Shown one piece after another: positions 1-64,000 of a stretch of DNA of 64,000 nt. The translations under genes were made by a program, and so were the position numbers. The notes under the pieces were generated by a model. It saw only the letters and a program-made list of their open reading frames with translations, was not told where the DNA came from and made no database searches. This DNA is from Voacanga thouarsii (taxonomy: Eukaryota > Streptophyta > Magnoliopsida > Gentianales > Apocynaceae), in assembly GCA_026120185.1 (NCBI GenBank), contig JANUWF010001497.1, positions 3,708,501 through 3,772,500 on the forward strand, given 5' to 3'. How positions within the stretch are numbered: the stretch's first letter is position 1; each line of letters starts with the position of its first letter.

Positions 1-186
1 TTGAATAGGAAGGAATATGCCTAGTTATTACAACAAATGTACCTTAAAACAATTTCAAATAACTAGAAAAATAATTGTGATTTTAACCCCTATCAGTCTC
101 TTGGGTTTGTAATGGAAAATGAGTTAAGTATTGTCTTAATTCTGAAATCTTTGCCAAGTTTTCACAATTTGTAATTACACTACTAG

Positions 187-546
187 ATGAAGAAGATTAA
201 GTCCATAATACCTGAGCTTATCAATCTTCTGAAGACTGTGAAATCCTCTATGAAGAAGGAATCTAATGTAGTTATGATGGTAAAATCTTCCTCTTCTAAG
301 AAAAAAGTTCTGAAGAAAAAAAAGAAGGCTTCCACTAAGCCCAAAGGTGGCATAAAGAAGAAGGAGGCTATTGTCAAAGGCCCATTTCATCACTGTGGCA
401 AGATGAACTATTGGAGGCACAACTACAAAGCCTACCTGGAGACCATTAAGGACAAGAAGAAGAAAGAGAAGCTTGCTGGCACTTCTACTTCTACTCCTGA
501 TATGTTTATAATAGAGACAAATACTGCCTTTAGAAATTATATATGA
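187..546 (+). pseudogene. copia gag remnant with degenerate zinc knuckle
   Basis: The 119-codon open segment is lysine-rich and contains a decayed CCHC-like region (C-G-K-M-N-Y-W-R-H-N) followed by more lysine-rich sequence. This is the layout of the nucleocapsid end of copia gag. The first Cys of the knuckle and the final Cys are lost, so RNA binding through zinc is not expected. It lies just upstream of pol segments in the same orientation. Confidence 0.65.
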
Positions 547-857
547 GTATTAGCTACCGAATATGGATCTTATTTATGCAATAATTTGCAGGGACTAAAG
601 GACAGTAGAAGGCTTAAGAAGGGCGATATGGATCTACGTGCTGCAAATAGAGTAAATGTTGTTGCACTTGTTGTGGGGACTTATGACTTATACTTACCTT
701 CTAGATTAGTTTTAAAATTTCAAAACTGATATTATGTACTAGTTTTATTGAAAAACATTATCTCAGTTGCTTTTTTAGACTTATACAGATTTCATTTAAT
801 TTTTAAAAATAAATGTTGCTCTTTTTCATTGAATGATATCCATTATGTTCTGCAACT

Positions 858-3587
858 TTGGTTAATGGTTTATATATTCTAAACATGGATAATCCAATTC
901 TCAATATAAACAATAAGAAACCAATAATAGATAACTCAAATACATTTTACTTATGGCATTGTCGTTTAGGCCATATAAATGAGAATTGCGTTTCTAAGTT
1001 ACACAGGCTTGGTGACTTAAAGTCATTTCATTATGAATTATATAGCACATGTGAATCTTGTTTACTTAGTAAAATGGCTAAAACTCATTTTTCAAGAAAA
1101 GGAAAAAATGTCAAAGAGTTATTAGAACTCATACCTACTGATGTATGTAGCTCAATATCCATATAAGTAAGAGGAGGTTATCATTATTTCATAACATTTG
1201 TCGATAATTATTCATGATATGGGTATTTGTATTTAATGAAATACAAATATAAGATATTTGACAAGTTCAAAGACTTCAAGAATAAAGTAGAGAAATAACT
1301 TGGAAAAAGTATCAAAATTCTAAGATCTTATTGAGGAGGTAAATACTTAAGCCTAGAGTTTCAAGGTTATTTTAGAGATAATGAGATATTATCTCAATAG
1401 ACTCCACCATATATACCTCAACATAACGATGTATCAGAGAGAATGAATCAAACCCTTCTAGATATGGTTCAGACCATGATTACTTTTGTAGACTTACCAA
1501 AATCATTTTGGGGGTACGCACTAGAGACTTCTATTTATATTCTAAATGTAGTTCCATCAAAAATAGTTTATACTACCCCATTTAAGTTATTCTTTGGTAA
1601 AGGACAAAAGGTATCTCAGTTGAAAATATAAGGTTGCCCTACTTTTGTTAAAATGTCACAGTCAGACAAACTTGAGAGAAAATTTGACAGGTGTTTATTT
1701 GTTAGATATCAGAAAGATTCATTCGGATATTACTTCTTTCTCCCTTCCGAAAACAAAGTATTTGCTTCCAAACATGTCGTCTTCTCAGAAAAGGTGTACA
1801 TGCTCAAAAATGACAATGGAAGTACAATTGAATTTAGTGAACTTTAGGAAGAACAAACAAATACAGATCAACCGTCTGATCCCACATCTATTGAGAAAAT
1901 AGATAAGCCTTCATCTATACAAGAACCTCGTAAGTCGAGTAGTATAAGTGTGGCACCTGAGAGATATGAATTTCTTATAAGTAACCACAATAATGTATTA
2001 CTCATAGTTGAAGATAAGCCTACTACTTATAAGGATGTTCTCAATAGTTCAGAATCTAACAAATGGTTTGAAGCCATGAAGTGAAAAATGGATTCCATGT
2101 ACCACAACCAAGTATGGACTTTAGTTGATCTACCTAAATGAATCAAACGTATTGGGTGCAAATGAGTTTTCAAGAAGAAAACTGACATGGATGGTAATGT
2201 AGTTACCTATAAAGCACTACTAGTTGCTAAGGGTTATCGTCAACAGCATGGTATTGACTATGATGAAACTTTCTCAAGAGTTGCTATGTTGAAATCCATA
2301 CGAATACTCCTAGTACTTGCCTCCCATTATGATTATAAGGTCTGACAAATGGATGTGAAAACAACTTTCCTAAATGGAAACCTGACTAAGAAAGTGTATA
2401 TGACACAATTTGAGGGTTTCATATTTAACGATAGCATAAAAGTGTATAAGCTGCAAAAGTCCATTAATAGACTTAAGCAAGCTTCTAAGAGTTGGAACAT
2501 CTATTTTGATGAAATAAACAAAGAGTTTGGCTTATTTAAAATATGAATGAACCTTGTGTATACAAGAAAGTTAGTAGGAGTGTAGTCGTTTTCTTGTTTC
2601 TTTATATAGATGACATATTGCTAATAGGAAACAATATACCTATCCTTCAATTAGAAAAAGTTTGGTTGTCCAAGAAATTCTCCATGAAAGATCTTAGAAA
2701 AGCAACCTATATTCTTGGAATAAGGATCTATACAAATAGATAAAAAAAAAAAAAAGGTTGCTATATCTTTCACAGTCTACATACATAAACAAAGTGCTAA
2801 AGAGGTTTAGTATGGATCAATCCTCTTACCCATATCTCATGAGGTAAGACTTTCAAAGTCAATATCTCTAAAGATACAAGTTGAAAGGGATCACATGAGT
2901 AGGATTCCATATACCTCGACAATTGGATCCATCATGTATGCTATGATATGTACTAGGCCCAACGTATCATGTGTTCTCAGTTTAACGAGTAGATACTAAT
3001 TTGACCTTGGTGAGGTTTATTCAACGGCTATGAAGAATATCCTTAAATACTTTCAAAAGATTAAGGATGTATTCTTAGTATATGGAGAAGGTGATTTGAA
3101 AATAAATTGGTATACTGATACCAATTTTCAATCTAATAAACATGATTTTAAATTACAATCTGGCTACGTATTTACATTGTATTGAGGGGTAATAAGTTAA
3201 AAAAGTTCCAAATAAGATATTGTTGCTGACTTAACGATTGAAGCTAAGTACATAGCTACTTCTGAAGTAGCTAAAGAAGCAGTTTAGATCAAGAAGTTTG
3301 TGACGAAGCTTGGAGTGGTTCCTAGTATTGCTAAACTATTATCTCTATATTGTGATAACAATGGAGCTATTGCACAAGCAAATGAGCCATGGTCTCACCA
3401 ACGATCTAAACATGTACTCAGGCATTTTCATTTTCTTAGGAAAATTATAGATGGACAAGATGTAAATATAGAGAGAGTTCTCACTAATGAGACCATAGTT
3501 GACCCACTTACTATAGCACACTCCCAAAAAAAATATAATAGATATGTTGAGTCATTCGGTATTAGATACATAAATGATTGGCTCTAG
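858..3587 (+). pseudogene. copia pol remnant (integrase, RT, RNase H)
   Basis: Several open segments on one strand give the pol domains in order. 858-1166 is the GAG-pre-integrase zinc region (WHCRLGH, then CESCLLSKM). 1443-1900 is the C-terminal half of integrase. 2090-2743 is reverse transcriptase, with MDVKTTFLNG, a YIDD catalytic box (FLYIDDILLIG) and YILGIRI. 3100-3587 is RNase H (YCDNNGAIAQA, SKHVLRHFHFLR). Stops and frame changes occur between and inside the segments, including a stop in the RT palm near 2545. The last codons lead directly into the polypurine tract. Confidence 0.85.
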
Positions 3588-3601
3588 TGAAAGTGGGAGT
3601 T
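3587..3601 (+). other. polypurine tract of element I
   Basis: The purine-rich stretch AGTGAAAGTGGGAGT lies immediately 5' of the LTR start TGTTAG. This is the expected position of the plus-strand primer. Confidence 0.75.
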
Positions 3602-5461
3602 TGTTAGTATTATGATCTAGAGGCAATCACATGTATTTTACATATTGCACATTTATTTAATTATATAAGGCATTTTTTACATTTCAATTTATTTTATTTA
3701 TACTATCGTGTGAATATAACTATTAAATAAAGCCCCAAGTGCAACACTGTGTTAAGAAAATTATGATAGAGATCATGAAGTGAGGTTCTTACTACACTGG
3801 ATAGTGTTCATACTTAAATAATCTGTAATCATAGTATTAATGAGATAAGACATCATTAATGCATCAAGACTAGCAGGTGTTATATTTTTTGATTTGATCC
3901 GGCGGTGGTTCTCACATCCATGAGTATTGTGAAATTTAAATTTAACATGTGGGTGCTTGTTATTAGAATAAGTACACTGGATAACCCAACTATGAGATAA
4001 TTACATAGATAACTATTTAGTGTCAGTGATAAAATTTAACCATAGCAAATGTGCAAATATCCTTAGACTTAAGATCTCCAAAGTACTTTATTTGCTTAGC
4101 GTTGTACTTTGATTCTAATCTCTGGAATTCTGATAAGACCGCCTATAGGATGGATATTGGGTACAACGTGGATAACTATTTAGTATTACTGATAAAATCT
4201 CACCATAGCAAATGTACAAGTATCCTTAGAATTGAAATCTCTAAAGTACTTTATTTGCTTAACGTTGTACTTTGATTCCAATCTCTAGAGTCTTGACAAT
4301 ACTACATATGGGATGGATATTGGATACAACGTGAAGTAAATGAAAGTAATTGAAATGATCAATAAAAGATTACCACTCCTAATAGTATGGGCAAATATTT
4401 CACGACCACTTATCAAAATCACTACTTAAGAAGTCCTTAGCTAAAGCGACTGTATATTGAAAATAACTTCAATTGATACACATGATGAGTAATAAATTTT
4501 GGGAACAAATACTTAAATATTCGGGCCAGAATTAATTAATATTCTGGAAAGTGTTGACACTAATTCTATACTCTAAACTGAATGAGATATGATACTGTTG
4601 TTTCCTATTGAAAGGTTCATGTCAGGCCATTTATCTTTCTGGACTTTTGGGTGGTCATGATGTATTGCTAGATACTACTCATGATCTGCCAAATTTGGAT
4701 TTATTAATTATGAAATTAATAAATCAATCCTAATTTGAATTAATGACTTAATTCTAATTATCAAGGATTATTAATTCTAAAGATATTTGGATTAATATAT
4801 ATTTCGCTACCAATAGACAAGAAAACCTAATAGGTCACACACAATAAAGGATAAAGTACTTGGGATGTTATTTGGTAACATTACAATATTATTTGAGAAA
4901 AAAAAAAGTTATTGTGGTCAAATTATAATTTGTTATAATTCATCAGTCATATTGTAATTAAGAAAAATTACAATACTAATTAGAATTAAAGAATCCTTAT
5001 TCTTTAAGGATTCTGGTTACCAAACACAATGCATATGTATACAGATATGTATGTTGTATTTCAAATAATACTGAACGTGAGAGGAAAAATCATTTTTCTT
5101 GTGTTTCTCTCTTGTGCTCTTCTTCTTTCTCTCTAAACCTTAGCTGTCGGTGAACATACTAGCATCTTGTTCATGGTGAAATTGAGTAATCCTTAGTGTG
5201 AATTTCTATCAGAGACAATCCTGTCCTTGGATTGTAGTGGTTTGGTTTTGAATGTTCAAGAAAAGGGAACTTTGTTTGTTGATTGTGGGGTTGCTGGATC
5301 GCGCCTTTAACGTCAAGAAAAATCTTGAAACACAACAGAGAAAGGTAAACCTCATGCATGTTCTTTTTACCTGTTATAATACACAAGCATGTAATCTTGA
5401 GATTGGAATTCAGTTTTTCCTCTGTGCTATTATGTTAATGCATGACTGAAATTCCCTAACA
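3602..5461 (+). repeat. 3' LTR of element I (1860 bp)
   Basis: Begins TGTTAGTATT and ends CCCTAACA, giving short inverted termini TGTTAG/CTAACA. It directly follows the polypurine tract. It contains an internal 163 bp tandem duplication. The partner 5' LTR lies outside the window, so boundaries rest on the termini only. No convincing gene lies in it; short open frames at 4051-4275 and 5171-5449 have no recognisable domain. Confidence 0.75.
4008..4333 (+). repeat. two tandem copies of a 163 bp unit inside the LTR
   Basis: Units 4008-4170 and 4171-4333 both start GATAACTATTTAGT and end ACAACGTG. They have the same length and differ by scattered substitutions, so the duplication is not recent. 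Confidence 0.85.
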
Positions 5462-5528
5462 CTAATTAATCAAATAAATAATGATGAGAAGAATATAACT
5501 ATAGCCAATTCTGGAGGGAGAGCGAATT

Positions 5529-5830
5529 CATACATCATTACCTACGCTCGACCTTGCAATAGAATCAACAATTTGAGCATAACCATATTTATTTTTTATA
5601 CCAACAAATCTTCTATGAACAAAAAGAAAATCCACGGGGAACTCTGTCCCCATGAGATTCTTTTCCTTTACCGCTCTAGTGTTCATGTTCAATCTCCATT
5701 CATAAATGCGAGCCTATCCATCTACTAAATTCTCATCATTTTTTTTCTTGTGAACTTAAAGGCTTAAATGCTCTTGAAACCCGCTCAAATTTGTCCTTCC
5801 CAAATTCAAGTCCTGGTGTGATTGCTGCAA
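5529..5830 (-). pseudogene. carotenoid cleavage dioxygenase-like gene fragment
   Basis: On the minus strand, 5705 down to 5529 reads in one frame as EWRLNMNTRAVKEKNL, then GTEFPVDF, then a GIKNKYGYAQIVDSIA segment, then a stop. This matches the part of plant CCD1-like 9,10-cleavage dioxygenases with the conserved pattern EWR-N-M-TG-V-E-NL-GTE-DFP and G-KN-YGY-Q-VDS. The preceding stretch up to about 5830 (PGLEFGKDKFE, then RAFKPLSSQEK) could be the adjoining coding part but needs a frame change. The iron-binding histidines are not in this piece. It is a truncated exon relic, not a working gene, lying directly 3' of the copia LTR. The call comes from remembered family patterns. Confidence 0.65.
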
Positions 5831-6423
5831 GAGCCTTGCGTGCTATCACTGCAACTTGTATTAAGTACTTAGAATCTAAAACTCATTTTTTATAGGAAAT
5901 TGAATGAGGATATTGAAAATGATAGGGTTCAAGATGATCACCTCATCACCATCCTCAAAGAAATTGACAATATGAAATGGTTTGCATGGATCCACCTGTT
6001 AAAGAAAACAATGACTACATTACTTCAACTGCCACTAAAGAACCTACAGGAACTAACAAATTGCAGCCGCCATTAGAGAAAACTCATGAAGTTTCCAGCG
6101 GCCAAAAAAATCTACAGCAATTGATTGCAACTTGGAGAAAAACTTGGTGCAATTTGCAGCCAAAATTCTAGAACCTTTGTGCTATTTTTTGACAAAGGAA
6201 CAAAATAGGAACTTGCTAGAATATCTCCGCCAACTTACTTCCACCTTTAAAATTTTCTAAAATTTTGGAGAATAACAACCAGCTAATTCCACTGCAATTA
6301 TTTTGCAACTTGCAAATAATTTTCAAGAAGCCTTGGAGATGATGAACCTACTCTAGCAAGTCAATTTCAAGCTTCTATAAATATAGCATCGAACCATTTG
6401 AAGTGAAGTGTGTTAGTGGTGTA
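5831..6423. other. stretch without recognised gene
   Basis: Moderately AT-rich DNA. An open frame at 5977-6171 (64 codons) has no recognisable domain. Two direct copies of an ACACACATGAGAC motif (from about 6424 and about 6458) mark the left border of the next element. Nothing else is supported. Confidence 0.5.
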
Positions 6424-6454
6424 CACACATGAGACCTTCTATAGATATCTAGCC

Positions 6455-8581
6455 TATTACACACATGAGACTTCTCACAGCCGAAGCGTAGGGAATCCTA
6501 TTCATTCTGTCGTTTTCTTCTTGTGAATTGACTAGATAGTCAAACCTTAGTAGATGACAATGTCCCTACATCATTCTCAATGAATAGAATTTCATCCACA
6601 TATAGTACAAGAAAAACTACATTAATACCATCCATTTTCTTGTACACACATGATTTATTCTCATTTTAAATGAAACCAAAAGACTTTACAGTCTCATCAA
6701 AACGTATGTTCCATGCTTTCGATGTCTGCTTAAGTCCATAAATAGACTTCTTAAGCTCACAAACTATATATTCCTCGCATTTGGCAATAAAACCCTCCAG
6801 TTAGGACATATAGATATCTTTGCTAAAATGGCCATTAAGAAAGGTCGTCTTGACATCCATTTATCATATCTTGTAATCATAATGACATGCGATGGTAAGG
6901 AGGATACGAATGGACTTAAGTATGGCTATCAAAAAAAGATTTCCTCATAGTCGATACCCTCTTTCTGAGTATACCCTTTTGCCACAAGTCTAGCTTTGAA
7001 GGTTTCCATCTTCCCATCTGCACCTCTCTTCTTTTTGTATACCTACTTAAACCTAATGGGTTTTATCCCTTCAGGTGAAGTTACAAGATCCCAAACTTTA
7101 TTAAAATACATAGACTCAATCTCGGCTTGCATTACGTCATGCCATAGGTCTGCATCAGTATCAGCAATAACCTCCCTATATCTAGCGGGATCCTATTCCT
7201 GATGGTCGGAAACTAGGTCAAAAACCTCTCTAATCCACCTTTCGGGAACCCTAAATACCCTCCCACTACAATGAGGCATCCTTTGCACAAGTTCCTGAGG
7301 TTGTACCTCTTCTTATTCTATAATCGGGTTTGAAAAAGTTAAATAAGAAGATAGCTTCTCCTTAAGTTCAAAACTAGTAGAACCTTTTGTGGATGTATTT
7401 TGATCATCCTCCAAGTATCTAGTATTGGTACTTACCAGTACTTTCTACTTCTTGAAATGATAAAAGTAACCACCCTTAATTCCTTTTGGATACCTAGCAA
7501 AATAGCATAATTTTAACTTAGTTCTAGCTTGTCTCCCTTGATCAGTACATAAGCTGGACAGCTCCTATCCTAAGATGATTTAGATTTGGCTTACGCTCAA
7601 TCCACATATTAAAGGGCATCTTAGGTACTGACTTGGAAGGTACCTAGTTCAAAATATATGCCGTTATTTTTAGGACATATCCCCAAAAGGAAATTAGAAA
7701 AGTAACATGAGACATCATACTCTGGGTCATTTCCATCAATGTCCTATTCTTTCTCTCAACTACTCCATTCTGTTGGGTGTCCTTGGCGTAGAGAGTTGGG
7801 ATACTATCTCATAATGTACCATGTAATCCTTGAATTTACCAAGGAGGTACTTTCCAGTAAGGTTTTGATCAATTTACCTATTCGACATTCCACTTCAGCC
7901 TTATACTTTTTGAACTTATCAAATGAGTCAGACTTGCACCTCATCAGGTAAACATAACCATACCTTGTACAATCATCCGTGAAAATGATGAACTACTCAA
8001 ACCCTCCTCTCGCTGGCGTAGACTAAGGACCACACACATCAGTGTGAATAAGGCTCAATATCTCTTTGGCTTTATCTGCCTTTTCGGTAAAAGACCTTTT
8101 GGTCATCTTTCCCATTAGGCAAGATTTACACTGAAGTCAATTTCCAATCTTAATGAACCTAAAGGCCCATCATAGATTAACTTCTGAATCCTAGTTACGT
8201 TAACGTGACCAAACCTTAGATGCCATAGATAAGAGTCAATAATATTGGTCTTTCTCTTCTTACTTAAATGTTCACTTTGAGTGTTAGTTATTTGATTATT
8301 TATAGGGTTTATGAAGAACAAATTTCCATAGATGTGCCCAATATATAAAACTTCTCAATTTCTACTAATAGTAATACTAAAATGGAAAGAAATACAATAG
8401 CTATGATTTATTAGTTTTGCAACCAAAATCAAATTCTATCTAAAACCTGGTACATATAAAATGTCCTTCAAAATAATTACTCTATTGCAATTAAATCTGA
8501 GTTCCAGCTCTCCCACTGCCTAGGCCCATACTTGTACTCCATTTCCCACTTGTAGTCCATATTCGCCATTCTAGAGTCTTC
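6455..8581 (-). pseudogene. copia pol remnant of element D
   Basis: Read on the minus strand, 8115-8321 gives the GAG-pre-integrase region (SYLWHLRFGHVN). Integrase relics follow down to about 7300 and RT N-terminal sequence at 6600-7300 (MDVKTTFL region near 6860). The YVDD catalytic region is disturbed by an internal deletion near 6537. RNase H is absent. Confidence 0.75.
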
Positions 8582-9489
8582 TTATCTTCCTAAATTCCTG
8601 TAAGGAATTACAAATATAATCATAGTTCCAGAATCAACAATCCAAGTGGAAGTTGATTCAACCCTTGATATAGACTCTAAATAGAAAACATTACTTGTAG
8701 GGTTTTTCTTGGCATCAAGATTTAGATACTCATTTTTCCAATGTCTTTTCTTCCCATATTTGAAGCACTTACCCTTAGGTTTGTCTTTGGGCTGGGACGC
8801 TGCATTTCCTTTCTTTTTCTTGAACTTTTTGGGTTTGAACTCAATTCTTGAAGAAAAAGCTTTTGCTATTATAAACTTTGACTGTGGCTTCATGACCTTC
8901 TTTGCCACTTGGAGCTCTTTCTTTAACTCCGTTAAACTTATGTTTAACTTGTCCATTTTGTAATTCAACTTAAATTGAGTAAAAAAACCTGACAAAAATT
9001 TGAAAACCATATCTACTTGGCTCTCAGAGTCAATCACAGCTCCCAAGACTTCTGCTTCCTCAAAAGCAGCAAGTATAGTGAGTATATGCTCCCTAAGTAG
9101 TGCTCCCTTAGCCATCTTGGTGTTGATGATCGTTCTAGGAGCCTCCTACCTTGTGGACCGACTCTTATCAGTGAACATCGTGGCTAATGACATGTTAATG
9201 TCATATGCAGTGGCCATGTGTTCGTGCTTGGACTAGAGCACATTAGACATAGAGGCCAACATGTAGCAACATGCCATCTCGTCGGCCTTTTTCGATGCCT
9301 TTTAGCCTCATGCTCCTTTTCAGTAGAACTAACCTTGATAACAGGGTAAGTTTCATATACGACATACTTATACTCCTCTGCAGTGAGTATTATGTCTAAG
9401 TTCCTTTTCTAGTCAATATATTTTGGTCTCGTTAGCTTTTTCTTACGGAGAATAACAGCAAATGACTAAAAAAAACCTCTACAAATCAT
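8582..9489 (-). pseudogene. copia gag remnant of element D with degenerate zinc knuckle
   Basis: The longest open segment (9115-8582, 177 codons) ends in a decayed zinc knuckle (CFKYGKKRHWKNEY) and a protease start (STWIVDSGT). The consensus knuckle would read C-x2-C-x4-H-x4-C. Here the second Cys is Tyr and the last Cys is Tyr. The upstream part to 9489 is readable only with stops. Confidence 0.75.
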
Positions 9490-10211
9490 TTTTGAAAATA
9501 AAAAATAATAGAAAATTCTCAGTTTGTGAAAAATAAATAATTTGTGCCATTTATCCTCATATTAATGCTGATAATAGTTAACCCTATTACTATTATCTTT
9601 AATTTGATCAATATAGCTCTGAGAAAAACTGACATATAGCTTCTCAGGAAGATTAATAATTTCTTAAGGTAAGTGTGTTGACTGCCACAAATTGACTACT
9701 CTTCTAGATAATGATCTAGAAGATAACTCAATCGAGGGTATGACTATTTTTTTTCTCATTTTTTATGGACAATCCTCGCACTATGACCTCCAATGTGGGC
9801 TGGTCGATCACAGTACGTATCTCGGGCATCAAATATGTTCATCTATTAGATCTAGATTCTTGTACAGTCCCCATCCTATACGAGTTCACTTCCAGAGTGA
9901 CGCGACGAGATCCATGATCTCTAATGAGGACCTTGATAGAAGCTGTGGGGCCATTGGAATCCCTCTCCCACTTCGTCTTTTAAAAGAAGAGTTTTCAGGA
10001 AAATGTCCTTTTGAAAATATCCCATTAAGTATTCCTTAACTCTTGTAAAATTTCTAAATCCATAAATCTCTATGTCAAGGTAAAATTCTTTAAGAGGTTT
10101 TCTATGGATTAATTTTACCTAGTTAAGAACTTAATGATTTCAAAATTTTCCTTTTAAAACTTTAAAGAGACTTTAGTCTCAAGTTTTATTCGACAAAAAA
10201 TAATTTTTCAG

Positions 10212-10405
10212 CAACCCATACAACTACAGCTGCCGGTGCTATTTCTAAATCTGCACAATTTCCCCTTCATGTATGGTTGCCTAATGCTATGGAAGGGCCT
10301 ACTCCGATTTCCGCTCTTATACACGCCGCTACTATGGTAGTGGCAAGAATTTTTCTTGTAGCTCGGCTTCTTCCTCTTTTCATAGTTATACCTCCCTAAT
10401 CCAAA
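10212..10405 (+). pseudogene. ndhF: plastid-derived ndhF fragment (NUPT)
   Basis: From about 10233 the plus strand reads [19 protein letters not shown], then [13 protein letters not shown], then [14 protein letters not shown]. This is the highly conserved trans-membrane core of the plastid NADH dehydrogenase-like subunit 5 (NdhF). The QFPLHVWLP and LLPLFIVIP segments match the plastid NdhF pattern rather than mitochondrial Nad5. Only about 60 codons are present, with substitutions at conserved sites (for example D to N after WLP) and a stop soon after. It is therefore a nuclear copy of organellar DNA. It directly abuts the truncated end of element D. Confidence 0.85.
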
Positions 10406-11339
10406 GTTAATTCCAAAAAGAAAGGTAAAAATCTTAAGACTTATGTTGCATTTTTTGTTCTAGTTTTTACCACAATCCTTTCAGTTATAATATTTTATTA
10501 GAAACTATTTATAACTTGTGGGTAGTATAAATGTGTTTTGGGCACAATACAAGTGTTAAATGAACTTACAAGGACACACATTAAGAGAATAATTATGTTA
10601 TTTTTTTAGTAATCAGATTCGATGTATTCGGGAATGTGTCCAGGTTCATTGTATCTAAAAAGACGTCTAAGTTAGATATATCTGAAGGACGTCCAATTTC
10701 TTTGTATCTGGTTTAGTAGATTAATCAATAAACTACCAAGATTATCTGAGAAGCCAACCCTATCTTTTGAAATTCAATTTCAAATAGAACATGATATGAT
10801 ATCAAGAGAGGTTGATGAGGAGTAGACTCTCACACGGTTTTAGAATTATGATATCTCAAAAACCTTTAGCCATCTGACATTTTCTCTCTCGACCTTATTT
10901 TTCTCATAATAGATAACAAAAAAAAAAAAACACCCCAAAAAAGTGAAATACCTCATTAACCCTAGGCAATAGCACTCCTTAGTTTCAGACTCAGTTTTCC
11001 TGTGCAACTTGTAGAGTGCATTTATAAGAAGCAGCGCCCATGGTTTGCTCTAAAGAAGACATTATTCTACGAATTTGCCGAGGTATGATACTCTAACCAA
11101 GTCTTTTTGACCTGTTTAGCATGGACCCTATAAGGATTCCAGGATGTTTTTTCATATTTTAGAGTCCTTGAATCTTATCACATATTGGTTAGTCAAATTC
11201 AGTTACTGCCAAGGTTTGTTCTTATTCAAGAAAAAAAAAAGTAAGCATATGATACTTGATCCTACATAACTTTCTTAATTCTGGCCAGATTCAGATTCCA
11301 CAGTTATATGGTATAATTGATATTGGTACACAAACTAAT
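10406..11339. other. intergenic stretch without recognised gene
   Basis: AT-rich sequence with short A-runs near 10918-10930 and 11230-11240. No open frame with a recognisable domain was seen. It may include decayed upstream parts of the copia element that becomes readable from about 11340. Confidence 0.45.
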
Positions 11340-11389
11340 GTTTAGAAAAATGATATATAAGAAGATTAGGAAGATGGCAATTTAGATAT

Positions 11390-12533
11390 TCCAGTAGATG
11401 ATATTACCATCTACCATCTGCTCCACTTAGAAGGTCTATCAAAGATAAACAGTCCCTTTCTAAATATTCTCTAAATAAGTATGTACTCTTAACTAATAGG
11501 AGAGAACTAGAAAATTATCAAGACTATGGAGTATGAGTTGAAGGCATAGTGGTTCGGTGCAATAGAAGAAGAGATGAAATTTTTACTAATAATCATACTT
11601 TTGAACTATTAGAATTTCCTAAAGGTAAGATAGCTTTGAAAAGTCGATGGTTTATAGATTGAAGCAAAAAGAAAAGTCATCTCATCCACAATATAAAATT
11701 AGATTAGTTATTAATGGATATAGTCATAAAAAAGGGATTGACTTTGCTGCAAATTTTCATCTATTGTAAAAATGTCATCTATCAAAGCAGTATTAGGTTT
11801 AGCTACAAGCCTAGACTTGGAAGCTGAGCAGATGGATGTAAAAACAGCTTTCTTCATAGTGATCTAAAGGAAGAAATTTATATGGAACAACTAAAGGGGT
11901 TTCAAGAAAGGAAAAAAAGAATATGTGTGCAAAGTGAATAAGAGTCTATGTGGCTTGAAGCAGGCACCAAGATAGTAGTACAAGAAGTTTGAGTCAGTCA
12001 TGGAGTAATAAGGCTACAAGAAGACAACTTATGACCATTGTGTATCTGTGCAAAAAAAAAATTCTAGCAATAATTTTATCATTTTGTTACTTTATATTGA
12101 TGACACACTCATTGTTGGTCAAAGTGCTTGCAGGATTACTAGGTTGAAGCAAGAGTTGAGCAATTTATTTGCTACAAAGGATTTGGAACTAGCAAATAAA
12201 ATTGCTGGTGTAAGAGTCACATATAACAAGGTGGCTAAAAGTTTTGATTATCTGAAGAAGACTATATCAGAAAAGTGCTTTAGAGATTCCAAATGGATAA
12301 AGTAAATGCTAGCAGCACTCTCTTATAACTTACTTCAAATTGAGGACCAAATAAAGTCCTTCAACAAAGGAAGAAAAACAAGACATGTAGAGAGCTTTTT
12401 ATTTCCTAGTAGTTAGCAGTTTGATATATGCAATGGTATGTACGAGACTTGAATAACTTATGAAGTTAGTTTGGTCAGCCAGTTTCTTTCAAACCCAGGA
12501 AGAGAACATTGGAATGCTATGAAATAGCTGTTG
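11390..12533 (+). pseudogene. copia RT remnant of element E
   Basis: The linker SKYSLNKYVLLTN is followed by HTFELLEFPKGK, then [18 protein letters not shown] (with a frame change), then LLLYIDDTLIVG with the YIDD catalytic box at about 12090-12115. These are the N-terminal, fingers and palm parts of copia reverse transcriptase. Several stops and frameshifts make it non-functional. It ends at HWNAMK, where the 12534-14290 insertion begins. Confidence 0.85.
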
Positions 12534-14290
12534 TTACGCATGAAATTATCATATTTTGATAGCCCTTTTACTTGGCTTTTGCATGATCTTTTGTGTGATT
12601 TTGGATAGTTTCTACTCATTTTGTGTGTTTATGTGTTTTTAGATTATGTTGGTAAAAATGAGTGAAATAAGGGCTTCAGAGATTGAATTTCGAGTTAAAG
12701 ATGATTGCCAAATGATTTGGTAAGAGTTGGAAGTAATTTGGAACTGTTGGAAGTACACAGAGTATGCAAAGCAAAGCAGATGCATGGGCATGCAGAGTAT
12801 GCACGGCCAGATGTATGGGCATGCAGAGCAGATGCATAGGCATGCAAAGTATGCATGGCTGTGCATCTGAGTGTGCATAATAGTGCACTTTTGTTTGCTC
12901 CCAGAAGTTTGCAAAATTAAAAAAAAAAAAATTGATGCTCTGCCATATGCACAGCCATAGGCACAACTGTGTATGTGCTCGTGCCACTATCAAAAGGTTT
13001 TGGACAGATTTTATGCACTACCAAGCTGCATAGCCTTGCATATATGTCGTATAATGTCCCTAAATATTTTAGAAAGTCCTAAACAAGTTTAAAGGAGATT
13101 TGAACTTCCTAAATTCAAACAAGAATAGTTTAGAGAATATAAAAATGGAGAACATCGAAATTTAGATATCATTCAATATACTTCAATATACCACACAAAT
13201 ACATAATTTTTTCAACTTTTGGGGTAAAAAAGGCTCAAGAAGGGAGGAAGGAGTCTGAGGGAAAGAAGAACTTGAGATTAAGAGTTTACCAGGTTTTATC
13301 ATTCAAACTTTCTCTTATTTCCAATTGTACTCTATTTTTATGTTTTATGTTCAAGACAATTTTAATTCTATTTTATTTTTAGGTTATGTTTTGATGTTGA
13401 TTTTGGTATTTTGAGATTGTTGAACAAAGATTTATCTTTGATATCATTAAGATTGTCTTTTGAGTATTCATGCAATTTCGGATATCTTTTCTTTATTAAT
13501 TGTGTTAAGCTTCTTATGCTTGATCAACATACTTAACTTGTATGGTTGAAAGCTAAGTTAATTAATCTTATGGTTAATTCAACTAAGTAGCATATATTAA
13601 TCTTAAGTTTTAGCTTTTGGCTTGGATTAATAGGAAGTTGCATGATTCAAATTTCATATATTTGCAATGTTTAGGTATATGTAACTTTATGTTGGTGATG
13701 CTTTGATGTGCTTATCAATCTTGATTATTAATTTATGATATGGATTAATTGAAGTATTAATGTCTTTAAGAAAAAGTTAATCATGTTGGATTAGATTGAT
13801 AATCGGATTAGGGATTTTAACTTATACGTGTTGTAAAGGTTAGTCCACTTTTGCAAAGATAGGAATTCAAGGCGTGTGGCATGAGTTCTAAAATCAATTA
13901 CTCAAGATAATCCAATCTATTACAGGTTTCCTAATTTGATCTCAAAATATATTCCTAAAACAAGTTATTTCCTAATTGGCTTGGATTTGTTTTCTTGTTT
14001 TTGTTAGTTTCCTATTCCTTTTATGTTTTAATTTACTTAGTTTCCTATTTGATTCCCACCATTTATTTTATGCATTTCATCTTGAGAACTCATTCAAGTT
14101 AATTGTTAACAAAAGTTATTCATAAGGTTAAGATAAGAAGAGAATATAAGAGTATACTTCTCTTGAGTTTCTAGTGGGTTCAACATCCTAGTCACTGCTA
14201 TACTATGTTATCTCTTAGGGAGAAGGGTCTATAAATTTCTTTTTGTTAGGAGCATAACGACTGCATTTAAAAGACCTCTCCTACAATAGA
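12534..14290. mobile_element. 1.76 kb non-coding insertion in element E, possibly a gypsy-type solo LTR
   Basis: The segment interrupts copia coding sequence between HWNAMK and RYLYGTSD. Imperfect duplicates ATAGCTGTTG (left) and ATAGATATTG (right) flank it and may be a decayed target duplication. It has no coding domain. Its right part (GTGGGTTCAACATCCTAG near 14168, then ATAAATTTC) resembles the 3' portion of long plant gypsy LTRs, but no LTR termini were fixed with confidence. An array of ATGCA/CATGC motifs occupies 12775-12990. The class is uncertain. Confidence 0.5.
12775..12990. repeat. CATGCA-rich imperfect repeat cluster
   Basis: Many overlapping GCATGC/ATGCATGG/AGTATGCA motifs recur within about 200 bp, in both direct and inverted order. 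The open frames on the minus strand here (AHASALLCILCV type peptides) are translations of the repeat and not genes. Confidence 0.6.
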
Positions 14291-14926
14291 TATTGAGATA
14301 TCTCTATGGCACGTCTGATTTGAAGCTTTGCTTTAGAAGTGAAAATTGTGGGATATACTAATTTAGATATGGCTAGAAATGTTGATGCCAAGAAGTTTAC
14401 TTTAAGATTCTTGATTACTCTGGCAGAGAGGGCTATGGCATAGTAGTCTCGATTGCAAAATGTGTTACTTTGTCAACTTCAGAGATAGAATTTTTTGCAA
14501 CAACATAAGCTTGTAAAAAGTTGCTTTGGATGAAGAAGTTCATGAAAGAACTTGGTTGCTCTCAAGAGAGGTATGTATTACTTTATAATAGTCAAAAATT
14601 CAATTCATCTTAGCAAAAATATTTCTTTTCATTTGAACTCTAAATATATTGATATGAAGTATCATTGGATACGCAAGGTTTTGAATGAGAAGTAGATAAT
14701 GCTTGAGAAAGTTCATATTGATAAAAATGGAGCAAATATGTTGGCAAAAAAAAGAGAGGAAGAAACAGAGAGAAAAAGTTCACATAATTCAGCAAAAAAC
14801 ACAGCCTTGTGTAGCTATGTAAAAATCGACAAACAAGGGGTCAAATCGTGTAAGATTCACATCATATATGAGTTAGTGTTTGAAGATATCTTATTTCACA
14901 ATTCTTTGGTGAAAATCAAGTGTTGA
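14291..14926 (+). pseudogene. copia RNase H remnant of element E
   Basis: It resumes the copia frame with RYLYGTSDLKLCFRSE, then a decayed GYTDADMAGD-type motif, then YHWIR and a C-terminal LEKVHIDKNGANML segment at 14700-14750. This is the copia RNase H order. Several stops are present. The putative 3' LTR follows. Confidence 0.75.
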
Positions 14927-14928
14927 GG

Positions 14929-15079
14929 GTTCAATATTGAGAACTTTGAGTTTGGACAGCAACTGCATTTTTTGGCAATATTTCTCTAATTCTCTTAGTT
15001 ATTCATTATCATCTCTAGATGTATATACTCTTCTAAGGTTGTATTTTTCAATTGTTTGTAATCTTATTTTTGTTAATAG
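14929..15079 (+). repeat. left half of probable 3' LTR of element E, ending in hAT target duplication
   Basis: It follows the RNase H end. The sequence TTTTTGTTAATAG breaks at 15079 and continues after the hAT element at 18385 as TGAAGCTTTGATAGTGAACC. Copia LTRs commonly have this kind of AATAGTGAAGCTTTG sequence. The final 8 bp (15072-15079, GTTAATAG) is one copy of the hAT target duplication. Confidence 0.55.
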
Positions 15080-18000
15080 CAACATTGACACATGGGCCAC
15101 CCCGCACGATTTCGGACCGTGCCGGGCCGGGCCAGAGGACTCGCCCGCATGGTGTGCGGGCCGGTCCCAAATGAGGGCAGGTCGGTCCTTGGGCTAAAAG
15201 CCCTGGGACCGGCATAGCCCGGGCCCTTGGCCCGTGAGCTTTTTTTTTTTTTTTTCCTCCTACTTAATTCGATTAAAATTTTTGATATTCAACTGTTTTG
15301 TAATTTTTTTTATTGTTATTTAAATAACAAAATTTTTTAAAATTATAAAAAAGCCACCTTGAAGTGGTGGGGTTTGGCTTGGACCCCTACCTGTTTTATT
15401 AATTAATAAAATAAAGATTACATAAGAGGGGAACTTGATGCCTAAACCTCTTAAAAATATTATAATGATTAAAATTTAACAATAGAATAATATCCTAAAA
15501 ATAAAATTAAATACATAATATTACTTATTTTCGAATGCAAACCAACTACTACAACACATTAATATCTCCAAAGTTTTAGAAGCCAATCCAGATATTCTTT
15601 CATCGATTGTTCGAGCGCTCTCACTAAAGACGCTTTCCAATGGCACTGTAGAGACTGATGGTGTTAAAAGATCACGTGCCATTTTAGATAAAATAGGATA
15701 TTGACTTACATGAGCCTTCCACCAACCACAAATATCAAAATGTTGATCTTCATTTTCTACCAAGGGCTGCATCTCATAAATTACCATCTCATTGTAAGTG
15801 GTAGACGATCTTTTTTTACGTTTCATAATACCCCATGGATTAAATACTAATGAAGTTGAAGATGTAGATTTTCGTGGAGGTTGAAAGTGACTGCTAGATG
15901 ATGATGAAGTTTGTCTAATTAAACTAGGAGAACTAGAACAAGAAGACTAAAGCTCATATAAATTATACATGTCAGATAGAGTTTTAGCCATTTTATCTTT
16001 TATATCTTTTATCATACATTGCCTAAGTGTTTGAGATTCATCAAAATCTAATGTTTCATATAAATATTCAATAATACTATTAAATTCAGCCATTTTTACT
16101 CGAGGATCCATATACAATGCCATATAATATAAAATAGGAATATCTTCATAATATTTTTTATAGTTTTCAAACATACTTCTCATAAAATAACCATATTGGG
16201 ATGATCCATATACTCACAAAAAATATGTGTTACCTTAGCAAATGTTAGAAGAATATGATGAGTAGTGGGATAATAAGATCCCGATAAAAATTCAGTGGCT
16301 TCTTTGAAAGTAAATAAAAATGTTAAAAGTACAGTACAATTTTCAAAATGATTTTCAGTTAGTAGAGGTTGAAAATTATGACTATTACAAAATTCAATAA
16401 GTTGGTTTTGAAAAGGTATAACTCTTTCAAACATATCTAAAGTTGAGTTCCAAATAGTTTTACAATCTAATCTAAATTTTTTAAAAGATACTCCTTATTC
16501 TCGGCATAATGCCTTAAAATTTTGTTGCCTAGTTGGGAGGTTTTAATAAATAAAACAACATTTCTAATTATATTAGCAATATCATCAACATATTTATATC
16601 CTTCCTTAATACACAAATTAAGTATATGACAAGCACACCTAGTATGAAATAAAATACCATCTAACATAGGATTCATAGTATTTTTCAAAATTGTTATGGC
16701 GGAATCATTATTTGAAGCATTATCTAAAGAAATAGAAATAATTTTATTTAAAATCCTATATTCACGACATGTTTGAGTATCATTCTAGCTACACTACTAC
16801 TACCTACAGGAGGATATTCAAATAATTTAAAACAAATAGTTCTTTTTTGTACTAACCAATCATGATCTATCCAATGACATGTAATGCGCAAGTAAGACTC
16901 GTTAATAATTGTAGTTCAACCATCACAAGTAAGAGTAAATTTCCAATTATAAGAATCAAATATAGCAATTAGATACTCTTTCATTTATTTATATATCTTT
17001 ATTATATCATTTTTTTTAACGTTGTTCTAGGAATTCTTTTCCATACTAGTTAACAATTATTTTGCATATATTGTTCATAATATGAATTTTCTACAAAATT
17101 AAAAGGGAATTTAGTTTGAACAATCATTTTAGCAAATCCACTTCTATATTTTCTATTATCATATTGAAAATTACCAATAATTTGACCTCCTATAGTATGT
17201 ATTTATTGTTGTTTAAGTAGGTTTTCTAACCAATCATTATGTGACCTTTTCATATGTCTAACTAATGTTCTTATCCCTTCCCCCTTCTTATGTGCATATG
17301 CCACCCTACAAATTTTACATGTTACCCTATCATTTTCAAAAAGATTCCAAACCATAGATGTTTTTGCTTTAGCTATAACATCCACTGTTTCAATATCATC
17401 CTCACCTCTATTAGATTCATTATGATTAATTATTGGAGTTGGTTGTAATTGTAAAACACTAACGCTAAGCCTACTAGAACCTTCATCTCCATTACCTATT
17501 TCATTATTTATTAAATCCAATGCTGGATCTATATTAAAATCAAAATGTGCAGATGATTGTAATGAAGAAAAATGATGATATTGATTTGGATCCATTATTT
17601 CTTAAAAGAAACAAGTAATCAAAATTCAAAAAAAAGTTCAAAAAAAATAAAGTATTAACAAATAATGAAATAAAAGAATTGAAAAATATAAATAACAAAT
17701 TAACTTAAAAATTAAACAAATAAGTAAAAAAAATAAACAATTAAAAAAGCTAAAAAAATAAGAATGTAAGATTAAGAAATACTAACTCGTTGATGACCAA
17801 GAATAACAATACTTTGTGGAGTTTTTTTCTTCTTATATCTACTATTCCGCTACTCAACAATTTTCTAAAATATGAAGACTTTCTTGAAGAATTGAAAAAG
17901 TATAACACAAAAAAAAATTATATTATAATACTTTTTGTAAAAAAAATGAAGAAATTTGAGGATTATGAGAGAAAGATGAATGAAAATAAGAGAGTTTGAG

Positions 18001-18376
18001 AGAATTGGAGAGTGTTTGATGAGTTTTGAATTGAATTGAGGGGTGTTTATAGAGTTTTGGAAGTTAAAATAGAAAATATAACCGTTAGGAACTAAAATGT
18101 AAAAAAAAAATATTTCAACCGTTTTTGGGGTTGAAATGCAAAAAAAAAAAATGAGAAAGCCGTTGGGTAACAGTTCTCTTGTGCGAGCCAGCCTGCCGAG
18201 CAGGTTAGGAGTTTCTACCCCTGGCTCGGATCGAACTGGACCGAAACCTACGACCGTCCCTAGGCCCGACCCAGTGTATAGTGGCCGGTTCGGCCTTCAG
18301 GCCTAGGCCGAACCGGTCCAAGGCTCGGTCCGGTGTTCTTTGGGTCCAGGCCGAACCGGTCCATTGGCCATTGCTA
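15080..18376 (-). mobile_element. hAT DNA transposon (3.3 kb) with 8 bp target duplication
   Basis: It is flanked by identical 8 bp direct repeats GTTAATAG (15072-15079 and 18377-18384), the duplication size typical of hAT. Its termini are imperfect inverted repeats (left CAACATTGACACATGGGCC, right in reverse TAGCAATGGCCAATGGACC). Both ends carry GC-rich subterminal blocks (15098-15240 and 18180-18365) with GGCCGG/CCGGGCC motifs, unlike the AT-rich interior. A decayed transposase lies on the minus strand. It sits inside the 3' LTR of element E. Confidence 0.9.
15521..17595 (-). pseudogene. hAT transposase (BED zinc finger, RNase H-like, hAT dimerisation), decayed
   Basis: Minus-strand segments give the domain order. 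17595-17203 starts MDPNQYHHF and ends in a BED-type finger (CKICRVAYAH, then RTLVRHMKRSH). 16688-15947 holds the central region (RCACHILNL, then LTENHFENC, then FKEATEFLSGS, then YMALYMDPR). 15826-15521 is the C-terminal hATC region (WWKAHVSQYPILSKMARD, then SVFSESARTIDERI). Frameshifts and stops separate the parts, so autonomous transposition is not expected. The GC-rich termini were left intact, so mobilisation in trans is conceivable. Confidence 0.9.
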
Positions 18377-18540
18377 GTTAATAGTGAAGCTTTGATAGTG
18401 AACCAATGAGTCCCGTAGTTTTTTCATTTTCACTTTGGAAAGATTTTCAATGTAAAAATCAGTTGTGTCTCTTGCTGTTATTTTATTTTTGTGCTTCGAT
18501 TCTATTCAATCAAGTATGGGGTATTAAAAGTTTAATTTCA
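18377..18540 (+). repeat. right half of probable 3' LTR of element E
   Basis: It starts with the second copy of GTTAATAG and continues the interrupted LTR-like sequence to about 18540. No terminal dinucleotide was fixed, so the end is approximate. Confidence 0.5.
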
Positions 18541-20949
18541 TATTTGAAGCTAACATTGTTGGCTGGCTCTTGTATGTCTTTACCCCAACAATTTTCCCTC
18601 AAATTTCCTAATTTAAGCCACAAATTCTCTGTTCCTCCCGATATGTTTTGCCCCGCAGAAGTGGTTCATTTTCCTTTCTATTCTTCAACAACAGTGTGAC
18701 CTATTGCAATTCTGGGACCTTGAACGGCTGGCTTTACTTCACCTCTAAATGAGTCACCACCTTTTCAGTTTTTCAAAATCCAGGCATCCAACGATTTCCC
18801 CATTGAATTCAATCGTAAAAATTCACATACCGTACAAAGAACTGCTAATGAAGTTCATTGCTGCTTCAATTCCTGAGCAAAGAACCACAAAAAATAAAAT
18901 AAAAAAAAAAGAAGAAGAAGCTTGACGAAGGAGTTCTTTCCATGGGAATCAACTTTCACCTTTATTTTCTCAAGAGAAAATTACAAGTTATAAAGAGAGT
19001 AGATGAAATAATATGATATAATACAGAAAAATAATAATAAGGACGGTAACATGAAATGAAAATTTTCAAATTAAATGCTTATTTTAATTAATTAAGTACT
19101 TATTTTATTAAATACTTTTGATAATAGATAATATTAAATACTTAATTAGTTAAGTACATTTAATAACAGATTTTTGTTATAATTTTTAAGTGAATTAAAA
19201 GTTACTTAAGTTTAAAGTTTTAAAGTATTAAATACTTATTTAATTTATATTGTAACAAAATATATCTTCCTTTCTATTAAAACCCATCCTTTCCTTTTTT
19301 TTTTTTTTTTAAGAAAAAATCTAGCTCATTAAAAAGGATTTTGAGTCATGACAGTGGTATACATTGGTGACAAATAAAATATGATTATCACCTTAAAATA
19401 AAATATGATTATAAAATATTCTACCAAATTAACAAATGTATCTTTTAGGATTAATTTTAATTCAGTCCTTCAAAAATAGAACATTTTGCAATTAAGCCCT
19501 TAATCCACATGGAGCGATTGTACCTCTTAAAAACTTTGAAATTCTCAATTAAATCCTTCTGTTCCTTTTCTGGACTAATAGTGACAAAGATAAAGGTCTT
19601 GGACAAATTTATAATTTTACTTATTTTTATTTTTATGCTTTTTTCCTCCTTTTTCCATTTTTTTAAATTGTAGCGAATTAATTTGTTGAAATCAAGAAGA
19701 GTTATATATATATATATATATATATATTATAGAGGTCTTGAATAAATAAGGATTTATCGCAAGGGGAAAAGACATTGCCAATCAAATTTAAACTTATTAT
19801 TTCTCTAAATCATTTCTACTTCTGAATTCTGATAGGGTTTTAATTTAAAAAATAGAGCTAATGATTGAAGGGGACCAATCAAAACCTTTTAAAGCATTTA
19901 AAAAAAAAATCTGCAAAATTAGTGTGGAGTTCGGACAGCTTAAGAGAAGTTAGAGGCGAAAACCCCTTTTGTCCGGGGAATGGCAGCAAACAAGATTAAC
20001 TTTTATTTTATAATTTTTACCCTCATAGAACTTTAATGTAAAACTTATCGTAAATAAATTGTCTTTTTAAATAAAACTATTTTTGACAAGCTTGAAATTT
20101 AATTTAATGCAAAATTTCCTTTTAATCTAGTAAATTTTTCTAGATGAACAAAATGTTGAGTGAGATTCCTAGGTCCAATTAATAATATCAAAGATGATTA
20201 ATCCAAAGATTATTTATATAATGTGACATATTGTGTGAACAAAGCAACTTAATGAACACAATTTATGAAGTTTAATATTGACTCTTTCTTGTTTTCCCTA
20301 ATCCTTTTGTTTAACATTTTTCTTCCTATGATACAACTTGAAAAAAGATATGAGTCGAATTTAAGACAAAATGAATCTTAACCAATTCAACAGGACCATA
20401 GAGTAATTGTGCCTTTTCTAAATTGAACTATATTTTATGGAATGTCTTATTTTTATTGAAAGACAAAAGAAAGATATCCAGTCTTGTAAAAGATGGCTTA
20501 AAAGGGAAAAAAAGAAATAAATTTTCATTTTTTAACATTTAAAAAAATATATTTCTTTTAAGATGGAGAAATTACTACTTATTAAGTTAGGGAGGAATAG
20601 TATGATTTGCATCAACTCGGTGTATAACTTCATTGTGAGCTTCTTTTGTTTAAAAAAAAAAGTGTAATTTCATGTGTAAATATGACATATGATCGGTTAA
20701 TTTCTGACTTTTCATATTGACTAAGACTACCTCTGCATTATGCAAAGAAGAAGAAGAAGAAGAAATATAAGTGACAAGTAAACTAAGAAAATATTAAATT
20801 GAACAATTCTAAAGTTCATGCATTAATTAAAGAAAAAAAAAGTTGAAATTCGAGCGGTAATATGAAAAGTTATCTTATAATTAACAATTATGATTCCATA
20901 AGCAATGACTCGTCCAACCTGCATGTAATGAATTTGTAGCTTGCCAAAG
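18541..20949. other. AT-rich intergenic DNA, no gene seen
   Basis: A frame at 18406-18699 partly overlaps this stretch but has no recognisable domain. A (TA)n microsatellite lies at 19702-19727. Poly-A and poly-T runs are common. No splice-able gene was recognised. Confidence 0.5.
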
Positions 20950-21300
20950 AGAAAAAGATGCAGAAGGCAAAATGGATAATAGAAAAATGCAGGAGGCAAA
21001 AGGGTTAATAGGATAAAGAAGAGGAGGTAAAATAGATGTAAAAGCCATAATAAGATATAGTCATATAGATGAGGTAAAAGGAGTAATAGATAAAGATGAA
21101 GGGATAAAATGCAGGAGGTAAAAGCGATAATAGGTAAAAAGGGATATTAGAAAGGGAAAAAAAGATGGGGGGTGGTAAAAGGGATAATGGAAAAATGAGG
21201 AGGTAAAAGAGATAATAGGAAAATGGGAAAACGGATAGTAGGAAAAATATGCGGGATAAATATGAGGTAAAAGAGATAACAGAAAAATGAAGGAGAAAAA
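20950..21300 (+). repeat. purine-rich degenerate tandem repeat
   Basis: Variants of a GGAGGTAAAAGGGATAATAG-like unit of about 30-40 bp recur roughly ten times with insertions and substitutions. The strand is almost all A and G. Open frames on the opposite strand (FSFYSLFP-like) are low-complexity by-products. Confidence 0.75.
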
Positions 21301-21302
21301 AA

Positions 21303-21327
21303 TGCGGTGAGCGTGGATCGAACACGC

Positions 21328-21370
<43 letters not shown>

Positions 21371-21375
21371 CCCGC
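21303..21375 (-). tRNA. tRNA-Phe: tRNA-Phe (GAA)
   Basis: The minus strand gives a 73 nt cloverleaf. The acceptor stem starts GCGGGGA and the D-arm contains AGCTCAGTTGGGAGAGC. The anticodon region ACTGAAGAT has GAA in the loop. The T-arm contains GTTCGATCCAC, and the acceptor closes before the discriminator A. Box A and box B promoters match the nuclear pol III type and no CCA is encoded, as expected for a nuclear gene. No intron is present. A purine-rich repeat lies immediately downstream. Confidence 0.97.
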
Positions 21376-22812
21376 GACACATATGCTTATTGCACCATTA
21401 CATGACTAATTAGACTAGCGGGATGAGAATATTTATCTTTTAACTAATGCTAAATATAATTAAATTTTAATTTACCAACTTATTCTTGAATTTTAATTTA
21501 AACTTATTACAAATAAATTTGTCTTCCCTGATAAGATTTTCCTAACAAGCTATAATGGCAAATGACGTAACTTTCCCTGATCAAATTTAATGTAATGCAA
21601 AAAAAAAAAAAATATGATATAATTGCAAAAAGTTCTCGTTGATTAAGCAACCCAAATTATTAGGTGTGAATGAGATTATTAATATATGAAGGATGATTAG
21701 TGCAACGATCCTTTTGACCAAGATCTCAACCCTAATCTATATTTGTATTAATATTATAATTCACAACTAATTCAAGCTGCTCGTTTACTAAGTTTTCATA
21801 AGAGGCAGTTTGTAAATATGTTTTTTTTTTTTTAAATCTCCCCACACACATGATTTGATTTTGAAATATTACTTAAGGATACCATACTCCTTACATTTGA
21901 ATGCAATGAACCTTGTTTGTCCTTGTTGGGTCAATGTCACGGGTTGGTATTCATCACCCCATATTTCTGCCTATTGCATCGAAAACAATGGGCAAACCTG
22001 GATGATTCCTCAAGCTTCTTAAATGGCAGTTCCCAAGAAGGATTGCAAGCATAGCCTCGGCTTTCTATGCATGCTTGCAACTTCCATGGCCAATGGGGTA
22101 GAAAGCTTTATCTTTCATGGTTGGGAACATCCCAAAAATAGGAGGAAAGCAGAGTTGGATTTCAGACAAAGTTATATCGTTGCCTATTAATGAATCCAGC
22201 TTCCCAGTGAATCCAAAAGCTGCCCTAAAGTCTTGTTGCCGTCTCCAACAATTACATGAGCTTTTAGTTTTCGCAATTGGCCCTATCCATTCCAATTTGC
22301 CCCACTGGAAAATTGTGAAATGACATAAATGGGTATAATGTTTGTGATCCTTGGGTCAAATTTTCAAATATATTCACGAACTCTTGGGTCATTTTCAATT
22401 CATTTAAACAGAGGTATCTCTCCCACATTAATCCAAAATTAATCCTTTTATTGTCAGGATGAATGTTATTGTCAATTGATAGTGTATTTGGACGGGGAAA
22501 AAACAAAAAACACTGTTCTAGTACGTGTTTGTCAAAAAATGGAATTAATAAATAAATTTTATTTTTAAAATATTGTCATTTTTGTTACTCACTCCAAATA
22601 TATCATCAAGTTGATTTTTAGCCTTATAAAATATAAAATTATATTTACATATTTTTAAAACCCTGTTTCATGCACTTAATCCAAGTACACCATTCTTTCA
22701 ATAATAGATGCTTTTGGTGGGTCAAAATCTAAAGTTTGTTTTGTTTTCTACTTTTAATTTATTAAATGAACATTAAAAATATATAAAATAATCATAACTA
22801 ATATAAAAGCTC
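21376..22812. other. intergenic stretch without recognised gene
   Basis: AT-rich. At 21900-22500 the base composition is more balanced, with open frames on both strands (22117-22323 plus; 22065-22295 and 22264-22506 minus). Their peptides show no family I recognise. This could be a relic of a gene. The last 5 bp (22808-22812, AGCTC) are the left target duplication of the next element. Confidence 0.5.
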
Positions 22813-23151
22813 TGTTATAAAATTAGGGTAGTGTTAGAATAAAATCTTCACACTACACACTAATAAAACTCTAACTATTTTGCACAAGAATTTCTCTATT
22901 TCTCTTCTCTCACAATTTTCTCTAATCTTTCTTTCACAAAATAATGGTATATTACAAGCTTAAAGAATAGCTCTATTTATAGAGCTCTAATTAGTGGATT
23001 ACATCATGGCATACATCATCTTCTACTAATCTTAATTAGTGGTGTCTCCACTAAATGGTGGACATCCATAAAAATATTCTCTAATTATTCACATAAATTC
23101 ATAATTAGTGGAGCCTTCACTAATTAATGAAGATTCCAATAATTCATAACA
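22813..23151 (-). repeat. 3' LTR of element A (left copy)
   Basis: On the plus strand it begins TGTTATAAAATTAGGG and ends AATTCATAACA, the reverse of the sister LTRs. It is followed by CTCCCCCTTGGATGTCCAT, the reversed polypurine tract. By eye it differs from the right LTR by about ten substitutions and a 14 bp indel. Confidence 0.95.
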
Positions 23152-23276
23152 CTCCCCCTTGGATGTCCATCCATTACATAAAGAATATGCCTCGTTAAAA
23201 CCTTACTAGATAAAAACCCAGTGAGAAAAAAAATCTAGTGAAGGAAAAAGAGTACACTATTCTGTATGTCTGTTTA

Positions 23277-25474
23277 TTACTCCCCCTGATGAGATGATTC
23301 CTTTAAATCTTTAAACCGACGCATACCGATTTTATATCTCAACTTCTTAAATGTTGCAGTCGGTAAAGTCTTCTTGAAAATATCTGCGAGGTTATCACAT
23401 GACCGAATTTGTAGCACATCAATTTCACCTTTCTTCTGGAGTTTATGAGTAAAGAAGAATTTTGGTGAAATATGTTTTGTCCGATCTCCTTTAATATATC
23501 CTCCTCGTAATTGAGCTATGCAAGCCGCATTGTCTTCATAAAGAGGAGTTGGAATACCTTTGATTGATGATAATCCACAACTTTCTCGGATATAATGAAT
23601 CATGGATCTTAGCCATACACATTCTCGACTTGCTTCATGAATGGCTATAATTTCAAAGATGATTTGAAGAAGTAGTCGCTATAGATTGTTTCGTAGAACG
23701 CCATGATATAGCAAGATTTCCACATGTAAATAGATAGCCCGTTTGAGAACGTGCTTTATGTGGATCGATAAATAACCAAAGATCTCGCATAACCTATCAA
23801 TGTTGGACTGGTTTTATTTGAATAAAATAATCCGAGATCAATTGTACCTTGAGATATCGAAGGACTTGTTTAATTCCATTCCAATGTCGTCGTGTTGGTG
23901 AAGAACTAAATCTTGCTAATAAATTGACAAAGAAAAGCAATATCAGTGTCTTGTATTATTAGCAAGATACATCAATGCACCAATTGCACCGAGATATGGT
24001 ACTTCAGACCAAGGAGTTCTTCATCATTTTCTTGAGGTCTGAAAGGATCTTTATCCACATTTAATGATCTGGACGATCATTGGAATACTCAATGGATGTG
24101 CTTTGTCCATGTAAAATCTTTTAGCACTTTTGTCAGTATATGTTGATTGATGAATAAATGTTCCACTCTCCAAATGTTCAATTTGTAAACCAAGGCAAAA
24201 TTTGGTTTTACCAAAATCCTTGATTTCGAATTCTCTTTTTAAATAATCAATTGTTTCTTGGAGCTCTTCAGAGTTCCAATAAGATTAATATCATCAACAT
24301 ATATAGCTAATATCACAAATTTAGAACCAGATTTCTTAATAAAAACACATGGACATACCTGGTCATTTTTAAATCCCGCTTTCAATAAATATTCACTAAG
24401 ACGTATGAACCACATGCGCCCGCATTGCTTCAGTGCCATATAATGATTTTCGCAACTTGATGGAGTAATTTTCACGAGGATAATGTTTATATGCTTCAGG
24501 CATATGAAATCCTTCTGGGATTTTCATGTAAACATCATTTTCTAAATTTCCATACAAGTAAGCAAAGTGACAACATCTAATAGGCGCATATCTATCTTTT
24601 CATGTACCGCCAAACCGATAAGATATCTGAGTGTAATAGCATCAACAACAGGAGAATAAGTTTCATCATAATCAATACCTGGTCTTTGTGAAAAACCTTG
24701 GGCTACTAATCGCGCATTATATCGAACGATTTCACTCTTTTCATTGCACTTTCGCACAAATATCCATTTGTAGCCAACAGATTTTACACCTTCCGGTGTT
24801 CGGACTCGCAGTCCGAAGACTTCACGTTTTGTCAATGCATTTAACTCCGATTGAATCGCATCTTTCCATTGCAGCCAATCTTTTCTATGCCGACATTCAT
24901 CAACTGATATTGGTTCAGGATCATCATTATCCTGTGTAACATCAAGAGATATATTGTATGCAAATATATTATTAATAACAGTTTCTATCCGATTCCAACT
25001 TCTACCGGAAGTAGTATAATTGATAGAAATTTCAGTGATAGAAATTTCAGTGTTACTTTTATCAACTTCTGGTTCTTTGTCATCAGTTCTCTCTCGGTCT
25101 TTATCATTCTTTTCTTCAATATGATCTTCTGGATCAGTTAATCCTCTTTTCTTTCGAGGATTTTTATCTTTAGAACCAAGAGGTCGGCCACGCTTCTGGC
25201 GTGTTTTTGACTCAGCAGCTATAGGTATAATATTTTGTTCTACTGGAACTTCATTAGAATTGAGCATTTATAGCTGGCATATGCGATTTTGTTACTCTTT
25301 TAGAGTCAACAAAAGCGTCTGGCATTTGATTTGCAATACTTTACAAATGAATTATCTTTTGAACTTCAAGTTCACACACGCTTGTATGCGGATCAAGATA
25401 ATTTAATGATGTTGTCCAATCATGATCTTTCTTGTACTGTTTCTGTTCTCCCCCTAATTTAGGGAATAATGATT
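23277..25474 (-). pseudogene. copia pol 3' part of element A (end of integrase region, RT, RNase H)
   Basis: Minus-strand segments follow the sister element. 25267-24542 spans the basic linker (RQKRGRPLGSKDKNPRKKRG) and the RT N-terminus (KWIFVRK, then YNARLVAQGFSQRPGIDYDE). 24475-24239 carries the catalytic box (VILAIYVDDINLIG). 23603-23277 is the RNase H end (YEDNAACIAQL, then KHISPKFFFTH). Frameshifts separate them. Similarity to the sister starts abruptly at 25474, where the captured DNA begins. Confidence 0.9.
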
Positions 25475-25736
25475 TTACAAGAGAATAAGAAAAGAAATAA
25501 AAGAAAATGATGACAAGCAGGAAATGCCAAGAAAAATATCTCCTTTTTTTTTCACTCTTCCCTGCATCGACTTTTCATCTTCCTCTCTTGTCTTTTCTTC
25601 TCCTCTGACCCTCTACCTACCATCTACCTCTTCTTCTTCCTCATACGATATATATATATATATATATATATGTATCGATATATATCTCAGTTATCAGTCA
25701 TTAGTAAATATCAAAAACAAAAATCACAAAGCAGAT
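25475..25736 (+). promoter_or_regulatory. upstream DNA captured with the RKD gene (putative promoter/5' UTR)
   Basis: These 262 bp have no similarity to the sister copia element and run up to the RKD start codon. They contain a pyrimidine-rich part (25550-25640) and a (TA)n tract at 25649-25671. No defined TATA box or start site can be proven. It is inferred to be part of the original gene's 5' region. Confidence 0.6.
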
Positions 25737-25757
25737 ATGGAGACTCGTAATTCATTT

Positions 25758-27796
25758 TGATGGAAAACGCAGAACAGGGGAGCCATGGACGGGAAAAAAA
25801 CAGAGAAAAAAAAAATTAAACGCGAGTCATAAAGGCCATGCGGAAGCGTGAAGATCATACCTTTGCGTTCCTTAACCCTCCTAGGTTGCGTAAGAACATA
25901 TTGAATGGCTGGAATCGCCTCGCTTTGCACAGTTGAAGGAGCTTCCGGTTGAACACCCGCTAGCCTTCGACTTCGTCTTGTTTGCATTAACGCTTAGCTC
26001 TCCAGCTCTCGGGATATTCCTCAGCCTAACCTCTAGTCGGTGAACACTATGGTGAAGAGGAACGATCTCAAAACTCCTTAGTTCTTTCGCTATTGATTAG
26101 CAAAGAACAAGAGAAAAACAAGAAGAAGGAGAGAGACCTTGAGAGAGAGAGACCCACGTGAGGTGTGGCTTGGGAAAGGAAAAATTAGGGTTTTTTTTTT
26201 CCTTTTCAAAGAGTTGTTTATATTTAGCCTAAACTAGGTCTCTCAATCTCTGATAAACATCTCCTCGGGATTTCAAAATACCCGAATGTTATCCTGAAAA
26301 ACAGTTTGGCCTAACCTTAAACTCCTCTTAACCGTATCTGGAAAAAACCCTAAGGTCCAAGCTATTGGGCCAGATAAATATTTATTATTCTTCTTGGACT
26401 CAAAAGGCCCAAAATAATAAATATTAATTATTTATTTTCTGGGCTTACATAAGTAACCCAATAAATAATTAATGAGCCCAAATGAACCATAATAATTAAT
26501 CTTTAATTATTTATTTCTTGGGCCTATATAAATAACCCAATAAATAATTAAACATTAATTATTTCCCTAGTTTAAGCCCAGTGTTAATTTCTTAATTATT
26601 CATACTGGACCTAGGCCCCGAATAATTAATTAACCAAATAAACTAGATAATTAATTTCTCTCAACTCCTATTTTATTTATTTATTTATTTATTTTATTCC
26701 AACTTCAATAATAAATTAGACTTCCCGAATAAAATAAAATAAAATAAAATAAAATCCTCTTCAACCGAGACCAATTCCTCAACCCAAAAATAGTTAGGAC
26801 TTACTGGCTATCCCGAGGACCAAAAAGACACATCGCCTTGGTCGCTAAAATGACCAAAATACCCCCGCTATATAAATAGCTGTATTTTGCATTTTAAATA
26901 TTTCCTAATATCACCATAAGGAAATATTGACCCCAAGGACAATGCTGCGTTAGCAAAGTCTCCGACCTACAGTGTGAAATGACTAAAATACCCCTCTACA
27001 CATCGCCGTACATTTAGAGAGGAAGAAGTGTACTAACACCCCCTAAATGACATCTACCATCCTTAGGCTTCTAGTCCAATGATCCACGACTTCCCGGAGT
27101 GTTTCCGCTTTCCAAGGGAGCTACCCTAAAGCAAACATCCAAGTCATGTTTCCCAGTGGCCCTGGATAATTTAGACCATTCTGACAACCACAAGGGGCGA
27201 TATAGTGCGTAAACTATCTTGCATAAGTCCTGTCTTAACTAACTAGTCACACATACCCAACATGCAAGTATATTGGCCCTATGATAGAACCTCAACTACA
27301 AAGAAATCAAAGTATATGCTTCCAGCCTTCGCTAGACCACCAACTCATACTCAAGTCGTAGAGTACTAGTCCACGCTCGTAGCGGTAGTAGTCTAGGTTT
27401 CTACCATATAGTACTTTGAGAAACCACTACTACAGTCCCTGTTCTACGTATTCGAAATACGCTTATGTCATGAAGTGAGTGGACTACCCACCGGCTAAAG
27501 GTAAGCCATTCCCCATTTGGAATTCATAACATAATAACCTAAACATGATGAGGTTCCCGGCCTCATCAATAGGTTAAGAACAAATGTTTATGTGTTAAAT
27601 AACCCGTGATCCATACCTTACCGTGAAAGACCACCATTCACATGGATCACTTATTTAAACACAATGGGTCCGTTCCAAACGAAAATCGTGCACAAACAAA
27701 AAGTAAATTCACAAACAATTTCTGAAAATAAATTCTTTTATTAAATAATTCGATTTTACATCGTAAACCTAGTCTAAGAGGGCATACAATCCAACA
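25758..27796 (-). repeat. 3' LTR of element B (left copy)
   Basis: On the plus strand it starts TGATGGAAAACGCAG and ends CATACAATCCAACA. It pairs along its length with 33563-35598. Simple motifs inside include TTTAT repeats near 26672-26695 and AAAAT repeats near 26731-26755. The reversed polypurine tract ATCTCCCACTTG follows at 27797. Confidence 0.97.
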
Positions 27797-27812
27797 ATCT
27801 CCCACTTGCACT
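27797..27812 (-). other. polypurine tract of element B (reverse)
   Basis: On the minus strand it reads as a purine-rich AAGTGGGAGAT next to the LTR start TGTTGGATTG, in the standard plus-strand primer position. Confidence 0.75.
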
Positions 27813-27849
27813 CTAAGACTAGGTAAGTCCATAGGTGCCCACCCCTATG

Positions 27850-30690
27850 GCGTCTAAGTGTCTCTTGAAGACTCTCTCACCCAAAGGCTTGGTGAATGGG
27901 TCTCGCTAGATTGTTTTCTCGAGGTAATATGCTCCACCACGACTTCCCGTCTCTCGGATGAAATCCCGGATCGTGTGGTACTTCCTCTCGATGTGTTTCC
28001 CTTCTTGTGGTTCCGAGGCTCCTTAGATTGCGACACTCGCTCCAGTTGTTGTCGCAATACATCACAACCGGCCTATCCATATGTGGTACGACTCCAAGTT
28101 CTGAAAGAAACTTCCGGAGCCGCATCGCTTCCTTGGACGCCTCCGAAGCCGCCACATACTCGCCTTCCATGGTTGAGTCAGCAATACAAGATTGCTTGAT
28201 ACTCCTCCATGAAATTGCTCCTCCAGACAAGGTGAAGACATATCCACTAGTGGATTTTCTCTCATCCTTATCCGCCCGGAAGTCCGAGTCCGTGTATCCC
28301 GTAGGAACCAAATCATCACCTCAGTAAACCAAAGATATAATCTCTCGTTCCCTTGAGGTACTTGAGAATATGCTTTACAACTTGCCAATGAACCTCCCCC
28401 GGGTTTGACCGATATCTCGCTAACTAAGCCCACGGCAAAGCGTATATCCGGCCTAGTACACAAGCATGGCGTACATGAGACTTCCCACCGCCGAAGCGTA
28501 GGGAATCCTACTCATTCTCGTCCTTTTCTTCTTGAGACTTAGGACAACTCCTTCGAAGAAAATGACAACCCATGTCCGCAAGGGATTAGAGCTCCCTTGC
28601 ATGAGTCCATGCCGTACTTGGCCAAGCATCTTGTCAATGTATGTCGCTTGGGATAATCCTAACATTCTCTCGCTTCCTATTTCTAAGAAGCCTAATCCCG
28701 AGAATGTAGTCGGCTTCTCCCAAGTCCTTCATACCGAATTGACTAGACAGCCAAACCTTTGTAGATGACAATGTCCCTACATCATTTCCAATGAGTAGAA
28801 TGTCATCCACATACAGGACAAGAAAAACCACATTGATGCCTTCAAGTTTCCCGTACACGCATGGTTCATCTTCGTTTTGAATAAAACCATAAGACTTTAC
28901 AAGCCTCATCAAAACGAATGTTCCATGCTCTTGATGCCTCGCTTAAGTCCATAAATGGACTTCTTAAGCTTGCAAACCATGTGTTCCCCGGCCTTCAAGA
29001 ATGAAGCCTTCCTGTTGGGACATATAGATGTCTTCGCTAAGATGGCCATTCAAGAATGCCGTCTTGACATCCATTTGCCATATCTCGTAGTCATAGTGAC
29101 AAAGCGATGGCAAGGAGGATGCGAATGGATTTAAGCATGGCTACCGGGGAAAAGGTTTCCTCATAGTCGATACCCTCTTTCTGAGTATACCCTTTCGCCA
29201 CAAGCCTAGCTTTGAAGGTTTCCACCTTCCCATCCGCTCCTCTCTTCCTCTTGTATACCCACTTGCACCCAATGGGTTTTATCCCTTCAGTGAAGCTACA
29301 AGATCCCAAACCTGATTGAGGTACATAGACTCAATCTCGGCTTTCATTGCTTCATGCCACAGATTTGCATCGGCATCAGCAATAGCCTCCTCGTATCTAG
29401 CGGGGTCTTGTTCCTGATGGTCGGAAACCAGCTCAAAGGCTTCTCCATCCATCTATCCGGAACCCTAGACACTCTCCCACTACGACGAGGCTCCATTTGT
29501 ACAGTGCTCTTGAGGCCGTGCCTCTTCTTGTTCCAAAATCGGGTCAATAGAAGTTGATTCCATAGATAACTTCTCCCGCAGCTCCAACCTCGTTGAACCT
29601 TTAGTGGAAGTACTTTGATCATCTTCCAAGTATCTAGCATGGGTACCGACTAGTACCTTCCGCTCCTTAGGATGATAAAAGTAGCCTCCTTTTGTCCCTT
29701 TTGGATACCCAACAAAATAGCATAATTTCGATCTTGGTTCCAACTTGTCTCCCTTGATCAAGACATAAGTCGGACACCCCCAAATCCCGAGATGATTCGT
29801 ACTTGGCTTACGCCCACCCACATCTCATAGGGAGTCCTAGGTACCGACTTGGAAGGCACCAAGTTCGTAATATATGCCGCCGTTTCCAGTGGCATATCCC
29901 CAAAAGGACACCGGAAGAGTAGCATGAGACATCATGCTTCGGACCATTTCCATCAACGTCCCGTTCCTTCTCTCGCCTACTCCGTTTCGCCGGGGGTTCC
30001 CGCGCAGCAGAGCCGGGATACTATCCCATGATGTACCATGTAGTCCTTGAATTCACCTAGGAGGTACTCTCCACCACGATCCGATCGTAAGGTTTTGATT
30101 AATTTACCTCGTCCGACGCTCCACTTCACCCTTAAACTCTTTGAACTTGTCAAAAGAGTCGACTTGCGTCTCATCGTAAATGTAACCATACCTCGTACAA
30201 TCATCCGTGAACGTGATGAAGTACTCAAAACCTCCCCTAGCCGGTGTAGACAATGGACCGCACACATCGCTGTGAACAAGACTCAACACCTCCTCGCTCT
30301 ATCCGCCTTTGGTGTAAAAGACCTTTTGGTCATTTTTCCCATCAGCAGGATTCACACCGAGGCCAACTTTCCAATCTCAATGAGCCCAAAGGCCCATCAT
30401 GGATTAGCCTCTCGAATCCCGGTTGAGTTAATATGACCCAACCTCGTGTGCCAAAGGTATGAATCATTGATATTGGTCTTTCTCTTCTTAGTTAAAGGTT
30501 CGGACAGAGCGTTATTTGATTGGTTGTTAATAGGGTTTAAAAAGAACAAATTTCCATACATGTGCCCAAGACATAAAATTTCTCCATCTCTACCGATAGA
30601 AATACCGTAATGGAAAGATACGTAATATCCTTGATTAATAAGTTTTGCAACCGAAATCAAATTCTCGACGAAAACCAGGTACATATAAAA
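27850..30690 (-). pseudogene. copia pol of element B (integrase, RT, RNase H), frameshifted
   Basis: Reading down the minus strand: 30684-30397 is GAG-pre-integrase (SYLWHTRLGHIN). 30289-29821 is the integrase core (LVHSDVCGPLSTPARGG, then LRSDRGGEYL). 29640-29344 is the linker (RRSGRVSRVPDRW). 29309-28634 is RT ([31 protein letters not shown], then LVLYVDDILLIGND with the YVDD box). 28463-27853 is RNase H (TGYTDSDFRADKDERKSTSG, then MYCDNN). Multiple frame changes occur. Many sit at CAG/CTG-type positions when compared with relatives, so some may be sequence errors. Confidence 0.9.
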
Positions 30691-30699
30691 TGTCTTTTA

Positions 30700-31737
30700 A
30701 AACCACTATCTTATTACAATAAAAAATAAGATCCAAGCTCTCTCCCACCGCAAGGGCCCGCACTTGTGCTCCATTACCCACTCGAAGCCCATGTTCGCCC
30801 TTCTGAGTCTTCTTATCTTCCTAAACCCCCGCAAGGAGTTACGTATATGATCAGTGGCTCCCGAATCAACAATCCAAGTGGAAGTTGATCCTACCATTGA
30901 TATGGACTCTAGATAGTAAACATTACCTCGTGGGGTTTTTCTTGGCCTCGAAGATCCGGACACTCTTTTTCCAAGTGTCCCTTCTTTCCACACTTGAAGC
31001 ACTTGCCCTTTGGTTTGTCCTCGGGCTGGTTCTTGGTCGGGTCGCCGCATTCCCCTTCTTCCTCTTGAACTTTCCGGGCTTAGGCCCAGCTTCTTGAAGA
31101 AGAGGCCTTAGCAATCATGGCCTTAGACTGCGGCTTCATGACCTTCTCCGCCATCCGGAGCTCCTTCATCGGCTCAATCAAACTCATGTTCAACTTGTTC
31201 ATGTTATAGTTTAACTTGAACCGAGTGAAAGAGCTCCTGTAGAGATTCGAGAACCATGTCCACTTGGCTCTCGGGTCAATGACAGCTCCCTAAGATTTCT
31301 CGCCTCCTCGAAAGCAAGCAATCATCTTGAGCATATGCTCTCGGACCGATGCTCCCTCACCCATCTTAGTGTTTACAATTGTTCAAAGAGCCTCCTCGCC
31401 TTGCGGGCCGGCTCTTGTCCGCGAACATAGTTGCCAACGATTGACTTATGTCATATGCGTAAGCCATGTGCTCGTGTTTTGACCGGAGCACATTAGACAT
31501 GGAAGCTAACATATAGCAACGTGCCATTTCGTCAGCCTTTCTTCCATGCCTTTTCAGCCTCTCGCTCTTCAACGGTGGAACCTTCCCCGATAACAGTAGG
31601 TGTTTCGTAAAGGACATACTTATACTCCTACCGTGAGTATTATGTCCAGGTTCCTTTTCCAAATTCACATAGTTTGGACCCGTTAACTTATTCTCCCCGA
31701 GAATAACGGCCAATGGACTAAAAGAACCTCCCACCAT
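30700..31737 (-). pseudogene. copia gag and protease start of element B, frameshifted
   Basis: It starts at 31737 with MVGGSFSPLAVILGENKLTG, the typical start of this copia gag type. KADEMARCYMLASMSNVL follows, then a zinc-knuckle region near 30960-31000 that is out of frame. The protease active-site segment STWIVDSGATDHI lies at about 30850-30890. The DSG triad is kept. The frame changes at least three times. Confidence 0.85.
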
Positions 31738-33547
31738 TTCTGAAAATCGAAAATAAAAGAAAGAAATTAGTTTGTGAAAACAAAATGAAATTTGTGCACC
31801 GAAAATAATTTGCTCTTAGGAAAACCGACATAGCTTCTTGGGAAGATTAACAGCTTCCTAAGCTAAGTGTATTAACCACCACAAATTAATTTCCCTTCTA
31901 GGTAATGGTCTAGAGAATAACTCCATCGTGGGATGGCCGTTTCCTCTCATTTCCTATGGACATACCTCGCACTATAACCTCCAACGTGGGCCGGCCGATC
32001 ATAGTACGTGCCCCGGTTATTAATTACATCCTTCCATTAGATCTAGATCCTTGTGGTATCCCCATCCTATACGGGTTCACTCCCAGTGGTGACGCGAGGG
32101 GATCCACGATCTCTAATGAGGACCGTGATGGAAGCCGTGGGGCCGTTGGAACCCCTCTCCCACTTAGTCTTTTAAAATAAAGGTTTTCTGGAAAATATCC
32201 TTTTGAAAATTCCATTAAGTTTTTCTTAACTCAAAAATAAAATATCTAAGTCCAATAAAATCTCTATGTCAAGGCTTATATCCTTTGAGAGATTTCCTCC
32301 ATGGACTAATTTTATATAAGTTAAAACTTAATGATTTCAAAAATTTTCCAATTAAAACTTTCTAGAGACTTTGGTCTCAAGTTTATTTGACAAAATCATT
32401 TTTCTAGTCCAAAACAAAACAAAATGGCTCTCCATTTTAATTTACAAAAATATCTAAATCCAATATATTTTCTATGTCAATGATTAAATCCTTTGAGAAA
32501 ATATTTAAGGATTAATTTTTGTACCAATTAAAATAACCATTTAGTTTTTAAAGAAAAATATTTTTTCTTGCCGAAACAAAAAGTTCCCAAAGACTTTGGT
32601 CTTTGAGAAAAGCACACATAGGTACATAAAAAAAATAGCTTGCTAGAAAACAATAAACGTTTTCATGCTTTTCTATTTTTTAAACCTAAGTGCCCAAATA
32701 ATAGAATTAAACACATTAATTAATTAATTAATGATCTTGTTTAATCCTAAAATCCCTTACTAATATTTTTCATGCAAATATATTCCAAGAATATAAATAT
32801 TGCAAAAATATTAACTTCGCCTAGTATGGGACCCAAAAAAAAAATAAAAAAAATTGCCAAAAAAATGGCTGGCGGTCCACTGCACCGGCCGCACAGGATC
32901 CGCACCAGAATGGCCTGCGGTCCACCGCAACCACAATGCACCGCGCCGCACCAGATCGCACGCCGCCACGACCCGTGGACTTCGCCCGCGCTCGCGACCC
33001 GCGCCCGGTTCTCCTCTCGTCGCCGACTCGCGATCCAGCTCCGCGAGCTGCCCTGGCTGGATCTCCTCTGACCCGCGCGCGAACCCGAAAATCAAACGAA
33101 TTCAATTGCAAAATTTGCAATTGAATTCGGCTCAAATCACCTCCCAATTGGCTCGGCTTCGCAGCTCTAGAAGCACGGCTCCACTCACAGAACAGAAGCG
33201 GCTCGGCTCGGCTCCACGCGGCGGCTTATGAACAGTGTCATCTTCTTCGTTTTTCACCGCGCGAATTTGCAGAGCATTTTTTTTCGATTTTTTCTGTCTT
33301 CTTTGACTTCTTTGGACATTTTTACTTATAAAAACTCATCCAAAACATAACCACAACCGCCTATACCCATTAAAATTGGGTTTACACGATTAAAACATCA
33401 AAGCCAAAAATTACAGTATGCTCCTATGCTTCAAACGGTGAAGCTTACATCAAGCCTATCCCATACCAAAACAGCGAAGGATCATAGGTATAATCATCTT
33501 CTCCATTTTATTAACTACCATGCTCCCTATATTGATCACAACCAATG
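31738..33547 (-). other. untranslated leader of element B
   Basis: About 1.8 kb lies between the primer site and gag. The part at 31960-32560 is AT-rich with a recurring AAGACTTTGGTCT-like motif. The part at 32870-33230 is strongly GC-rich. Open frames in the GC-rich part on both strands are arginine/alanine/proline-rich and have no recognised domain. It probably holds RNA packaging or translation signals, but none can be shown. Confidence 0.7.
33097..33129. repeat. 33 bp near-perfect palindrome in the leader of element B
   Basis: Arms CGAATTCAATTGCAAA and TTTGCAATTGAATTCG (16 bp each) are separated by one A. The arms pair without mismatch. It sits at the right edge of the GC-rich block. Confidence 0.9.
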
Positions 33548-33559
33548 GCTCTGATACCA
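33548..33559 (-). other. primer binding site of element B (initiator Met tRNA type)
   Basis: On the minus strand it reads TGGTATCAGAGC, complementary to the 3' end of plant initiator methionine tRNA, and lies three bases inside the 5' LTR. Confidence 0.9.
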
Positions 33560-33562
33560 CTT

Positions 33563-35598
33563 TGATGGAAAACGCAGAACAGGGGAGCCATGGACGGGAA
33601 AAAAACAGAGAAAAAAAAAAATTAAACGAGAGCCATAAAGGCCATGCGGAAGCGTGAAGATCATACCTTTGCGTTCCTTAACCCTCCTAGGTTGCGTAGG
33701 AACAAATTGAATGGCTGGAATCGCCTCGCTTTGCACAGTTGAAGGAGCTTCCGGTTGAACACCCGCTAGCCTTCGACTTCGTCTTGTTTGCATTAACGCT
33801 TAGCTCTCCAGCTCTCGGGATATTCCTCAGCCTAACCTCTAGTCGGTGAACACTATGGTGAAGAGGAACGATCTCAAAACTCCTTAGTTCTTTCGCTATT
33901 GATTAGCAAAGAACAAGAGAAAAACAAGAAGAAGGAGAGAGACCTTGAGAGAGAGAGACCCACGTGAGGTGTGGCTTGGGAAAGGAAAAATTAGGATTTT
34001 TTTTTCTTTTCAAAGAGTTGTTTATATTTAGCCTAAACTAGGTCTCTCAATCTCTGATAAACATCTCCCCGGGATTTCAAAATACCCGGATGTTATCCTG
34101 AGAAACAGTTTGGCCTAACCTTAAACTCCTCTTAACCGTATTTGGAAAAACCCTAAGGTCCAAGCTATTGGGCCGTATAAATATTTATTATTCTTCTTGG
34201 ACTCAAAAGGCCCAAAATAATAAATATTAATTATTTATTTTCTGGGCTTACATAAGTAACCCAATAAATAATTAATGAGCCCAAATGAACCATAATAATT
34301 AATCTTTAATTATTTATTTCTTGGGCCTATATAAATAACCCAATAAATAATTAAACATTAATTATTTCCCCTAGTTTAAGCCTAGGTTAATTTCTTAATT
34401 ATTCATACTGGACCTAGGCTCTGAATAATTAATTAACCAAATAAACTAGATAATTAATTTCTCTCAACTCCTATTTTATTTATTTATTTATTTATTTTAT
34501 TCTAGTTCAATAATAAATTAGACTTCCTGAATAAAATAAAATAAAATAAAATAAAATAAAATCCTCTTCAACTGAGACCAATTCCTCAATCCAAAAATAG
34601 TTAGGACTTACGGGCTATCCCGAGGATCAAAAAGACACATCGCCTTGGCTGCTAAAATGACCAAAATACCCCTGCTATATAAATAGCTGTATTTTGCATT
34701 TTAAATATTTCCTAATATCACCATAAGGAAATATTGACCCCAAGGACAATGCTGCGTTAGCAAAGTCTCCGACCTACAGGTGAAATGACTAAAATACCCC
34801 TCTACACATCGCCGTACATTTAGAGAGGAAGAAGTGTACTAACACCCCCTAAATGACATCTACCATCCTTAGGCTTCTAGTCCAATGATCCACGACTTCC
34901 TGGAGTGTTTCCGCTTTCCAAGGGAGCTACCCTAAAGCAAACATCCAAGTCATGTTTCCCAGGGCCCTGGATAATTTAGACCATTTGGACAACCACAAGG
35001 GGCGATATAGTGCAGAAACTATCTTGCATAAGTCTGTCTTAACTAACTAGTCACACATACCCAACATGCAAGTATATTGGCCCTATGATAGAACCTCAAC
35101 TACAACAAATCAAAGTATATGCTTCCAGCCTTCGCTAGACCACCAACTCATACTCAAGTCATAGAGTACTAGTCCACGCTGTAGCGGTAGTAGTCTAGGT
35201 TTCTACCATATAATACTTTGAGAAACCACTACTACAGGTCCTGTTCTACGTATTCGAAATACGCTTATGTCATGAAGTGAGTAGACTACCCACTAGCTAA
35301 AGGTAAGCCATTCCCCATTTGGAATTCATAACATAATAACCTAAACATGATGAGGTTCCCAGTCTCATTAATAGGTTAAGAACAAATGTTTATGTGCTAA
35401 ATAACCCGTGATCCATACCTTACTGTGAAAGACCACCATTCACATGGATCACTTATTTAAACACAATGGGTCTGTTCCAAACGAAAATCGTGCACAAACA
35501 AAAAGTAAATTCACAAACAATTTCTGAAAATAAATTCTTTTATTAAATAATTCGATTTTACATCAGAAACCTAGTCTAAGAGGGCATACAATCCAACA
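33563..35598 (-). repeat. 5' LTR of element B (right copy)
   Basis: It pairs with 25758-27796. Differences include ordinary C/T changes in CCG context and a set of unusual multi-base differences at CAG/CTG sites. On the plus strand it ends CCAACA, directly followed by the CATTT target duplication and RKD coding sequence. Confidence 0.97.
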
Positions 35599-35651
35599 CA
35601 TTTGAGACATGGTCAAATTTTGACTCGGTTTCTGCAGCAGATGTTGATGTA

Positions 35652-35803
35652 TTTTCCTTTCCAAACCAACCACTTCTGCCTAATTCGAACACAGAAGATT
35701 TTGATATGTTTTTCTTTCCAAACCAACCGCTTCTGCCTAATTCGAACGCAGAAGATTTTGATATGTTTTCCTTTCCAAACCAACCACTTCCTCCTAATTT
35801 CAG
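35652..35803 (+). repeat. 57 bp coding tandem repeat in RKD exon 1 (2.7 copies)
   Basis: Units at 35652-35708, 35709-35765 and 35766-35803 (partial) encode 19-residue repeats containing FPNQPLLPNSN and EDFDM. The unit length is a multiple of three and the frame is kept. The third copy runs into the exon 1 donor site. Confidence 0.9.
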
Positions 35804-36989
35804 GTGAGATACCTTTGAGGGCTTCCATTTGTTTTTAGTATGCTTGATAATGAAATTAAACTTTATTTTGGTTTGTTTTTTATGTAAATCAGTGGAAGTT
35901 TTGAACATACTGCTTTGGACCAAGTTGATCTGCCCTTACAAGAGACTGCTTTTGATACTGTTCCTCTTGATGCTATTCCTTTGAATAAGGATATGCTTGT
36001 GCATGATCCTTTCTACTCTCCAATGGATTTTGAACAAAGCCAGAATATGTTTCCAGGTTATTATACATTTAAACATGAATTTTGAATGGTATTACCTTTA
36101 CTGATATTATTTTCTTTTTCTAGGAGAAATAATGAGTGGTCTTAGCAACGAAGTCGGAGTAAGTACTCATGAAATGCATAATATCGAAGTTCAAGATATT
36201 ATTGTAGACAAAATTCCTGGGGAGAAGAAGATGATTAAGAGGCAGAGAGAGAAGAAAGGCAATAACTCCCAGACACTATCAAGAGAAACAATTTCGCAGT
36301 ACTTTTACCTACCAATCAAGAGCGCAGCCAAAGAACTGAATATTGGCATAACCCGTCTCAAGAAAAGATGTAGGGAGTTAGGAATTCGTCGATGGTCTCA
36401 CAGGAAATTGGTGAGCTTGGAGACCATAATCAAGAATGTTCAAGTTCTCTCTCATACATACTTATAATTTGCAAGTATGAAACTATGAAAGATTTATAAG
36501 TAAATAATCGATTATATCACTTCGATTTACAGGAGATGCAAAATAAAGAGGAAGGAGGACATATGGTTGAGAAGAAGTTGAAAGAAGCCATTGCGATACT
36601 GGAATGTGAAAAACAGTTGGTGGAAGAAAGTCCTAATACGCAGTTAGAGGACCAAACACAGAAATTGAGACAAGCATACTTCAAGGCCAAATATAATAAG
36701 AAATTTAATTATAATAAACTTAAGGAGATTATAAAATCTCAAGACTCATTTCGCAGTAATTTTACGGCTAATTCTGCTGCTAGTCTCGATGCTGGCTCAA
36801 ATGGGAAAGAAAAGGAGGAGGATGTCAAAAAAGATGAGCTGAAGTCCATAATTACTAATTGTTTGTCTTCCTCTAATGTAAATATTGAAAAAGAACAATT
36901 ACAAACCTTCATCTTACATTTGTCAGCTCAATTACAAAAGAGCAACTATAAGCATGTATCCTCAAGTTCATATGAACGCTAGTGATATG

Positions 36990-36995
36990 AATAAA
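36990..36995 (+). promoter_or_regulatory. polyadenylation-like signal after the RKD stop
   Basis: AATAAA starts eight bases after the TAG stop codon. It lies in captured DNA that continues to 37039, so some 3' flank of the gene appears to have been taken along. Confidence 0.5.
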
Positions 36996-37039
36996 AGATG
37001 TGATGCTTATTATTAATGGAAATATCTTTTTCACTTATT

Positions 37040-37648
37040 ATCTTTTATGTTCCACTTCAGGTGGCCAGTATTTCTCTGTAATAAGGGAAATATCGAGTGT
37101 GTCCATGACCATAACCACGGCCACTGCCACAACTACGACTATAACGATGGCTTCTGCTGGAGCCAACAGCATTCACTTTTGAGAGTGCTGTTGAGCCAGT
37201 TCATCTGGCTTCATGATTTCTCAATAATAACTCATGTTAAAGCTGTCAATTTTGGATACCCTTTTTCTCGATATTGTTATTGTAGAACATGAAAAGTGGA
37301 GAATGTCTTCTCCAATATAACTTCATCAGTAACTTTTTCTCCGTAAAATTTTTAACTAAGATGTAGTTTTATACATCATGGAATTCACGGTTTTACAATC
37401 TTGCAACTTCAGGTGCAACCATTCATACCGTACAGTGGGTAGTACGACCATCTTCAGGTGGTCAAATCTTTCTTTTTATCTACATGACATATGGATCTCC
37501 TTTTTTTTAGCATTTAGATGCATTTCTGTATGACATATAAATTTTTTTTCCAGAAATATCAAGGGTTACAAATTTGAATTTAGCGAGATCAATAAATGCG
37601 TACCTGTCTTCTGGTTTTAATTACGGCAGAGACTCGTGCTGATAACGT
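37040..37648 (-). pseudogene. gag remnant and primer region of element A
   Basis: Reversed, this matches the sister element from its 5' LTR end through gag to about 41007, including the GRGRG-type and zinc-knuckle approach (RGYG, then ARYFP in the sister). It lacks the gag start codon and has an internal deletion of about 110 bp. The primer region reads CGTTATCAGCACGAG after the LTR on the minus strand. Similarity ends exactly at 37040, where captured DNA starts. Confidence 0.85.
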
Positions 37649-38001
37649 GTTATAAAATTAGGGTAGTGTTAGAATAAAATCTTCACACTACACACTAAAA
37701 AAACTCTAACTATTTTGCACAAGAATTTCTCTATTTCTCTTCTCTCACAATTTTCTCTAATTTTTCTTTCACTAATCTTTCTTTCACAAAATAATGGTAT
37801 ATTACAAGTTTAGAGAATAGCTCTATTTATAGAGCTCTAATTAGTGGATTACATCATGGCATACATCATCTTCCACTAATCTTAATTAGTAGTGTCTCCA
37901 CTAAATGGTGGACATCCATAAAAATTTTCTCTAATTATTCACATAAATCCATAATTAGTGGAGCCTCCACTAATTAATGGAGATTCCAATAATTCATAAC
38001 A
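37649..38001 (-). repeat. 5' LTR of element A (right copy)
   Basis: On the plus strand it begins TGTTATAAAATTAGGG and ends CATAACA, then AGCTC, matching the left target duplication. It is 353 bp against 339 bp on the left, owing to an extra CACTAATCTTTCTTT-type unit. Confidence 0.95.
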
Positions 38002-38006
38002 AGCTC

Positions 38007-38572
38007 TACTTTGTTGCTCAAATTTCAACTATCCAATAAGATACTCATTATCATAATTAAATGCTCCTCAATTAATTTTTCGTAAAATTATTATCTCATT
38101 TAAGCAAACCCTAATTATCTCAACACAAACGCTATCCTCACTGCTCTCTTGTTGCCCCACTCTCCCCTGTATACAATATTATATATATAGAGAGAGAGAG
38201 ATTTGAATAACAAATTAGATAATTTTATATCTAATTATGGGCATCTAATATATTTTTAAGCTTTTTTGTTTTTAATAAATTAAAAATACAATCTTCTATT
38301 TAAAGTTTACACTGAATTTTGAAAGGTATTAAATTTTAAAAATAAAATATGTGATTATTTTTTTATCCCTTTTAAATAACAATCAAACAGAACCTAAAAA
38401 AACTATTCATTTTCTATTAAAAGTTTATGTACTCAATCAATAATGACTCAAAAAAGTATTATATTCCATTAATATATGTGTAATCAATCGATAATAACTC
38501 AAGAGTGACTAAAAGTACTATGATGACTTAGGAGTGACTCCAGATTTTAACTAAAAAACCACAAACTTTGTG
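38007..38572. other. AT-rich intergenic DNA between element A and the solo LTR
   Basis: No open frame of interest. A short TATATA/GAGAGA microsatellite lies near 38180-38200. Nothing else is supported. Confidence 0.6.
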
Positions 38573-38577
38573 CCATT

Positions 38578-38916
38578 TGTTATGAATTATTGGAATCTCC
38601 ATTAATTAGTGGAGGCTCCACTAATTATGGATTTATGTGAATTATTAGAGAAGATTTTTATGGATGTCCACCATTTAGTGGAGACACCACTAATTGAGAT
38701 TAGTGGAAGATGATGTATGTCATGATGTATTCCACTAATTAGAGCTCTATAAATAGAGCTATTCTCTAAGCTTGTAATACACCATCATTTTGTGAAAGAA
38801 AGATTAGAGAAAATTGTGAGAGAAGAGAAAGAGAGAAATTCTTGTACAAAATAATTAGAGTTTTATTAGTGTGTAGTGTGAAGATTTTATTCTGACACTA
38901 CCCTAATTTTATAACA
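38578..38916 (+). repeat. solo LTR of the element A/C copia family
   Basis: This 339 bp copy starts TGTTATGAATTATTGG and ends TTATAACA. It is flanked by CCATT direct repeats (38573-38577 and 38917-38921). No internal sequence is attached on either side, so it is a solo LTR left after LTR-LTR recombination. It contains the family's internal inverted repeat AATTAGTGGAG/CTCCACTAATT. Confidence 0.95.
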
Positions 38917-38921
38917 CCATT

Positions 38922-39770
38922 TAGGTTATTTCACAATTTTCCCTTAACGCCATCGAAGTAGTTTGGGTGGAACTCAAATAAAAGGGGTTGACTGAAAAAG
39001 TTAAAGACTTTCAAATGGAAGTGGTCGATTGCAAAAGTTAAAATTTTTAATTTAATTATTTGAAACGGTACAATAGTTTAGGTTCCACTTGGTAGTTTAG
39101 ATGGTTTGTAATGTTTTAATTTTTAATAATTTTTTTTACTGTTATAGTCGTTTATAAAATTATAACCTGCTAAGTAATTCTCAACTCTTTTTTGTGTTAA
39201 ATTTTGACTCCAAAAAAAGTCATTCTTATTGTATGTATTGATTAATATGTTTATTTTTATTTAAAATAAAAGGCACATGTAATAGAAGTGACTTTTTTTA
39301 GTCAGAATTTACAACAAAAAAAAAAAAAGAATTAGCGACTACTTAACTAGTTATCGATACTATAATAGCATAAGACATTATAAAAGACTAAAATATTACA
39401 AGTTACAAATATTATAAACCAACCACAATAATTTTTCTTTAAAAAATTGAGATGGAAAATTAATAATATCTCTCATTTTTTAAATTCAACATATATTCTA
39501 TCCATTTCTTTCACCTTATCGCTTACATTTTTCCTCACTAATTCATTCTCCTCTCACACTTTTTATAACCTAGTAGTGTGTTTTTTTTAATATTTTCAAA
39601 TATAATATTTTTTTCAAAAATTTAAAAAAGTTCCAAACTTTAACTAAAATACTTATAAACTTTTAATTTAAAATTCATATCATGATTATATTAATTACAT
39701 AAGAATTTACTTAATTTAAAAATTGAATAAAATAAAATAAAATTTAGATTTAAATATACAAACAAATGTT
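38922..39770. other. AT-rich intergenic DNA between solo LTR and element C
   Basis: No coding frame or recognisable repeat beyond A/T-rich runs. The last 5 bp before 39776 (ATTTA) are the left target duplication of element C. Confidence 0.6.
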
Positions 39771-39775
39771 ATTTA

Positions 39776-40142
39776 TGTTATGAATTATTGGAATCTCCAT
39801 TAATTAGTGGAGGCTCCACTAATTATGGATTTATGTGAATTATTAGAAGATTTTTATGGATGTCCACCATTTAGTGGAGACACCACTAATTGAGATTAGT
39901 GGAAGATGATGTATGTCATGATGTATTCCACTAATTAGAGCTCTATAAATAGAGCTATTCTCTAAGCTTGTAATACACCATCATTTTGTGAAAGAAAGAT
40001 TAGTGAAAGAAAGATTGGAGAAAGAATTGTGAGAGAAAGAAAGAGAGAAGTTTGAAGAGAAATTCTTGTGCAAAGAATAGTTAGAATTTTCTTAGTGTGT
40101 AGTGTGTAGATTTTATTCTAACACTACCCTAATTTTATAACA
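39776..40142 (+). repeat. 5' LTR of element C
   Basis: It starts TGTTATGAATTATTGG and ends TTATAACA. A TATAAATAGAGC box-like sequence near 39944-39956 is a plausible promoter TATA region. The primer region CGTTATCGCACGAG follows and lacks the AG present in element A. Confidence 0.95.
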
Positions 40143-40242
40143 CGTTATCGCACGAGTCTCTACCGTTATTAAAGCCGTAAGACAAAGCACGAGTCTCTCG
40201 CCGTTATTAAAGCCGTAAGACAGTACGCATTTATTGATCTCT

Positions 40243-41340
40243 ATGGCTAATCTCGCTAAACTCGAATTTGTAGCCCTTGATATTTCCGGAAAAAATTATA
40301 TGTCATGGGTTCTCGATGCGTAAATGCATCTAAATGCCGAAGGCCTTAGTGAAACTATTCAAGCACATAATAGTGCATCTCGCACAACACAAGGCTAAAG
40401 CTTTGATTTTTATTCGTCGTCATCTCGATGAAAATTTGAAAATGGAATATCTTACCGAAAAAGATCCATATGGTCTCGTGGGTAAATTTAAAAGAAAGAT
40501 TTGACCACCCGAAGATGGTCGTACTACCTACCGCACGCGTATGAATGGTTGCACCCGAGGTTGCAAGATTTTAAAACCGTGAATGAATATAGCTCCGCAA
40601 TGTATAAAATTACATCTCAATTAAAATTATGCGGAGAAAAAGTGATCGATGAAGATATGTTGGAGAAGACATTCTCCACCTTTCATGCCTCGAATATTGT
40701 CCCGCAAAGAACAATATCGAGAAAAGGGGTATACAAAATTTACGTATTTAATTATCGCCCTCCTCATTGCAGAGAAAAATAATGAGTTATTATTGAGAAA
40801 TCATGAAGCCGCACCAACCGGCTCTACAAAGACTCCTGTAAGTGAATGTCGTTGGCTCCAGCAGAAGCCATCGTTATAGTCGTGGTCGTGGCCGTGGCCG
40901 TGGCCGTGGTCGTGGTTATGGTCGTAGTCACGCTCGATATTTCCCTTATCACAATTATAATCAAACCGTGAGAAATACCGGCCACCCGAAGTGGAACAGA
41001 AAAGATCAAAAGGGAAAAGAAAAAGAAATTGAAGAAAAGCATGAGGATATATGTTATAGATGTGGCATGAAAGGTCATTGGTCACGAAACCGTCGTACGG
41101 CTAAGCATTTAGTTGAATTGTATCAAGCTTCATTGAAAAATAAAAATGTGGAAGCAAATTTTTCTCAACATCCAATAAATAATGTTGAGGATGACGATAG
41201 TGATCCCGAAGATCTTAATATCAATATTACCCATATGGATGTATCGGATTTTTTTGAACACCCGTACGGTAGGATAGACCATTTAATTGGTGATGGCAAG
41301 TTGTCCAAAAGAACTAAAGCCTCACCCCGATATTTTTGTA
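40243..41340 (+). pseudogene. copia gag of element C, frameshifted
   Basis: It starts at ATG 40243 with MANLAKLEFVALDISGKNYM, a typical gag start of this family, then stops early at a frameshift. Later open parts include 40501-40879 (LQDFKTVNEYSSAMYKITSQ) and 40842-41363. The latter has an arginine/glycine-rich SRGRGRGRGRGRGYGRS segment and a zinc knuckle CYRCGMKGHWSRNRR in which the last Cys is Arg. It would not make a working capsid protein as written. Confidence 0.9.
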
Positions 41341-41399
41341 TTTTCATTTTCATTCTATTCTAATAATATTTACGTTTACATATATATATTTGTGTTCGG

Positions 41400-44300
41400 A
41401 TGGTCTGTTATTAATGATGATGTATGCATTATTGATAGTGGAACTACACACACCATACTAAAAAATGAGAAATATTTTTCTCGATCTCAAAATGGGAGAA
41501 ATAAATATTTATACAATAAACGGTAGTGCAAATGTAATTGAGGGCTCCTGAAGAGCTAGTATATTGTTGCCTAAAGGAACAACAATTATTATTGATAAGG
41601 CACTATTTTCCTCAAAATCCGTAAGAAATTTATTGAGTTTTAAAGATATCCGCAGAAATGGGTATCATGTTGAAACAAATGAGGAAAATGGGATTGAGCA
41701 TCTTTTTATTACTCAAATGCATTTGGGTAAGAAATCGGTATTAGAAAAACTGCCGTCTTTTTCTACCGGTCTATATTTTGTAAAAATACGTACAATTGAA
41801 ATTCATCATCTAGTAAACCGTAAGTTTACTGATCCTATTACTTTTAGCATTTGGCATGACCGGTTGGGTCATCCTGGATCTACCATGATGAGAAGAATCA
41901 TTGAGAATACACATGGTCATCCTTTAAAAAATAAAAGGATATTAACATCAGAAAAATTCGCATGTACCGTATGTTCCCTAGGAAAATTAATTGTTAAACC
42001 ATCACTAGCAAAAGTAGGAGCCGAAAGTCCTACATTTCTCGAACGGATTCACGGAGATATTTGTGGACCTATTGATCCACCATGTGGACCGTTCAAATAT
42101 TTTATGGTCTTAATTGATGCATCATCCCGATGGTCACATGTATGTTTATTATCTACTCGCAACCCGGCGTTTGCGAGATTACTTGCTCAAATAATTAAAT
42201 TACGAGCACAATTTCCTGACCATCACATTAAAAATATCCGTTTGGATAATGTCGGTGAATTTTCATCACATGCTTTTGATGCATATTGCATGTCAATTGG
42301 GATTAATGTTGAACATCCCGTAGCTCATGTTCACACACGTAATGGTCTTGCCGAATCTTTGATTAAACGATTACAATTAATTGCTAGACCATTATTAATG
42401 AAAACAAATCTCCCAACATCCGCCTCGGGGACATGCTATTCTACATGCCGCAACACTTGTACGTATAAGACCAGCTTAGTTATCATAAATTCTCTCCTTT
42501 GCAATTGGCTTTTGGGTCGAACCAAATATTGCTCATTTAAGAATTTTTGGGTGTGTCAGTATATATTCCAATTGCACCAAACCAACGTACAAAGATGGGT
42601 CCTCAAAGAAGAAAGGGGATATACGTTGGATATGATTCTCCCTCTATTATCGTGTATGTTGAACCCCCGACAGAGATGTATTCACAAAGAAGATTTGCCG
42701 ATTGTCATTTTGATGAATCATTATTCCCTAAATTAGGGGAGAACCAAAACAAAGATAAAAAGGATCTTGCTTGGACAACATCATTAAATTATCTTGATCC
42801 GCGCACAAGCGCATGTGAACTTGAAGTTCAAAAGATAATTCATTTGCAAAGCATTGCAAATCAAATGCCGTACGCTTTTGTTGACTCCGTAAGAGTTACA
42901 AAATCGCATATTCCAGCCTATAAATGCTCCTATTCGAATTGAAGTTCCAGCAGAACAAAATATTATACCTATAGTCGCCGAGTCAAAAACACGCCGTAAG
43001 CGTGGCCGACCTCTTGGTTCTAAAGATAAAAATCCTCGAAAGAAAAGAGGATTAAATGATCCGAAGATCATATTGAAGAAAAGAATGATAAAGACCAAGA
43101 GAGAACCGATGACAAAGAACCGTAAGTTGATGAAAGTAACACCGAAATTTCTATCAATTATACCACTTCCGGTAGAAGTTGGAATCGGATAGAAACCGTT
43201 ATTGATAATATATTTGCATACAATATATCTCTTGATGTTACACAGATAATGATGATCCCGAACCAATATCGCTTGATGAATGTCGGCATAGAAAAGATTG
43301 GCCGCAATGGAAAGATGCGATTCAATCGGAGTTAAATGCACCGGCAAAACGTGAAGTCTTCGGACTCGCAGTCCGAACACCGTAAGGTATAAAACCCGTT
43401 GGCTACAAATGGATATTTGTGCGAAAGCGCAATGAAAAGAGTGAAATCGTTCGATATAAAGCGCGATTAGTAGCCCAAGGTTTTTCACAAAGACCAGGTA
43501 TTGATTATGATGAAACTTATTCTCCTGTTGTTGATGCTATTACACTCCGATATCTTATCGCTTTGGCAAGACATGAAAAGATAGATATGCGCCTATTAGA
43601 TGTTGTCACCGCTTACTTGTATGGAAATTTAGAAAATGATGTTTACATGAAAATCCCCGAAGGATTTCATATGCCCGAAGCATATAAACATTATCCTCGT
43701 GAAAATTACTCCATCAAGTTGCGTAAATCATTATATGGCCTCGAAGCAACTGGGCGCATGTGGTTCACACGTCTTAGTGAATATTTATTGAAAGCGGGAT
43801 TTAAAAATGACCAGGTATGTCCATGCGTTTTTATTAAGAAATCTGGTTCTAAATTTGTGATATTAGCTATATATGTTGATGATATTAATCTTATTGGAAC
43901 TCCCGAAGAGCTCCAAGAAACAATTGATTATTTAAAAAGAGAATTCGAAATCAAGGATTTTGGTAAAACCAAATTTTGCCTTGGTTTACAAATTGAACAT
44001 TTGGAGAGTGGAACATTTATTCATCAATCAACATATACAAAGAAAAGTGCTAAAAAGATTTTACATGGACAAAGCACATCCATTGAGTATTCCAATGATC
44101 GTCCGATCATTAAATGTGGATAAAGATCCTTTCCGACCTCAAGAAAATGATGAAGAACTCCTTGGTCCCGAAGTACCATATCTCAAAGGCAATTGGTGCA
44201 TTGATGTATCTTGCTAATAACACACGGCCCGATATTGCTTTCGCTGTCAATTTATTAGCAAGATTTAGTTCTTCACCAACACGACGACATTGGAATGGAA

Positions 44301-44899
44301 TTAAACAAGTCCTTCGATATCTCCAAGGTACAATTGATCTCGGATTATTTTATTCAAATAAAACCAATCCAACATTGATAGGTTATGCGTATGTCGGTTA
44401 TTTATCCGATCCACATAAAGCACGTTCTCAAACGGGCTATCTATTTACATGTGGAAATACCGCTATATCATGGCGTTTCTACGAAACAATCTATAGCAAG
44501 CCTACTTCTTCAAATCATGCCGAAATTATAGCCATTCATGAAGCAAGTCGAGAATGTGTATGGCTAAGATCCATGATTCATTATATCCGAGAAAGTTGTG
44601 GATTATCATCAATCAAAGGTATTCCAACTCCTCTTTATGAAGACAATGCAGCTTGCATAGCTCAATTACGAGGAGGATATATTAAAGGAGATCGGACAAA
44701 ACATATTTCACCAAAATTCTTCTTTACTCATGAACTCCGTAAGAAATGTGAAATTGATGTGCTACAAATTCGGTCATGTGACAACCTCGCAGATATTTTC
44801 ACGAAGACTTTACCGACCGCAACATTTGAAAAGTTGAGATATAAAATCGGTATGCGTCGGTTTAAAGATTTAAAGGAATCATCTCATCGTGGGGAGTAA
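41400..44899 (+). pseudogene. copia pol of element C (protease, integrase, RT, RNase H)
   Basis: The protease active site is in CIIDSGTTHTIL (about 41427-41462). 41564-42736 holds GAG-pre-integrase (SIWHDRLGHPGS, then CTVCSLGK) and the integrase core with the three acidic positions (HGDICGP, then RLDNVGEF, then NGLAESL). 43419-44123 is RT (ARLVAQGFSQRPGIDYDE, then AIYVDDINLIG). 44114-44899 is RNase H (YEDNAACIAQLRGGYIKG, then DNLADIFTKTLPT) ending at TAA 44897-44899. Frames change near 42550, 42940-43420 and 44115. Most catalytic residues are kept, so it decayed recently or carries sequence errors. Confidence 0.92.
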
Positions 44900-45007
44900 T
44901 AAACATACATATAGAATAGTGTACTCTTTTTCCTTCACTAGATTTTTTTTCCCACTGGGTTTTTATCTAGTAAGGTTTTAACGAGGCATATTCTTTATGT
45001 ATGGATG

Positions 45008-45023
45008 GACATCCAAGGGGGAG
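45008..45023 (+). other. polypurine tract of element C
   Basis: GACATCCAAGGGGGAG immediately precedes the LTR start TGTTATG. The same tract, reversed, is next to the left LTR of element A. Confidence 0.85.
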
Positions 45024-45405
45024 TGTTATGAATTATTGGAATCTCCATTAATTAGTGGAGGCTCCACTAATTATGGATTTATGTGAATTATTAGAAGATT
45101 TTTATGGATGTCCACCATTTAGTGGAGACACCATTAATTGAGATTAGTTGGAGATGATGTATGCCATGATGTATTTCACTAATTAGAGCTCTATAAATAG
45201 AGCTATTCTCTAAGCTTGTAATACACCATCATTTTGTGAAAGAAAGATTAGTGAAAGAAAGATTGGAGAAAGAAAGATTGGAGAAAGAATTGTGAGAGAA
45301 TGAAAGAGAGAAGTTTGAAGAGAAATTCTTGTGCAAAGAATAGTTAGAATTTTCTTAGTGTGTAGTGTGTAGATTTTATTCTAACACTACCCTAATTTTA
45401 TAATA
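45024..45405 (+). repeat. 3' LTR of element C
   Basis: It pairs with 39776-40142. It has an extra AGAAAGATTGGAG unit near 45260-45280 and a handful of substitutions. The terminal CA is TA. Confidence 0.95.
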
Positions 45406-45410
45406 ATTTA

Positions 45411-45850
45411 TACAATTGTTCATTATTATGACTATTTAAAATATAAGAGATATTTAAACATTTATATATATATATATATTTATTTTTAAATATGAAAAAT
45501 ATCTTATGTTACTTTTTTTAAATATATTTTGAACTTTTTAAACCTTTTTAATATATTTAATATTTCCCAAACCCTTTCCAATATCAAAGGATGCCTTAGG
45601 AGGTAGTTATAACGTTACCAACTAATCAAATATTTACTCTCTAAGTGGGAAGGGATTCTTCCCATATAGAACTATCAATGGGTCGGGTATATCTAAACCT
45701 GACTCGATCCAAAACTCATTTATTTCAAGTTTAGTATAACTATTTTATTATATGACTCAATCCAAACCCATCTAGCCTATATAATTGGGTCTAAGAATAG
45801 AACTATAATATCTGTACTCATTTACCTGATTATTTGATAAATTTAAATAT

Positions 45851-45888
<38 letters not shown>

Positions 45889-47249
45889 TTTGCAAGAGGT
45901 TATGACGTACTACTAATTGATTTCTCTCAAGATTTCAAATTTGTAAATTATTTCTTATAAATTTGTTCTTGGTCAGCAAGCTTGTCATTAAAAGTATTGT
46001 CTCTATTCAACTGATAACGATGTCCTTTCTATATTTATGGCTTCTACTTTAGTTGGTTAAACTTGTCTATCATGTCGTTAAAGAGTTTTTAAGACTTTTT
46101 TATATGCAATGGGAGAATGTCTATAATACCTAGATTTAATCGGATCTAATTTGAAGGATTTTGTAGGCTCCTTAATTAGGGTTTGATTGAAGAACTTTAT
46201 TCGTTTTCAAAAATCGAAGATATATATCAAGAAATCGAATTTTAATTATTTGTGAAAACATATCAATTAGTAAAACCTTTAGTAAAGGAAAAAGATGTGT
46301 ATGAAGCACTTACATATTCTTCCTTTGTATCTGCTTGGTTTATTTGAAAAGCCCGTCCAGATATACAAGAACAACAATTTTTATTGAAAACATTGCTCTA
46401 CTGAATTCCCTAGAAACCTTTTATAGTAAATGACATATATAGAATTGTCATCCATCAAATATTACAAAGCCCGATATTTATTACTGGTCATAATTGGACC
46501 ATAGCAAAATTGCGATTTATACTGATACCATAATATCAGATTAGGGAAGAAGATCAAAATTAGAGATTGATAGAAAAGCAATACTGATACCTTAATATCA
46601 ATCATCCACATTTGTATGTAAGATTTAAAATCAAGTTTTTCTCCCTCTTTCCTATAACACACGAGAGACATTTACACAAGAATATTCTTGAATCGAATAT
46701 ATCTATCCGCATCCAATACCCACACACTCGGGTGAGCCTCTTTATATCATACTCGACCAGTATTCAGATCAAATCCAATATCAAATTTTACTAATCAAAT
46801 CCAAGACATAGACAATTCAGACCCGGTCCGACCCGTTTACAACCCTATTTCCATTCCAAATAAATACTCAAAATTTAAATAATATCAATTTAAATAATTT
46901 TTATTTTTTAAAACCTAACATACAGTCATAACACATCATATTCTCTCTTTAATTCTACTTTAAGCCCTATCCAACCTCACAACTTCACTCCATACCTTCA
47001 AAGATTTTTTTTTTTGGGGGGAGACAAAAGTACATCTTACTTCTTCCATATTCCTAGTGAATAAAATATGGTCTATTCCTGATAAGAAATAGGTAAAAAA
47101 TCAAAGAAAAAGTCTCCATTACCATAATTCAAAGAGATTCAACATTCCATTAAGGTGAGAAAAGTAAAAGAGAAGCATTAACTACAACCAGAAACACAAA
47201 ACTGAAAATCTCAAAGAAATCAAAATACATCTCTTTATAATTAACCATC
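45411..47249. other. AT-rich intergenic DNA and RPS2 3' flank
   Basis: A (TA)n microsatellite lies at 45850-45887. Open frames at 46462-46794 have no recognisable domain. The part nearest 47249 should contain the RPS2 3' UTR; its end cannot be fixed. Confidence 0.6.
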
Positions 47250-49218
47250 TTATGCCTCAAGTTTCTCGGCAGCATCTTCTGTGTGGACAGTGTTCTTTGC
47301 AGCAGGTTTAACCATCAAATAATCAGTGTACTCCTGGAATGGAGATTTGGTGAAGCGTGTTTCCCTCCAAAAGTCAGGAGTGAGGAATCCGTAAGTCTTC
47401 AAGAGACACTCAAAGGTTGCCTGTAAAAGAGTACATTCATAGGCAATTACTGTACAAACCCAGGTGAAACTGTCAACCCGGAAATGATAATCTCATTTCA
47501 ATTTTGATATCAAATTCATTTACTTGTACTATTACCAGACCCTAAAGGAATGAAAAGAATGAGGGATATAACATGTAACATGTGAACCGAGTACTAGACC
47601 GATAAGCAAGTCCTGCATCAAGAATGCTGAGCTTAGAAAAGCTAACTAACATATATTGAATGGATTACCTAACAAATGAAACGGCCTAGAATGACTAATG
47701 CAAATCAGAAACTTCTACACGAACAGAGATGTTTTGTGATAGACATTGTACAATCTAACAAATAAACCTGTATTAAATGTGAATAAGACTCTCAAAACAT
47801 AAAAATTGGGATGGGGTACCACAATAGATGACTAAGATGAATCTGCGTCGAGCAATACAGTTTCTCAAGGAGGAGCAACCTATGAATCCATCCAATTGTT
47901 TGCATCAACTTAAATCAATCCGGATCACCATTTGTTTATTTGAAAGGCTCAAATAGGCTCTTAGTCCTAAAGACTATCTAGCACTTATCACTATGCACAC
48001 ATAATTGCAGGATTGCTATATGCAACAATCTAAACCAAGATTTAGTAAGGCAGTTCCAAGTGAAATTCAATTCATCATAAAAAACATATTCACTTAACAT
48101 CTACATGGCCATAATTTGGGAAACACATATTCACAGTAACTGATAAATTAACATTACCCAGCTGGCGTTAAAAGTAGAAGTTTGAAGGAACAAAATGAGG
48201 GAGTAAATACGGAAGTAAACAGGAAAATCACATGTTTGGTGATGTGGAGCAAGGTAGTTGTGGGAGGGAAGTAAATTGAGACTCCACATCAACCAATCAT
48301 TTGCAGGGATTCGAAGTAGGTGAGGTTAAAAGACATATAAATGTGATGCATATAATATTAGCTCCCTCCCTCCCTGTGAAGCAAAGAAAGTGTAAATTTG
48401 GAGAATGACAATAAAATTTTGCTACAGGAAAATATCTTTAACCTATGAATCTCTAAATTGTATTGGAACTGGCATTCAAATAATAAAAAATTATCACTAA
48501 CTTTAAAAGTAAATAGATATGATGAAAAAATTCAAATTTGCCTTACCTTGACAAAGTTGCCGAGGGTTTTAGTAGAGCCACGGGAGGAGGTGAAAACATC
48601 CTCAATACCAGCGAACTGCAGAACCTTTTTAGGCACCCTAGCAGCCACAATCCCAGCACCCCGAGGAGCAGGCACCATTCTCACTGTGACAGACCCACAT
48701 TTCCCTGTCACCTTACACGGCACAGTGTGAGGCTTCCCGATCTTGTTTCCCCAGTACCCTCTCCTCACCGGGATCACTGACAGCTTAGCCAATATAATTG
48801 CGCCACGAATTGCAGTCGCCACCTCTTTCGAGCACTTCACTCCCAATCCAACATGGCCGTTTCCGTCGCCCACCACCACAAACGCCTTAAACCTGGTCCT
48901 CTGACCAGCCCTTGTTTGCTTCTGCACCGGCATGATTTTCATCACCTCATCTTTCAATGAAGGGCCAATTAGGATATCAATGATTTGGTACTCTTTGATG
49001 GGGAGAGAGTGGAGATAGATTTGCTCCAAAGAACGGATTTTTCCATCTCTTACTAATCGGCCAAGTTTGGTTACGGGAACCCACTTTTCCTCCTCGGATT
49101 CTCGGCGATTTCCTCTGCGTCCGCCGCGTCCGCGTCCACCACCTCTCCCTCTATCGCTTCCGCGGCCGCCAAAGCCTCTACCGAAGCCACCGCGGTCTCC
49201 TCCACCTCTCTCCGCCAT
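47250..49218 (-). CDS. RPS2: 40S ribosomal protein S2 (uS5)
   Basis: It encodes a cytosolic small-subunit protein near the mRNA entry channel that contributes to decoding accuracy. Exon 1 is 49218-48547 (224 codons) and exon 2 is 47420-47250 (56 codons plus stop TAA). They are separated by a 1126 bp GT-AG intron in phase 0, giving 280 residues, close to other plant S2 proteins. The N-terminus is an RG/GGR-rich tail ([15 protein letters not shown]). The S5 N-terminal fold ([20 protein letters not shown]) and the C-terminal fold ([20 protein letters not shown]) follow. The ATG at 49218 is the first in frame and starts the usual MAERGG sequence. No defect was seen. The high G+C of exon 1 contrasts with its AT-rich surroundings. 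Confidence 0.98.
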
Positions 49219-49335
49219 GGTTATACAGGGGGGGCAAATTGATCAGCTAGGATTGCAGTTTTCTCTGTGGGGTAGGAAGCAGAGAGCAAAGAAAGGCGTA
49301 GAAGAAAAATATGGGGTGTATATGTGGCATGAAAA

Positions 49336-49413
49336 TTAGGGTTTTAGGAATGATGTTATGGGCTGTTGGGCTGTTCTGTAATGTGAACATTAAAAGATTA
49401 ATGGATTTGGGCT
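49336..49413 (-). promoter_or_regulatory. telo-box and site II motifs upstream of RPS2
   Basis: A telo-box (AAACCCTAA on the minus strand) is at 49336-49344. Three site II type motifs, TGGGCT on the plus strand, are at 49359-49364, 49367-49372 and 49408-49413. The pairing of telo-box and site II is typical of plant ribosomal protein promoters and links expression to cell proliferation. Confidence 0.8.
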
Positions 49414-52400
49414 TAGGTTGTTTGTTCTCATTAGAAATAAAATTGTAATATGCCTATTGTGTTTGCGTTTAAATTATTAATGAAAAATATGTTTGATAAT
49501 TTAATTAAATATTTAAAATTAATTAATAAAATATTTATTTAATTAAATATGATTAAATAATATATGTTATTGTTTGGTATTTTTTCATTTGGTAATAAAG
49601 TATTAAATTTTAAATAAATAAAAATTATTTAAATTTAAATTTTAAATATATTATATGCTTATTTAATTATTATTAATCTTTTTCTGTTTAATCTTATTTA
49701 ATTATCATTAATCTAAATTGTAATAAATATAGTATAAAAATTATTTATAACTAATTTAGTCTGCATATTACTTCATATTTTAGAATATGATAGTTAAATA
49801 TTTAAATTTTAATTTTATTAAATATGCTCCAAAAAAGCATATATCCTTTACCATAAGTGAACCATGTTGATTTTCTACTTAAACCTATTTTTTCCATTTT
49901 AATTTTAATATATGGACCTAGAAGTGTTGAGTGCATCATCATCATCATCATTATTATTATTGACAAAAAGCTGAATAAAATTTTTATACAAAAAAATCAT
50001 AAAATATTAATCAATTATAGTCCCAATTGTTGGAAAGAGTATGATGCACATTACATTGTTAGACGAATATTAAAGTTTTTAGATTAATATTTTTTATTTT
50101 ATCATGTATTTCTTATTAATTACTGATGTTAAATCACACTATCAATGAATAATATTCTTTCTAGGATAGAACTATTGGCATTTCAAAGATTTAATGTGGA
50201 TGTTTATATTCGACGTAGTAAAACAATTTAACAAATATTTAATCATCTTTACTTTTAAGAGTATGTCCACAGGTCTTTGTGTTATAATAAGTAACCTTGG
50301 TTTCCTTCTTGAGTAAGAATAATGGAGAAAATTTTATACAAAATTATATTAATTTAATTTTTTTTTTTTGGTACATGGAGAAATAGAAATTTCAATAAGT
50401 TGTCAAGGGAATTGAAGGATAGACGGCTAATAAGGTGCTGATGGTTTGATTTTATCTAATTTTCAAACTAAACCAATAATTTTAGTTTGAAAATTTTAAG
50501 ATAAATTAAACTATTTAAACCCTTAAATCATTAGGTATAATTTCTATTGGTTTGATTTGATTTGGTCGTTTTTCCTAACAAAAATTGCAATAAAACAAAA
50601 TCAATAATCTCACAACATCTCTAGTTACAATATATTTATTTCTGTACAAAAATATTTTTCATGCTAATAAAATAAAAGAAAAAACACGAAAATTTAAAAA
50701 GAAAGATTTCTCTTTATTATAAAGCAATGTAAGATAATAATACCGTTGTATAAAAAATAATTTTAAAAATAAATAAAATTATAAAGTTAATTAATTGTTA
50801 ACGTTTACTATTGATAATTATAATTGCATGTAATTATAAAAAAATGTATATTTCAAAATACTAAATATTAAAAGTATTTTAGTTTTCAAATAATTGGAGA
50901 AATAGTGTTGGCAGTTCAAAAAGGTTTTAGGTTGCATAATTTGACAATTCTAAATTATTCAACAAATTTTATTTATATGAATGTTACAAAATAATTTTGT
51001 GAAATATAAATAAATTTACATGAAAATTAAAAGCAGTCTAAATGAATCCGTACACTAAAAGAATGATGACTAATAAAATTCTTTAAAAAGAAAGTCAGAG
51101 CATTCCCTAAAATCTATTTTATCAGTTTCTATTTTTACATGAAAACCAACTCGAAATATTTTTCACTAAAAAGTCAACCGCACCATCCCCCCCCCCCATT
51201 GGATTTTGATTCAATATTTCATTTTAAAATTTGATTTTAATTCGATTTTTTAAAAGTTTTATTAAAATTAAATTGTACTAAATTTTTAAATAAATCGATT
51301 GCAATCGAATCGAAATAATTTTAATTTGATTTAATTTTAAATCAAAATTTGATACATTTTGATAAATTTAAATAATCTATTTAGTTCAATAATCTATTAA
51401 TTTAATATAAATTTAAACTCATACAAACTAATATAAAATTTAAGTACAAACTAAAATCTAATACAAGTTAAAATTTAAATTTAATAAAAATTAAAGTCTA
51501 AATTAAGGTCTTTTAGAGTATAGAGGTCAATTCAATAGTAACAAATTCAAAGATGGATATAGTGTAACGAGGATATTGAGATTATAGTAAAAATTATAAA
51601 ATAAAGTATAATTTTTAAAAATTTTATCTTTTTTATTTATTTAAATTTATAATATTATTTATTGTTATTTAAATTGTTTAGGCATGTCATACTGTGTCAC
51701 GCACTCTCGCCAGGTTCCTTAGCTTTGTAGACTTCCGCCGTGGACAAAATATTATTGACCACAATTTTGCACAATGAGTCTCGCCTCTTTCTCCCTTTCA
51801 CCATTGAAAAAAAATCAATAGAGAAGTACGAAGCGTGGATGCATGGCGCTTTTAATAATCCACCATTATATTGTAATCGAAAGCATGAAAGTTCCACCAA
51901 CTAAGTATGTAATGCTAAAATTTTATGGGGAGTTGATGCCTTAGATTCCTCTAAACAAGACAATGGGAAAGCTCACAAGCCAACCCCTGTAACCGCGTTT
52001 GCTGCCACGCAAGTTCACTCCCTGCTTCGGACACCACCGCCAGCCAAGGCAAGAGCTGTCCTAAGGCGGGTGTTCGAGCTACATTTAATGTATACATATA
52101 TATATATATATATATATACCGTCTGATCTGTACCATTGAATTACGTTCTGGGATTGGAGCCAATCAATTCGCTCTACAAGGTATGGGTTGACTTACATTG
52201 TTACTTCACTTCAGCTTGAGTAATCTTGAATCCCAAAGTTCATTCTCGATAGCTTTTCTGTTCACATCCTCAACAATAAAAAGAAATCCTTGGTGCAAGC
52301 AAATAGAAATTCTCCAGTATCATTGATTCATCATATACTATGAACACCGTATTTAAAATTAGTGGGAGTCAAACGCGTGGCCACTTTAGAAATTCCTCAA

Positions 52401-52558
52401 TATCATTGATTTATCATCTTCTGGCTTGGCCTTGGAGTAAGGACTTAGGATTTCAGAGATATTCGCCCTATAAGATCTTTTTCTTGAAATTCGTTTCCGT
52501 CCCGAAAATGCAAGAAACTGAAAAATAACCCATTTAGTATTTGAAATATTTGGTCATT
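49414..52558. other. AT-rich intergenic DNA between RPS2 and the transporter gene
   Basis: No gene recognised. A short CAT/TTA-type microsatellite lies near 49937-49960, a C-run near 51186-51197 and a (TA)n tract near 52092-52118. A more GC-balanced patch at 51950-52160 has a minus-strand frame without recognisable domain. The last few hundred bases presumably contain the transporter promoter and 5' UTR. Confidence 0.6.
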
Positions 52559-55500
52559 ATGTCTGCAAGTACTGAAGCAGTAGAGGATGCAGGGCCAAAA
52601 AAAACCGATCCCACCATGGAGGGTTCTTCTGCAAAAGTGGAAAACGGCATCAGGGAGCCTTTGCTTGAGGAGACTCAAGAAAAGGGTGGAATCAAAGCCA
52701 TTCCCACTATTTTAGGTACTCATTTCTGCCAAAAGGCTCATATTCAGAAATAATATTTGGTTGCATCTTCACTCCTCTTTTCTTTTTCTCATCAGCTAGG
52801 AGTTTATGTAAGCTGAAACTTTTTGTTCTCTATCCAAATATTAGCAATTGAGGCTGTTGAAGAGATCACGAGTTATGGGCTGCTACCCAACATGATATTG
52901 TATTTGACGAAAGACTATCACTTGGAAGTGGTAAAGGGGAACACCATAATCTATTTATGGTCTGCAGCCACCAATTTCTTCCCTTTGGTTGGGGCTTTTA
53001 TAGCAGATTCATATCTGGGCCGATTTACAACGATCGCTGTTGGATCCATTTTTAGCTTGCTGGTAATTGGCATTCTCTTGTTGCGATGCTTCAACTGACT
53101 CTTTTCAGTACTTTCTCCTAGTTGAGGAATTACAATTTTCTTTTCATTTTACCCTCTGATTTCCTGCATTTATACTGGTTTCATGTGCATCAAATTTGGG
53201 AGTATCATATAGCGTCATGAAATTAATCTGTTATTTATGGCCTTTTGCTTCTCTTTTCTTTGATCTTCTTTTGTCTATACGCTTGTAATCTAACATTCCT
53301 ACGACAAATTTAATCAAAATTTAGATAAGGTTCGATAATGGCAGGGTTTTACAAATCATATCTTTAAGAAATCTAAGGGAAGTGCGTGGGAACATATTTC
53401 AAATTCTAAGGATGGTGGTACCTTTCAAATTTTAAGGATATCTTCTTTTTCGTTTTGTTCTGTTGGGTTTGTGGGGATACTAAAAGAGTTACAGTGCGTG
53501 GGGACATATTTGAAAATGGTGGATTGTGGGTATTTATGATGATGGCTGGCCAATTGGCTTAAAGAGTCATTGGTGTGTGAATAGTGGATGAAAATGGTGA
53601 TAGGCTGATTGCATCATCAAATGGAAATTTGCCTTCAACTTAATTTTCGTCAATTTAATGTGCTGGCAGAATTGTATTATCACAAAGGGTAATTTCATCT
53701 TAGATTTTAAGGTGTTCTCAGTATGACAGGAATGGCACATAATGCAAGACGGAATAAGTTTAAATTTTTTCCTTCATTGTTTTCCATATGGTCTGTCCCA
53801 TTACTGCTTACACTTTCAGATTTTGGGATGGATTTCTTGATCTTATCTGCCGCTTAGTGGATGCCACATCTATTTCTTTACCATTGACACAGTCTTAACC
53901 CCCAAATGCATAATTCCATTTAGAAATGTATTGGTTTTACGGCATAGTCAAGTTCAGAAGACAATACATATTATGCTTTGCAAGAAATATATCAGATTAC
54001 TATATCTATGCATTGTAGAATGGGAACTAAAGTAAGATTATGATTTTTCTCTGATATTCAATATTTCGATTTAATATGTGAGCTATATTCTGCCTCGTAG
54101 GGTTTGATTACTTTATGGCTAACAAGTATGGTTCCAGGAGCACGGCCTCCTCAATGCAGTACAGAGGATATATCCTGTAGCTCTGCAGCAGGTTTCCAAC
54201 TTTTTATTTTATGTGCTTCCTTTGCACTTGTGTCTGTTGGAACCGGAGGCATCAGATCTTCATCCTTAGCCTTTGGTGCTAATCAGTTGAAAAAAGGAGA
54301 AGGCAAGAGAAATTCAAGGGCATTGGAACGCTATTTCAGCTTGTATTATGGCTTGGTTGCACTATCAATTTTCATTGCTTTGAGTGTCGTAGTTTCTATT
54401 CAAGACAAGCTGGGATGGAAGATTGGTTTTGGTATTCCTGCAGCGCTGATGTTCGTTGCAGCTATTGCATTCTTACTGGCTTCTCCTCTCTATATCAAGT
54501 TAAAGGTGAAGTCGAACTTAATTGTCGGACTGGTTCAAGTAGTTGTAGTCTCTTTTAAAAGAAGACATCTAAAATTGCCATTGGAGAGCACAGACCCAAG
54601 GTTCCACTGCCGTAAGGATTCTGTCCTTATGCAGCCTGGTAAAAACCTAAGGTGTGTTGATTTCATCCCTAAATGATTCCCCGGACCACCTTGTTCTTCT
54701 GTCGATTTCCAGTAGTTTTGCTTTCAGATTTCCTGGGTATTTTGTTTATTTGCTTCCTTCAACTTAAATAAAGTATGCACCTACATTGCAATAGCTATGA
54801 CTCTCTTTACCTGCATTTGGTAATAGATTTGTTTTTCTGTCACTAAAGCTTCGAATTTTTGTCCCTAGGTGTCTAAACAAAGCGTGTGTCATCATAGATC
54901 CTGAGAAAGAACTGACCACTGATGGAGAGGCCAAAGATCCCTGGAGTCTTTGTACTGTAGATCAAGTGGAGGAGCTCAAAATGCTTATTAGGGTGATCCC
55001 TTTATGGTCAGCAGGCATGCTGATGTTTGTCTGCAACACGTCCTCTATCATAGTACTGCAAGCAAAGACCATGAACCGAAAAGTGGGTTCTTTTAATATT
55101 CCAGCGGGCTCTTTTGGCACATTCCAGATTGTTGGTGTGTTGTTGTGGGTTGTTCTTTATGAACGTGTAATTCTGCGTGTTGCATCAAATGTCATGGGGA
55201 AGCACGTCACCATATCTGCAAAACGTAGAATGGGATTGGGAGTTCTGGCATCTCTTTTAGCCATGATAGCTTCAGCAATCGTGGAGACTGTTCGGCGGAG
55301 TTGTGCAATTAGTGAAGGAGATGCAGGTAAACCAAATGCAGTGGTTAACATGTCTGCACTCTGGTTACTTCCGCAACTGGCACTGATTGGTTTTGCCGAA
55401 GCTTTCAGTGGAATTGCACAAAATCAGTTCTACTATTCTGAGTTCCCCAGAAGCATGTCTAGTATATCTGCTTCGCTGCTATTACTTGGACTCTCCATCT

Positions 55501-55742
55501 CGAATTTGATAGCAAGTCTGATCATGAACACCATTAATAATATCACAAGCAAAGAAGGAAAGCAGAGTTGGATTTCAAGCAATATCAATCAGGGACATTA
55601 TGATTACTACTATTGGGTTCTTTCAGCTCTAGCTCTAGCTAACGTGTTCTACTATCTTCTTTGTAGTAAGCTTTATGGTCCTTCAAAGGAAGAAAAGAAC
55701 GAGATTCCTCAGGATCAGGGAGCATTTTATCCTCATTTCTAA
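52559..55742 (+). CDS. NRT1/PTR family (NPF) transporter, NPF1-like
   Basis: NPF proteins are proton-coupled membrane carriers for nitrate, peptides, hormones or glucosides. The substrate cannot be read from sequence. The exons are 52559-52715, 52845-53062, 54101-54651 and 54869-55742, all with GT-AG borders, together 599 codons plus stop. The cytosolic N-terminus leads to GGIKAIPTILA and the first helix (EAVEEITSYGLLPNM). WSAATNFFPLVGAFIADSYL is the conserved helix 2-3 region, and the C-half includes FYYSEFPRSMSSISAS and NQGHYDYYYWVL. Overall it best resembles the NPF1 subfamily. The usual ExxE[K/R] proton-coupling motif reads ExxEE (residues 55-59). The ATG at 52559 is preferred over an upstream in-frame TTG. 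Confidence 0.93.
53063..54100 (+). other. intron 2 of the NPF gene (1038 bp)
   Basis: It starts GTAATTGGCA after SIFSLL and ends TGCCTCGTAG before GLITLWLT. No open frame or repeat of note was seen in it. Confidence 0.85.
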
Positions 55743-56040
55743 GCTGACTGGTTGATATCTAAAGACTTCAACCCAGATGGGAAATGAAAGATATCTGATG
55801 AAGTTAGATCTTCTCTTTTTGGAGTAAATGGGATCATTATATTAAACTTCAAGAGAATCAGAAAAATTACATGTCAGAGAATGTTACCATGGAATCAGTA
55901 GCCATATTGGCTACAACAATACTGCAGTATAACCCTGAGCCCTAACATTGTCTGAAAAAATGAAACATGCTGCAGACTATAAAAGAAGAATCTTGATGCT
56001 TATATCAGGAGCTTGTACGCTTAGTTCTAGGGTTGAGATT

Positions 56041-56518
56041 TGTTGTGAAAAATTTTCCTAATTATCCCACAGACTACATTTAATAAAAATAATAAAAATA
56101 GTCAAGTAACCAAAGAAAAATAACAAGATAAAGATTTACGGAGAAAATTCTAAAATCGGAAAAAAAATCACTACTGTTGTCGAAAGACAATAAAAAAAAA
56201 TATTCACTATATAGAAAATTATCATAATTACACAATATAAAATATAGTATTTTTCTGATACCTAAAACTCAAGAAAAATACCTAGAGAATTTTTCCAAAT
56301 TATCTAACCCTCACACTTTTCTCTCTTGGTCTTGCTATTATTGTTTTTCTGTTGGTGTGATTGCAATCCAAGCATGCCTATTTATAGGATGCCAGATGAT
56401 TGTAAATCATGTATTTTGTTTGAGTAAAAATGCATTCACATTTTTCAATCCAATATTATAATTTTTGCTCCATTATAAGGGACCACAATAATTGATTTTT
56501 GTTAATTAATTCTTAACA
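56041..56518 (-). repeat. 3' LTR of element H (left copy, 478 bp)
   Basis: It begins TGTTGTGAAAA and ends TTCTTAACA on the plus strand. It is about twice as long as the right copy because it keeps about 230 bp (from near 56110) that the right copy lacks. Confidence 0.9.
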
Positions 56519-56524
56519 ATCTCC

Positions 56525-57740
56525 ACCTTAATTTAAAAAAAAAATTTATGCCACCAAGACATTGTCTAATACCGACAATCACAATTCTTAATTTTAAGAA
56601 TTATCATACTCCACCATAAAGAGTATATCCACTTGAAATTAACATCAACTTAAAGAATTTCACCTCGACCCATGTCGAAAAACTTGCTAATTATGGTGCA
56701 ATTTCCATGCTGATTTTCCGAAAGTTCATTAGTCGTCGACATTCATTTATTCCACTACACCTTGCATAATCACCAGTCAATACCCGTATGCAAATTCGTG
56801 GACATATTATCAATCATACGTCCTCTTTTATGGCATCTCCAATGATAACAATCATGCCATGAGGACATATATTTTTCTTTAGTGAAATTCATCATCTCTC
56901 TATTTTAGGAAAACAACATTGGTAACATTACCTTTTTCTTTATAGCTATTGGTCGAACCAACTCCACCCCTCTTGTAATTTTTCTTTATATGGCCCGTTT
57001 GTCCACATCTCCAACACACAATTTTCTTCATAGACTTCTTTTTATTCCCATACCCACAAACAGTAAACACTGAGTTTTCTGAAGGCCTGGTTTCTCATTT
57101 TAATCTTCTTTCTTTAGAAATTAATTACTTGCCACCTCTGAGTAAACTACAGTTTCCTTCCCATACATTAAAATGGGTTGCATGTGTTTGTAAGTAGATG
57201 GAAGAGACAAGATGAGTTACACAGTTTTATCCTCATCATCTATTTTGACTCTGAGAGTCTCCAATTCAGAAATAATCCCATTTAGGATACTCAGATGATT
57301 TGAAATTTTTGTACCTTCCTCTATCTGCAATTTATAAAATTACTCCTTCAAATAGAGGTTATTTGAAACACTTTTGGTCTGGTACAATTCTTCAAACTTA
57401 TTCCAGATCTCTCTTGTTGTAAATAGTCTAACCACATTAGCAAGAACATTCTTTGTTAAATTGAGGCATATTTGACTCGCAACTCTCATATCTAACTCCT
57501 TTCAGTCATCATCGCTCATTTTAGACTTTTCTGAGTCTCCATTACTATCACCGAACACTTCTGAATCTTTTCTGCTGGTCAAAGAGATTGGCCTCCCCTT
57601 CAAGACTTTGTACAATCCAGACTAGATTAACAAATTCTTGACTTGAACTTGCCATAAGGCAAAATTAATTTTTCCATCAAATTTCTCAACATCAAATTTA
57701 GTTGCTGATATTTTTCTTGTACTTTTATTTTAGTGTAAAA
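56525..57740 (-). pseudogene. copia gag of element H
   Basis: Read on the minus strand from about 57735, it gives ATKFDVEKFDGKINF, then WQVQVKNLL, then WKELDMRVASQICLNLTKNV, then ILNGIISELETL, the pattern of copia gag (UBN2 type). A zinc knuckle CWRCGQTGHIKKNYK lies near 57000, where the final Cys is Tyr. Stops occur, for example in the segment near 57220. The region from about 56950 down to 56525 is not clearly coding. Confidence 0.8.
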
Positions 57741-57900
57741 CATACACTAAAACTCCACCGTACCAAAGGTACTTATAGGCTTTAAAAAAAAAGGAGTAAA
57801 TAATAATCTAACTTATTTTCTAATATAGAGGATCCACCTTAATGGCAAGCACAGAGTATACGATAAGTAGATATTAATATCCCAGTAAGATTCCGATACC

Positions 57901-58139
57901 AGTTGTGAAAAAAAAATTCAATTACCCCACAGATTACCATTAATAAAAATAATAAAAATAGTCAAGCTATTGTTGTTGTGATTGCAATCCAAGCATGCCT
58001 ATTTATAGACATGCCAGATGATTATAAACCATGCATTTTGCTTGAGCAAAAATGCATTAAGATCTTTCAATCCAACATCACAACTTTTGCTCCATTATGA
58101 GGGACCACAATAATTTATTTTTTTAATTAATTCTTAAGA
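57901..58139 (-). repeat. 5' LTR of element H (right copy, 239 bp, internally deleted)
   Basis: It matches the outer parts of the left LTR but jumps from GTCAAG directly to CTATTGTTG, removing about 230 bp. Its first base is A in place of T, and the last CA is GA. Confidence 0.88.
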
Positions 58140-58144
58140 AGATT

Positions 58145-59560
58145 TTTGTTACGAGCCTCTTTTAAATTTTATTAGAGGAGAAAAACTTCTTGGAAACCTT
58201 TTACTAATTTTCTTTTCCTGATTTTTTCTAATATTGGATATTTTTTTCTCGACTGCATGTAAAGCGTTTAATCAGTAGCTTATTGTCTAAATAGTTGAGT
58301 TCTTAAATGCATTCAAACATTTATATAGAAAAATAGAAAATTTCTAAATGTAATTTTTATAGGAAGGGCTTATTTAAAAATTTATAAAATTCTTTTTGTT
58401 TTTATCAAACCTACGGTGCCGTGCTTTTTAGGTTTTAACCCGACCAACGCATCTGGCTTGGCTATAATCATCTCATCCACTTCTATTGTGCTATGAGGCG
58501 ACAATTCTGAAGGAAGGGTCAGATATGGGTCAGAGTTCTCGCTGACAAAAATGCATCAATTGCCACCATGGAGGCAAATCTTTTTTTTAAAAAAAAAATA
58601 TTTATATTTCTTTATAATAAGTAGCGTTCCATCATGAGTATCGCCACACTATCCTTGTCCTAAGGCTTTATAAAGATGTAAATTGCTGGATGTACAATGC
58701 AAAGTTATGAATCGAACCTCACCAGGATACTGCCATCTATATTTTTTATGTTAATGAAAAAAAAAATGTAATACTTTGTAAGTAAATGACAATTCTTACA
58801 AAATGGGCATTATTTAAATTATTTTTTAATTGAATTGAAATTTTCAATTGGAGAAGATTGAAAAAATCTATTATTTAGGAGATTTGAGAAATATAAAATT
58901 TGGAATTTAGATTTTCTTAAAAAATATTTTCTTATATCTTTGTTTAAGAAAATAAACAATTCAGCTTCTATCCTTTCTGAATAGCTTTCTATGTAGTAAT
59001 ATAAAGAGTTGTGATGAAGATTTTTATTCTGGTCTTTCAGATGCATAATTTATATTCTTCAATAGCGGTGGTCATGTGACAGAGACGACTTCTACCGATC
59101 CATATATGATTTTCCAAACCGACTACTAAGAACTCACTTGCTAAATTAATAGCAACTTCCACACAGTGACCAAAGTTCTAAGACCACTTGTGTGATTTGG
59201 TTTGTCAATCTCCTATAATTTTGTTAAACTTTCTTATCGTTGTTACGTTAATTTGACAAATTATAAAATAAGAAGTTCAATAAATGCAACAAATTGATAA
59301 CACAATTTGGCTATCAATAAACCTACGTCTACAAGTCTTAAACCAATAAAAAGATCCATTAAACTTTAACAAAAGTTACAAGGAATACACTTATCTCAAT
59401 CACAAAGTGATCCCTAGTGGACTATAACAAAATACACTCCAATATTTTTTGTTAAACTTCCAGAAGACCTTTGGTGGACCCAACTACCTTGGTTGAACTT
59501 CTTTTAATCTTCATTGGTACAACTCAATGGGTCTTCATCTGACTTCAGAAACCTTTCCAT
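58145..59560. other. AT-rich intergenic DNA, no gene seen
   Basis: An open frame at 58819-59046 on the minus strand has no recognisable domain. No repeat pair was recognised. Confidence 0.55.
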
Positions 59561-60992
59561 TGATAAGTGCTCATCATGCATATATTTTTTTTATAATATT
59601 TGTGCTTTAATTGTAATAAAATTTTACTCAAATCACTACTCATCACACCCTTTTCATCTTGTTTTTGGTTAGGAATGGAAAAAGATCAATTGAAAATGAA
59701 TAAGGATAAAAAAAAAAGGAACAAAAATTCAAGAAGTGTACAAAAACAAGACAACCCAGGGAGGTTATGCCTCTGGCTAGAAAACTGGCGGCCCAGGGAG
59801 GTGGAACCTCCCACAGTAGCTTGGCTTCTGGAAAAAAGGGGTGGCCCAGGGAAGTTGAACTTCTTTGGGTCACCCACTTGAGCATAGAAATTCCTGTTCG
59901 ATAAGTTTTGAAGACCCAAGAAGTTTTGGCAATAAATACACTTTTATAGCCTCAAATTACTTGTCTTGGACTTAGGGTTTCTTCTAAGAACCCTAGGAGA
60001 ACAAGCTTGCACATAAGAAGAAGGGGATGATCTTGAAGACTCAAGGAAGAAGAGGAGAAGATTGCAAGGAGATCTCAAGGAAGAGGAAGAAAATTACTTG
60101 TCTATGAGTGTTTCTTTACCTTTTCTTTGTAATTTTACTTTACAATTCTTATGCTAAACTTTGATTTTTTGTTGTAATGAAGGGTTGTACTTTATACTTT
60201 GAGTTGATGTATTTTACTTGAATCTATGGTAATTGGTTATTTGTGCTTATTGTGTTAAATTGGTTATGTGGGCTTTAATTAATTTTCTTTAATTATTTGT
60301 TCTACCTTAATGATTTCGATAGATGGGGTTAAGTTTAGAACACACATTTAGCTAATTTAATGTTTGCCATCTTTAATTAACGCGAAAGGGAGGTTGGAGA
60401 TTAGGACTAATAATCAATAGGTTTAGGAAATTGCATAGAGATAAGGATTTTGTGGCTTCCAGAGTATTTGGAATTGTAAGTGGTGATTTATGCCTCTTTA
60501 GGTTTGGTTAATTAAGAAGAGATACCGATTAATCAAACTTAGGGATTAGGGATCTTATAACTCAAGAGAGAGTGAGATTAATTTTTTACTCACGTCGGTG
60601 TCTAGAGTTGAGACTTAGGGATCCAACGGGGTACTCATCTTTGAGGTGTTTAATGTGAGAATACTCTTTGTTACATGACTTTCCTCTCTTTCTAATTTCT
60701 TGATGACTTGTAACTCATTCTTGTGTAAGAACACAATTGGTCTCCTAATATAGTGTAGTTATTTGTACTTCACATTTTTATTTGGCTAAATGATAATATA
60801 AAAAGGAAGTAGGAGTACTTGCCACCTTACCCGAGGGATAAGATACTTTCCAATATTATCTATGTTACACGATAGGTGCACTTGTCTATATGTGTGTGTT
60901 GTGTGACTTGACTTTGTATTTTATATTGTAAAACTTGAATGATTGTGGGGCATTGCTGATATCATTTTCTCTATACATGCAAGCACACACAT
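59561..60992 (+). repeat. 5' LTR of element J (about 1.43 kb)
   Basis: The start is fixed by the repeat at 63784. The end is placed just before AAGTTTTTGACGCCG by analogy with gypsy elements. It includes three spaced copies of a CCCAGGGA(A/G)GT motif at about 59757-59850. Confidence 0.7.
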
Positions 60993-61227
60993 AAAGTTTT
61001 TGACGCCGTTGTTGGGGATTGAATGACAATATTTTAAAAACTTTGATTCTTGTTAATTTAGCCTTTTATTGCTGTGAATATTTTCTTTTGCTTTGCTTTG
61101 GTTTGAATTTTTACTTTTATTTGTTTTTGGTATGCTTTTTGTAGTTTTTTTAGTCTTGGGAACTAATTTTTCTGGCTACTAACTTTTTCTTTTGCTTTGA
61201 GATTTTGAATTTTTGAAACTATCATCA

Positions 61228-61900
61228 TGGCTAGCTATTTGTGGGGAATTACATGGTCACAAATGCAATAGCATCATAATAGTGATAGGTTGGCAAGATT
61301 AGAAGCTCTTATTGATGTTTTAAATGGTACAAGTAGTAATTGGAGTGTAATTCTCCCGGTGGACTAAGGCATAAGTTGTGAATTATATGGAGAAGAGAAC
61401 TTTAATTATTACCCTCATCCTAGTGAAGCTTATCTTTTTGAGGACCAAAGATAAGATAGAGCATATAGTTTGGAGAGGTATGATAATTGAAGTGCATATT
61501 GGAGTAATTAGAAATATATTCCTTATAACCCTCTACCTTCGCCTTCACAATCTAGGCCATTACTTGAGGAGTTAGTGAACAATTTTGTCACTAATACCGA
61601 TGCATCACTTTAAAGATTGGGTAGTCCAAATATACAACAACCAAGAATGAGTGAGTATAAGGAAGAATTGAATTCTTAAGGAGAATTGAGAGGACATGAG
61701 GACTAATTGAACAATGTGATGAGGAAAGAATTTTATTCTCCTTTATGCTTGTCAAATTCTAATGTCTTTTTGTCACATACTTTTGTAGGCCCTTCTCAAT
61801 TCATTAACAAAAATGATGCCAATGATGATGTGTGGAATCCAACATGCTACAAGGAGCAAGAGTTCTTAATGCAAAATGACATGTAATCCTTAGAGTATGG
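61228..61900 (+). pseudogene. possible gag relic of element J
   Basis: From ATG 61228 the frame reads MASYLWGITWSQMQ, then a stop, then RLARLEALIDVLNG. This could be the N-terminus of a gypsy gag, but no zinc knuckle follows. It is weakly supported and heavily broken. A frame at 62059-62322 in the same region is also unassigned. Confidence 0.35.
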
Positions 61901-63783
61901 TAGTCAATTATGCCCTTCAACCAACTCAGAGAGAGGCAACTTAGTTATTATAAACACTACAATGCAAAGTAAGCATTGCTTATCTACTTTTTTAAGAGTT
62001 ACAATACTAGGTTTGGAGTTGGAAAGTTTGGAATGTGATAATGCTTTGAAAGGAATAATTGATGCTTTGGTTAACTAATGCTTTGGTTTTTTATGCACTC
62101 TTTAGATGTTATTTACATTCATATGTTGAAGAATTAATTTGTGTGTCTAAAGAGCTGCAAATGAATGAGGTTTATGAGCTTAATTTTGCTGATACCAATG
62201 ATTTTCATGAACCTTATTTCCTCCAAAAACCTTCCTTATTTCTAGATAATTCACCATTCATACTTTTTACATTGACTATTAATTTTCTTTGTAAAGGATT
62301 GATGATGAAGCATGATGAATAGAAAGAGTGTGTTTATGTGTGGGGCTTTGAGTTGTTTTTGTTTAGTTTTTCTTATGGTTAGTTGTTTCCCACTCCCTAA
62401 CAATGAGGATAATATTGTTTTAAGTGTGGGAGAGTGAGTGTTTCTTTATATGCTTTCTTAAGAGCTATTTTGGTAGTCTTTTATTTTATTTTAACTTCTT
62501 ATGTTTTGGTGTGTTTTATTTCTAATCTTTTAGAGTCTTTATGTTTTGTTTTCATTTTGCAGGATTAGTAGATCAAGAATAATTCTCCTCTTCTACTCCA
62601 AGTTTCAGTGTTTTTCCTCATGAGTTGCGATCAATTGGGAAGTATTGCTAATCCTTTCCCTTTTTATTCATTTTTAGTTCTAATTGGAGGTTCTAATTGT
62701 GATATTATTGGCCAATGGGGACATTGTCCACTTTAAGTATGTAGGAGGAATAATTGAAATTCTTTTCAAGTTTCTATCATGTTTGTGGAGTTTTCTTGTG
62801 ATTTATGATGATTTGTGTGCATTCTTGTAAATTGGGAATTTTTTTTTTTTTTTTGGATAAGTTTGGCTTTAGTGATATTGTTATTGTATTTCTTTTTGCA
62901 TGAAAATTTAGTTTAAAATCTTTTTAGATGAGTTTGTTTTTGGGTAAACTTGTGCATTAGGTATGAAATGGCTAAGTCTTAAGAATTTGCATTAACTTTA
63001 TTTAGGTTTTAGTAAAAGTGGTGTCATGTTATTTTTTGGAAATTGAGGTAGTGTTTGTTATGAAATATAAGTACGAAATTTTAAATTAACATTTTTTCTC
63101 TAATTGCACGACTAGTCCTTATTCCAAGTTTTAGTAAATGGAGATTGAGAAAAAAAATTAAGAGACAATAAGGTATTTTATACCATTTGTAAGCTTAAGT
63201 AAGGAAAAGGAATGCACTTTCACACATTTAAAATCTACGTAATCAATTTCAAGTGCATTTCCTTTGGAAAAAAATTATAGAGTGGCAAAATAAGAGTAAA
63301 AGAAAGAGTGAGTAAGGGAATGTTAAGCCAATACGGTTGTATGGAGCATTAAACGCGGCTACTTAAGGCTAAAAGAGAGCAATCCCCGTTTACTACTTGG
63401 ATTGTAGTAGTTAAGACATCATAGAACTTAGAATTAACTTATTAAGCTTAACTTATATGAATCACTTCATTTACACTCAAAACTTAAAGACACGGGATGG
63501 AACACTTTGAATGAGTATAAATTTGTTTAATTCAATTTCGATAACTTTGATCATATCTATCTTAATATATTAGTATACACAAAAATTAACTTAGTTAATT
63601 AGGTGTTGGACTTGATTCTTAGATCAAAAGAGATATGATACTTTTACCATGTTGGCCAAACTCTTTAAAAAAAAAAAAAAAAAATCTTATTTTGTGAAAA
63701 TTTGTTTCATAGGAAAGCTATTTGCTTGTGGTATTTTGTATTGTTTGCTTAAGAACAAGCAAAAGCTTAAGTGTAGAGGCATG

Positions 63784-64000
63784 CGATAAGTGCTTATCAT
63801 GCGTATATGTTTTATAATATTTGTGCTTTAATTGTGATAAAATCTTGCTCAAATCACTACTCACCAAACCCTTTCACCTTGTTTTTGTTTAGGAATGGAA
63901 AAAGATCAATTGAAAATAAACAGGAATGAAAATAGATGAAAAATAAGCAAGAATTCAAGAAGTGTACAGAAACAAGGTAGCCCAGGGAGGTCCCTGGGCT
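63784..64000 (+). repeat. start of 3' LTR of element J
   Basis: It matches 59561 onward, including TTTGTGCTTTAATTGTGATAA and AGGAATGGAAAAAGATCAATT. It is cut by the window end inside another CCCAGGGAGGT motif that forms a short hairpin with CCTGGGCT. Confidence 0.85.

Follow-up and report, generated by a model that had tools for sequence, protein, structure and literature searches.

How does a host-type gene come to lie, introns and all, between the LTRs of a retrotransposon? The question is raised by element A, a Copia LTR retrotransposon on the minus strand at 22813-38001 of the window (the whole 64,000-nucleotide stretch of Voacanga thouarsii DNA analysed here), within which an RWP-RK gene, a cargo unexpected in transposons of this type, is found (Table 1). 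The two LTRs of the element, which begin with TG and end with CA, align over 354 columns at 93.2% identity, with 9 mismatches and 15 gap positions, and 5 of the 336 LTR sites compared carry bases private to this pair. They are bordered by AGCTC target duplications; were all bases equally frequent, the probability of 5 bp agreeing at two such points would be about 1/1024, before the pairing of the LTRs is counted. Element A together with its duplications is a single integration, and the Copia frame put forward in the preliminary description stands.

Table 1. Positions of element A, its parts and the comparators in the window
Feature	Position	Strand	Basis or remark
Target duplication AGCTC of element A, left	22808..22812	.	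sequence context
Element A, 3' LTR	22813..23151	-	LTR alignment
Element A, integrase end, RT and RNase H	23152..25474	-	BLAST to C, Pfam; 11 or more reading-frame breaks within 23277-25474
Support interval of the A-C divergence change	25182..25259	.	best 25255
Captured DNA, left part	25475..25757	+	262 bp upstream of gene, ATG 25737, first 21 nt of exon 1
Target duplication CATTT of nested element, left	25753..25757	.	sequence context
Nested Copia element	25758..35598	-	LTRs 25758-27796 and 33563-35598; splits gene at codon 7
Target duplication CATTT of nested element, right	35599..35603	.	sequence context
Captured DNA, right part	35604..37033	+	remaining exon 1, three introns, exons to stop 36982, AATAAA 36990-36995
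Element A, decayed gag	37034..37647	-	alignment to C; at least 9 nt shorter than C at eight places
Element A, 5' LTR	37648..38001	-	LTR alignment
Target duplication AGCTC of element A, right	38002..38006	.	sequence context
Solo LTR, family of element A	38578..38916	+	comparator; CCATT both sides
Sister element C	39776..45405	+	comparator; ATTTA both sides

Compared with the sister element C, element A has lost 1,701 bp (C 41015-42715, including the integrase) and holds in their place an insert of 1,713 bp, in agreement with the earlier estimate that some 1.7 kb had been replaced by foreign DNA of similar length. The left junction is where it had been placed, at 25474/25475, whereas the right one, formerly set at 37039/37040, lies about 6 nt further left, at approximately 37033/37034, the gag match to C ending at about 37028-37034. 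Apart from its own internal tandem repeat, the inserted DNA (25475-25757 and 35604 to about 37033) matched nothing in the window by BLAST (length 100 bp or more, E 1e-10). On the strand opposite to that of element A it encodes an RWP-RK gene of four exons (25737-25757 joined to 35604-35803, 35893-36056, 36124-36443 and 36533-36982), amounting to 384 codons with zero internal stops. The introns (35804-35892, 36057-36123 and 36444-36532; 89, 67 and 89 nt) are all of the GT-AG type, and the product matches the Pfam RWP-RK domain (PF02042) at 70 bits (E 1.5e-19, cut-off 29.3); the antisense gene with start, three introns, stop and AATAAA that had been read by eye is thus confirmed. RWPxRK is the motif of RWP-RK proteins; the gene in element A reads RWSHRK instead. 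We provisionally call the gene RKD-like from its resemblance to RKD genes. CitRKD1 of citrus is described as having six exons (PMC6090715), as against four here. Searches with the RWP-RK protein confirmed no relative among viral contigs, as was also the case for the RT part of C, and found none among solved structures, where matches appeared only at E of 0.68 or above.

Intron loss is listed as a hallmark of LTR retroduplication (PMC5664825), and this mark of a copy made from spliced mRNA is absent, the three GT-AG introns being kept; nor was a poly(A) remnant seen by eye past the AATAAA at the 3' end of the gene. The ends of the insert are purine-rich and, as judged by eye only, show no clear terminal repeat of the kind sought for transduplication by DNA transposons such as Pack-MULEs or Helitrons. 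A second Copia element is nested within the gene, and the data support its being younger than element A. As assembled, the gene copy is broken, its seventh codon being split and its motif altered, so that a mobile, active RKD gene is not supported for this copy.

Element A retains an RVT_2 match (69.6 bits) without an integrase core. In C the integrase precedes RT, as in Copia: the segment 41564-42733 contains a gag_pre-integrase domain (37.7 bits, cut-off 28.4) and an rve match just below its cut-off (32.0 versus 32.6 bits), ahead of the part to which the RVT_2 match of element A aligns. The two elements are joined by one BLAST match of 91.9% (A 22815-25474 to C 45403-42716), while the gag side matches C 40306-41018. 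With the equivalent of C 41015-42715 gone, gag shortened and at least 18 frame breaks, element A is no self-sufficient gag-pol element. The proposal that conserved size reflects packaging limits is not supported, since element A without the nested element measures 5,343 bp as against about 5,630 bp for C, and its gag is itself shortened.

The differences between A and C could not be taken at face value. C retains only 8 of 43 CAG/CTG triplets of A, compared with 102 of 111 CAT/ATG triplets, and carries base-calling artefacts. By the frame count used for A, C also has at least five breaks in the integrase-RT-RNase H part and at least six in gag, which makes the breaks partly a sequencing artefact. 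Divergence was accordingly computed with CAG/CTG sites masked (lenient mask) or with CG sites masked as well (strict mask), C being the single full comparator on which the test for a mosaic rests.

So treated, element A looks like a mosaic. The masked divergence between A and C amounts to 7-8% to either side of the gene and falls to 1.4% beyond approximately 25255 (49 of 625 versus 24 of 1,671 sites; none of 2,000 permutations equalled this). Within the LTRs, U3 (4 of 190 sites differing) sides with the fresh part, whereas R-U5 (9 of 131) sides with the divergent one, a split that fits the prediction from strand transfer. As judged by alignment to C, gag and RT of element A have decayed unequally: gag is shorter by at least 9 nt at eight places and the integrase-RT-RNase H part at none (P 3e-5 if placement is random). 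Of these eight, one falls within a simple repeat, where C may instead have grown, and an additional, leading difference of 36 nt in gag resembles a duplication in C. No break interrupts the frame of the gene over 1,152 nt, whereas integrase-RT-RNase H has at least 11 in 2,198 nt (P 0.0097) and gag at least 7 in 567 nt (P 0.0019). Constraint as the reason for the low divergence of RT is disfavoured, since under the lenient mask the differences in gag and RT-RNase H are shared evenly among the three codon positions, as expected of dead sequence, although the few fourfold sites of the integrase-RT linker show no rise (1 of 56, with 3 of 133 in RT-RNase H and 2 of 25 in gag). The direction of transitions was abandoned as a means of polarising the mosaic: it points to decay on the side of A under the lenient mask (27 versus 9 in gag) and is neutral under the strict one (10 versus 6 in gag, 4 versus 4 in the integrase end, 8 versus 9 in RT-RNase H).

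These patterns favour, short of proof, an origin by reverse transcription in which the enzyme switched templates, one a dead gene-bearing RNA and the other the RNA of a fresh element. A Copia element would have acquired the host RWP-RK gene in the orientation opposite to its own transcription. The RNA of the element would then include the complement of the gene, so that the introns would be invisible to the spliceosome and be retained through reverse transcription; as had been argued before, and as we uphold, introns can survive an RNA cycle only in the antisense orientation, which is the one found. The gene-bearing RNA would have come from an already dead copy with decayed gag and been packaged with proteins made elsewhere (trans-mobilisation). 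A template switch by reverse transcriptase would have joined it to a fresh RNA supplying RT, RNase H and U3, and the product would have integrated at the AGCTC site, the second Copia element landing in codon 7 later. That gag and RT have decayed to different degrees lends some further support to a passage through RNA. We infer this passage, the trans-mobilisation and the assignment of A rather than C as the recombinant; the full chain is put forward tentatively, with somewhat less than an even chance of being correct.

Alternatively, the gene may have been captured at the DNA level after a fresh Copia element had inserted, a break in its protease/integrase region being mended with a 1.7-kb copy of genomic DNA that held the gene, through templated repair or ectopic gene conversion, with orientation and introns incidental. 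DNA copying retains introns in any orientation, loss and gain are nearly equal, and a donor already holding a gag relic beside the gene would account for the decayed gag. This route is possible but doubtful, for repair alone leaves unexplained both the decay of gag relative to RT and the change in divergence some 220 bp past the insert, unless an old element bearing the gene served as donor; nor does repair account for the U3/R-U5 pattern, though this is a weak piece of evidence. Either capture route would be compatible with C being the recombinant, its 5' half stemming from a divergent subfamily and gag of A having decayed in an already non-autonomous lineage. The branch of C may indeed account for the 5' divergence in part or in whole, since in R-U5, where C carries extra repeats, the solo LTR agrees with A against C (1 of 134 sites being specific to A); the unraised linker sites point the same way. 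We nevertheless consider this unlikely, as it is gag of A that is shortened at eight places while that of C is still recognisable by eye (in two pieces of it Pfam found no domain, only a sub-threshold zf-CCHC), and the lack of a third-codon-position excess speaks against two selected subfamilies. The well-preserved frame of the gene would also agree with an assembly join, or with a native RWP-RK locus that happens to sit between unrelated Copia fragments. Such an explanation would require both the matching 5-bp duplications and the LTR pair with shared private bases to be coincidence; chance flanks around a separate native locus are disfavoured on these grounds, and we hold this explanation highly improbable.

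Gene transduction by plant LTR elements, known from Bs1 of maize and from surveys in rice, sorghum and pepper, likewise places a host gene between LTRs and target duplications in an element without coding capacity, but the captured gene is described as usually element-sense (PMC7264820), whereas the gene in element A is antisense and has retained its three introns. A parallel in these respects is offered by Penelope in bdelloid rotifers, where an intron-containing host gene lies between element repeats with target duplications and an antisense template is proposed to account for the kept introns (PMC3846280); Penelope, however, is not an LTR element of the Copia type. Other LTR elements are reported to have antisense reading frames, located between pol and the 3' LTR and shared by most copies of a family; in that account, no similar gene sequences occur outside the elements (PMC7264820). 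Element A resembles them in orientation but carries a host-type gene between gag and RT. Complex LTR elements of Triticeae, attributed to template switching, are daughters in which two parental elements had become joined prior to integration (PMC1950507), as proposed for element A, which additionally includes a host gene. Among the literature matches listed (titles and abstract openings, with few subscription journals), no retrotransposon with an RWP-RK or RKD gene was found.

LTR retrotransposons are known for producing intronless copies of genes; a regulatory gene carried by such an element in antisense and with its introns would reveal a way of moving whole genes. Surveys that require intron loss can miss such cases: in one of them, as described, unclear multi-exon cases without parental sequences were excluded, and 1,398 (rice) to 3,898 (potato) genes were counted inside LTR structures (PMC5664825). 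Similar cases may sit unrecognised among these. RKD genes are described as regulators of the egg-cell expression programme, and in citrus an upstream MITE accompanies CitRKD1 expression and polyembryony (PMC6090715); a promoter insertion is reported from mango (PMC10709545). The break in the present copy, as assembled, limits functional claims. It may be speculated, though we think it distinctly less likely than the template-switch origin itself, that the RWP-RK gene was taken up with its introns long ago, stayed intact, through selection or as a still working host gene, while gag and the integrase end decayed around it, and was then remobilised in antisense by RNA recombination with a fresh element. 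Were that so, LTR retrotransposons could spread complete, intron-bearing developmental regulators.

Element A, a minus-strand Copia retrotransposon, reads from its 5′ end as gag, about 1.4 kb of foreign DNA, a nested element, 283 bp of foreign DNA and a stretch comprising the integrase end, RT and RNase H. C is its plus-strand sister (39776–45405), in which gag-pre-integrase scores above the Pfam cut-off and the integrase core slightly under it; its segment 41015–42715 is absent from A and is replaced there by 1,713 bp of unrelated DNA. The A LTRs align over 354 columns with nine mismatches and 15 gap positions. When the solo LTR and the two LTRs of C serve as comparison, five of 336 LTR sites are private to both A LTRs, and the pair therefore represents a single insertion.

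Features of the window, with positions and strands
Feature	Position	Strand	Remarks
Further Copia sequence	6525–10209		77.7% identity to nested-element interior (28736–32404); probably a piece of a further Copia element
BED zinc-finger reading frame	17203–17595	minus	23.5 bits; perhaps a hAT-type remnant
tRNA-Phe gene	21303–21375	minus	
Element A	22813–38001	minus	LTR pair, AGCTC flanks
A LTRs	22813–23151, 37648–38001	minus	TG start, CA end; AGCTC on outer sides
A integrase end, RT, RNase H	25474–23152	minus	match C
RWP-RK gene	start 25737, stop at 36982	plus	antisense to A; 384 codons, four exons
Nested Copia element	25758–35598	minus	LTRs ~2.04 kb, CATTT duplications
Repeat in exon 1 of RWP-RK gene	35635–35799		57-bp tandem repeat, 89.8%
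AATAAA	36990–36995	plus	~38 nt short of insert end
A gag	37647–37034	minus	5′-most internal part of A; matches C
Solo LTR	38578–38916		CCATT duplications; same family
Reading frame	48532–49218	minus	by eye, presumably resembles ribosomal protein S2
PTR2/POT transporter reading frame	54966–55742		120 bits

The gene carried by A has three GT-AG introns, which measure 89, 67 and 89 nt, and its product contains an RWP-RK domain (70 bits, Pfam) with the motif RWSHRK, the canonical form in RWP-RK proteins being RWPxRK. We take its RKD label to express resemblance only. The encoded protein contains three copies of FPNQPL. Citrus CitRKD1 has six exons (PMC6090715), as against four here, and completeness was therefore judged by start, stop and splice sites only. 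The nested element interrupts the gene at codon 7. Its LTRs differ by 21 substitutions outside CAG/CTG contexts over ~2,020 columns (a rounded denominator that still includes those contexts), as compared with 9/339 for A (P = 0.03), which agrees with a sequence-based order in which A would have inserted first and the nested element second.

CAG/CTG is scarce and CCG abundant in C and in the nested interior (28001–34000), while in 60001–64000 CAG/CTG is depleted and CCG is not enriched. CAG/CTG is not depleted in the integrase–RT part of A (43 observed versus 46 expected) or in the gene region 35599–37039 (34 versus 28). C retains 8/43 of the CAG/CTG but 102/111 of the CAT/ATG triplets of A integrase–RT–RNase H, and the most frequent change is CTG in A to CCG in C (11 cases), opposite to cytosine decay. 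We infer that the loss is probably due to nanopore base-calling errors at methylated CHG sites, and the assembly would thus probably carry an imprint of methylation. Divergence between A and C was accordingly computed with CAG/CTG contexts masked (lenient mask), or CG as well (strict mask).

The internal divergence of A, measured against C as single comparator, is uneven. Over 870 bases of C, A gag falls short of C by at least 9 nt in eight places, as against none in 2.3 kb of integrase–RT–RNase H (P = 3e-5); one of the eight, in a simple repeat, could reflect growth in C, and an extra 36-nt difference at the gag start, resembling a duplication in C, was left out. Under the strict mask, substitutions number 26/333 in gag, 14/196 in the integrase end (25178–25474) and 20/1446 in RT–RNase H. 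The best single change point, A 25255 (support 25182–25259), separates 49/625 from 24/1671, which 0/2000 permutations reach; without R-U5 the contrast is 40/494 versus 24/1671. Differences are even across codon positions under the lenient mask in gag (12/118, 16/122, 14/123), the linker (9/180, 11/172, 11/178) and RT–RNase H (11/424, 8/423, 13/409). Frame breaks number 0/1152 nt in the RWP-RK gene, at least 11/2198 in A integrase–RT–RNase H and at least 7/567 in A gag (gene versus RT alone, P = 0.0097; versus both, P = 0.0019). The matching stretches of C hold at least five and at least six, respectively, probably caused by artefacts, so that part of the breaks in A may be artefactual as well.

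Since gag and RT have been equally long at the current site, the damage to gag, judged from sequence, predates the current insertion, and A therefore looks like the product of an old and a fresh parent. The old parent would have supplied gag together with the RWP-RK gene, and perhaps R-U5 and the integrase end, and the fresh one RT, RNase H and U3. Divergence from C is 4/190 in U3, which groups with the fresh part of A, and 9/131 in R-U5, which groups with the divergent part. Such a pattern is expected if minus-strand synthesis begins on a fresh RNA and then switches, within one particle, to an old RNA bearing the gene. A switch near 25255 would mean that old Copia sequence flanked the gene on both sides before the move, and thus an earlier capture. 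Alternatively, if the switch fell on the edge of the insert, antisense read-through of a host RWP-RK gene could have been driven by a gag relic directly downstream of it, and a single illegitimate switch would be enough.

Other results run against two parents. In R-U5 the solo LTR agrees with A against C (A-specific sites, 1/134), so the 5′ divergence may belong to the branch of C. The U3 of the solo LTR is close to that of the C 5′ LTR (1/204), while its R-U5 does not share the additional repeats seen in C; the two regions thus assort separately in the family. With the lenient mask, transition polarity favours decay in A (gag 27 versus 9, integrase end 11 versus 6, RT–RNase H 21 versus 10), but it is neutral with the strict one (10 versus 6, 4 versus 4, 8 versus 9). 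Fourfold sites (lenient mask) differ at 2/25 in gag, and those of the linker show no rise (1/56 versus 3/133 in RT–RNase H). Much of the pattern of A could also arise by ectopic gene conversion, with an old element bearing the gene as donor. The integrity of the gene also fits poorly with a long stay in a dead element; selection, or a position as a host gene beside the relic, would remove the difficulty.

Genes transduced into LTR elements are mostly in sense orientation according to one review (PMC7264820), whereas that of A is antisense. Retroduplication is diagnosed by intron loss in PMC5664825, which nevertheless counts thousands of genes within LTR structures; the gene in A, in contrast, keeps its introns. 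A second review (PMC13317346) states that no 5′ transduction has been reported in plants, and the words intron and antisense are absent from the main text of a rice and sorghum survey (PMC3726574). Penelope elements are said in PMC3846280 to differ from all other retrotransposons by dispersing intron-containing genes, an antisense template being suggested as the cause of intron retention. As far as these papers go, a Copia element with an antisense, intron-bearing gene represents a new form of gene capture.
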